A stretch of 39,910 nucleotides of DNA from a virus. Below, in pieces: positions 1-39,910 of the stretch (positions are counted from its first letter, which is position 1; each line of letters begins with the position of its first letter). The translations under genes were made by a program, and so were the position numbers. The stretch lies in the IMG/VR virus record IMGVR_UViG_3300037264_006287, positions 1 through 39,910 of that record. One strand, given 5' to 3'. The notes beneath the pieces are model-generated. The model saw only the letters and a list, made by a program, of their open reading frames with translations, was not told where the DNA came from and made no database searches.

Positions 1-47
1 GTCAGGAACGAAAAGTTGGTGGCGATGTAAGGCCCCCTGGCATACCC

Positions 48-395
48 CTACCGCCCGTGTACCTTGTTATGGCAGCTCTGGCACGATGACGCCAGGTTGG
101 ACTCGTCATTGGTTCCGCCTTGCGCGATAGGCACTCTATGGTGCACCAGCACGGCGCGCTGCCCACACCGCTGACACCACGGATGGGCGGCCAGGTAGCG
201 CTTGCTTATCTCCTGCCATCCCGCGTCGTAGCCCCGCTCTGCCGCTGTCCCTCGTTGCGTGCGTTGCTCGTATCTGTCCCGCACCACGTTCGCCGCCACC
301 TGCCGCTCGCGTTGGTGCTGCAGGCAGTAGCGCCCTACATGCACCAGGGCCGGGCATCCCGGCTGGCTACAGGGACGGGCCGCGCGCTGGGGCAT
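48..395 (-). CDS. HNH endonuclease
   Basis: A 115-residue HNH nuclease. The N-terminus has a Cys/His cluster (CSQPGC, then C and H near residues 24-27), then an Arg-rich segment ending in RGYDAGWQ. The HNH core is at the C-terminus: CQRC at about 74-77, VHHRVP at about 84-89, and the closing SNLASSCQSCHNKVH. Phage HNH proteins of this type sit just upstream of the small terminase and in HK97-like systems help TerL cut and package DNA. That matches here if the genome is circular, because the next gene in the same direction across the window end is TerS. The start overlaps the end of the preceding 70-residue gene by 29 bases. Confidence 0.9.
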   Translation of the reverse strand: MPQRAARPCSQPGCPALVHVGRYCLQHQRERQVAANVVRDRYEQRTQRGTAAERGYDAGWQEISKRYLAAHPWCQRCGQRAVLVHHRVPIAQGGTNDESNLASSCQSCHNKVHGR

Positions 396-579
396 CGGTC
401 TCTCCCGGCAGAAATCCGGCCGGCGGCCCTTGGTCGATCCGGGCTACCAGATCGTCGATCACGGCCACCAGGTCGGCGCTTGCCACAGACTGGTTGATCG
501 CCCGCGTGCGGATGCCCTTCAAAAGATCGACGAGCAGGAACAGATCGACGCGCGCGCGGGGATCGAGCAGCGGGATCAT
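367..579 (-). CDS. hypothetical protein, 70 residues
   Basis: I do not recognise a family. The protein starts MIPLLDPRAR and has two predicted amphipathic helices (about residues 10-26 and 33-48) followed by a Pro/Gly-rich tail. The ATG at 579 is preceded by GGGAGAAAAG, a usable ribosome site. The reading frame stays open further upstream, but that part overlaps the membrane-protein gene and has shadow-like composition. It overlaps the end of the upstream gene by 4 bases (ATGA) and the HNH gene downstream by 29 bases, so it is translated within the same late operon. Small, possibly a regulator or packaging accessory; no function is assigned. Confidence 0.55.
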   Translation of the reverse strand: MIPLLDPRARVDLFLLVDLLKGIRTRAINQSVASADLVAVIDDLVARIDQGPPAGFLPGETDAPARGPSL

Positions 580-929
580 CTTTTCTCCCGTGTTGGCGCG
601 CCAACACGCGGCGACTTGTACCCCAGGCCCAGGGCGACGACCACGCGGTGCAACAGCGTCCCGGCGCCGAAGGCGATGCCGCTGGCCTCGAGGGCCGCCA
701 GGAGCACGGTCCACCAATCAGGTACCCCCGCGCAGCCCTGCCAGCCAGCGGCCAGCCACATCACAAAGGAAAAGAGCAGGCACAGCCCGAGAAAGACGAG
801 CTGCTTCCACTTGGCCGCCAGGTCCTGGTAGCCCGCCCAGAACTCGATGATCACGGCGATCGCCGCCCCGACGAGGGCGGCCAGGGCGACCGCGTTCCAA
901 CCCTGAGCGAGAAAAGTGCAGAAAGACAT
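576..929 (-). CDS. membrane protein, holin-like
   Basis: A 117-residue protein with three hydrophobic segments (about residues 13-29, 40-60 and 72-96) separated by short charged turns, and a basic tail ending PTREKR. Size, segment number and position at the head of the late operon fit a holin, but no family motif proves it. The start is ATG at 929, with GGAGG 7 bases upstream; the longer upstream frame is Gly/Pro/Arg-rich shadow. It lies in a run of three short membrane-protein genes with overlapping ends. An alternative role is a superinfection-exclusion or virion-associated membrane protein. Confidence 0.6.
   Translation of the reverse strand: MSFCTFLAQGWNAVALAALVGAAIAVIIEFWAGYQDLAAKWKQLVFLGLCLLFSFVMWLAAGWQGCAGVPDWWTVLLAALEASGIAFGAGTLLHRVVVALGLGYKSPRVGAPTREKR
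590..607. repeat. 18-base perfect palindrome, shared with 15150-15166
   Basis: The sequence GTGTTGGCGCGCCAACAC is a perfect palindrome at the very end of the membrane-protein gene and about 11 bases before the start of the 70-residue gene. A near copy (16 of 17 positions, GTGTTCGCGCGCCAACA) lies just upstream of the cytosine methyltransferase gene at 15150. It could be a protein-binding site or a hairpin near a ribosome site. Its role is inference. Confidence 0.5.
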
Positions 930-1051
930 GGGCACACCTCCCACAGACTTAGGCCAGCGATTCCCGCCGGCGAGGCGAACAGGAGTAACAGCACGAGCAC
1001 CACCACCAGGACCAGGAGGAGCAGCAGACAGTACCACGTCAATTTGCTCAT
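851..1051 (-). CDS. small single-pass membrane protein
   Basis: The reading frame gives 66 residues. The first half is a convincing membrane segment (MSKLTWYC followed by an unbroken run of Leu/Val to about residue 25); the second half overlaps the next gene by 79 bases and looks less protein-like. The start ATG overlaps the stop of the previous gene (ATGA), a typical translational coupling. Possible holin partner or antiholin; function not established. Confidence 0.5.
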   Translation of the reverse strand: MSKLTWYCLLLLLVLVVVLVLLLLFASPAGIAGLSLWEVCPCLSALFSLRVGTRSPWPPSSGRRSP

Positions 1052-1311
1052 GGCCGCTCCCGGTGCCGATCCCGCACCTCGTCACAGAGCGTGTTGACCA
1101 ACGTCTGTAATGTGACGACCGCGGCCGTGGCTAGGGTCCAGGCGGCGGTCGATTTTTCCACCAGTTCCGCCAGGCGCTGGGTCCATTTCTCCATTAGCGC
1201 CAGCATAGCGGTACTCTGGCGGCTATAGAGATTGAGCAGAATCAGGGCGAAAACAATGGCGATGGAGATGTTGGCGAAAGTAAAAATCCAGGCCGGAATC
1301 TCAGTCAGCAT
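1048..1311 (-). CDS. membrane-anchored late protein, first gene of the late operon
   Basis: An 87-residue protein with one membrane segment near the N-terminus (residues about 7-26, WIFTFANISIAIVFALILL) and a helical, partly charged cytoplasmic or periplasmic part containing EKWTQRLAELVEK. This layout is seen in phage lysis proteins of the holin/spanin neighbourhood, but I cannot place it in a family. ATG at 1311 has GGAG upstream at a 5-6 base gap and is preferred over ATG 1317. It directly follows the late promoter at 1338-1366. Confidence 0.6.
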   Translation of the reverse strand: MLTEIPAWIFTFANISIAIVFALILLNLYSRQSTAMLALMEKWTQRLAELVEKSTAAWTLATAAVVTLQTLVNTLCDEVRDRHRERP

Positions 1312-1337
1312 GGTCACTCCAATTACCAGGATAGTTC

Positions 1338-1366
1338 ATTATACCATATTCCCAAATGTCCGTCAA
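1338..1366 (-). promoter_or_regulatory. late-operon sigma-70 promoter
   Basis: On the minus strand the -35 box TTGACG (1366-1361) is separated by 17 bases from a perfect TATAAT (1343-1338). Transcription would begin about 20 bases upstream of the first late gene (start 1311). It is the only strong leftward promoter I can see for the whole structural operon. Confidence 0.85.
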
Positions 1367-1408
1367 TAGCCCTATGTAAGTCAAATCGCAACAGCTTACA
1401 TTATTTTG

Positions 1409-1442
1409 GCCCTTTTGGGGAGCAGTTTTCGAGCAAAAGGGC
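1409..1442. promoter_or_regulatory. inverted repeat between divergent promoters
   Basis: Perfect 9-base arms GCCCTTTTG (1409-1417) and CAAAAGGGC (1434-1442) with a 16-base spacer lie midway between the leftward late promoter and the rightward early promoter. The position suits an operator for a regulator of both; a transcriptional hairpin is the alternative. Confidence 0.55.
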
Positions 1443-1461
1443 AATCTGGTCCCCCACGCCC

Positions 1462-1490
1462 TTGACAAATTGCTATCCCTATGATATAAT
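1462..1490 (+). promoter_or_regulatory. early promoter with GATAGC-type operator boxes
   Basis: Consensus TTGACA (1462-1467), 17-base spacer, TATAAT (1485-1490). Two direct copies of TGCTATC (1471-1477 in the spacer, 1493-1499 just after the -10 box) lie 22 bases apart, about two helical turns, so a regulator bound there would cover the promoter. The -10 region and right-hand box match the promoter at 15061-15089. Confidence 0.9.
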
Positions 1491-1532
1491 GATGCTATCA
1501 GATACGGAATAGCCGAGCATACAGGAGGACAG

Positions 1533-1772
1533 ATGGAAGCCACAATCAAGAGCACCGCCGGCAGGCAACTGGTACTGGAAGTCGGGGCGCAGCAGCAGCT
1601 GATCGATAGCGACCAGGTCGCCGCCATCATCGCCAACATCCAGGGCCGCGGCACTCTCCGCATCTGGACGCAGGGCCTGGACAAAGAAGCCCTGGACGCC
1701 GCGCTGACGGCGGCCGGCCTGCGCGGATTCGCGGCGGCCCAGGCCACCGGCCGGGGCTACATCGACCTGTAG
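1533..1772 (+). CDS. hypothetical protein, first gene of RHH module 1
   Basis: A 79-residue soluble protein starting MEATIKST with AGGAGG at a good distance. The sequence suggests an alpha/beta fold: strands near ATIKST and LVLEV, then helices QVAAIIANI and KEALDAALTAAG. I do not recognise a family. It is the first gene under the early promoter and is followed by an RHH regulator. The equivalent position in the second module (14754-15017) is filled by an unrelated-looking 87-residue protein, so this slot appears to be exchangeable. It could be a partner or effector of the regulator. Confidence 0.7.
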   Translation: MEATIKSTAGRQLVLEVGAQQQLIDSDQVAAIIANIQGRGTLRIWTQGLDKEALDAALTAAGLRGFAAAQATGRGYIDL

Positions 1773-1815
1773 GTGAGTGGGGGCCGCGCATCCTGACACG
1801 CGGGAGGAGAATGTG

Positions 1816-2181
1816 ATGAAAGACATTTTGATTCGAAGCCTGGAGGAGGACCTGGTCGCGGCGCTGGACAATGCCGCCACCCTCGCGGGCCTTTCCCGCG
1901 AAGAGTACCTGCGCGGGGAGCTGGCCCGGATCGCCGGCGCCACCCTGGTGCCCCGGTTCGGCCATGGCCTGCGGGCCTTCACGCCCACGGGGGGCACGTG
2001 TGTGCTCAAGGCCCTGGGGGCGGAGAGCGCACAGGTCCAGGGCGGCGCGCAGAACCTCAGCCAATCCGAGATGGAGGCCTTCCGGCGCGCCAAGCTGCTG
2101 GCGGCCCCGGCGAACGGCGGCCGCTGGGCCGCGGCCCGGCAAGTATTGGAACAAGCCGGCTTCGAGATTTTTGCGGAGTAA
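1816..2181 (+). CDS. ribbon-helix-helix type regulator (copy 1)
   Basis: A 121-residue protein. Its N-terminus, DILIRSLEEDLVAALDNAA then LAGLSREEYLRGEL, has the strand-helix-turn-helix pattern of Arc/CopG/FitA-like RHH DNA-binding proteins. The C-terminal two thirds (GHGLRAFTPTGG, LKALGAES, and a final helical part ending GFEIFAE) is shared with the gene at 14331-14708, which is clearly a paralogue. ATG 1816 follows GGAGGAGA; the upstream in-frame codons are leader. RHH proteins bind short repeated sites as dimers of dimers, so the TGCTATC boxes at the two module promoters are the natural targets. Autoregulation is inference. Confidence 0.75.
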   Translation: MKDILIRSLEEDLVAALDNAATLAGLSREEYLRGELARIAGATLVPRFGHGLRAFTPTGGTCVLKALGAESAQVQGGAQNLSQSEMEAFRRAKLLAAPANGGRWAAARQVLEQAGFEIFAE

Positions 2182-2200
2182 AGCTCCCTCTTGCCCTCAC

Positions 2201-2232
2201 CCCCGCCCGGGCCCGCGCCGGGCGGGGTTTTT
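2201..2232 (+). terminator. rho-independent terminator after RHH module 1
   Basis: Perfect 10-base stem CCCCGCCCGG / CCGGGCGGGG with a 7-base loop, followed by TTTTT. It separates module 1 from the next promoter, so the module is its own transcription unit with probable partial read-through. Confidence 0.9.
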
Positions 2233-2247
2233 GGCGGATTCCGCCAA
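2231..2247. promoter_or_regulatory. 17-base palindrome, possible operator
   Basis: TTGGCGGA-T-TCCGCCAA is a perfect inverted repeat that starts in the terminator T-tract and lies about 40 bases upstream of the next promoter. It could be an upstream operator or simply an extension of the terminator region. Confidence 0.4.
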
Positions 2248-2287
2248 ATATTGGTCGAAAGATGACGGAAACCGGCGCGAAAACCTA

Positions 2288-2316
2288 TTGACTCTTGGTC
2301 AGGGCTGATATATAAT
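2288..2316 (+). promoter_or_regulatory. promoter of the 2351 operon, with GATAGC boxes
   Basis: TTGACT (2288-2293), 17-base spacer, TATAAT (2311-2316). GATAGCA at 2330-2336 and GATAGC at 2344-2349 follow; the second box sits between the Shine-Dalgarno AGGAG and the start codon at 2351. The same hexamer marks the two RHH-module promoters, which points to common control. Confidence 0.85.
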
Positions 2317-2350
2317 GGCCCTGTACCGCGATAGCACTCAGGAGATAGCG

Positions 2351-2566
2351 ATGAACCACAACCGCGCCGGGCACATCCAATTGATGTCGTTCAGCCTCAA
2401 AGCCAAGCTGCAAGCCCTCTCGGAGCAGCGTGCCGAATCCCTGAACGACACCGTGAAGGCCGTCATCGCGGCCGGGATTGTCCAGCTCACGAAGGACGAC
2501 CGGCCCACCTTTGAACTGCCCGCCCACGTCCGCGAGGAAACGGCGCAGGAGGCCAGCAATGTCTAG
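2351..2566 (+). CDS. small helical protein, possible RHH regulator
   Basis: A 71-residue protein starting MNHNRAGHIQLMSF. The segment IQLMSFSLKAKLQALSEQRAESLNDTVKAVIAAGI follows a beta-strand, helix, turn, helix pattern like a compact RHH DNA-binding domain; the tail is charged. The start is set by CAGGAG upstream of ATG 2351; the extra upstream codons contain the promoter. First gene of its operon, with GATAGC boxes in its leader, so autoregulation is plausible. Family assignment is tentative. Confidence 0.65.
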   Translation: MNHNRAGHIQLMSFSLKAKLQALSEQRAESLNDTVKAVIAAGIVQLTKDDRPTFELPAHVREETAQEASNV

Positions 2567-2942
2567 ATTCGTGAATCTCACCCCCCACATTATGCACATC
2601 GGCGACCGCTCTTTCCCGGCCAGTGGGATGATTGCCCGGTGCGCCGAGAGCACCACCCCGGCGGGGGAGTTCGCTGGCCTCCCGCTGGTCCACCGCGCTT
2701 ATGGCGCGGTGGAGAACCTGCCCCATCCGGCCCCGGACACGCTCTACATTGTGTCGGCCCTGGTGCGCGAGGCCGTGCCCTGGCGTACCGACGTGGCCTC
2801 TCCCGGCGACATGCTCCGCGATGCCGAGGGGCGGATCCTCGGTTGTACGAACCTGATTGTCAACGCCGCGGACGAGCCACGCTTTATGACGGAAGCCGAG
2901 GCCCGGACCCTGCTGGCGGCACTGGAGGCCCCCCATGCCTAA
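2559..2942 (+). CDS. hypothetical protein, 127 residues
   Basis: Starts MSRFVNLTPHIMHIGDRSFPASG and ends in a helix rich in Ala/Glu. The opening, FVNLTPH with hydroxyl and proline residues and a following ALVREAVP segment, resembles small phage or plasmid proteins of unknown function that begin with a similar NLTPH motif. No catalytic motif is visible. It overlaps the previous gene by 8 bases and the next by 8 bases, consistent with translational coupling. Cytosolic; function unknown. Confidence 0.75.
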   Translation: MSRFVNLTPHIMHIGDRSFPASGMIARCAESTTPAGEFAGLPLVHRAYGAVENLPHPAPDTLYIVSALVREAVPWRTDVASPGDMLRDAEGRILGCTNLIVNAADEPRFMTEAEARTLLAALEAPHA

Positions 2943-3135
2943 CGACACCCGCTGTCAGCACAGCGCTTGCCCCAACCCGGATACCCTGCCGGTGCGGATG
3001 TACGGCGGCGACCCCGGCGACCGGATGTACTACTGCAAAGAGCACGCCGCTAAGAACGGCCTGCTCCATAGGATAGACTGGACTGCGGTACGCGCCCGGA
3101 ACGCCCTGGCCGCAACGGAGGCCGCCCATGACTGA
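2935..3135 (+). CDS. small Cys/His protein, probable zinc-binding
   Basis: A 66-residue protein with CQHSACP (Cys about 7 and 12) and a later YYCKEHA, giving a C-x4-C...C-x2-H pattern that would bind one zinc ion. Phage early regions often carry such treble-clef-like mini-proteins with no known role. Coupled to its neighbours by 8-base overlaps at both ends. Confidence 0.65.
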   Translation: MPNDTRCQHSACPNPDTLPVRMYGGDPGDRMYYCKEHAAKNGLLHRIDWTAVRARNALAATEAAHD

Positions 3136-3832
3136 AACCACGCTCCGCTGCACTATTGACCAATTGCTCTCCTGGCGCCCCTGCTCGAAATGGCCGGAAT
3201 CCCGCATCCGCCAGTACGCCCGCGGTCGCGCGACCTTCACCGCCCTGGACGTGCTGCGGCTGCGCTCCGTATCCGCGGAGCACCGGCTGTGGGTCGTGCT
3301 GCGCGAGGAAATGATTCCCGCGGCCACCCTGCATGAATTTGCCTGCCGCTGCGCGGAGCAGGTACTCCCGCTCTACGAGCGTGAATATCCTGGCGACAGC
3401 CGCCCCCGCGACGCCATCACCGCCAAACGGGCCTGGCTGCGCGGTGAAATCACGGATGCCAAATTAGGCGCCGCCGAGTCCGCCGCCGAGTCCGCCGCCA
3501 GGTCCGCCGCCGAGTCCGCCGCCTGGTCCGCCGCCAGGTCCGCCGCCTGGTCCGCCGCCTGGTTCGCCGCCGAGTCCGCCGCCGAGTCCGCCGCCAGGTC
3601 CGCCGCCGAGTCCGCCGCCTGGTCCGCCGCCTGGTCCGCCGCCTGGTTCGCCGCCGAGTCCGCCGCCGAGTCCGCCGCCAGGTCCGCCGCCGAGTCCGCC
3701 GCCTGGTCCGCCGCCAGGTCCGCCGCCTGGTTCGCCGCCGAGTCCGCCGCCGAGTCCGCCGCCAGGTCCGCCGCCGAGTCCGCGCAGGTACTCCTGCTCA
3801 AGCGCATGCTCCAGGAGTCCGCCCATGACTGA
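3128..3832 (+). CDS. Ser-Ala-Ala-X tetrapeptide repeat protein
   Basis: A 234-residue protein in two parts. Residues 1 to about 114 form a globular domain (LLSWRPCSKWPESRIRQYARG, EHRLWVVLREEMIP, HEFACRCAEQVLPLYE). From about 115 to 220 the sequence is a strict SAAX repeat with X = Glu, Arg or Trp and an occasional Phe for Ser. The repeat is ordered in about 3.5 longer blocks of 28-32 residues. A short tail VLLLKRMLQESAHD closes it. A four-residue period suits a long helix with charged/aromatic residues winding slowly round it. It shares the start MTETTL with the next gene. Function unknown; an interaction or spacer rod is a guess. Confidence 0.75.
   Translation: MTETTLRCTIDQLLSWRPCSKWPESRIRQYARGRATFTALDVLRLRSVSAEHRLWVVLREEMIPAATLHEFACRCAEQVLPLYEREYPGDSRPRDAITAKRAWLRGEITDAKLGAAESAAESAARSAAESAAWSAARSAAWSAAWFAAESAAESAARSAAESAAWSAAWSAAWFAAESAAESAARSAAESAAWSAARSAAWFAAESAAESAARSAAESAQVLLLKRMLQESAHD
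3470..3786 (+). repeat. 12-base tandem repeat inside the SAAX gene
   Basis: About 26 units of a 12-base pattern of the form TCCGCCGCC followed by GAG, AGG or TGG. The units are arranged in 3.5 longer copies of 84-96 bases. Expansion by slippage is likely. The repeat keeps all six frames open, which explains the long reverse-strand frames here. Confidence 0.95.
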
Positions 3833-4244
3833 AACCACCCTGCTCACCGCCGCTGAACTCTGCGCCTTCCTGGACCAGCATCCGGACGTCGAGGCCCGCG
3901 CGATCCTGGCCCGCGACCTCAGCGCCGCACACTACATCCTCGAACCCTACGAGGTCGCCGTCTGTCGGGGCGTGCTGCGGGGCGATCCCGTCGCCCGCGC
4001 GGAATTCCCGGCCGTCCGCGACCGTATTATGGCGCGCTGGAGCGCCTCGACGCGACCCACCGACGAAGCGCATACGGATACATCGCAACGTGGAGACGAA
4101 GGCACGTCGGTGGGTCCCGCCGGAGCGTGCGCCAGCGCCCTGGCTCTCTCCTCCTTTCGGCCGGCCGGTGAGGGATCCAACCTCCCGGCCGGTCCGGAGA
4201 AGATCACGACGGAGTGGACGCTGACGATCCGGAGGCCGCGATGA
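3825..4244 (+). CDS. hypothetical protein, 139 residues
   Basis: The first 70 residues (ELCAFLDQHPDVEARAILARDLSAAHYILEPYEVAVCRGVL) are helical and protein-like; the rest is low-complexity and probably disordered, ending TIRRPR. No family recognised. It begins MTETTL, like the gene before it, suggesting a local duplication of the start region, and overlaps that gene by 8 bases. The stop overlaps the next ATG (ATGA). Confidence 0.6.
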   Translation: MTETTLLTAAELCAFLDQHPDVEARAILARDLSAAHYILEPYEVAVCRGVLRGDPVARAEFPAVRDRIMARWSASTRPTDEAHTDTSQRGDEGTSVGPAGACASALALSSFRPAGEGSNLPAGPEKITTEWTLTIRRPR

Positions 4245-4729
4245 AGCTCGCGACGTACTGCCACCACTGGCAGCTCACCCGGCTCGCCTGCCTGTTACAC
4301 GGCGCCTGCGCGGATCCGGAGCACTGCCCCGACTATCGCGACGCCGTCGCCATTGCCCGCGAGTACGATCAGGTGCTGGCCAGCCCCCCGGAGCCCCCGG
4401 CTCGACCCGCCCCCCGGCCCGTGCCGGGCCCGGAATGCGCCACCCCCCTGCAGCTGTGCGGACGCGACGCCCAGTGCGCGTGCCCGGAGCACCACACCTA
4501 CCGGGTGCGCCGCAGCGCCCGCCGCCGCTGCCCGGTCTGTGGGGAGCAGCTGGTGACCTTCGGCCTGACCGATCCGACCTGGATCATCAACCGACTGATT
4601 TACTTCCTCTGCCCCTGCGGCCACGTGACCCGGGACAGCCGGGAGCTCGTCAACCCCAACGGCCCGGGGCGCTACGGCGGCCAACGCTGGAGCCCGCGCA
4701 CCGGGCGGCTGCTCGCCCGAAAGCGGTAG
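4241..4729 (+). CDS. zinc-ribbon protein, 162 residues
   Basis: Contains CRVR-type spacing with CPVCGEQLV (about 102-110) and a later LCPCGHVTRD (about 132-141), giving a CxxC...CxC zinc-ribbon pair; an N-terminal Cys/His-rich part (CHHWQLTRLACLLHGAC) may hold another site. A Pro-rich linker joins the two halves. Start ATG 4241 overlaps the upstream stop. Last gene before the 4749 promoter. Probably a nucleic-acid-binding accessory protein; function not known. Confidence 0.65.
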   Translation: MKLATYCHHWQLTRLACLLHGACADPEHCPDYRDAVAIAREYDQVLASPPEPPARPAPRPVPGPECATPLQLCGRDAQCACPEHHTYRVRRSARRRCPVCGEQLVTFGLTDPTWIINRLIYFLCPCGHVTRDSRELVNPNGPGRYGGQRWSPRTGRLLARKR

Positions 4730-4748
4730 GTTGGCAAGGTGCTGGCTA

Positions 4749-4777
4749 TTGACAAACGCTCAACTTTGTGCTATACT
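4749..4777 (+). promoter_or_regulatory. promoter of the 4962 gene
   Basis: Consensus TTGACA (4749-4754), 17-base spacer, TATACT (4772-4777). A TGCTAT half-box overlaps the -10 region (4769-4774). It would give a leader RNA of about 180 bases before the start codon at 4962. Confidence 0.85.
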
Positions 4778-4823
4778 GTCTCTGCGCGAGGAAAAAGAAG
4801 CGCGGGCCGTGGCGGGCCTAAAC

Positions 4824-4928
4824 ACGAGTAAGATCGGCCTTTGGATTCTGGGCCGGCTGCCAGACCGTACTCGTTGCGGAACCGCTACCGGCACCGGCAC
4901 AGAATCGAGAGGCCGATTTTTAATCGGC
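4824..4928 (+). ncRNA. structured leader RNA with pseudoknot potential
   Basis: The 5' leader of the 4962 gene. Visible pairings: (1) ATCGGCCT (4833-4840) + GATTCTG (4844-4850) with CAGAATC (4900-4906) + AGGCCGAT (4910-4917), a 15-base-pair helix with one 3x3 internal loop; (2) ACGAGTA (4824-4830), outside that helix, with TACTCGT (4868-4874) inside its loop, which would make a pseudoknot; (3) GCGG-AA-CCGC (4876-4885) inside the loop; (4) GCCGAT-TTTTA-ATCGGC (4912-4928), which competes with helix 1. Mutually exclusive helices just upstream of a ribosome site are typical of regulatory leaders. No known riboswitch class is recognised. Confidence 0.6.
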
Positions 4929-4961
4929 GCAGGGCTGGGCTAGAAAAGCAAGGAGCACCCA

Positions 4962-11215: not shown

Positions 11216-12236
11216 CTGGTGGTGCCGCCTCTACTCTGAGGTCGTGGACGACGACAAGCTCACCTGGATCGCTGACACCACGGGGGAGCGGCGGGTGGTG
11301 ATCTTGGGGGTATGGTCCGGCCTGCTGGCCCTGGCCAATCGCTCCCCCCAGCGCGGCGCGTTGCTGCTGGCCGAGGGCGTCCCATACACTGTCCCGATGC
11401 TGGCGCGCAAGCTGGACATTGACGCTCCCGAACTGGAAAGCATCATGACCGCAATGGCCCAAATTGGCCTGATCAATGATGGGCATTTAGTCGCTTTCGA
11501 CAAGCGCAATCCGGTGAGTGACGATGCTACGACCCGCCAGCAGGAGCGCCGCGCGCGCGGGATTGCTGTCCCCGTTGTCACGGATTTGTCACGTGACAAG
11601 GTTGTGACACCGGCCGTCGTTGTCACACCTGCCTCTATCTCTACTATTACTATAGCTCTTCCTCTTTCTCTCTCTTCAGGGGAGGGGGAGTCTGAGGGGG
11701 AGGGGGCCGCGCCGCCCAACGACCCGCCCGCGGTGGAGGTCGATGTCTGCCTGGCGGCGCTCGTACCCGTCCTGGAGGCCGCCGGCCTGGTGTTCAACGA
11801 CCTGGCGGCCGCGGAGCTGATCAGCACGATCCAGGAGCATCCCCGTACCGACGAGCAGATCGCGGCGCGCGTCCTCCAGGCGCTGATTCCGAATCTCCCA
11901 AAAGGGGACCGGATTACGCCGGCGTTCGTCGGCCAGGTCCTGGAGCTGACGCAAGACTTCCCGGAGGCCGAGATCCACGCGGCCATCGCCTCCGCCCCGT
12001 CCGATCGCTGCCGGCCGAGCTACATCCGCGGCACCATTGTCGGGCAGGCCCGCGACCGCCACAACGGCAATAATAAAGAGAGCCCGCCCGCCCCCGACGA
12101 GAGCAAGACATTCTGGCGGAAGCACAACCTATCCCGGCAAGAATATGCTAACAAGTACCCCTCCACCGTGGCTCAAATCAACGAATGGGAGGCCACGCAT
12201 GGCCTGCCCCTAACTATTCCGGGAGGTGCCCCGTGA
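11199..12236 (+). CDS. DnaD-like phage replication protein
   Basis: A 345-residue protein. The N-terminal domain (DWWCRLYSEVVDDDKLTWI, VVILGVWSGLLALANRSPQRG, LARKLDIDAPELESIMTAMAQIGLI, GHLVAFDKRNP) is the winged helix of phage replisome-organiser proteins, with the usual GxLxxFDKRN ending. A low-complexity Thr/Ser/Glu linker (about 105-165) leads to a helical C-terminal domain. Such proteins bind the phage origin and recruit the host helicase. The linker-coding DNA (11610-11700) has T/C runs and an A/T-containing stretch that could be part of an origin. ATG 11199 lies within the end of the HNH gene. Confidence 0.7.
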   Translation: MPKQRDWWCRLYSEVVDDDKLTWIADTTGERRVVILGVWSGLLALANRSPQRGALLLAEGVPYTVPMLARKLDIDAPELESIMTAMAQIGLINDGHLVAFDKRNPVSDDATTRQQERRARGIAVPVVTDLSRDKVVTPAVVVTPASISTITIALPLSLSSGEGESEGEGAAPPNDPPAVEVDVCLAALVPVLEAAGLVFNDLAAAELISTIQEHPRTDEQIAARVLQALIPNLPKGDRITPAFVGQVLELTQDFPEAEIHAAIASAPSDRCRPSYIRGTIVGQARDRHNGNNKESPPAPDESKTFWRKHNLSRQEYANKYPSTVAQINEWEATHGLPLTIPGGAP

Positions 12237-12745
12237 AACTTTTTGACGCGACGACGCGCGTAACCGAGGCCTCGTACTACCACGCGACGCGGCGGGGGCA
12301 GCTCATCGATGGGCTGAAGGAGCAGGGGCTCCTGCCGGGCAGCCGGGAGTTTGCCACCGCGCTGTGGGCCGCCGAGGACGAAAGCTACCGCGCGCGGCAG
12401 CGGCAAATCGCGCGGGAATGCGGCCTGGTCCTGGACGCCCAAACGGGGGACATGGCCGCCCTGGCCCACGGGCGCGGCCGCCCCGGCGAGCCGGGTAGCA
12501 ACTGGCGCGTCGACCCGGCGACGATCCGCAATCCGGCCGTCTATCGGCGCCATGCGGAGGATAGGCAGCGGGCGACCGCGGCGTGCGCGCGGGCCGGTAT
12601 CCCGGTGGACGAAAAAGGTTTCGCTGACTATCGCCAGGACTGGCTGCTGCGGGTGCCGCGCCGGCCGGCACCAGCGGCACCCCCAGCCCCGGCCCCGGCG
12701 CGCCAGGTGCGGTTGCCCTATCCCGACGACGACAAGGAGGATTGA
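12233..12745 (+). CDS. hypothetical protein, 170 residues
   Basis: GTG start (overlap GTGA with the previous stop), opening KLFDATTRVTEASYYHATRRGQLI. It has charged helical stretches, KSYRARQRQIARECG, and a Pro/Ala-rich C-terminal part ending PYPDDDKED, an acidic tip that often mediates contact with single-strand-binding or helicase proteins. No family recognised. The position after the DnaD-like gene suggests a replication accessory such as a helicase loader. Confidence 0.65.
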   Translation: MKLFDATTRVTEASYYHATRRGQLIDGLKEQGLLPGSREFATALWAAEDESYRARQRQIARECGLVLDAQTGDMAALAHGRGRPGEPGSNWRVDPATIRNPAVYRRHAEDRQRATAACARAGIPVDEKGFADYRQDWLLRVPRRPAPAAPPAPAPARQVRLPYPDDDKED

Positions 12746-12747
12746 CC

Positions 12748-14274
12748 ATGAACGCTCTCGAAACGAAAGTGCTACTCTCCCTGATCAACCAGGCCGCGCG
12801 CCAGGCCGCCGTGATCGACCGGCTGACCCGGCTGGTAGAGGAGCGCGGTTGCGTTTCCCGCATAACTGCCCCAATTGCGCCAACTGAGCTCGCGCGCCGT
12901 ATGGTTTTCGCTCGCGAAAAGGCCGCGCAGGCCTGGTGCGAACCAACTACCAGCGACCGGCTAATGGACGTGGCGCTGGCCGAGGCGTTCGCCGGGATCC
13001 TCGTCGCGGAGATGTACCTTCCAAAACTGGGCTGCGCGACGACGGGCGAACTGCTCCGCGAGCTCGAGGCGCGGATCGCAACGGGCTCGCTCGAACTGGA
13101 TTACAGCACCATCGGAGGAAGCCATGCTCACCCTGATTCTCGCCATGCAAGCGGCGCTGAACACGCCGTGCCTGGTACTACCTATAGCGACCCCGTCTAC
13201 GCCCGCAACATCGCCTACCCCCGTTGCGTTATCCGGGAAAGTGACCTACTACAGCCAGAGGTGGGACTGGACCCGGATCGCCGCGAACCACGGCTTGGTG
13301 CTCCCGCCGGGATTGACGCCGCTCGCGACGTGGGATTGTCGGCTGCTCGGGCGGACTGGCTGGCTCACGCTCGGGAGCTCTGTCTGGCCCGTGTTCGTAG
13401 CGGATTGCACCGCGAGCCAGGACCTGGCGCTGGTGCGGCGCCGGAGGATCATCGCGGAGATTCCGTGGGACCTGGCGGCGAGCACCCCGGGAATGCTCCA
13501 GGACGGCTGGACGACGGGGGCACTGCTGCTCGCGCCGATTGCTGGTGGCGCGACCTCGACTGTGAGGACTGGGCCTGCCGGACTGCCCAGAGCGGCAATC
13601 CCTGCCCCGACTGCCTGGACTACAAGCCGCCCGTTCCCGCGGCCGTGGTAGCGCCGCCGCGCACCATCTGGGACGCCGCCGACGTGGATCCGGACACCTG
13701 CCCGGACGAGCCGGTCGATCATGCCGCACCCACCGCGCGCCCGGGGCCGGCAGTCGGCGTGAGCGTCGGCGGCCGGTATCGCGAGGGCTGCGAGCGCCAG
13801 GGTGACACGCCCCTCCAGCTGGGGGCCTGCCGCTATTGCAGCGAATATGAGCCGGCCGCTCCCGCAACCGTGGTAGCGGAACCGCCCGCCGCGACGCGCG
13901 TCTGCGTCATCATCGATTGCGGCTGCTTGGCGGAACCTCGTTCCGCCTACTGCGAGACGCACCAGCAGGAGCGGCGCCGGGCCGAACGCGCTGAGTATCA
14001 GCGGCGCCGGCGGGAGAAGCGAAAGGTATCGGCGGAGCCACCCCCCGCGGCGCTGCCGGTTGAACCGTTCCCCGTGCCGCGCCTGGTCTCGTTTCACAAG
14101 GCGTGCACCCGCTGCAACCAGCAGAAAACCTGGGCCGATTTTGCGCCGGGCTACGAGGGCACGATCGACCAGCTCGATTTCCTCTGCTCCGACTGCCGGG
14201 CGCGGGCCACGGCGGAGAAAGCCGCCCGGGCTGGGCGTACAGTCCACGCCGCGGCCGCGGCGGAGGGAGCGTGA
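12748..14274 (+). CDS. 508-codon composite frame with C-terminal zinc-binding motifs
   Basis: The frame is open from ATG 12748 (AAGGAGG 7 bases upstream) to 14274, but only parts look like protein. Residues 1 to about 120 are convincing (NALETKVLLSLINQAARQAAVIDRLTRL, AEAFAGILVAEMYLPKLG). Residues about 130-255 are Arg/Gly/Pro shadow of the gene at 13124. From about residue 258 it is convincing again: two copies of a Cys motif (DCEDWACR...CPDCLDYKP and GCERQGD...CRYCSEYEP), then VIIDCGCLAEPRSAYCETHQQE and CTRCNQQKTWADF...FLCSDCRA, two zinc knuckles. The last part has no Met codon. Either one long protein with an embedded gene, or separate genes joined by frameshifting. Confidence 0.55.
   Translation: MNALETKVLLSLINQAARQAAVIDRLTRLVEERGCVSRITAPIAPTELARRMVFAREKAAQAWCEPTTSDRLMDVALAEAFAGILVAEMYLPKLGCATTGELLRELEARIATGSLELDYSTIGGSHAHPDSRHASGAEHAVPGTTYSDPVYARNIAYPRCVIRESDLLQPEVGLDPDRREPRLGAPAGIDAARDVGLSAARADWLAHARELCLARVRSGLHREPGPGAGAAPEDHRGDSVGPGGEHPGNAPGRLDDGGTAARADCWWRDLDCEDWACRTAQSGNPCPDCLDYKPPVPAAVVAPPRTIWDAADVDPDTCPDEPVDHAAPTARPGPAVGVSVGGRYREGCERQGDTPLQLGACRYCSEYEPAAPATVVAEPPAATRVCVIIDCGCLAEPRSAYCETHQQERRRAERAEYQRRRREKRKVSAEPPPAALPVEPFPVPRLVSFHKACTRCNQQKTWADFAPGYEGTIDQLDFLCSDCRARATAEKAARAGRTVHAAAAAEGA
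13124..13651 (+). CDS. exported protein with RlpA/DPBB-like core, nested in the 12748 frame
   Basis: A 175-codon frame with a good ribosome site (GGAGGAAGCC) before ATG 13124. It has a hydrophobic start (MLTLILAMQAALN, signal-peptide-like), a Thr/Pro linker, then GKVTYYSQRWDWTRI, LATWDCRLLGRTGWLTLGS and VFVADCTASQDLA. The YYS and VADC pattern recalls double-psi beta-barrel (RlpA-like) wall-associated proteins. Two Cys could be paired. The last 40 residues look like shadow of the other frame, so the natural end may be a -1 shift into the zinc-motif region near 13520. Could act on the cell wall; evidence is modest. Confidence 0.6.
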   Translation: MLTLILAMQAALNTPCLVLPIATPSTPATSPTPVALSGKVTYYSQRWDWTRIAANHGLVLPPGLTPLATWDCRLLGRTGWLTLGSSVWPVFVADCTASQDLALVRRRRIIAEIPWDLAASTPGMLQDGWTTGALLLAPIAGGATSTVRTGPAGLPRAAIPAPTAWTTSRPFPRPW

Positions 14275-14290
14275 TGGCCGGACAAGGCAA

Positions 14291-14315
14291 AGCCGCCCCC
14301 ACGGGCGGGGCGGCT
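14291..14315. terminator. GC-rich hairpin between convergent genes
   Basis: AGCCGCCCC (14291-14299) and GGGGCGGCT (14307-14315) form a perfect 9-pair stem with a 7-base loop, located between the stop of the rightward operon (14274) and the stop of the leftward RHH module (14331). No T-tract follows, so a strict rho-independent terminator is not certain. Confidence 0.6.
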
Positions 14316-14330
14316 ACGAGCAACCGGCGA

Positions 14331-14708
14331 TTATTCCGCGAAGACCTCGAAGCCGGCGGCCGCCAGGACCGCGCGGGCCTCCGCCCACTTCGCGCCGTTG
14401 GCCGGGGCCGCCAGGAGCGCGGCCCGCTGATAGGCGGCCGTCTCGGCGCTGGTGAGATCCCGCGCGCCCTTCTGGATCTGCTGGCTCTCGGCTCCGAGCG
14501 CCTTCAGCAGGCACATCCCGCCGGTGGGGGTGAAGGCCCGCAGTCCGTGGCCGTAGCCGGGCCGAAAGGCCAGGCCTTCGTGCCCGACCAGGTCGGCCAG
14601 GGCCCCGCGCAGGTACTCTTCGCGGGACAGGCCCACGAGGGTGGCGGCATTGTCCAGCGCCGCGACCAGGTCGTCGTCCAATCCACGAATCAGAATATCC
14701 TTGCTCAT
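14331..14708 (-). CDS. ribbon-helix-helix type regulator (copy 2)
   Basis: A 125-residue paralogue of the 1816 gene. It shares the N-terminal RHH-like part (KDILIRGLDDDLVAALDNAA, GLSREEYLRGAL), the middle (GHGLRAFTPTGG, LKALGAES) and the end (AAPANG, AGFEVFAE); most differences are conservative. The two proteins could form mixed dimers and bind the same TGCTATC boxes. The preceding spacer also matches that of copy 1 (18 identical bases, GTGGGGGCCGCGCATCCT). AGGAG lies before ATG 14708. It runs against the main early operon from its own promoter. Confidence 0.75.
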   Translation of the reverse strand: MSKDILIRGLDDDLVAALDNAATLVGLSREEYLRGALADLVGHEGLAFRPGYGHGLRAFTPTGGMCLLKALGAESQQIQKGARDLTSAETAAYQRAALLAAPANGAKWAEARAVLAAAGFEVFAE

Positions 14709-14753
14709 CTCGTGCTCCTATCCGCGTGTAGGATGCGCGGCCCCCACTTTTTC

Positions 14754-15017
14754 CTAGCGCCAGTAGGGATCGCCCATCGCGGGTTCGGGGCGATCGGTAG
14801 TGCGCTCGCCCGTCCACACCGGGGCGGGAAAGTGGATGTAGGCGCAGTTGGGGCCGCAAGCGATGCCGTGCGCTTCCAGGGCGGCCTTCGCCGCGCGCCA
14901 GTCAGCGGTCAGGTCGAAGCGATTGATTTCCACCCCGCCGCGCGTCCAGAGAATTTCGGCCCCGGCCAGGATGTCTGTGAGTTCGTTCAAGAGGTTCTCG
15001 ATCTGCTTCTTTTCCAT
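14754..15017 (-). CDS. hypothetical protein, first gene of RHH module 2
   Basis: An 87-residue protein starting MEKKQIENLLNELTDIL, with a likely strand part GAEILWTRGGVEINRFDL and a helix DWRAAKAALEAHGIACG. No family recognised. It holds the same place as the 1533 gene in module 1, yet I see no sequence similarity beyond a partly comparable alpha/beta order, so it may be an alternative partner or effector. AAGGAG lies just before its start. Confidence 0.65.
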   Translation of the reverse strand: MEKKQIENLLNELTDILAGAEILWTRGGVEINRFDLTADWRAAKAALEAHGIACGPNCAYIHFPAPVWTGERTTDRPEPAMGDPYWR

Positions 15018-15028
15018 TTCAATCTCCT

Positions 15029-15079
15029 TGCTATCCGGCTATCCTGTACTCGATAGCATCATTATATCATAGTGCTATC
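15029..15079. promoter_or_regulatory. cluster of four GATAGC/GCTATC operator boxes
   Basis: TGCTATC at 15029-15035, GGCTATC at 15037-15043, GATAGCA at 15052-15058 and TGCTATC at 15073-15079. The last two form an inverted pair around the -10 box of the leftward promoter; the first two lie in the leader just before the start of the 87-residue gene. Confidence 0.75.
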
Positions 15080-15089
15080 ATCCTGTCAA
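15061..15089 (-). promoter_or_regulatory. promoter of RHH module 2
   Basis: On the minus strand TTGACA (15089-15084), 17-base spacer, TATAAT (15066-15061). The -10 region and its flank, CTATGATATAATGATGCTAT, are identical to the module 1 promoter at 1479-1498. Confidence 0.9.
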
Positions 15090-15149
15090 GAGGCCATAGT
15101 AGAACACGGTACGGCTAAAAGTAGCACGAGTTATGGAGTTTTTTGACTA

Positions 15150-15166
15150 GTGTTCGCGCGCCAACA
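15150..15166. repeat. near copy of the 590-607 palindrome
   Basis: GTGTTCGCGCGCCAACA, followed at once by GCGCGC, so that GCGCGC-CAACA-GCGCGC can also fold as a hairpin just before the Shine-Dalgarno of the methyltransferase gene. It may be an operator or a translational control hairpin. Confidence 0.5.
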
Positions 15167-15183
15167 GCGCGCAAGGAAAAGCA

Positions 15184-15909
15184 ATGAGCGACCGTCGTCC
15201 TCTTTTACTCGATCTCTTCTGCGGTGCCGGTGGCGCGGCTGTCGGTTACGCCCGCGCCGGGTTTGACGTGGTGGGCGTGGACAACGTGCCGCAGCCGCGC
15301 TACCCGTTCCCTTTTATCCAGGCTGACGCGTTGGAGTATTGCGCGGCGCACGGGAGTGAGTACGACGTGATTCATGCCTCGCCGCCGTGCCAGCGGTATA
15401 GTAGCATGGGCCGGGCCACTGGCACAAATGGCAATCATCCTGATTATATCGCCATAACCAGAACGCTACTACGGGAATCTGGCCGGCTGTGGGTGATTGA
15501 GAATGTAGTGGGCGCGCCCCTATCCTGTCCCATCACGCTCTGTGGGGCCATGTTTGGATTGCGTGTCTATCGTCATCGGTTATTCGAGGCCAGTGTCATG
15601 CTCCTACAGCCACCCCGTCCCCGCCATATCCTCCGTGCCGCCCACGCCGGCAAAATCCCTGTCCCCGGTGAGTTTTGGTCGCCAGCGGGGTGCTTTGGGC
15701 AAAAGGATGACGCACAGCGGGCAATGGGCATTGACTGGATGGAAACGACCGGGGCGCGTTCCATCGAAATTGCCCAGTCCATCCCCCCGGCCTATACCGA
15801 ATTTGTCGGAAAGCAGTTACTATCCGCCCTGACCGCCTGGCGGGCAAAGGTCGGGGGGGTGGATGTCGTTACAGCCCCTGTCCTGACAGCAGAAACACCG
15901 CGAGGATGA
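15184..15909 (+). CDS. DNA (cytosine-5) methyltransferase
   Basis: A 241-residue C5-methyltransferase-type protein. Motif I DLFCGAGGAAVGYARAGF binds S-adenosylmethionine; VVGVDNVPQPRYP is motif II; motif IV ASPPCQRYS carries the catalytic Cys; VIENV is motif VI. A conserved end, RSIEIAQSIPPAYTEFVGKQLL, holds the IPP-Y motif X. At 241 residues the target-recognition part is very short compared with bacterial enzymes (over 300), as is usual for phage solitary enzymes. It would mark phage or host DNA, for protection from restriction or for regulation. No partner restriction gene is visible. TTGACT occurs upstream but without a clear -10 box. Confidence 0.9.
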   Translation: MSDRRPLLLDLFCGAGGAAVGYARAGFDVVGVDNVPQPRYPFPFIQADALEYCAAHGSEYDVIHASPPCQRYSSMGRATGTNGNHPDYIAITRTLLRESGRLWVIENVVGAPLSCPITLCGAMFGLRVYRHRLFEASVMLLQPPRPRHILRAAHAGKIPVPGEFWSPAGCFGQKDDAQRAMGIDWMETTGARSIEIAQSIPPAYTEFVGKQLLSALTAWRAKVGGVDVVTAPVLTAETPRG

Positions 15910-16103
15910 TGGACGTGGAAACGCAAGTAGAACAACCGGCCCGAATATGCTATAATGACTCTACCGATATCCGCCTCCCGCGCAACGTCATTGCCATGAT
16001 TGTCGCCTGTTTGCGCGAAGGTCTCGTGAGGACTGCCGATGAAGGCCGCGATCTACCTCCGAGTCTCGACCGAGGAACAGGCCAACCCGGACGAACATCA
16101 TAG
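15906..16103 (+). CDS. small protein upstream of the integrase
   Basis: A 65-codon frame starting at a tandem ATG that overlaps the end of the methyltransferase gene. The middle, NDSTDIRLPRNVIAMIVACLREGLV, looks like a real amphipathic helix; the last 20 residues overlap the integrase gene. An extended -10 promoter lies inside it, so it may be non-coding. If real, it could be an integrase accessory protein; this is speculative. Confidence 0.35.
   Translation: MMDVETQVEQPARICYNDSTDIRLPRNVIAMIVACLREGLVRTADEGRDLPPSLDRGTGQPGRTS
15948..15956 (+). promoter_or_regulatory. extended -10 promoter for the integrase
   Basis: TG-C-TATAAT (15948-15956) is an ideal extended -10 element about 80 bases upstream of the integrase start. 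No TTGACA-like -35 box stands 17 bases before it. It would give the integrase a transcript separate from the early operon. Confidence 0.55.
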
Positions 16104-17634
16104 CCTGCCCGCCCAGGAGCGCGCCTGTCGCGCCCTGGCCGCGGCGCGCGGCTGGGACGTGACTCTCGTCTATGCTGACGAGGGGGCCAGCGCCTCGAAG
16201 CGCGATCTCCGCAAGCGGCCATTTTTTCGCGCCTTCCTGGAGGACGCCGAGGCCGGCCGCTTTGACGTCGGGATCGTCCACAAGCTCGATCGCTTTGCTC
16301 GCAACCTCCCCGCGGCCCTCGACGCCTTCACCCGGCTGCAGGTGGCTAACGTCGCCCTGGTTAGCGTCGGCGAGAACCTGGACTTCTCCACGCCGGCCGG
16401 CCGGCTGCTCCTGCACAACATCCTCGCCGTCTCCCAGTTTTTCAGCGAGAACCTGGCCGACGAGACCCGCAAGGGCTGGAACGAGCGCGGACAGAAGGGC
16501 TACTGGCGCGGCGATCCGCCCTTTGGCTATTGCCGGGGACAATGCTCCACGTGCACCGAGCCCAACGGCCCGCGCTGCCCCCGCTACCAGGGGATAGATC
16601 CCCTGGGCCCGGCCCGCGAGCTCTATCCGCACCCTTGGGAGGCCTCGGGGGTCGCGTTAGCCTTCCAGTTCTGGGTGGACCAGGCCACGTGCTATCGCGA
16701 CGTCGCGGAGGCGCTGAATGCGGCCGGCTACCGGACGCACAACAAGCGCAGCGGGCCGGGGCTCTTCCCCGGCGATGCCCTGCGCCTGATCCTGACCAAT
16801 CCCTTCTACCTCGGCCAGGTGCGGGTCCGCGACCGCACCAGGGGCGGCCGCCACTATAATGTCGCTCCGGGACGGCACCCCGAGTTGATCACCCCCGAGC
16901 TGTGGGCGTTGGCCCAGGCGAAGGCCGCGACGATCTTTGCCCATGCTCCCCGCCGGCCACTCTGTGCGCAGCGCCCCTATCCCCTGGCCGGCGTGCTGCG
17001 CTGCAGCCGCTGCGGGGCGCTCCTCCGGGGCCAGGCCGATTCCCATGGCGTGCGCCGCTATTGCTGCGCGCGGCGGGACGAATTTGGGGCAGACCCGGCC
17101 ACGGGAGGCTGCGACATGCCCGGGCTGCGGGCGGACGAATGCGAGGCCCAGGTGCTCGCCCTCCTGGAGGGGATGGCCATCCCGCCGGCGGACCGGGAGA
17201 TGATCGAGGAGGCCCTGCATGCGCCGGCGCGGCCGGACGCTCCCAGCACGGCCGCGCTGCAGGAAAAGCTCGAGCGGCTGACCTGGCTCTACCAAGAGGG
17301 AGACATTGTACAAGAGGAGTATCGCCGGCGCAAGCTCATGCTCCAGGCCGACCTGGAACGGGCCCGCCCGCCGGCCCAGGGGGAGGTCCTGCGCGCGGTG
17401 GATCTGCTACAGAGCATCGGTTCCGCCTGGCGCACGGCCACGAACTGGAAGACGCAGAATGGTCTGCTGCGGGCCTTGTTCGATGGCATCTGGATGGCCG
17501 ACCCCGCCCGCGAACCCCGCATAGACGCCGTAAGGCCCCAGCCGGCGGTATTGCCGTACTGGAGCCTATTGGAGCGAACATACGGGGTCGAGGGGATTCG
17601 AACCGGAATGTTCCGCTTGCCCCCACTGCGCTAA
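16039..17634 (+). CDS. int: large serine recombinase (integrase)
   Basis: A 531-residue site-specific recombinase. The N-terminal resolvase domain opens MKAAIYLRVSTEEQ, with the catalytic Ser at position 10; VHKLDRFARN is the conserved active-site region with Arg. The recombinase domain spans about 155-270 (GYWRGDPPFGY, ILTNPFYLGQVR). A zinc ribbon follows (RCSRCGALLRG, then CC and C), and a coiled-coil part (AALQEKLERLTWLYQEGDIVQEEYRRRKLMLQADLER) precedes the end. It would join attP and host attB and need a directionality factor for excision. The C-terminal residues GVEGIRTGMFRLPPLR are encoded by a tRNA-like sequence, the likely attP core, so integration would change the protein's end. CGTGAGG lies upstream of ATG 16039. 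Confidence 0.95.
   Translation: MKAAIYLRVSTEEQANPDEHHSLPAQERACRALAAARGWDVTLVYADEGASASKRDLRKRPFFRAFLEDAEAGRFDVGIVHKLDRFARNLPAALDAFTRLQVANVALVSVGENLDFSTPAGRLLLHNILAVSQFFSENLADETRKGWNERGQKGYWRGDPPFGYCRGQCSTCTEPNGPRCPRYQGIDPLGPARELYPHPWEASGVALAFQFWVDQATCYRDVAEALNAAGYRTHNKRSGPGLFPGDALRLILTNPFYLGQVRVRDRTRGGRHYNVAPGRHPELITPELWALAQAKAATIFAHAPRRPLCAQRPYPLAGVLRCSRCGALLRGQADSHGVRRYCCARRDEFGADPATGGCDMPGLRADECEAQVLALLEGMAIPPADREMIEEALHAPARPDAPSTAALQEKLERLTWLYQEGDIVQEEYRRRKLMLQADLERARPPAQGEVLRAVDLLQSIGSAWRTATNWKTQNGLLRALFDGIWMADPAREPRIDAVRPQPAVLPYWSLLERTYGVEGIRTGMFRLPPLR
17584..17604 (-). other. attP: candidate attP core, identical in form to a tRNA 3' end
   Basis: The minus strand reads GGTTCGAATCCCCTCGACC plus CC: a T-loop (TTCGAAT), the 3' side of a T-stem, and a 7-base acceptor strand CGACCCC. 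The expected 5' acceptor strand GGGGTCG and a proper T-stem 5' side are absent, so only the tRNA 3' end is present, as in attachment sites copied from a host tRNA. It lies inside the last 50 bases of the integrase gene. Confidence 0.65.
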
Positions 17635-17646
17635 GAAGGCAGGGGG
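17620..17646. terminator. hairpin between integrase and late operon
   Basis: CCCC(C)-A-CTGC (17620-17629) pairs with GCAG-GGGG (17639-17646), about 8 pairs with one bulged A and a 9-base loop. It lies where the rightward integrase transcript meets the leftward late operon. No T-tract, so termination is uncertain. Confidence 0.35.
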
Positions 17647-17658
17647 CTGGTCCACTGA

Positions 17659-17865
17659 CTACCGCGCTACGATCTGCACCTGCACCTGCCCCTGGCCGTC
17701 CTCCCAGATAAAGGCGCCGGTGATCTGGCACTGGTAGCGCTCCAGGATTGGCTGAATCTCCCGGGCGCACTCCTGAACCCGCCACTGCCGATCGCGCTCC
17801 AGGGCCGCCTGGGCCATGGCGGCCGAAATCTCGGCCCGCTCCGGTGCTACCGCGGGTGGCTCCAT
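17659..17865 (-). CDS. hypothetical protein, last gene of the late operon
   Basis: A 68-residue protein starting MEPPAVAPERAEISAAM, helical to about residue 45 (AALERDRQWRVQECAREIQPILERY), then a strand pair (ITGAFIWEDGQGQVQVQIVAR). The start at 17865 is set by AGGAGG; the extra upstream residues are shadow. No family recognised; possibly a tail-tip or fibre accessory by position. Confidence 0.6.
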   Translation of the reverse strand: MEPPAVAPERAEISAAMAQAALERDRQWRVQECAREIQPILERYQCQITGAFIWEDGQGQVQVQIVAR

Positions 17866-17875
17866 GTTGCGCCTC

Positions 17876-18133
17876 CTATGGTTGCAGCGGCCAGATGGTG
17901 GGGCTGTTGCCATCCAACGCGCCCTTGACGTTGTTCACGGCGGCCACGGCGGCCACGAACTCGGCCGCCGCCAGGTCGGCATTCGCCCCGCCGAAATCAC
18001 CATCCTCCAGGGCGGCCGCGTAGCCCAGCGCCGCGTACTGGGCATACAGCGCGGCCCAATCCGCATAGAACCGCGCTAGGATGTCCGCCACGGTCTGGCG
18101 GGTCCGGCTAATGAAATCTGATTTGTTGGTCAT
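17876..18133 (-). CDS. hypothetical protein, 85 residues
   Basis: Starts MTNKSDFISRTRQTVADILARFYADW and continues with an Ala-rich helical region (YAALGYAAALEDGDFGG, AAEFVAAVAAVNNVKGAL). Similar small helical proteins follow tail-fibre genes in other siphoviruses and can be fibre chaperones, which is inference here. GTAGGAGG lies before the start. It is 10 bases from the fibre gene. Confidence 0.65.
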   Translation of the reverse strand: MTNKSDFISRTRQTVADILARFYADWAALYAQYAALGYAAALEDGDFGGANADLAAAEFVAAVAAVNNVKGALDGNSPTIWPLQP

Positions 18134-18143
18134 GCGCCACCTC

Positions 18144-19694
18144 CTACGTAAGTAGCCCCAGCGCTTGCAATTTCGTTTCCAGTTCGGCCATACGGACTTG
18201 CAAGTTAGAGATTACGCTCAGTACCGTGTTGGCTTCGTCGTGATTGGCGAAGGCCCAGCCCGCCCCCAGCGCCACGTCTACGAAATCCTGCACGGCGTAA
18301 TCGGGGGTCCCGGGCGCCGTGGCGGTGAGCGTGGTCAAGGGCGCCGTCAGTGCCGTCGGGCGGATCACGGCCGCCACGCCATAGAAACCCAGGCGCGCCG
18401 CCGCGCCGTCGGCCTCCAATCGGAGCCCCTCGCGCCAGCCATTCCAGTCGGTGGCAGAGAGCGCCAGCCGGGCCGTCCGCGTCGCGTGGGTGGCGGAGAC
18501 CCATAACGCCTCCGCGCGTCCGGCGTACTGGTTCACCGTCGTGCTGGATTGCAGTTGGAATAGCAGGCCGCTGCCGAAGCCGGCGGCCGGCGTGCCAGTA
18601 GAGTTGTGGCCCAGCGTGATTACGTTGACCACGGCGGCCGTGGCGGCGTCAGTGCACAGAGTATGCAGCAACGTAGCGGGGGCCGCTGTGCCGATACCGA
18701 CGTTGCCGGCCGAACTTATCCGCATTCGTTCGGCCCCGGCGGCGGCGGCGGTCGCCGTCCAAAATTGCAGGGCGGTGGGGATATTGGTCGCCCCCGGATT
18801 ATCGTCCAGGATCGCCCTAATCCGCGCCCCAATGCGGAAGGTCCCGGCATTATAGCCCTGGAATAGCACGGAGCCGATGGTGTCAGCCGCTACCACGCTC
18901 GCCGGTAGTGCTACCGCGCCGCGGGCCTTGTACAGCGCCAGGGCGGAGGCCCCGACGGCCGTATTGATATAAGTTCTCCCCCCGACGTCCCCAGTGATCC
19001 CATCTCCCACTACCTCCAGCATGAGGGCGGGGCTCGCGGTCCCGATGCCAACGCGCCGGTTTACCGCGTCCACGGCCAGCGTGTTCGTGTTGAGCAGCAA
19101 ACCCCCATTGGCCTCCGTCCGCAGCAGCGCCGCCGCGGCCCCGGGGTTCGCCGAGGGCGTCAACCGGGCGATAGTATTTGGTGCGCTGAGCCCGAACACG
19201 TCCAACGCCGCACCGCCGGCATAGCTGTGGGTGCTGACGAGGTCGTGGCTGGGCAGATCTGCGGCGGCCAAGAGGCGGCAGGTGGGTGGCGCCGCCAGAC
19301 CCGTTGCAGGACCACTCAGGACGGTATGGGGGAGTTGGGCGTCCAGGGATAACTGCTGCGTCGCCGACAGGTTGAGCAAATTTGTCGTCGCCGCATCCAG
19401 GAGCGTTAGGGGGTCGTGTTCGGATATCTCCGGGTGCGCATGCGCCGCGGTGTCGCCATCTACTGCCTCCCAGGACCCCAGCACGTGGTCCCGGCGATAG
19501 TGACAGCGGCAAACGTGGCCGTTCGCCGCCGCCGGGGAGGCGTACTCCACCACGAGCCCGACATTAGTAATCCGGCGGGGGGCGGTCGTGGGGGTATATT
19601 CCACCACTACCCCGGCATTGGTAATCCGGCGCGGCGCCGTGGTCGGGCTATACTCCGCCAGCACCCCCGCATTGGTAATCCGGCGCGTCGTCAT
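18144..19694 (-). CDS. tail fibre protein
   Basis: A 516-residue fibre-like protein. Residues about 4-56 are three copies of an 18-residue unit (RRITNAGVVVEYTPTTAP and variants). A middle part has AHAHPEISEHDPLTLLDA and LSLDAQLPHTVLSGPATGL, and the motif VNRRVGIGTASPALMLEV recurs as AGNVGIGTAAPATLL, typical of trimeric fibre shafts and spikes. It ends in a coiled-coil helix (VLSVISNLQVRMAELETKLQALGLL), as fibre trimerisation ends often do. It would bind the host surface. It lies at the 3' end of the tail operon. Confidence 0.8.
   Translation of the reverse strand: MTTRRITNAGVLAEYSPTTAPRRITNAGVVVEYTPTTAPRRITNVGLVVEYASPAAANGHVCRCHYRRDHVLGSWEAVDGDTAAHAHPEISEHDPLTLLDAATTNLLNLSATQQLSLDAQLPHTVLSGPATGLAAPPTCRLLAAADLPSHDLVSTHSYAGGAALDVFGLSAPNTIARLTPSANPGAAAALLRTEANGGLLLNTNTLAVDAVNRRVGIGTASPALMLEVVGDGITGDVGGRTYINTAVGASALALYKARGAVALPASVVAADTIGSVLFQGYNAGTFRIGARIRAILDDNPGATNIPTALQFWTATAAAAGAERMRISSAGNVGIGTAAPATLLHTLCTDAATAAVVNVITLGHNSTGTPAAGFGSGLLFQLQSSTTVNQYAGRAEALWVSATHATRTARLALSATDWNGWREGLRLEADGAAARLGFYGVAAVIRPTALTAPLTTLTATAPGTPDYAVQDFVDVALGAGWAFANHDEANTVLSVISNLQVRMAELETKLQALGLLT
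19533..19688 (-). repeat. three 54-base repeats in the fibre gene
   Basis: Tandem units coding for RRITNxGxxxEY plus a Thr/Ala/Pro linker. The DNA copies are close enough (GGTAATCCGGCG and matching flanks) to allow unit gain or loss by recombination. Confidence 0.85.
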
Positions 19695-19704
19695 CAGGGC
19701 CTCC

Positions 19705-20679
19705 CTACGCAGTCAACTGCACGCCCACCTCGACCGCATCCAGTTCGCCTTGCGTCCAGGCCAGGCCGGTCTGCGGATTCAGGCTGTAGTACACCCCTTT
19801 ATGTTCGGTATAGGCCGTGCCCAGCGTCTTTTTGGCCGACCAGAAATCGGTCCCCTCCGTCCGCACCCCCAGTAGTAGCCCGTCCGCCCCGGCGCTTTCC
19901 GCCCGCGCGGTAGCTTTAGTCCAGACCACCGCAATGACGTGGTTGGCGGGGATAGTCAGGGTGGCCATGGCATACTGGTCGTAGTTGGTGTCCACGGCGC
20001 CGGAAACGTAGGTGGTATCCCCATCGTTGGGCACCTCGTCGACCAAGGTATAGTTGTCCACCGCGGCCGACGGCGTGAGGTCCGTATGACTGCCGATGCC
20101 ATCGGGCAGCAGTAGCACGATGTGCCCGTCGCCGGGCCACGAATTCTGTTCCGCCCCGGTGGGATCGTTGACGGCGATGTCGTCAAAAAAGGTCGTGGTC
20201 CCGCCGGTAGTCTCTAAGCGTAAAAAATAGCAGGAAGTGTACGTCAAGGCGGCCGCCACACTGACCCAGGCGTCCCCGTCCACCCGGACGCTGATGGTGG
20301 AGCCCACGCTGTTGTAATAAACCTCCAGGACATACCACGTATTGTACGCCCAGGTATTCGTGGACGAGGCGACGACCGCCGAGGCCGAGTTGATAATTCG
20401 GACGACCGGGGTGGCGTTATCGAAGAAAATGCCAAAACACTGGTGCGCGGCGTTATCGCGGAACCTGACATAAGCCCCGCCCGAAGCGACGCGCAAACAG
20501 ACCCGCGCGTAGAACTCGGTGTAGCCGGCCTCCAGATTAAGATCCGCCGAGATCCCGACCAGGGACAGGGCGTAGGTCCCACTGCGCACCGTGCCCGCCG
20601 AAAACGTCGGCGTGCCGGACGAGGCCGCAATGCAGAGCAAACTGGCGAACTCAAAACCCTCACTATAGACCCGGGCCAT
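19705..20679 (-). CDS. lectin-fold virion protein
   Basis: A 324-residue protein starting MARVYSEGFEF. The pattern GTYALSL, YTEFYARVCLRVASGG, VRFRDNAAHQCFGIFFDN, TWYVLEVYYNSVGSTISVRVDGD and FFDDIAVND follows the strand order of concanavalin-like/LamG jelly rolls seen in many phage minor structural proteins. The C-terminal third (LTPSAAVDNYTLVDEVPNDGDTTYV, ATLTIPANHVIAVVWTKA, GVYYSLNPQTGLAWTQGELDAVEVGV) is typical of appended virion adhesion modules. AGGAGG sets the start at 20679. Probably binds host surface glycans. Confidence 0.7.
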   Translation of the reverse strand: MARVYSEGFEFASLLCIAASSGTPTFSAGTVRSGTYALSLVGISADLNLEAGYTEFYARVCLRVASGGAYVRFRDNAAHQCFGIFFDNATPVVRIINSASAVVASSTNTWAYNTWYVLEVYYNSVGSTISVRVDGDAWVSVAAALTYTSCYFLRLETTGGTTTFFDDIAVNDPTGAEQNSWPGDGHIVLLLPDGIGSHTDLTPSAAVDNYTLVDEVPNDGDTTYVSGAVDTNYDQYAMATLTIPANHVIAVVWTKATARAESAGADGLLLGVRTEGTDFWSAKKTLGTAYTEHKGVYYSLNPQTGLAWTQGELDAVEVGVQLTA

Positions 20680-20693
20680 TAGAACCTCCTGCG

Positions 20694-21485
20694 TCACGCC
20701 GCCATATTACATAGGTCGGCCGTCGAGCCGAAAATGTAGGAATAGTACAACCACACCGCCGTGCCGTCATCCGGCACGTAGACGCCGTAAGCCAAGGCCC
20801 CGGTCCGCGTGGCGGTCAGGCGGCAATGGTAGGTGTAAATCCGGGCCGCCACGGCCCCAGGGGCGGCCGCCAGGGCGGCCAGTTGCCCGCCCGCTACGGC
20901 CATCGTGCAGTCCACACGGACGTGGTCCAGATAAAAATCGCCGGCGGCCGGGCCCGTAAGGGCGGCGCTGGTGCTCCCGGCGGCCAACTCGACATATTGC
21001 ACGGTAAAATTATGCAGGGCGCAGGCGGCGCCGAGCACTTGCCCCACCAGAATACAGGCTAACCAATCCAGCCCGACAACGTGCACGCCATCCGCCAGCA
21101 CCAGATCCTCGGTATAGGTGCCGGGACAGACCAGCACTACCCACGGGGTCGCCGGCCCCGCCCCGCCGGCCACCGCCGCATTGATTGCGGCCTGAATGCT
21201 GGCGTATTCCGCATTCGCGGTGGCGACGAGCAGGAGGCGGGCCGGGTCCCAGGCCAGGGTAGCGTTGCCCCCGGCGCCGCCATCGGTTAGTACCAAGTTG
21301 TTCCCGGCCGTCAGGATGCGCTCATCTGTCAATATGCCGCTCAGGGCCATGACCACGTATGGGGCATCGGCCGGGGCGGCCCCGCCCGCTCCGCCGACGC
21401 TGATCTGCTCGATCGTCTCCAGATGAGCGAGCCGCCGGCGCGAATCCGCCAACTCCCGTAATAGTTGTGCGGCGAAATCGTCCAC
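20694..21485 (-). CDS. beta-helix tail spike-like protein
   Basis: A 263-residue protein starting at GTG 21485 with GGGAGG upstream. After a coiled helix (DDFAAQLLRELADSRRRLAHLETIEQI) comes a right-handed beta-helix signature: EYASIQAAINAAVAGG, WVVLVCPGTYTEDLVLADGVHVVGLD, then YLDHVRVDC and ARIYTYHCRLTATR. The YxSIQAAIN...PGTY...V.L..GV pattern is shared by pectate-lyase-like spikes. No catalytic residues can be named. The open frame upstream of the start overlaps the next gene and is shadow. Confidence 0.7.
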   Translation of the reverse strand: MDDFAAQLLRELADSRRRLAHLETIEQISVGGAGGAAPADAPYVVMALSGILTDERILTAGNNLVLTDGGAGGNATLAWDPARLLLVATANAEYASIQAAINAAVAGGAGPATPWVVLVCPGTYTEDLVLADGVHVVGLDWLACILVGQVLGAACALHNFTVQYVELAAGSTSAALTGPAAGDFYLDHVRVDCTMAVAGGQLAALAAAPGAVAARIYTYHCRLTATRTGALAYGVYVPDDGTAVWLYYSYIFGSTADLCNMAA

Positions 21486-21486
21486 C

Positions 21487-22617
21487 TCACGAGCCTCCCG
21501 GCCAAATGGCCGTAGCAATCGCCCGCGGCCGGGCCACATCCCGCTCCAGTTGGGCGCGGATCCGGTCTCCGGAACGGTCCAGGCGAATGTCGACCGTGCC
21601 GATGAGACAATCGAATTCCTGGCCACGAAACTCGGCCGATACGCGATCTCCGAGTTTCCAATCCTGGCCGAAGCGGCAGCCCGGCCCATCCAGAATAGTA
21701 CCCGTGAAGCGCTGCCGGACCTGGCCGGCGAGCAATGCGGCCCGCCCCGCCGCCTCGACCTCATTGGCAGTGCCCGCATTCCGCGCATCGGCGAGACGCT
21801 CGCTCCGGGCAAACGGACTGGCCGCCACCGCGGTGGGATCCCAGACCTCGACGACTGCGCGGGCGGTGTTCGTACCCTGGCCGGCCGCATAGACAAATGA
21901 ACAGGCGGCAGTATAATCCGTTTCGAGCGCGGCCTCGGCGAGATTGCCGTAGGCGGTCCCCAGCAGGAGCGGGTCGGGGCCGGCGGAGGTCCGATCCCGC
22001 CCGGGCTGCTGCATCCAGGTCCGGAACTCAAATGTGGACCCGTTGAGCGGAACAACAGAATAATAGATGGTGGTGCCCGCTGATTCTGCCATGGCCGCCA
22101 GATCTGTCAGGAGGGGGGCGACGTTGCGCCAGGCAAAGGCGCAATCGACGTTGGGGCCGCGCGCGAGATCCGCTTGTACTGTCAGGCCCCGCACCGTCCA
22201 ATCGCGCTCGGCGTCGGTGGCCAGGGCCCCCAGATTCTCGCGGACGATCGCCTTCATCAGATCGTCCGCCGGGCCGCTCTTGCTGCTGGCGGTGCTGTTG
22301 GCATAGTAGGCAATGATCCGGCGCGCCAGCAGGGAATTTTGATCGACCCCCGCAAGGGCGGTGCGGCTCGTGCCGGCACTATCGCGCTGCTGCCAGCGCT
22401 GCAGGAACCCCACCGCCAGCAGCGCGCGGCGATACCAGAACTCCAACCGCGCATCCGGGCGCAGCAGCCGTTGGTCCAGCGCCGCGGGCACCACGATTTG
22501 CCAGGCCCCGGCCTGCCCTACGCCCACGACGAGAGCCAGGGATTCCATATCCTCCAGGACGGCGCAGGGCGTGCCCCATTGATCAGCCAGCACCACCAGC
22601 CAATCGCTTGCGCTCAT
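21487..22617 (-). CDS. tail protein, ReqiPepy6 Gp37-like
   Basis: A 376-residue protein. DWLVVLADQWGTPCAVLEDMESL, LVVGVGQAGAWQIVVPA, ARLEFWYRRALLAVGFLQRWQQ, then LARRIIAYYA and FEFRTWMQQPGRDR follow the pattern of siphovirus Gp37-like tail proteins, relatives of the tail-hub/baseplate (Tal) group. The C-terminal part FGQDWKLGDRVSAEFRGQEFDCLIGTVDIRLD is the usual family ending. It would sit at the tail tip between the distal tail protein and fibres. Overlaps the 22614 gene by 4 bases. Confidence 0.75.
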   Translation of the reverse strand: MSASDWLVVLADQWGTPCAVLEDMESLALVVGVGQAGAWQIVVPAALDQRLLRPDARLEFWYRRALLAVGFLQRWQQRDSAGTSRTALAGVDQNSLLARRIIAYYANSTASSKSGPADDLMKAIVRENLGALATDAERDWTVRGLTVQADLARGPNVDCAFAWRNVAPLLTDLAAMAESAGTTIYYSVVPLNGSTFEFRTWMQQPGRDRTSAGPDPLLLGTAYGNLAEAALETDYTAACSFVYAAGQGTNTARAVVEVWDPTAVAASPFARSERLADARNAGTANEVEAAGRAALLAGQVRQRFTGTILDGPGCRFGQDWKLGDRVSAEFRGQEFDCLIGTVDIRLDRSGDRIRAQLERDVARPRAIATAIWPGGS

Positions 22618-25079
22618 GCCGAATCTACACTCCAGTCCGTCCGCGTCCAGAGTAAATGGGCAGTTACGGTGGGCCCGCCTACGCGGGCTACTAGGCAGGT
22701 GATCAAGTTCACGCCGGGCTGCAGGGCCCAGCGGGCCAGGTCGGAAGGCCGCCGTAGATACCCGAGCAGGTTACTGCGGCGATCGGAGCGGATGCCCCGG
22801 CGCCCGGGCCGCAGGTCCACAATGATCGTCTCGCCATCCAGGAGATATAGTCCCGCGAAGGCGAGCTCGCGCCCGGTGGTTTCATTGCGGATCGTACGTA
22901 GCTCACTGCTGGTGCCCCCGGTGCTTTCCAGGCGGAGGTAGGGATAGGCCTGCGCGGTCCCCCCGTTCTGGGCGGTCGCGCCGCCGGCAAAAAGGGCGGC
23001 CCCGGCCACGGAAAAACCCAGGATGACGTCATAGTTCTCCGCGATCCGCGGATCCGGCCGGCCGCAGGCGACCGCATAGACGATCCCGATCGGCAATAGC
23101 ACGTCGGGGAGCATCCAGGAATAGCCGTTCCACCGGGCATAGTGCCGGCTGCTCACGTCCCCGGCAGCGTTGAAGTCGCCACCGGCGTGCACCAGGCCGT
23201 CGGGCCCCAGGGCCAGGCCATAGACCGTATCGTCGCAGCCCGGGCCCAGAGCCTGCCAGCAATTACCGTCGTAGCACGCAATATTACTCAGGCCGGTGAG
23301 CAGGCCATCGTCCGTCTGCGTAAAGATGCCGCCGGCGTAGAGATTGCCGGCGGCATCGCAGGCCAGGGCGTAAACACGGCCGGTGCCCCCGCCATTGTCC
23401 AGGCCGCCGCCGACCTCCGCCCAGGCCGTGCCATCCCAATTCGCGACACAACGCATCGCGGTCGGCGTGCCGTCGTTGGCGAAATCCCCTCCGGCATAGA
23501 GGTGCCCCGTAAAGGGCGCCACGACCAGCGCCCGGACAATGGAATCCAGACCCTGCCCCACCGCGGCCCAGTCGCCCGCCGAGAGGTCCCAGACGACGAT
23601 ATTGTCGCCCGCACCCAGGCCGTCCCAATTGGCAAAGTCCCCCCCGACGTAGAGATCGCCGTTGGGCGCCAGGGCCAGGGCATAGACGATCCCCGTCCCG
23701 CCGCCGCCGAGGGGCGTTACCGTGTTGCCGTCCATGTTATATTGCGCGACATAGTCGCCAGTGGCCCCGCCCGCGTTGGTGAAGAGGCCACCAATGTAGA
23801 GTATCCGCGGATTGGGGCTCATGCAGAGCGCGCGGACGCTGGCATTGAACGCGCTGGCCCCCCCGACGCGCGCCCAGACCCCATTTTCCCATTTGACCAG
23901 ATAATCCCAGCCGGCCTGGGCATGCCAGCCAGTGAACGCGCCCCCGACAAAAATGGTGCCATCGTTGGCCACGCAGACCGTATATACAAAGTCGCCCGTG
24001 GCGGGGGGGCCCAGGGCGTCCCACTGCCCGGTAGCCCGCCGGCGCGCGCAAACATACCGGAAAGTGGCCGTGTCCTCCACATCCAGCGCGGTGGCCACCT
24101 CGCCGATCTCGTAGAGAAACGGATCGTAACAGATTAGACGCAGCGCAAATGCCTCGAACCGATACTCCGTCAGATTGCGCTCCAGACCACCATCATAGAA
24201 GCAATGGAGCTCAAACGTCCGCGTGGCGCTGGCGTGGCGCAGCGTCACGGGCTGCAGGGTGGCCACCCGGTCGAGCTTGAGCGCATTGAGCAGCTGGGCC
24301 CGGGCTAGATTCAGGGCGCTATCATCGCTGGCATCATTGGCGGCGTTGGACCAGCAGGCCAGGGTGATGCTCCGCGGTTCGACGTGAATGTCCTCCAGTA
24401 GCGCTCCGGGCAGATTGGGCGTGTCGAGCCGTTTATGGCGCAATGGTGGCATGCCCAGCCCGATATTATGAGAGACATTGATCCCGTAGGCGGCCAGGTT
24501 GACAATCGTCCCGCCCCCGCCCTCCTGGGCCGCCCGGGTGGCCGTCGACAGGTGGGGCACGCCGTTCCACTCGCAACCGGGCTGCTCGCCGTCCAGGTAC
24601 GTCGTCGCTGCGGCTCCCACCTCTACCTGCCAGCCATCGACATAAAAAGTCGCCGCCGAGGCCGAACTGTTCTTGCTCACGCAGGCATAAAGTACCGCCC
24701 CGTCAGCGACGAAAATCACTTCGTACCGCTGCCAGACCCCGCCGCCGGTAAAAGTCGTGGGGGTACAACCCGCTTTGACCGACCCGTCCGCCGCGCCAAA
24801 ATAGATGCGATAGGGAATCGTGGCTACGCCGCGCACCCAGACGCTAAAAACGTAGGTCGTGCCGGGGGTACAGCCGGTAATGGTCTGGAGGAGTCCCGCG
24901 TAACCCGCCGCGGCGGGCGTGACCGCGAACGAATAGGCGCCCCACCGCGCTTGCGCATCGCTGCGGACACAGGCCGTCCCCACGCCGAGCAGCGCGATCG
25001 CGGTCGAGGCATCCTCCTCCGCCGAGGGATTGCCGGCCCGGTTGGTCCCGGCCTGCGGCACGATGATGGACCAGGACAT
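22614..25079 (-). CDS. distal-tail protein carrying a beta-propeller
   Basis: An 821-residue protein in three parts. Residues 1 to about 195: a carbohydrate-binding-like module (TNRAGNPSAEEDA, GAYSFAVTPAAAGYAGLLQTI, TYVFSVWVRG, FYVDGWQVEVG). About 205-340: distal-tail-like sequence (ITLACWSN, LLNALKLDRVATLQPVTLRH, RTFELHCFYDGGLE, ALRLICYDPFLYE). About 350-660: repeats of 40-45 residues with VYALALAPNGDLYVGGDF or similar and NIVVWDLS-type strands, a beta-propeller. About 700-821 returns to a distal-tail ending (RLESTGGTSSELRTIRNETTG, LLDGETIIVDL, GVNLITCLV). A propeller inserted in a Dit-like scaffold would be displayed at the tail tip. Confidence 0.75.
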   Translation of the reverse strand: MSWSIIVPQAGTNRAGNPSAEEDASTAIALLGVGTACVRSDAQARWGAYSFAVTPAAAGYAGLLQTITGCTPGTTYVFSVWVRGVATIPYRIYFGAADGSVKAGCTPTTFTGGGVWQRYEVIFVADGAVLYACVSKNSSASAATFYVDGWQVEVGAAATTYLDGEQPGCEWNGVPHLSTATRAAQEGGGGTIVNLAAYGINVSHNIGLGMPPLRHKRLDTPNLPGALLEDIHVEPRSITLACWSNAANDASDDSALNLARAQLLNALKLDRVATLQPVTLRHASATRTFELHCFYDGGLERNLTEYRFEAFALRLICYDPFLYEIGEVATALDVEDTATFRYVCARRRATGQWDALGPPATGDFVYTVCVANDGTIFVGGAFTGWHAQAGWDYLVKWENGVWARVGGASAFNASVRALCMSPNPRILYIGGLFTNAGGATGDYVAQYNMDGNTVTPLGGGGTGIVYALALAPNGDLYVGGDFANWDGLGAGDNIVVWDLSAGDWAAVGQGLDSIVRALVVAPFTGHLYAGGDFANDGTPTAMRCVANWDGTAWAEVGGGLDNGGGTGRVYALACDAAGNLYAGGIFTQTDDGLLTGLSNIACYDGNCWQALGPGCDDTVYGLALGPDGLVHAGGDFNAAGDVSSRHYARWNGYSWMLPDVLLPIGIVYAVACGRPDPRIAENYDVILGFSVAGAALFAGGATAQNGGTAQAYPYLRLESTGGTSSELRTIRNETTGRELAFAGLYLLDGETIIVDLRPGRRGIRSDRRSNLLGYLRRPSDLARWALQPGVNLITCLVARVGGPTVTAHLLWTRTDWSVDSA

Positions 25080-25081
25080 AG

Positions 25082-27010
25082 TTACCTCCCCGCCAGGGCG
25101 CGCATGACGGCAAAATCGCCCTGTACCTGTTCGGTCGTGGCCTGCGAGTAGATCGTCAAGTTCATGTTGGTGGTCGCACCGGCCAGATCCGCGCCGCCGG
25201 CGCCAGCGCCGGTCCCGCCGCCGGCCGCGAGCGGCGCTGGCGCCAGGGTCAGCAGGGCCGCGAATTCCTGGGCTGCCTGCGCGGTGGCCGCGGCAATCCC
25301 CCGCAGCCCTAATTCCAGGGGCGTCGGGCTGCCCGGCGTCATCCAGTCCGGCAGGCTGGGCCAGGTAATCTTGTCCAGTTCGGCGATCAGGCGGCCCACG
25401 GCGTCTATCACGCCCTGGACGGCGCCGGCCAGGATATCCCAGAACGCTTGCGCTTTCTTCCCCACCGGCGAGGCCATGAATTGGTCCCACGCCTGGGGCA
25501 ACTGGATACTCCATTGGTCGTACAGTTTCTTCGCTACATCTACGGCTTTGTTGAAAGCATCCTCTATTTCCTGGCCACTGGGCACAATGGCGCTGTCCAC
25601 CTTCCCCGAGAAAATGTCCGCTCCCTCGGCCAGCCGCTCGGACAACCAGACCCGCAGCTCATTGAGCGCGGGAAAGACGCCGAACGTGGCCTGGTTCAGG
25701 AGGCCCATGCTTTTCTGCATGGCCTGCGCGAAAGTGTCACCCTTGGCGGGCAGGTCAACGCCCAGTGCCGTGGCCAGGTCGCTGAAGAAGGTGGCAATCG
25801 CCGGCCCGTTTTCAGCGATGGCCGTCCGGATACTCCCGATGGCCGCGCCGACGTCCTGGACCGCCGTCACGACCTCCGGCGGCAAGCCCATTTCGGTCAG
25901 GGCGTCGCTGACCTGTTGGAGCCCCGCCACCTGATCGCCGGTGACCAGTGCGGCCAGGCCCCCGGCCAATCCGGGCAGTTGGCTGACGACGTTAGCCGCC
26001 CCACTGGCAAAATCCTGGATGGCGGTAACGGCCTCCGGAGGCACGCCCAGGCCGGCCAGAGCCAACCCCAGATTATTGATGGCCCCCACCGTATCCCCCG
26101 CCGCGAAGCCCGCGAGGGTGCCAATGAAGCCGCCAATAATCGGCGCCACAGTGTTGATGGCGCCCAGCAGCCAGTCCACCGCCAGGGGCAGCTTCTCCCC
26201 CAGCCACATAGCAAAATTCTGGATCGCCGCCTGCACCTCCGGCGAGCTCAGGGCCGTCAGGAGGGTCTCGGCCAGCAATTGCAGTGAGGGCAAGACGGCC
26301 ATGCCGATGGTCTCCAGGATATCAGAAAACTTGTTCTTCAACCGGTCCAGTTGCCCGGCGAACGTCTGCCCGGCTGCTGCGGCGGCGCCCTGGTATTTGC
26401 CCTCCACCGCATCCAGAATCACCCCCTGGGCGCCGGCAATGTCGCCCGCCGCCATCATCGCGGTAATTAGATCCTCTTGCGACTGGGTCAGCGCGATCCC
26501 GGAGCGCCGCAGTCTCCCGGCGGCCGTCGTGGGGTCAGCCAGGGCCATACCCAATGTTTTAGCGGCCCCGGCCACGTCGGTTTTTAGCGCCGCCGCCATG
26601 TCCACGGCCGCCTGCTCCGCGCGTGGGAAAACAGTCCCCCCGATCTGGGAGAAGCCCAGCAACACCTGCTGGCCCGCAATAATCGCTTCATCCGAGAAGC
26701 GGGTCACATCCTGCATGGCGCCGGCAAAGCCCAACAGGGCGTCGCGGGAGATCGGGGCATCCACGCCCAGGTTGCCGAGCAGATTGTCCAGACTGGCGAG
26801 CACCTCCTGGCTGTCGGCGGCCTCTTTGACAGCCAACGCCAGCCCGCCGGCCAGGAGCGCGAAGCCGGCCGCAGCCGCGGCGGTAGCGGCCTTGGCAAAG
26901 CCGGCCAGGGCCGTCTCGACTTTGCCCTTGGCACTATCCAGGTCCTTATCGAGCTGGTCCAGCGCGCCGCCGATGATGACATTGGCGCGCCCCAAAGTGG
27001 CTTCACTCAT
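25082..27010 (-). CDS. tape measure protein
   Basis: A 642-residue protein. The start (SEATLGRANVIIGGALDQLDKDLDSAKGKVETAL) is a helix, followed by a hydrophobic segment (AAAAGFALLAGGLALAVKEAADS). The conserved tape-measure domain follows: SQEVLASLDNLLG, MQDVTRFSDEAIIAGQQVLLGF, LADPTTAAGRLRRSGIALTQSQE, GVILDAVEGKYQGAAAAAGQTFAGQLDRLKNKFSDILETIG. The rest has hydrophobic helices and repeated LAGLGVPPEAVTAIQD / TEMGLPPEVVTAVQD units (about 320 and 380). By the usual rule of about 1.5 angstrom per residue the tail would be about 95 nm long. The gene follows the frameshifted chaperone pair, as expected. Confidence 0.95.
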   Translation of the reverse strand: MSEATLGRANVIIGGALDQLDKDLDSAKGKVETALAGFAKAATAAAAAGFALLAGGLALAVKEAADSQEVLASLDNLLGNLGVDAPISRDALLGFAGAMQDVTRFSDEAIIAGQQVLLGFSQIGGTVFPRAEQAAVDMAAALKTDVAGAAKTLGMALADPTTAAGRLRRSGIALTQSQEDLITAMMAAGDIAGAQGVILDAVEGKYQGAAAAAGQTFAGQLDRLKNKFSDILETIGMAVLPSLQLLAETLLTALSSPEVQAAIQNFAMWLGEKLPLAVDWLLGAINTVAPIIGGFIGTLAGFAAGDTVGAINNLGLALAGLGVPPEAVTAIQDFASGAANVVSQLPGLAGGLAALVTGDQVAGLQQVSDALTEMGLPPEVVTAVQDVGAAIGSIRTAIAENGPAIATFFSDLATALGVDLPAKGDTFAQAMQKSMGLLNQATFGVFPALNELRVWLSERLAEGADIFSGKVDSAIVPSGQEIEDAFNKAVDVAKKLYDQWSIQLPQAWDQFMASPVGKKAQAFWDILAGAVQGVIDAVGRLIAELDKITWPSLPDWMTPGSPTPLELGLRGIAAATAQAAQEFAALLTLAPAPLAAGGGTGAGAGGADLAGATTNMNLTIYSQATTEQVQGDFAVMRALAGR

Positions 27011-27320
27011 GCTGCATGCTCCGCGCCAACTCCGCGTGTTCTTGCCGCCGCCGGGCCAGTTCCGCCGGCGTTACGGGCGGTGGCCGCCGCTGGACGAACT
27101 GTCGGTAGGCGGGTAGCCGCTTGACGCGCTGCAAGGCCGCTTGGTGCCAGACAATCCAGCCCCGCGCCTCGTGGGCCCGCTGTTCCCGCGCCGCGGCCGC
27201 CCGGATAGCCGCCTGGGTTTCGCGGGGTGTCAGCGCCCAGAACTCGAGCACGCCCAGGCCGGCCTCCAACGCGGTGACCAGGAACTGCTCCCAATCCCAG
27301 GGCTCCTGGTCTATGGCGCT
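27003..27320 (-). CDS. tail assembly chaperone, frameshifted second part (GT)
   Basis: This frame is reached from the 27311-27673 gene by a -1 shift at CCCTTTA (27326-27320). It then reads SAIDQEPWDWEQFLVTALEAGLGVLEFWALTPRE and continues as a helical, Arg/Gln-rich tail to ARSMQHE, about 105 residues. LEFWALTPRE is typical of phage tail-chaperone GT parts. It lacks a convincing start of its own: the first possible start is TTG 27269, inside the conserved part, with no ribosome site. The G-GT fusion binds the tape measure during tail building. Overlaps the tape-measure gene start by 8 bases. Confidence 0.8.
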   Translation of the reverse strand, partial: SAIDQEPWDWEQFLVTALEAGLGVLEFWALTPRETQAAIRAAAAREQRAHEARGWIVWHQAALQRVKRLPAYRQFVQRRPPPVTPAELARRRQEHAELARSMQHE

Positions 27321-27673
27321 AAAGGGTCCGCGGCCACCGCCTCATCCGCCCCGAACGCGAGCACTGTGGCCAACGCCTCGAGCACAACTGTGACCACGCG
27401 GATGAACCCGACCTCATCGAGCACGGCGTAGGCGTCTTTGGTCGTGATCCGGGCCCCGCCGGTGCCGGCCTCGCGTCGGGCAAACTCCATACCCACCGCC
27501 AGGAGCTGGACCAGGGTGCCCATGCCCAGGGCGTCGCTCCGGGCCGCGGCGGCCAACTGCAGAATCGATTTGCCAGTGAGATTCTCGGCCTCGGCCAGGG
27601 CGCGATTGGTGAAAAGCACCACCACCTCACCCTGGGCCGTGGCCAGGCGGCCCTCGCCGCGCGCGCCGCTCAT
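27311..27673 (-). CDS. tail assembly chaperone, first part (G)
   Basis: A 120-residue protein starting MSGARGEGRLATAQGEVVVLFTNRALAEAENLTGKSILQLAA, the pattern of the G-type tail chaperone / tail-tube-associated family. The last sense codons GAC-CCT-TTA-GCG-CCA-TAG include the slippery heptamer three codons before the stop. It lies between the major tail protein and the tape measure, the standard position. Confidence 0.85.
   Translation of the reverse strand: MSGARGEGRLATAQGEVVVLFTNRALAEAENLTGKSILQLAAAARSDALGMGTLVQLLAVGMEFARREAGTGGARITTKDAYAVLDEVGFIRVVTVVLEALATVLAFGADEAVAADPLAP
27320..27326 (-). other. -1 frameshift slippery site C-CCT-TTA
   Basis: On the minus strand the heptamer CCCTTTA lies in the zero frame as C CCT TTA, fitting X-XXY-YYZ exactly. 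Slipping one base back gives CCC TTT and opens the 105-codon GT frame. Confidence 0.85.
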
Positions 27674-28050
27674 GAGCCGGCCAGCCAGGCGCCATCGATA
27701 GTCAGGGCGGCACTAATCACGGCCTCGGCCTGGTCGGGATAGGATTCAGAGAGCGCGGTGATCAGCGCCTGCGCCGATTCCGCGACGACACCGGCCTCCA
27801 TCAGCACCACCGTGACGGGAATGCCATTGCGCATGGCATTCTGTAGCGCGATATAGGCGGCGTCGGTGGGCACGTACAGGGCGCCCAGGCTCAGAGTCGA
27901 ACCGTAGCGCCCGGGCAACACCCGCTTTTCGCGCTGGTCTTTCGAGGAGACGTCGATCTCCTCCGTAGTCTCCTCGCGGCCCAGGTCCCGCTGGGACGCC
28001 ACCAGGTTGGTATCAATGAGCAACAGTACATCGGTGCCATTCATGGCCAT
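27670..28050 (-). CDS. major tail protein
   Basis: A 126-residue protein starting MAMNGTDVLLLIDTNLVASQRDLGREETTEEIDVSSKDQREKRVLPGRYGSTLSLGALYVP. This is the pattern of TP901-1-type major tail proteins (GTDVLLxI, EEIDVSSK, G..S...L). It forms the tube through which DNA passes. GTAGGAGG stands before the start. The gene overlaps the chaperone start by 4 bases. Confidence 0.85.
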   Translation of the reverse strand: MAMNGTDVLLLIDTNLVASQRDLGREETTEEIDVSSKDQREKRVLPGRYGSTLSLGALYVPTDAAYIALQNAMRNGIPVTVVLMEAGVVAESAQALITALSESYPDQAEAVISAALTIDGAWLAGS

Positions 28051-28060
28051 TTCGTACCTC

Positions 28061-28477
28061 CTACGGTACCAGCTCCATCACCAGGCGCACGGTTACGATC
28101 CGACCGTACGCGTCGCGCTCGTCGGCCGCCAGCGGCCCCGCGCATTCGGTCAGCCACACGCCAAATCCCGTTATTGGCAGCGCCTGGCGGTGGAACAATT
28201 CCCACACGCGTTCGGCGATGGCGTCCACCGTGAAAGCCGAGCCGTCTGCGGCCGCATAGCAGCGCACGTCCCGGCGGATGTCCAGCCCCCGCGTCGTCTT
28301 GGTGTCGAACGGGAGCCGCGCCACCGCCCCGGCGGTGATGATGTAGGGCAACGTCGCGTTGCCCGGCGCCGGATCGGTGGTGAACACGGCCGGCGCACCC
28401 CCATACGTGGCCAGCAGTCCCGCCAGCGCGGGATCCGTGGTCAGTTGGTCATACAGCGCCTGCGTTACTTCGTTCAT
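28061..28477 (-). CDS. tail terminator / completion protein (DUF3168-like)
   Basis: A 138-residue protein: MNEVTQALYDQLTTDPALAGLLATY, AVFTTDPAPGNATLPYIITAG, a strand-rich middle DIRRDVRCYAAADGS, AIAERVWELFHRQALP, and the strand end IVTVRLVMELV. Size, order and position before the major tail gene match DUF3168 tail-completion proteins that cap the tail tube and join it to the head. Confidence 0.8.
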   Translation of the reverse strand: MNEVTQALYDQLTTDPALAGLLATYGGAPAVFTTDPAPGNATLPYIITAGAVARLPFDTKTTRGLDIRRDVRCYAAADGSAFTVDAIAERVWELFHRQALPITGFGVWLTECAGPLAADERDAYGRIVTVRLVMELVP

Positions 28478-28848
28478 TTGCCCTCCAGGAGCTGCTTGAT
28501 GGCAGCCAGGTTGTTGAACAGCGCCGGCCGCAGCCAGGGATGGGCGGGGGCGGTGCTACTGCCGACCTCAATGAAAAAGCCGTGGTAATCGCCGCCCTTG
28601 CCCCCCGACTTGGCCACCCCGACCACGCCGGCGTAGCCCTTCCCCTCGGCGCTGACGCCCGAGGTGAGCAGGCGGCTGACAATCTCGGTGCGGTAGGGCC
28701 GGCCCCACTCCGGCTCGCTGATGGCCTCCAGGTTGCCGCGCGCCTCCTCTTCCACGAATTTGCACGCCAGCTCGAGGTTGGCCGCCACCTGAGCGCCAAA
28801 GAAAGCCACGACCGCGTCTGTATTCCATTCCTGAATGATCGCGCTCAC
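28474..28848 (-). CDS. HK97 gp10-like neck protein
   Basis: A 124-residue protein read from GTG 28848, which has GAGGAG six bases upstream. Features of the gp10 family are a helical start (AFFGAQVAANLELACKFVEEEARGNLEAI), then the loop with YRTEIVSRLLTSGVSAEGKGYAGVVGV, and the conserved end GGDYHGFFIEVGSSTAPAHPWLRPAL. It acts at the head-tail junction. The extra upstream codons MQLPEEHD overlap the previous gene. Confidence 0.8.
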   Translation of the reverse strand: MSAIIQEWNTDAVVAFFGAQVAANLELACKFVEEEARGNLEAISEPEWGRPYRTEIVSRLLTSGVSAEGKGYAGVVGVAKSGGKGGDYHGFFIEVGSSTAPAHPWLRPALFNNLAAIKQLLEGK

Positions 28849-28849
28849 G

Positions 28850-29017
28850 TCATGCTCCTCGGGCAATTGCATAAACGACCATCGCCAAGCCCCAGACGAG
28901 AACCCCGCAACCGAACGCCGTCACCACAAATAAGCCGATCTTTTCGCCCAGTGTCAGCGGGCCATACATCCACTGAATATTCTGCGGATCCACTTCCGGC
29001 AAAGGTGATTTGCTCAT
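28850..29017 (-). CDS. small membrane protein within the neck genes
   Basis: A 55-residue protein starting at ATG 29017, overlapping the previous stop (ATGA). The first half is polar (SKSPLPEVDPQNIQWMYGPLT); the second is one membrane segment (IGLFVVTAFGCGVLVWGLAMVVYAIA). A membrane protein is unusual between head-closure and gp10-like genes. Function unknown. Confidence 0.6.
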   Translation of the reverse strand: MSKSPLPEVDPQNIQWMYGPLTLGEKIGLFVVTAFGCGVLVWGLAMVVYAIARGA

Positions 29018-29355
29018 GGCAGCGCGCCCTCCTGCAACATCTGCCGACAATCAATCTCCAGGTGGTGATCGGCGCGCGATGGTTCGCGCACGCCCAGCAC
29101 GTCCCAGGTAGCGCCATCGCCGGACACCTGGTCGCCGCGCCGCAAGTCGTCCGTGGCCACCACATAAAACACGTGCGTGATCTCGCGCTGCTGGAGCGCG
29201 GCGACCTCGATCTCCGCACTGGAAGCCGGCCGCATGCGCCCATCGACGTCGCCAATGTCCACCAGGACGATGCTCCAGCCCCCCAGCCCATCACTGACCC
29301 GGGTGGGGCGGGCCACGGCAAATGTATTGTTCAGCAGCGACTCGAAAACGCCCAC
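29014..29355 (-). CDS. head closure / head-tail adaptor protein
   Basis: A 113-residue protein starting at GTG 29355: GVFESLLNNTFAVARPTRVSDGLGGWSIVLVDIGDVDGRMRPASSAEIEVAALQQREITHVFYV. The GGWS, GRMRPA and E...A...R..THV pattern is the SPP1 gp16-like / head-tail joining family. It closes the head connector. It abuts the connector gene upstream. Confidence 0.8.
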   Translation of the reverse strand: MGVFESLLNNTFAVARPTRVSDGLGGWSIVLVDIGDVDGRMRPASSAEIEVAALQQREITHVFYVVATDDLRRGDQVSGDGATWDVLGVREPSRADHHLEIDCRQMLQEGALP

Positions 29356-29357
29356 GG

Positions 29358-29951
29358 TTAGCCTCGATAACGATCCAGGATTTCTTTCTCGCTCAGCAGG
29401 AGCAAGCGCGCGGCGCTGGCCCCCATGGTGCCCTCACTGGACCCGCTCGGCTGATAGGTGACCGAATAATCGCCCAGGCTCTTGCCGGCGATCCCGGGCA
29501 CGCCCAGGCTGTCCGCGGCGAGCAGCCCGGCCTGGTACGCCCGCGCGGCCGCGCGCGTGCACACGGCGACGATGTCGTCCGGGATGACGGCATAGCCGTG
29601 GGCGTAGGTCACGGTGACCATCTGGATACCCTCGGCCCATGGTTGGTCCACCCGATAGAGGATACCCCACTGGCCCAGCTTGTAGTCGTCGGTGACGACC
29701 AGTATCTCGCCGTCCTCGACGACCCCCAAGACGCTGATCACCGGCAGCTCGGGGAGGAAGATTTTGTACCAGGCGGTGGAGACGTCCAACGTGACCACGT
29801 CGCCGGTGACCAGGTAGAGCGTCTGGTGGCAATAGTTCTGGATCGCGGCCGTGGCCTCGGCGAGCGCCCGCAGCGCCGCGGCGGTCTTCGCGGCGGGAAT
29901 GGCGAGCTGCAGGAAGCTTTCGAGGTCGGCGATCGTCGCGAATGTAGTCAT
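29358..29951 (-). CDS. head-tail connector protein
   Basis: A 197-residue protein. The helical start ATIADLESFLQLAIPAAKTAAALRALAEATAAIQNYC is typical of gp6/gp15-like connectors. Strand-rich middle parts (LYLVTGDVVTLDVSTAWYKIFLPELPVISVLGV, GILYRVDQPWAEGIQMVTVTYAHGYAVIP) and the helix DDIVAVCTRAAARAYQAGL complete the fold. It docks on the portal. GGAGTAGACC lies before the start. Confidence 0.8.
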   Translation of the reverse strand: MTTFATIADLESFLQLAIPAAKTAAALRALAEATAAIQNYCHQTLYLVTGDVVTLDVSTAWYKIFLPELPVISVLGVVEDGEILVVTDDYKLGQWGILYRVDQPWAEGIQMVTVTYAHGYAVIPDDIVAVCTRAAARAYQAGLLAADSLGVPGIAGKSLGDYSVTYQPSGSSEGTMGASAARLLLLSEKEILDRYRG

Positions 29952-29954
29952 GGT

Positions 29955-30182
29955 CTACTCCTGGCGCGATTTGTCCGCGGCCTTCCGGCGCGCCTTGTTC
30001 GGCGCCGGCGGCTGGGCTTTCTCTGCCGGCAACAGCCCCCGCGCCCGCGCGTCCGCCTCGCGCATGCGGACGTAGACGCCGGGGCGAATCTGAATCCTGA
30101 CCAGCGGCCCGCCGGTTGGTGCTACGGGCCAGGTCTGGGGATCGCCGATGATGCCCACCAGGTCTGCTGTTGGTTCGTTCAT
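29955..30182 (-). CDS. hypothetical protein with a LVRIQIRPGVYVR motif
   Basis: A 75-residue protein starting at ATG 30182 (overlap with the previous stop). The segment LVRIQIRPGVYVRMREADARARG matches the C-terminal part of the preceding gene (LVKVEISPGRFVKCRPGDEE), so the two share a beta-hairpin module. The basic, helical end is KARRKAADKSRQE. Possibly a head accessory protein. Confidence 0.6.
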   Translation of the reverse strand: MNEPTADLVGIIGDPQTWPVAPTGGPLVRIQIRPGVYVRMREADARARGLLPAEKAQPPAPNKARRKAADKSRQE

Positions 30183-30823
30183 CGTTGCTGCTCCATGCGC
30201 CGATTCATAAGATGCTGATAGTGGCGCTTTGTCTTTTCTTCGTCCCCCGGCCGGCACTTGACGAACCGGCCCGGCGAGATCTCCACTTTGACCAGGATCT
30301 GGGGCAGCGAGATCATCACGCTGCGCTGGGTCCGGGCGTCCGCTTGCGCCCGCTGCTGCTCGTCGGCCAGCCAGGAGCGCGGCAGGGCGCAGAAACGCGG
30401 CTTGACCAGGTGCAGGGCATGCAGGAAGGCCAGCCGTTCATCCCAGCCCGGGCGGCAGGCTTTGCGCCAATAGGCCACCAGGTCCTGGCCGGCCGCGTTG
30501 TTCCGCACAAAGAGCAGCCCGGGTTCATAGGTGAGCAGCCGCAGGTCCAGCGTGGCCGCCTGGGTATGGGCGCGCTGCTCTTTCGTCCCCAGATCCTGGG
30601 CCAGGACCCCGTAACGCCACAGCGGGGCGGCCGCGTCCCAGCGCTCCAGGAAGTGGAAGCCGTATTCCAGCATCTCCCACGGCACACAGACGCCGGGAGC
30701 GATGAAAAGCACCTTGTCCCAGGGCAGGGGATAATCCGGCGCCACGGCCAGTTCCAGCTTGAGCTTGCGGGCCATGCTGGCCGCCTTGGGATTGTCCTTT
30801 TTCAGGATGATGCCAGCACTCAT
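30179..30823 (-). CDS. hypothetical protein, 214 residues, with the same terminal motif
   Basis: Starts MSAGIILKKDNPKAASMARKLKLELAVAPDYPLPWDKVLFIAPGVCVP. The middle part (LERWDAAAPLWRYGVLAQDLGTKEQRAH, LLTYEPGLLFVRNNAAGQDLVAYWRK) looks like an alpha/beta enzyme or binding domain but I recognise no family. The C-terminal region repeats the LVKVEISPGRFVK motif seen next door. It adjoins the methyltransferase and sugar genes by 4-base overlaps, so it may belong to that cassette. The frame upstream of ATG 30823 is shadow of the methyltransferase gene. Confidence 0.6.
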   Translation of the reverse strand: MSAGIILKKDNPKAASMARKLKLELAVAPDYPLPWDKVLFIAPGVCVPWEMLEYGFHFLERWDAAAPLWRYGVLAQDLGTKEQRAHTQAATLDLRLLTYEPGLLFVRNNAAGQDLVAYWRKACRPGWDERLAFLHALHLVKPRFCALPRSWLADEQQRAQADARTQRSVMISLPQILVKVEISPGRFVKCRPGDEEKTKRHYQHLMNRRMEQQR

Positions 30824-31272
30824 TTTCGCACCCGCAGTCTGGCGGCAAACGACGTTTTGCCGCGATTCGGCTTCGCCGCTTGGATGATGTGCCACTTGTA
30901 GGGCGTGTAGAACATGTACTGGTTCCCGAACTTGGTGTCGGGGTCGAACACATCTAGAGATAATAGCGAAAAGCGCCAGTAGTGGGTCGGGTCTACGTAC
31001 GAACCATCGGCCGCCCAGTGGGGCAGCTTCAGGTGCAGGATGCCCCCCGGTCGCAGCAGCCGCCAGCACTCATTGACCGACGCGAGCAGATCGATCCGCA
31101 GATGCTCCAGCACCGCGCAGGCGACAATGAAATCAAAGCTCTCGTCCACCCACGGCCAGGGGAGCACGTTCAGGTCGTGCACGACGTCCACCTCGGGGCG
31201 ATGCTTTACCCGATCGTGTTGCACGGCCCCCGGCACGAGCTTGTTGCCGCAACCGAGATTGAGGATATCCAC
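30820..31272 (-). CDS. class I SAM-dependent methyltransferase
   Basis: A 150-residue protein. MDILNLGCGNKLVPGAVQHD is the glycine-rich SAM-binding motif I, VVHDLNVLPWPWVDESFDFIVACAVLEHL holds motifs II-IV of the UbiE/Coq5-like group, and LLASVNECWRLLRPGGILHLKLPHW completes the core. The C-terminal part is short. GTG 31272 overlaps the stop of the acyltransferase gene. The closest known type acts on small molecules or sugars; here a sugar or virion protein is a plausible target, by inference. Confidence 0.8.
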   Translation of the reverse strand: MDILNLGCGNKLVPGAVQHDRVKHRPEVDVVHDLNVLPWPWVDESFDFIVACAVLEHLRIDLLASVNECWRLLRPGGILHLKLPHWAADGSYVDPTHYWRFSLLSLDVFDPDTKFGNQYMFYTPYKWHIIQAAKPNRGKTSFAARLRVRK

Positions 31273-31709
31273 TATTCCAGCCTCCGCGCGTAGCCTGACT
31301 TGACCACCGGCAGATAATGCCAGTCGCCATCTTGCCAGCGGGCGATCACGCGGGCCGGGTTACCCGCCACCATGACCAGGGGCGCCACGTCCTGGCCCCG
31401 CACGACGGTGCCGGCAGCGACGACGGCGCCAATTCCGATGTGGCAGCCGGACAGGAGGGCCTGCGAACCGATCCAGGCCTGCTCATCGACCGTAACTCCA
31501 TAGGGGATGACTGGACCCAGCGCCGGCCACTGGCTGAGGTCATGGGACTCCGTAAAAACCTGGACCATGTACCCCCAGCGGCTGGTGGCGCTGATCGTCA
31601 GCGGACCCCGACAATCCAGGAAGATGCCCCGGCGGGCAAAGTAGTCCCACGGTAAGCCCACGGTGGCGGGCAGGTCGCGGATTTTGCCGGCAAACGCGCC
31701 CAGGTTCAT
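31272..31709 (-). CDS. hexapeptide-repeat acyltransferase
   Basis: A 145-residue protein. After an N-terminal part (NLGAFAGKIRDLPATVGLPWDYFARR) comes the left-handed beta-helix pattern of O-acetyltransferases: GVTVDEQAWIGSQALLSGCHIGIGAVVAAGTVVRGQDVAPLVMVAGNPARVIARW. The AGNPARVI ending is diagnostic of the maltose/galactoside acetyltransferase group. It would transfer an acetyl group to a sugar. It overlaps the glycosyltransferase gene by 4 bases, so the two are translated together. GGAGG lies 5 bases before ATG 31709. Confidence 0.85.
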   Translation of the reverse strand: MNLGAFAGKIRDLPATVGLPWDYFARRGIFLDCRGPLTISATSRWGYMVQVFTESHDLSQWPALGPVIPYGVTVDEQAWIGSQALLSGCHIGIGAVVAAGTVVRGQDVAPLVMVAGNPARVIARWQDGDWHYLPVVKSGYARRLE

Positions 31710-33430
31710 CGCTGCCTCCGCCCATGTTCCTGCTCGTGTCTTTTGACCATCGCCCACGCCTCCGGCGCGTCGATGCGCCCGGGGACCAGGCCATCCCAGC
31801 GCCGGGCGTCGCCCGGGTAGTGCCGCAGGCCGGCCGTGGTGACGCCCTTGGAATATTTGTCGAAAGTATTCCACTCGTTGCCCAGGGTCAGCACCCGGAG
31901 CGGGTCGCGGTACATGGCCCGCACCAGCGCCCCCTGGTCCCGCTGCGCATGGACCTCCCACTCGGCCTGCCAGCGCTGAAAGAAAGACGCCACCCGGGGA
32001 TTCCGGGCAAAGGCCCACACGCCACCGTTCCACTGCAGCGTGTGGAGGGTGTGGACCTCGCGCTGCATATCGAAAAGCTCCTTCTTGTTATTGCGCCGCT
32101 CGAAGGCATGCAGCGTGTCCATCAGGTGGGGGTCCTTGGTGATGACAAGCTCCCAACCGGCCTCGATCCACTCGAAAAACTGGTAAATCGGGGCGACGAC
32201 CTCCGTGTCGGCGTCGAGGTACAGCACCGCCGCCCACTCGGCGGGAGCGAGTTCATACGCTTTCAGTTTCGCCCGCCGCCCACCGATGTCGCTGTCCGGC
32301 TGCTGAACAAACACGTCCTCCGGGCCGATTTTGGCGGCGGCGCAGAGGCAGATGGGGATGTCGGGCATGTGCTGCTTAATGCTGGTCAGCAGGCGAGCCG
32401 CACATTTGCGGGAGGGTTCGCCGAACGCGACCACGTAGATCCCCCGTTTTGATTTCGTATTGGCTGGCATCGGCTCATGGACCTCGATCGTTGGCACCGC
32501 CGCCGGCGCCGTCTCTTGTTCCGCCATACCGGCATCCAGCTCCGGGTGTTCGCGCGCGAACAGTGTCGCAAACACCTGGCGGTGGGCCTCGACGAACGCG
32601 CCCACGGTGTGGCCGGCGACGGCGGCCCGCAGCGCCGCGCGATCGATCTGCGCGGCCGGGAAAGCTGCCTGCTCCAGCGCCTGCAGGAGCGTTTTCACGT
32701 CACCCCGCTGGTAGCGGTAGATCCCCGGGGTGTCCGGGAGCTCGTCCAGGAGGCCCACGCCCCGGGGCACCACGACGCGCACCCCGCAGGCCAGGGCCTC
32801 GAGGACCGGCAGGGGTCCGCCCTCAACGCGGCTGGGACAGACCAGGACGTCCAGCCCCTGATAGAAGGAGGGCAGCTGGGCCCAGGCATAGCGTTTGGTG
32901 GGCACCGGCCAGCCCCGGCCGGAAGCGACCCACTCCACGCGTTGGCCGATTGGCGCAGCCAGGAGGCCCTGGACCAGGTCCTCGCCCTTGCGATGATTCG
33001 CGTAGGTGTACCCGGAGAAACCCACCACCGGCCGGCGGGGCGTGGCGCGCTTGCTGATGGTAAAGCGGTCCTGCTCCACCGGCAGGGGCGGTTGGATCGT
33101 GGGGCCGTAGCGCCCCAGCGGTTCGGCATAGAGCCGGCACATGGCCACGCGGAGGGAGACCCGCCGGGCGACGTCGTCGAAGAGCTTGGCCTTGGCGTTC
33201 CCCGGCGGCTCCTCCTCGCGGTGGGTGAAATAGGAAACGATCGGTACGTCCGGCCACTGCTTGGGCAAAAGTTGCGCCTCGAAGTAGCCCATCAGGTAGA
33301 TCAGGTCGGCGGTGGGAGCAGGCGCGGCGGTCAACGTCCCGCCGAGCTGCTCCGCTAGATAGCGGGCGAAGCGCGGTAGAACGCGATCTTCTTTATAGTT
33401 GCGGCAGACGACGTTGATCGCCAACGCCAT
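31706..33430 (-). CDS. two-domain glycosyltransferase (GT-B + GT-A)
   Basis: A 574-residue protein. Residues 1 to about 310 form a GT4-type GT-B domain: VGFSGYTYANHRKGEDLV, LPSFYQGLDVLVCPSRVEGGPLPVLEALACGVRVVV, with the Glu-x7-Glu type nucleotide-sugar motif EGGPLPVLEA. A linker of about 30 residues (ETAPAAVPTIEVHEPMP) follows. Residues about 335-574 form a second domain of GT-A type: GIYVVAFGEPSRKCAARLL, AVLYLDADTEVVAP with a DxD metal site, NGGVWAFARN and DQGALVRAM. Two sugar transfers by one protein are likely. GGAGGTGG stands before the start. It lies directly after the capsid gene. Confidence 0.85.
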   Translation of the reverse strand: MALAINVVCRNYKEDRVLPRFARYLAEQLGGTLTAAPAPTADLIYLMGYFEAQLLPKQWPDVPIVSYFTHREEEPPGNAKAKLFDDVARRVSLRVAMCRLYAEPLGRYGPTIQPPLPVEQDRFTISKRATPRRPVVGFSGYTYANHRKGEDLVQGLLAAPIGQRVEWVASGRGWPVPTKRYAWAQLPSFYQGLDVLVCPSRVEGGPLPVLEALACGVRVVVPRGVGLLDELPDTPGIYRYQRGDVKTLLQALEQAAFPAAQIDRAALRAAVAGHTVGAFVEAHRQVFATLFAREHPELDAGMAEQETAPAAVPTIEVHEPMPANTKSKRGIYVVAFGEPSRKCAARLLTSIKQHMPDIPICLCAAAKIGPEDVFVQQPDSDIGGRRAKLKAYELAPAEWAAVLYLDADTEVVAPIYQFFEWIEAGWELVITKDPHLMDTLHAFERRNNKKELFDMQREVHTLHTLQWNGGVWAFARNPRVASFFQRWQAEWEVHAQRDQGALVRAMYRDPLRVLTLGNEWNTFDKYSKGVTTAGLRHYPGDARRWDGLVPGRIDAPEAWAMVKRHEQEHGRRQR

Positions 33431-33444
33431 GCCCCACCTCCGAA

Positions 33445-34707
33445 CTAGCTCAGTTCGACGTTGACAAAGGCCGCGGGCCGGATGATGCCCATCGCGGCGC
33501 GCAGCTCGGCCAGGATCGCCACCAGGTTGCGGATGAACCAGTCCGAGTGGCTATCGGTGACGCTGATCGTGCTCTGCATGCGGTCCCACAGGACCATCTT
33601 GCGCCAGTTGGCCAGCCAGGCCGAACCCGGGGCCTGATGGTAGCTCTGCACAACCGGCACGCCCCACAGCGTGCTCGGGCCAGCACCGAAGGGATCACCC
33701 CGGAAGAACCGTCCCACGAGATCGCGCAGGAGCTCGATGCCCTCCCAGTCCGTGGGGTGGAACAACCAGGCGGTCGGGCGAGTCCGGCCGGTGAGCAGCA
33801 GGGTCGTGATGGCCTGGCGGCAGGTGACGAGCTGATCGGTGTTGAACGCCTGGATGAGGGTGCCGGCCGTGTTGACCAGGCCGGTAAAGTTCTCGCCGAT
33901 GCCATCGCCGTTGAAAAGCTGATTCTCCAGCGAATCGTCGAGATCCTCCCGCAATTCCTGATCGATGATGCCGCGGATCTGTGCGGCATCGGCCAGGGCC
34001 CGCTTGGTGACGCCCGCATAGACGGCGATCGTCTTGACCGGCGCCGAGACCCGCTCCGCGTACCAGCTGGCCTGCGGCTTGGTGCCGGTGATCTCCCCGG
34101 TCGCGCCGGTGGGGTACTTGACGTTGGCCTCGGGGACGGGCGTGGCCTCCGAGAATTGCTTGGTCTGGCGGACGAACTCGACCATATCCGAGGTCGTCTG
34201 CCGGACGGCGATCAGATCCCGCAGGACCAGCGGATAGCGCCCGAGAGGCTCGTAAATCCCCGACTGCTCGGGGGACACGAACACCCCCGCGCTGATGTCG
34301 CTCAGCCCGGTGATCAAGTCCTTGAACTCGATGGCCGGCGAGCTCAGGCCCTTGCGGCTCTCGGGGATGACGCCGTTCGGGGCGATGCCCTTCATCCAGG
34401 ACTGGAATTCGGGCGACGCGACGAACTGCTCGCCGAGCGACTGGCCCCGGCCCGGGGTGTAGCCCCGCTGGTGGCCGGCCGGCCGTTCGGCCAGCTCGAT
34501 CCCGCCGCCCAGCTCGAGCACGGCCGCGCGGAGCGCAGCGTCGCCGGCGGCGGACTTGAGCTGGTCCTTGAGCTTCTGGGCCTCAGCCAGGAGGTTCCCG
34601 ACCTTTTCGCGTTCCTCGGTCGTAAAGTCCCGGCTTTCCTTCTCGGCCTGGTCGCAGATGGCGCGCGCGTCCAGGAGACACTTCTGCATTAGTACTTTCA
34701 GATCCAT
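33445..34707 (-). CDS. major capsid protein (HK97 fold)
   Basis: A 420-residue protein. A helical scaffold-like N-terminus (DLKVLMQKCLLDARAICDQAEKESRDFTTEEREKV, KLKDQLKSAAGD), which the prohead protease probably removes, precedes the HK97 capsid core: GLSDISAGVFVSPEQSGIYEPLGRYPLVLRDLIAVRQTTSDMVEFVRQT, KTIAVYAGVTKRALADAAQIRGIIDQELREDLDDSLENQLFNGDG, LLTGRTRPTAWLFHPTDWEGIELLRD, and the end VAILAELRAAMGIIRPAAFVNVE. ATG 34707 has AGGAGG six bases upstream. Confidence 0.95.
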   Translation of the reverse strand: MDLKVLMQKCLLDARAICDQAEKESRDFTTEEREKVGNLLAEAQKLKDQLKSAAGDAALRAAVLELGGGIELAERPAGHQRGYTPGRGQSLGEQFVASPEFQSWMKGIAPNGVIPESRKGLSSPAIEFKDLITGLSDISAGVFVSPEQSGIYEPLGRYPLVLRDLIAVRQTTSDMVEFVRQTKQFSEATPVPEANVKYPTGATGEITGTKPQASWYAERVSAPVKTIAVYAGVTKRALADAAQIRGIIDQELREDLDDSLENQLFNGDGIGENFTGLVNTAGTLIQAFNTDQLVTCRQAITTLLLTGRTRPTAWLFHPTDWEGIELLRDLVGRFFRGDPFGAGPSTLWGVPVVQSYHQAPGSAWLANWRKMVLWDRMQSTISVTDSHSDWFIRNLVAILAELRAAMGIIRPAAFVNVELS

Positions 34708-34718
34708 GATATTCCTCC

Positions 34719-35300
34719 TCAACTGTCCAAAAGTTCGATGGCGATGTTCGTCTTTACAATATCCCGGCCCGGATTCCTCGACGCGCTGTTGCCAGCCTGG
34801 TCTTGCTCCGGGGCGGGGGAAGAGTTACGGATACAGTTCTGGCACTTGATGTCAGTGGTATGGGTGGCGATGCCGGCGCCGCGCGAGACCGGCCCGACGC
34901 CGATCACGTCCAATTTCTTCAGCAAGCGCACCGGCTGGCCGTTGAACGTCCCGGCCTCGGCCTCTTCGATGTAGAAAGAATAGGACCACTCCTGCAAGTC
35001 GGCCAGTTCCTTGACCACGGTGTAGTGCTCCTGTCCGGCCGGGGTGCTCAGGAAGAATTTCCCGTTGACCAGGGCCTCGTTGCCCGCTTCGCCGATGGTC
35101 CCCTTGCCTACGGGCGGCCGATCCCAGCCGTGATTCCACGGCTCGATCAGCACCCGCTGTTCGCCGAACGCGCCGGGGAGAGTCACGTCCTGATCATGGT
35201 CGATCACGTTCATGGTAGCAAAAACCGCCGAAAACTCGCCTTGCTCGCCCTCGACCTTGATCGCAATCCGCGCGCGGTACGTTTTGATTGCTCGTTCCAT
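34719..35300 (-). CDS. prohead maturation protease (U35/HK97-like)
   Basis: A 193-residue protein. The motif NVIDHDQDVTLPGAFGE, LIEPWNHGWDRPPVGKGT with the catalytic His, and LQEWSYSFYIEEAE with the Ser belong to the HK97 prohead protease family. It cuts the capsid scaffold domain. The last 40 residues (KCQNCIRNSSPAPEQDQAGN) are a variable tail with CxxC. GGGAGG is placed before ATG 35300. Confidence 0.9.
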   Translation of the reverse strand: MERAIKTYRARIAIKVEGEQGEFSAVFATMNVIDHDQDVTLPGAFGEQRVLIEPWNHGWDRPPVGKGTIGEAGNEALVNGKFFLSTPAGQEHYTVVKELADLQEWSYSFYIEEAEAGTFNGQPVRLLKKLDVIGVGPVSRGAGIATHTTDIKCQNCIRNSSPAPEQDQAGNSASRNPGRDIVKTNIAIELLDS

Positions 35301-35303
35301 CGC

Positions 35304-37253
35304 TTACCTCCCAAACTCTACGCTACATTCACAGCCAGCATTGTTTTCGGCGCCGCCGGCGGGATCGCCCGGCCACTTCATGCCGTTGCTGAAATTGTCC
35401 CGAATGTCCACCGTCTCGCCGTCCATGGCGGCGTGCTCGGGGCGGGGATTGCCCGAATTGACACACCACGTCTTGGTCTTTAGGCCGCCGGCCCGGGCGC
35501 CCTCATGGGAGCCAAAGTTGGCGGCCCCGGTCACCGCGTCCCAGGCCAACTGGAGGGCGCGGACGGTCAAGGCGATCTCGAAGATATGCTTCACCGCCTC
35601 CAACTGCTCCGGATCGTTGAGCGCCTTGATGATGTCGGCGCGGGTCTGCCCGTTGATGCTCTCGGCGGCGATCCGGGAGTGCTCGACCAGCCAGGGGTCC
35701 ATCCACTCCTCGGAGACCTCGGCGTCCAGGTCCTCCGCCATCAGACGCGCAAAAGCGAGCGCCGTGGCCCGATTCAGCTTCAGCAGATCGCCCTGGAGCT
35801 CGGCGTTCCAGCGCTCCCCGTCCCACCACACGCCCTGGCCCAAATCGTCCTTCGCCGCCTTCGGCAGCCGGCTGAGGATCGCGGCCTCCTGCCGGCGGAA
35901 GTGGCGCGTCAGGACCTGCTGCCATTTCTTCCGGTGCGCCGCGGCCAACTCCGGGTGATGCGAGTTGAGCCGGCGCCGCGCCTTGGCCGCCGGCGGGGCC
36001 GCCGCTGCGGCGTAAGCGTCCGGCGCGCTGTCCTGGGGGGAGGCCTGGCCGCCGACCAGGACATTGAGCGGGGTCACGAGCTGCGCGGCATCCCCGCCCA
36101 TGCTGGGCAGGTTCATGCGGGCGCGGGCCTCGTCGGCGGTCATCCAGGGCCGGCCCACGGACGACTGCAGCGCCGTCGTCTGTTCCTCGAACGAGCCCGC
36201 GAGCTTCGCGGCGATATTGAATTCGCAGTATACGCCCTCGGAATCAGGGAATTCGGGCAGCAGCTGCAGCTCGATGTCCTGTTCGAACAGCACCAACCAC
36301 GGCCCCAGGCAGTCCTGATAAAGATTCCGATGCTGCTCCTTGATATTGGAAAATGTCGCATTGTCCAGGATGCCCACCATGGGCAGCGGAATGTGGTAGG
36401 AGCGGGCACATTCGGCGCGGCCCAGTTTCCGGGAGCCGATATATTCGCTCTCCTGCGCGTCGAACGAGGCCTCCTGCCAGGTCATGCCCTCCTCGAGGAC
36501 GGCGGTCCGTCCGCTGTTCGGACCGCCCGCCTGGAGCTGCTCGAACTCGGCTTTGAACCGCTCGCGCGCCTTATCGCTCCACGTGGGCGCAGCGGCCGGC
36601 CGCTCGATAATGCCCCCCACGCGCGCCGCGTTTTGCCAGAAATATTCCCGGTACTCGGCCATCGCATGCTCTTCGGCCAGCACCCGGCGCAAAGTCTCTA
36701 GGGGCGAAAGGCCCGCGGTGGCTAGGTCCGCGTTATAGCCCCGGAAGTGGACGACCTCAGCCGGGGGGTATGTTTTCGGCACGCCGTTCAGATTGACCAC
36801 GTAGCCCGTCGGCACCAGGTTGCCCTGCACCGTCACCAGGGGCCAGGGGATGCGCAGCAGACCCAGGGGGGCGCCGTCCGCGCGTACTTTCAGCCACAGG
36901 CAATTGAAATAGATGCCCAGGTCGGCCATGGTGGACTCAATCAGGCGGTACGTGGTGACCTTGAACTCGGCCGGCAGGGGGCGGCCCAGCACCTGCGCCA
37001 GGCCATGATCGCTGGCGCGCAGCCGCTGGCGGTCCGTCTCCGAGACGCGCCGGAAGACATGCAGCCCGAGCTGCGCCACGTTGCGCGCCAGGAAGTCCAC
37101 GCATGTGCGCACGTTGGGCTGCGTCCGGTACAGCGTGGCATAGTCATAGTTATACCGATCATACAGGTGCAGGTTGGTGAACAGGCTCGGCGTCCACGTC
37201 GGTTGGAGCGTCGCTTCGAGTTGGCCGGCCGTCGTTTGGACAATTGCCATCAC
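35304..37253 (-). CDS. portal protein fused to a MuF-like domain
   Basis: A 649-residue protein, about 200 longer than ordinary HK97-type portals. Residues about 20-410 are portal: LYDRYNYDYATLYRTQPNVRTCVDFLARNVAQLGLHVF, then TDRQRLRASDHGLAQVLGRP, NCLWLKVRADGAPLGLLRIP, EVVHFRGYNADLATAGLSPLETLRRVLAEE, ESEYIGSRKLGRAECARSYHIPLPM. From about 460 it is MuF-like: RKKWQQVLTRHFRRQEAAIL, NLNRATALAFARL, and the conserved end KTWCVNSGNPRPEHAAMDGETVDIRDNF then GGAENNAGCECSVEF. It forms the DNA entry ring. GTG 37253 overlaps the previous stop; ATG 37250 is the alternative start. Confidence 0.9.
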   Translation of the reverse strand: MMAIVQTTAGQLEATLQPTWTPSLFTNLHLYDRYNYDYATLYRTQPNVRTCVDFLARNVAQLGLHVFRRVSETDRQRLRASDHGLAQVLGRPLPAEFKVTTYRLIESTMADLGIYFNCLWLKVRADGAPLGLLRIPWPLVTVQGNLVPTGYVVNLNGVPKTYPPAEVVHFRGYNADLATAGLSPLETLRRVLAEEHAMAEYREYFWQNAARVGGIIERPAAAPTWSDKARERFKAEFEQLQAGGPNSGRTAVLEEGMTWQEASFDAQESEYIGSRKLGRAECARSYHIPLPMVGILDNATFSNIKEQHRNLYQDCLGPWLVLFEQDIELQLLPEFPDSEGVYCEFNIAAKLAGSFEEQTTALQSSVGRPWMTADEARARMNLPSMGGDAAQLVTPLNVLVGGQASPQDSAPDAYAAAAAPPAAKARRRLNSHHPELAAAHRKKWQQVLTRHFRRQEAAILSRLPKAAKDDLGQGVWWDGERWNAELQGDLLKLNRATALAFARLMAEDLDAEVSEEWMDPWLVEHSRIAAESINGQTRADIIKALNDPEQLEAVKHIFEIALTVRALQLAWDAVTGAANFGSHEGARAGGLKTKTWCVNSGNPRPEHAAMDGETVDIRDNFSNGMKWPGDPAGGAENNAGCECSVEFGR

Positions 37254-37465
37254 AGCACCTGCAAAAAGTCAATCCGCTGGCGCGGAATCGCGACCTCGCC
37301 GGCCAGGGGCGTGCTCTTGCCGCCGGCCTCCAGCAACACCGCCTGGCGCAGCACCAGGTAGGGGCCACGCTGCTGCCAGAGAATGCCCCGCACCGCGCTG
37401 GTCGGTTCGCCGCTGCGATTCACAATCACCTCGCGGCATTCCGGGTAGCGGGCAAACAGTTTCAT
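37250..37465 (-). CDS. hypothetical protein, 71 residues
   Basis: Starts MKLFARYPECREVIVNRSGEPTSAVRGILW and continues with several short strands (YLVLRQAVLLEAGG, EVAIPRQRIDFLQVL), an all-beta barrel-like pattern. Small proteins of this type lie between TerL and portal in other siphoviruses and have no agreed role. Both ends overlap neighbours by 4 bases. Confidence 0.65.
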   Translation of the reverse strand: MKLFARYPECREVIVNRSGEPTSAVRGILWQQRGPYLVLRQAVLLEAGGKSTPLAGEVAIPRQRIDFLQVL

Positions 37466-39165
37466 GCGACCTCCAAGCCGCGATCCTCATAGACGGAGCG
37501 GGCCGGCGATTGATGGCGCAGGGCCCGATCTAGGGCCATGATAAGCGCCACCATGCCGTCGATGCGCTCGCGGCTGCGCTCTTTGTCCGGCTTGATGTTG
37601 CCGGCCGGGTCGGTGCGCGCCATTAGGTTATCAGCCATCCAGGAGAGCACCGGATTATTGCCGTGCGCGATCCGGATGGCCAGAATCAACTTTTCCAGTT
37701 CCTTCATCGGGGGCGACATGGAGGCAAAGCCCTGGCCGAACTGGACCAGCCAATCTTCGCCGCCTTTCTCTTGCAACTTTGTCTGTATCGAGCTGGCCCC
37801 CCACCGGTCAAAGGCGATTTCCTGGATGTCATAATTCTGGGCGTCCTCGTCGATCTGGGCCAGGATGAAATCATAGTCGATTACATCGCCCGGGGTCACC
37901 GTGATAAAACCCTGGCGCACCCAGACGTCGTAGGGGACGCGGTCACGTTTGCTGCGCTGGACCATGGCCGTCTCGGGCAGAAAGAAACGGCAGAGCACCT
38001 GGTAGGCCTCGCCCTCCCGCTGGGGCGGAAAGACGAGCACCAGGGCGGCGATGTCGGTATTGCTGGACAGGTCCAGGCCACCGTAACAGGTCCGACCGCG
38101 CAGCCCCTGGGCATCCACCGCCTGGCCGCAGGACTGCCAGCGCGGCAGGTTGATCCACTTGGTTTCGCTCTGGGTCCAGATGTCCAGTTCCATGCGCAAA
38201 AAGGCATTCAGGCGCGAAGGCATCTCCTTCGCCCGAGCTGCTTTGCGCCGCATATCGTCCCACTTCTTGGAAATGCCCAGGTTAGGGTTAGCCTTGATCC
38301 AGACGGCCTCGTCCTGCCAGTCCTCATCCACCAGGTTTCCGCTCGCGTCCGGGACTTTATCGAGCGTATAGATCACCCCAAACCACGAGTCATCCTGGAG
38401 GCTACCCCCCAGCACTTTCTCGGTGTATTCGTGGAGCTGGAAGCAGAGCGATTGCCGATCGTAGCCCGCCGTGGTGATGGCAAACATAAGCGGCTGCCGG
38501 CGGCTGCCCGTGGCGGTCTCCAACTTGTCCCAGGTGTCCCCGGTCTTGTGCGCATGGACCTCGTCGACGAGGGCGCCATGCACGTTTAGGCCATCCATCG
38601 TGTCGGAGTCGGCCCCGAGCGGTTCGAACTTGCTGGCCGTATCGACGATGTGGATGTTGTCGCGGTAGACGCGTACCCGGCCGCGGATCTGGGGCGAGGA
38701 CTTGGCCATGCGTGTCGCCTCGGCATGGCTTTGGCGGGCCTGCTCCCGGATGGTGGCCGCGCTATAGATCTCCGCGCCCGGTTCGCCGTCGGCGAGCATC
38801 AGGTAGAGCCCGATCCCCGCGGCCTTCGTGGTCTTGCCATTCTTGCGCGCCACCTCGAGATAGGAGGTCCGGAAGCGGCGCGTGCCGTCGGCGCGCTTCC
38901 AGCCGAACAGGACCCAGAGCACGAACTGCTGCCAGGGCTCCAGCGTCACCGGCCGGCCGGCCCATTCGCCTTTGCTGTGTTTCAGCAGGGAGAAGAAGGC
39001 GATGACGACCTGGGCGGCGGCCGCGTCGAAGTACAATCCCCGGGCCGGTCCGGTCTCCAGGTCATGCACGTGCCGCTCACACGCGAGGCGCACCCAGCGA
39101 CAGGCGACCTGGCGGCCGGCCAGGACGTCAGCGATGTAGCGCTCGGCGGTGAACTCAATTGCCAT
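37462..39165 (-). CDS. terL: terminase large subunit
   Basis: A 567-residue packaging motor. The ATPase domain has LEPWQQFVLWVLFGW, the Walker A-type loop EVARKNGKTTKAAGIGLYLM, Walker B GALVDEVHAHKTG with the catalytic Glu and the coupling motif ITTAG. The nuclease domain starts at GGLDLSSNTDIAALVLVF (first metal Asp) with later Asp at DYDFILAQI, AFDRWGAS and the end region RIDGMVALIMALDRAL. This is the Terminase_1 / HK97-like group. ATG 39165 has GGAG seven bases upstream; the longer frame upstream is shadow of the small gene at 39155. Confidence 0.95.
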   Translation of the reverse strand: MAIEFTAERYIADVLAGRQVACRWVRLACERHVHDLETGPARGLYFDAAAAQVVIAFFSLLKHSKGEWAGRPVTLEPWQQFVLWVLFGWKRADGTRRFRTSYLEVARKNGKTTKAAGIGLYLMLADGEPGAEIYSAATIREQARQSHAEATRMAKSSPQIRGRVRVYRDNIHIVDTASKFEPLGADSDTMDGLNVHGALVDEVHAHKTGDTWDKLETATGSRRQPLMFAITTAGYDRQSLCFQLHEYTEKVLGGSLQDDSWFGVIYTLDKVPDASGNLVDEDWQDEAVWIKANPNLGISKKWDDMRRKAARAKEMPSRLNAFLRMELDIWTQSETKWINLPRWQSCGQAVDAQGLRGRTCYGGLDLSSNTDIAALVLVFPPQREGEAYQVLCRFFLPETAMVQRSKRDRVPYDVWVRQGFITVTPGDVIDYDFILAQIDEDAQNYDIQEIAFDRWGASSIQTKLQEKGGEDWLVQFGQGFASMSPPMKELEKLILAIRIAHGNNPVLSWMADNLMARTDPAGNIKPDKERSRERIDGMVALIMALDRALRHQSPARSVYEDRGLEVA

Positions 39166-39322
39166 GGAGCACTCCAACAGGTGTTTCTGCGGACGGCTCG
39201 AACTCACTCGCGACAGTCAGGCCTCGCCTCAGAATTTGCAGCGCCAGCCAGATCAGGGCCTCGGCTACGCGGGCGCGCCAGCCGGGAACGTGAATGCGGA
39301 CCTTGATGTCAACGCTATTCAT
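39155..39322 (-). CDS. 55-residue protein between TerS and TerL
   Basis: A frame of 55 codons starting at ATG 39322, inside the last codons of TerS, and ending at TGA 39155, 11 bases into TerL. It reads MNSVDIKVRIHVPGWRARV, then AEALIWLALQILRRGL and a polar end. The strand followed by an amphipathic helix looks protein-like. It fills the whole gap between the two terminase genes with coupled ends, which supports it being a real gene. Function unknown. Confidence 0.6.
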   Translation of the reverse strand: MNSVDIKVRIHVPGWRARVAEALIWLALQILRRGLTVASEFEPSAETPVGVLHGN

Positions 39323-39821
39323 GTGCTACCTCGACCGGCTTCGGGAGCTGCGGCAATCCGCTCACGGCCTCGTTCAACAGCTCCTCGAGCGATTTCTCTT
39401 TCTTGGGCGGAGCCACATGCAAGCGCGAACGGCTGGAGGGAGTCATCCCGAACTCGATCAGGTACTTGCGCATGCCATCCAGCGCGGTGTTGCAGATCCC
39501 CACGAGCGGATTCTGCAGCACGAAACCTTTGTCGGTGGTGATCGTCAGGCTACCGCCCGCGAGTTTCTGCTCGGCCTGGACCCAGCGGGCGTAGAGCTGG
39601 CAGTAGGCAGCGAGGGCGGCCCGATCGGCGACGGTCAGCAAGCCCGCGGCGTACAGCTCCCGGACGATGCGATGCCATTCGCGCTTGGCCACCACGCTGA
39701 GGTGCCGCGGGCAGTAGGGGACGTCGCGGCGGAACTCGGGCTCGCGATCGTTGAGCGGTCGCTTGCCCGGGTTGCCTTCGAGTTTCTTTAGCGCAGTTGG
39801 CTTCGGCTTACGTCCTGCCAT
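39315..39821 (-). CDS. terS: terminase small subunit (P27 family)
   Basis: A 168-residue protein starting MAGRKPKPTALKKLEGNPGKRPLNDREPEF, the classical P27-family opening. CPRHLSVVAKREWHRIVRELYAAGLLTVADRAALAAYCQLYARW is the helical DNA-binding part; LQNPLVGICNTALDGMRKYLIEFGMTPSSRSRL is the conserved C-terminal part. It recognises the packaging site and loads TerL. GGAGG lies before ATG 39821. The HNH gene at the left window end would be the next gene upstream in a circular genome; the gap of 136 bases across the ends holds no gene or promoter that I can see. Confidence 0.95.
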   Translation of the reverse strand: MAGRKPKPTALKKLEGNPGKRPLNDREPEFRRDVPYCPRHLSVVAKREWHRIVRELYAAGLLTVADRAALAAYCQLYARWVQAEQKLAGGSLTITTDKGFVLQNPLVGICNTALDGMRKYLIEFGMTPSSRSRLHVAPPKKEKSLEELLNEAVSGLPQLPKPVEVAHE

Positions 39822-39910
39822 GCAGCTCCAACCTCCAAAAGGTGCCTCTTAGCTCTTTCCTTTCTCCAGGCTAACCCCTACCTTTCATTTCGCGGTCGCA
39901 CGAGCTTGAC

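Follow-up and report, generated by a model that had tools for sequence, protein, structure and literature searches.

A long hairpin in the leader of a Gp3-like gene in a viral contig, tentatively read as an attenuator

The window analyzed here is a virus contig of 39,910 bases, in which a gene for a Gp3-like protein is preceded by a promoter and an untranslated leader. This leader is dominated by one long hairpin, the rod, whose stability is far above chance: its arms form 25 pairs with two single mismatches, and its 3' base runs into five uridines. The best explanation that we can offer, at a probability of about 0.4, is that this lineage-specific rod may act as a promoter-proximal partial terminator (attenuator) of the Gp3-like operon.

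The upstream genes extend to position 4729 and are followed by a promoter of the form TTGACA-17-TATACT (Table 1), as the preliminary description of this DNA had claimed. It is the only promoter-like site within positions 3500-6500 (mean of shuffled sequences 0.2) and is among five sites in positions 1-20000 that match at least 11 of the 12 consensus positions. Transcription would start near 4784, leaving about 178 nt before the ATG at 4962, in agreement with the roughly 180 untranslated bases noted earlier. A 44-codon frame with a GTG start at 4809-4943 has neither a PHROGs match nor a close Shine-Dalgarno sequence, and the sequence offers no plausible gene between the promoter and ATG 4962. 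Perfect TTGACA-17-TATAAT promoters, each with a GATGCTATC...GATAGC-like dyad, accompany two copies of a two-gene module lying in opposite orientation at 1462-2181 (+) and 15089-14331 (-); the second genes of the copies are alike, and one weakly resembles FitA-like antitoxins (E 8e-4, below the cut-off).

The product of the 4962 gene matches Pfam PF18897 at 79.6 bits (cut-off 23.6), and a large serine integrase, the expected partner of a Gp3-like protein, is encoded in the same phage. Hence, the gene is Gp3-like as previously described, and a role as recombination directionality factor is plausible; the control of excision by an RNA switch, proposed along with it, is not supported.

Table 1. 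Features of the promoter, the leader and the associated genes in the window
Feature	Position	Strand	Remarks
Sigma-70-type promoter TTGACA-17-TATACT, extended -10 (TG)	4749-4777	+	consensus match only
5' UTR of the Gp3-like operon	4784-4961	+	ORF scan; leader z -3.55
7-nt complementary pair	4824-4830/4868-4874	+	stem within the transient early fold predicted at 4804-4895
Rod hairpin	4830-4920	+	outer 4830-4842/4908-4920, middle 4844-4850/4900-4906, inner 4852-4856/4894-4898, weaker tip
17-base palindrome GCCGATT-TTT-AATCGGC	4912-4928	+	minor alternative hairpin or possible DNA operator
UUUUU, terminator-like tail at the 3' base of the rod	4917-4921	+	some U's paired in the minimum-energy fold
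Gp3-like gene (recombination directionality factor-like), first after the leader	4962-6251	+	ribosome site near 4950
Large serine integrase, expected Gp3-like partner	16039-17634	+	Resolvase, Recombinase, Zn ribbon

No inverted repeat in the entire window outscores the rod, which reaches 21.0 in an ungapped scan against 16.0 for the runner-up. None of 1000 shuffles of the rod region is as stable (z -7.26), and the leader as a whole is equaled by 2 of 500 (z -3.55). The arms (4830-4856/4894-4920) contribute -43.5 kcal/mol, with pair probabilities of 0.71-1.0, mostly at or above 0.9, in the ensemble; the complete structure measures 91 nt and has a 10-nt bulge close to the tip. The 15-pair imperfect helix originally reported at 4833-4850/4900-4917 is thus correctly placed, with an extent that has to be enlarged to the 25 pairs given above. 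No Rfam family reaches its gathering score in the window, the best sub-threshold match being Pseudomon-groES (21.1 bits versus 50), in line with the earlier statement that the leader matches no familiar riboswitch class. Inverted-repeat matches that are long but weak are also numerous at 3537-3780; they come from the DNA repeats of a gene at 3128-3832, which encodes an Imm5-like protein with a long SAAESAARSAAW repeat.

On the attenuator reading, the Gp3-like operon would begin with this segment as its start module, composed of a strong promoter and a ~178-nt 5' UTR with the 25-pair rod. The rod would act at the RNA level, yielding a short RNA of ~138 nt alongside a Gp3-like mRNA made by read-through. 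In the emerging RNA an early fold (4804-4895) that contains a 7-nt pair would form first, and the rod would displace it once about 4905-4910 has been transcribed, just before the U-run. Predicted folding of growing transcripts shows the 7-nt pair inside this early fold and has the rod take over as the transcript end moves from 4904 to 4913. We favor the attenuator because the base of the rod has the GC-rich stem and adjoining U-run of an intrinsic terminator (GGCCGA, then UUUUU), T5 runs being rare on the + strand with 13 in the 39.9 kb, and because the hand-over is predicted just before it. A terminator-like stem-plus-TTTTT at 2201-2232 of the same phage also counts for this reading, as does a stretch of a syntenic relative (L254 2628-2780; folding z -5.81), in which a TTGACA-17-TATACT promoter, a hairpin, a canonical stem-plus-TTTTT terminator, a ribosome site and a gene start follow one another. 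Since this stretch has it, the promoter-leader-terminator-gene layout does occur in the phage group of the window. The gene that follows there is a small ORF that looks membrane-bound, and the layout is reminiscent of an antitermination-controlled late leader.

Several observations count against the attenuator. The rod is long and imperfect, and a standard scan of the + strand in 3500-6500 flags no compact terminator hairpin; a terminator scoring formula gives -12.7, which would be below its usual threshold. In the best fold, two to four of the U's are taken up in pairs with the 5' arm. As for the early fold, 56 of 1000 shuffles equal it (z -1.73). A canonical terminator within 250 nt was found for one of the 53 near-consensus promoters examined in the window and its relatives, namely the one in L254, and the window promoter at 4749-4777 is without one. 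Attenuator leaders share with the window a strong promoter, a short leader and a GC-rich stem adjoining a U-run, followed by a ribosome site and gene, whereas in the window the stem is an imperfect 91-nt rod, and neither a compact hairpin nor a sensing element has been identified. The antiterminator put RNA of HK022 is likewise an RNA element just 3' of a phage promoter; however, put RNAs comprise two stem-loops in ~70 nt (PMC9378689), and the single 91-nt rod does not conform to that description.

The most informative relative is L132, a 48-kb IMG/VR contig to which L254 also belongs, at a different place. In this contig a homologue of the 4214-4729 gene (47-50% identity) precedes a Gp3-like gene with 45% identity over 311 residues. 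DNA similarity (77% over 234 columns) stops at window position 4744, five bases 5' of the promoter, and between the same flanking genes two small ORFs (L132 3529-4087), without a PHROGs match, replace the promoter and leader of the window. There is no promoter-like site at the leader position in L132, the relevant + strand site being at 1630, and the window leader finds no match in the whole contig. As the similarity ends before the promoter and the leader has no match in that contig, the sequences indicate that promoter and leader form a lineage-specific block, and that the gene of the relative manages without them.

Broader searches point the same way. The preliminary description had proposed to look for the same leader in related phages, and it was found neither by DNA searches, nor with a covariance model built on one sequence, nor at 56 loci of Gp3-like relatives. 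At the DNA level the leader has no relatives in phages; against plasmids 24 records appear at E <=10, and the best 15 of these 24 are short and weak (E 0.1-6). The covariance model consists of two identical copies of one sequence and is hence weak: it finds nothing in 400 Chloroflexota genomes, a phylum picked because one Gp3-like relative sits in an Anaerolineales genome, and in 41 sources it returns the window, its reverse strand and 16.9-bit matches in two loci (same score). Among viral contigs, a DNA pattern derived from the rod matches no stretch, a second such pattern matches 12, none of which has a similar hairpin by eye and one of which has a nearby 8-mer partner, and a loose pattern for the outer stem matches at least 120 in a chance-like manner. 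In L132 and the best 80 of the at least 120 pattern loci the covariance model gives weak, unrelated matches.

Relatives of the Gp3-like protein were found in both viral contigs and genomes, and 56 of their loci, some of them near-duplicates, were scored for inverted repeats over 350 nt upstream of the gene or profile match; repeat contigs or near-identical copies (L059-L064, L066, L067 and L072) are left out of this count. None has a rod as strong as that of the window: the best relative scores 17.0 against 21.0, four of the 56 reach 15, and the median is 9. An association of Gp3-like genes with leaders of this kind is thus not supported.

What the window shares with the phiC31-type phages is more general. 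An ORF-free gap of 107-207 nt lies 5' of the directionality-factor gene in all 19 records examined, which comprise close Streptomyces phages and single phages of other hosts and were chosen among the 225 that match BT1 gp3; for C31 and Heather the gap is taken up to a start homologous to that of BT1 gp3 (annotated gaps 67 and 149). The two longer Gp3-like genes of mu1/6 and SF3 have no gap. Seven of the phiC31-type gaps were tested for folding, with z of -2.7 to -6.9. Hairpins are not specific to the gap before this gene, and that idea was dropped: hairpin content was scored in two phages, for gaps of 60 nt or more, and 21 of the 29 such gaps in BT1 and 13 of the 15 in the stretch of Nesbitt covered contain a hairpin. 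In the BT1 leader fold CUCCC is paired to the ribosome site, and an anti-Shine-Dalgarno function in phiC31-type leaders was likewise dropped, since the block involved in this pairing, GTCACCGACTCCCTT, is dispersed over 12 places in BT1 (L274; 18-base probe, at most 4 mismatches), all on the + strand (e.g. 22616, 30522, 31770, 36538); because of this recurrence it is more likely a promoter motif, probably BT1's own promoter or regulator site. The rod hairpins in three gaps before the directionality-factor gene (L058, L268, L258) have the tip CAGACACCTTCGGGTGCGTGGACA in common on otherwise different stems, and a close relative (L260) lacks it; it looks like a modular hairpin tip. These leaders are unrelated to the window in sequence, and the shared point is a modest one: a directionality-factor gene often follows a gap with room for its own promoter and leader.

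The main rival of the attenuator, which we regard as rather unlikely, is that the rod serves as an RNase III processing site or an mRNA-stabilising 5' hairpin, with cleavage setting mRNA life or Gp3-like translation. With its 25 pairs and two single mismatches the rod is above the size of ~22 bp at which a duplex becomes a target: PMC5371410 puts the minimum size of a target at 22 nt and counts RNAs of lambda, T7 and T3 among the targets, and a title in its references mentions the lambda N leader RNA. The phage leaders processed in this way, lambda N and the T7 early RNAs, also have a long duplex in the untranslated leader of an operon, above the size limit of the enzyme. However, any long hairpin would qualify.

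It is less probable again that the signal resides in the DNA, with the 17-base palindrome and the rod arms as operator half-sites or the inverted repeat as the scar of an inserted element. Three copies of ATCGGC do lie within 100 bases of one another, their orientation alternating, and the similarity of the relative ends at 4744, so that gain, loss or replacement affected the segment as one block. Against this, the palindrome has a single copy in the window, no target duplication is seen by eye at the ends of the rod, and copies elsewhere were not found in phages, plasmids, the 41 sources or the 400 Chloroflexota genomes. To a similar degree we doubt that the rod is without a role, tolerated in a spacer that arrived with the promoter: its single occurrence would fit, but random drift would erode what is the strongest inverted repeat of the window, unequaled in 1000 shuffles.

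The remaining proposals concern alternative structures around the rod. The preliminary description had combined a pseudoknot, between 4824-4830 and 4868-4874, with a second hairpin at 4912-4928. Our ensemble model cannot represent pseudoknots, and the former was judged by shuffles and geometry. The two complementary segments do exist; shuffling the upstream and loop segments, however, yields a 7-nt Watson-Crick match in 695 of 5000 cases, and in 1049 of 5000 once the downstream side also counts, which rules the pseudoknot out as an above-chance feature. Position 4830 adjoins the base of the rod, and with a linker of 0-1 nt its partner would have to be reached at the far end; a pseudoknot atop the full rod is sterically unlikely because 4868-4874 sits past a duplex of ~25 bp. 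The 7-nt helix is better explained, on the modeled folding, as part of the transient early fold replaced by the rod. The second hairpin is also real, a perfect 7-bp stem with a loop of 3 that overlaps and excludes the rod; yet 7-bp hairpins with loops of 3-8 are present in 357 of 5000 shuffled leaders, and both its energy (-8.9 kcal/mol versus -43.5 for the rod arms) and its pair probability (~1e-6 or less) rule it out as a true competitor.

One could extend the attenuator to a bistable device, in which a signal from phage or host holding the early fold 4804-4895 against the rod 4830-4920 before the U-run would allow read-through to the directionality-factor operon, such that RNA folding gates prophage excision; we consider this very doubtful, and the early fold is not significant as a selected alternative (56 of 1000). 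Least probable of all is the pseudoknot switch controlling excision through the directionality factor, for which the complementary segments, the Gp3-like gene and the serine integrase are at hand, but which would depend on a chance-level match reaching past the rod and on an outcompeted hairpin, in a phage whose relatives are without such a leader. In a literature that excludes most subscription journals, the term 'leader RNA' does not occur in the listed papers on directionality factors, and by title and opening part of the abstract the listed papers on directionality factors and riboswitches describe no RNA switch on such a gene.

Thus, the two most striking elements of the original report, the pseudoknot and the competing hairpin, do not rise above the level of shuffled sequences, and what stands out is simply a long hairpin: a real structure, ordinary in kind, the function of which we infer. 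It belongs to a phage group for which the collections searched contain few close relatives. If the rod terminates transcription or is processed, it would provide simple control, at the RNA level, of a gene that probably determines prophage excision.

Follow-up and report, generated by a model that had tools for sequence, protein, structure and literature searches.

A probable virion-glycosylation cassette with exchangeable middle genes in the head operon of a phage and its relatives

Based on the genes that lie between the major capsid and the connector of the uncultured phage analysed here, and on their recurrence among its relatives, we consider it probable that this region is a dedicated virion-glycosylation cassette, located within the head operon and working by the steps detailed below. 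A preliminary description had proposed that these genes build a sugar decoration on virion proteins; as seen from the genes alone, both the building of a glycan and the link to the head are now strongly, if indirectly, supported, because the position of the cassette is conserved, it has made two independent moves to places beside head genes, one of its proteins (X214) is fused in some relatives with a head-block protein (S72), its exchangeable cargo is of the sugar-tailoring kind, and membrane-carrier machinery is absent from the cassette of the window (by which we mean the whole stretch of DNA analysed, 39,910 bases long, which is the entire IMG/VR record and possibly a fragment).

Layout of the head block and the cassette enzymes

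The head block lies on the minus strand of the window, in the order TerS (39315-39821), TerL, portal, prohead protease and major capsid protein (33445-34722), followed on the same strand by the cassette, S72, the head-tail adaptor or connector (29358-29951), and then the neck and tail genes. The left flank was assigned by Phage_capsid (E 4e-34) and the right one by phrog_442 (E 5e-33), and the portal (9e-75), TerL and the prohead protease were also recognised. Four coupled genes had been described between these flanks, at 30179-33430, and the genes are confirmed at these coordinates, with overlaps of 4, 1 and 4 nt: GT, a two-domain glycosyltransferase (574 residues, 31706-33430), overlaps the acyltransferase AT (145 residues, 31272-31709) by ATGA (4 nt), AT overlaps the methyltransferase MT (150 residues, GTG start, 30820-31272) by 1 nt, and MT overlaps X214 (214 residues, 30179-30823) again by ATGA (4 nt). 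Since a further 4-nt ATGA overlap couples X214 translationally to the gene of the small protein S72 (29955-30182), S72, left out of the preliminary description, is part of the coupled set. A GGAGGTG ribosome site lies inside the 14-nt gap between capsid and GT, and scanning the head block for terminators and promoters gave no signal above shuffles. The coupling and the shared strand suggest that the cassette is expressed late, together with the structural genes. The phage itself is probably temperate; its genes include a serine recombinase and a Gp3-like directionality factor.

GT had been described as a fusion of a GT-B and a GT-A glycosyltransferase, and each half is borne out by its own type of evidence. 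The GT4-like GT-B half matches Pfam Glycos_transf_1 (35.4 bits, cut-off 26.4), and its E-x7-E motif (E203, E211) is found in 102/102 GT sequences. The GT8/GT6-like GT-A half has no Pfam match at E 1 and was recognised from its modelled fold, a GT-A fold with Z about 16 (15.5-16.5 to glycogenin, GT6 enzymes, WbbM and LARGE1), glycogenin (GT8) being also the top Foldseek match, within a GT model that is modest overall (mean pLDDT 69); its DxD (D406, D408) and RDQ motifs occur in 98/98 sequences. The window gene is indeed fused, and this is one of two alternatives, the halves being separate genes in about 20 relatives. No strongly hydrophobic segment was found in GT (maximum 19-residue hydropathy 1.44).

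MT, which the preliminary description had also called a SAM methyltransferase, scores above the Methyltransf_11 cut-off (38.2 bits against 21.2) and, with a glycine-rich motif I (NLGxGN) in its alignment, is an ordinary class I SAM enzyme. As for the claim that AT is a hexapeptide acyltransferase, the Hexapep profile stays under its cut-off (17 bits against 27), and it is homology with PDB entries that points to a hexapeptide O-acetyltransferase (a galactoside O-acetyltransferase at E 1.4e-8, maltose O-acetyltransferases being also homologous). The maximum 19-residue hydropathies of MT (1.68) and AT (1.84) are those of small soluble-type enzymes.

Conservation, cargo exchange and movement between head modules

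The IMG/VR and GTDB genomes were scanned with GT, X214 and the capsid, which gave 135 distinct loci, and the cassette was found in the window phage and in about a hundred relatives. In a first set of loci with both flanks, GT and X214 lie between capsid and connector, in the same order, in 44/46, where fetching with X214 guarantees X214 in part of the set and the GT- and capsid-based scans agree; in the other two (L029 and L030) the cassette is absent and capsid, S72 and connector follow each other. The conserved order is capsid, GT, variable genes, MT, X214, S72 and connector, with 0 violations; of the 44 cassettes, 37 had a recognisable MT, and S72 was found as a gene of its own in 29. GT is present in every relative with a capsid identity >50% and enough downstream sequence, and it is conserved above the capsid in 51/61 comparisons. 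At the cassette site of two cultured relatives, Gordonia phage Tarzan and Arthrobacter phage Abidatro, whose capsids are about 44-46% identical, there is just an S72 homologue, and searches of 50,697 records of cultured phages brought up nothing matching GT or X214. A chance gene cluster was ruled out by the recurrence in dozens of diverged loci with the order unviolated.

The core of the cassette is GT, MT and X214, with S72 attached, its ends being fixed and its middle swappable. Of the four genes that were to be looked for in related phages, GT, MT and X214 recur, whereas the acyltransferase is rare (about five relatives) and belongs to the swappable cargo. The families recognised among the variable-slot ORFs (n=92), namely GT2 (31), Sulfotransfer_3 (20), Methyltransf_24 (15), UDPG_MGDP_dh (5), epimerase (2) and DegT aminotransferase (1), to which formyltransferase was added later, are of the sugar- or glycan-tailoring kind, and 112/117 cargo ORFs are under the hydropathy threshold. 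In four cassettes (the cluster of L034, a Dehalococcoidia contig) the GT2 resembles, by eye, polyprenyl-phosphate sugar synthases, and for this reason a lipid-linked step could be possible.

Exchange of the cargo can be followed between close relatives. Loci L050 and L051 are 93% identical in the capsid, 89% in GT-A and 87% in X214, and none of their cargo genes are alike at the threshold used: one has a GT2 and a sulfotransferase, the other a sulfotransferase-like gene, a methyltransferase, two epimerases and one further gene. A similar full exchange separates L043 from L050 (across both pairs, the capsids are 93% and GT-A 88-89% identical), and such replacement resembles, by analogy, serotype switching.

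The cassette is also carried by unrelated head modules. L039 and L163 have it in lambda-type modules (portal phrog_21, ClpP-like protease, gpD-like decoration protein and capsid phrog_29), L166, with a portal related to theirs, is grouped with the lambda-type head, and in L036 the surrounding module has a portal of the SPP1 type (phrog_104); in all four, the cassette adjoins or is near the portal gene. In the GT tree, these loci are nested in the main group at two points, separated by well-supported branches, and therefore at least two separate moves of the cassette into unrelated head modules have taken place.

X214 and its S72-like tail

X214, formerly an unknown protein of 214 residues, can now be described as a GT-A-derived protein with an S72-like tail. 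Sequence searches with it (PDB, Pfam, PHROGs, NCBIfam) gave zero matches, and it was placed only by fold search and family profiles. Structure prediction, which had been suggested for GT and X214, gave GT-A folds for the C-terminal half of the former and for the latter, in whose model (pLDDT 89) residues 1-163 form the fold (Z 8-9.7), the best 50 matches listed being all glycosyl- or nucleotidyltransferases. The comparison of X214 with the GT-A domain of GT was weak using small alignments (hhalign probability 13, E 0.002) and reached a probability of 61 (E 8e-5) using deeper ones; a clean X214 HMM matches that domain at E 5e-5, with 0 matches for shuffled and reversed controls. An iterated search whose members had drifted was excluded from the evidence, as was a group test on the X214-core tree, which covered labelled rows only. 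The profile comparisons make X214 and the GT-A domain of GT paralogues.

In the motif register taken from hhalign, the X214 of the window has APG at the DxD position and ER at the DQ position, and in the family the DxD column has no conserved Asp and the Q position holds R in 78/79 sequences. Several polar residues (D63, D93, R95, R130, R135 and K141) are near-invariant in the 79 sequences, which suggests a protein that is constrained yet rebuilt; a strongly hydrophobic segment is absent (maximum 19-residue hydropathy 1.23). These same residues, together with the GT-A fold and with the existence of metal-independent GT-A enzymes (one of which, 4ayj, is among the X214 fold matches), might speak for X214 as an active metal-independent glycosyltransferase, similar to BoGT6a, whose tail binds an acceptor peptide instead of docking a complex. 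However, X214 has lost both of these motifs of its paralogue, DxD and DQ, and we find such activity doubtful.

The last ~40 residues of X214 (LVRVEIxPGRFVKC..., about residues 172-214, at 30179-30309 on the minus strand) are homologous to S72, whose profile matches this tail in many X214. S72 is an old head-block protein, with homologues that sit between the capsid and adaptor genes both of cassette-free phages and of cultured ones. All 87 X214 of the main head type whose ends could be read carry the tail (recognised in 82 by a pattern and in the others by eye), and it is kept in L058, a main-head-type locus that is one of the closest relatives of the lambda-type loci. It is missing in 4/4 proteins from the other head types (L039, L163, L166 and L036, where S72 was not found), an absence that represents only two independent events. 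Additionally, in nine loci of one clade the separate S72 is absent and X214 extends into a complete S72 domain, the fusion running straight into the connector gene in eight of them, and a second, separate fusion (L191) joins X214 to the helix-hairpin-helix part of S72. The fusions and the tail distribution tie X214 to S72 and to the head type, and X214 probably serves as an adaptor for docking that is fitted to the type of head. Loss of the tail at the cassette border, where X214 is the last gene, could also be a recombination-junction effect without functional meaning. A broader scenario is offered tentatively, as a real possibility short of an expectation: a glycosyltransferase domain would have been duplicated, lost its chemistry and, by taking over part of S72 (or, in some phages, all of it), become a component of the virion or an adaptor that docks on the head, and would anchor an exchangeable "serotype" coat locus that moves between unrelated head modules, its docking tail changing with the move.

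Proposed function and known systems

In the proposed mechanism, GT would act in the cytoplasm and build a short core glycan on a protein of the head, the likeliest acceptor being the major capsid protein or some other exposed head protein. MT would methylate this glycan, and the swappable middle genes would set its final chemistry (an O-acetyltransferase in the window; GT2s, sulfotransferases, extra methyltransferases and sugar-nucleotide enzymes in the relatives), so that close relatives could switch coat type. X214, its catalytic motifs lost, would dock through the S72-like tail where S72 acts in head assembly and would bring the enzymes to their acceptor.

The glycan might be attached to tail or fibre proteins, or to head fibres encoded in a second variable slot, rather than to the capsid shell. 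Ser/Thr-rich virion-like proteins adjoin the cassette in several relatives, and one of them is related to a tail-region protein of the window, but most cassettes, including that of the window, have no such neighbour, for which reason fibre-like neighbours were set aside as a general acceptor. The tie to S72 and to the head genes speaks for the head, and we regard attachment to tails or fibres as unlikely.

Quite unlikely, in our opinion, is an alteration of the glycans on the surface of the host cell in the course of infection or lysogeny, for instance to block superinfection. A probably temperate phage, cargo like that of O-antigen loci and the polyprenyl-phosphate-sugar-synthase-like GT2 of four cassettes would agree with it; nevertheless, the window cassette has no flippase, polymerase or membrane glycosyltransferase, the cassette keeps to late head genes and made its two moves into head modules and not into lysogeny regions, and the X214 tail is shared with a head-block protein. 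Finally, that the cassette adds sugars to phage DNA bases, as glycosyltransferases that glucosylate DNA do in other phages, is scarcely credible, since base-precursor enzymes (hydroxymethylase, TET/JBP) were not found among about 40 scanned window proteins (the small ORFs being covered in part) and a role of this kind does not agree with the sulfotransferases, the UDP-glucose dehydrogenase, the formyltransferase or the tie to head genes.

The proposed virion-glycosylation cassette has likenesses in several known systems. Bacterial O-antigen and capsule loci also have conserved ends and a hypervariable middle, sharing with the cassette GT2, acetyl-, sulfo- and methyltransferases and sugar-nucleotide enzymes; unlike them, the window cassette is without lipid carrier, flippase and polymerase genes and is tied to phage head genes. 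The Gtr O-antigen conversion cassettes of temperate phages likewise consist of glycosyltransferase genes borne by a phage; these sets encode the membrane flippase GtrA together with GtrB, which is also membrane-bound, and lie near attachment sites, whereas a hydropathy scan of the present cassette revealed neither a flippase-like gene nor a membrane-bound glycosyltransferase. Chlorovirus PBCV-1 encodes a GT-A enzyme (A64R) acting on its major capsid protein, and PBCV-1 glycosyltransferase structures (2p72 and 2p6w) top the X214 fold matches among those listed, although the likeness is one of fold only (6-7% identity), the virus is unrelated and X214 has no DxD.

Virion glycosylation has been reported for mycobacteriophages (PMC12691614), and, in the passage of PMC11256854 that cites Freeman et al. 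2023, phage glycosyltransferases of Che8 and Rita are linked with glycans on the major capsid protein that shield against antibodies. The glycosyltransferases are phage-encoded in both cases, the virion glycan being reported there and predicted from genes alone here. In the related F1 phage Maravista, the glycosyltransferase genes are near the 3' end of the genome (PMC11256854), whereas in the present phages the GT/MT/X214 set lies within the head operon and has swappable cargo. As a probable case of virion glycosylation, the cassette is known in kind; its form is new, since here an exchangeable glycan locus is embedded among head genes and includes a repurposed glycosyltransferase with ties to a protein of the head block.

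Phages with demonstrated virion glycosylation are very few, and the cassette is a locus that is both widespread and recognisable by a clear signature in its genes, the ends being fixed and the middle switching in a way that can be compared with the serotype loci of bacteria. Comparisons of phages that differ in cargo alone could test why phages wear such a coat, and X214 is a candidate for targeting a modification machine to the assembling head. If real, phage coats bearing sulfate or formyl groups would be an unexpected chemistry.

Genes of the cassette and its relatives

The acetyltransferase gene, one of the swappable middle genes of the glycan cassette, is split between two frames in a related locus (L022:8060-8484), with the break near residue 100, which reflects either decay or an assembly error, and which is compatible with the acetyltransferase being dispensable cargo. 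In two of the cassettes associated with a lambda-type head, the open frame of X214 (the GT-A-fold paralogue without DxD or DQ) also holds a methyltransferase-like region (L163:4940-6121 and L166:5305-7212), an apparent further domain fusion at this gene. An extra protein lies between X214 and the portal in two lambda-type-head cassettes (L039:13608-14627 and L163:6004-7065), the former carrying a DxD-like motif, DADT. Additionally, a family of proteins of about 100 residues (LDSETADxIIG...YALGxRRGRE) recurs 3' of the small head-block gene S72, in the interval between X214/S72 and the connector (L072, L075, L079, L080, L102, L104, L106, L112 and L116).

Plus-strand genes of the window

In the early region, 3128-3832 (plus strand) encodes a protein whose putative immunity domain resembles Imm-5 (PF21805, E 1e-14). 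A DUF5131 protein (E 3e-58) is encoded at 8802-9665 (plus), and a short C5-cytosine DNA methylase-like protein at 15184-15909 (plus).

A second variable slot

Six relatives have a second variable slot (L018:11348-14510, L040:13595-16266, L070:5371-7646, L090:6796-10658, L098:8916-10355 and L163:7256-10161) encoding Ser/Thr/Ala-rich, virion- or fibre-like proteins, some of which belong to phrog_3758, phrog_240 and phrog_19041. The product of 19705-20697 in the window is related to the large second-slot protein of L040. The Ser/Thr/Ala-rich second-slot proteins are candidate glycan acceptors.
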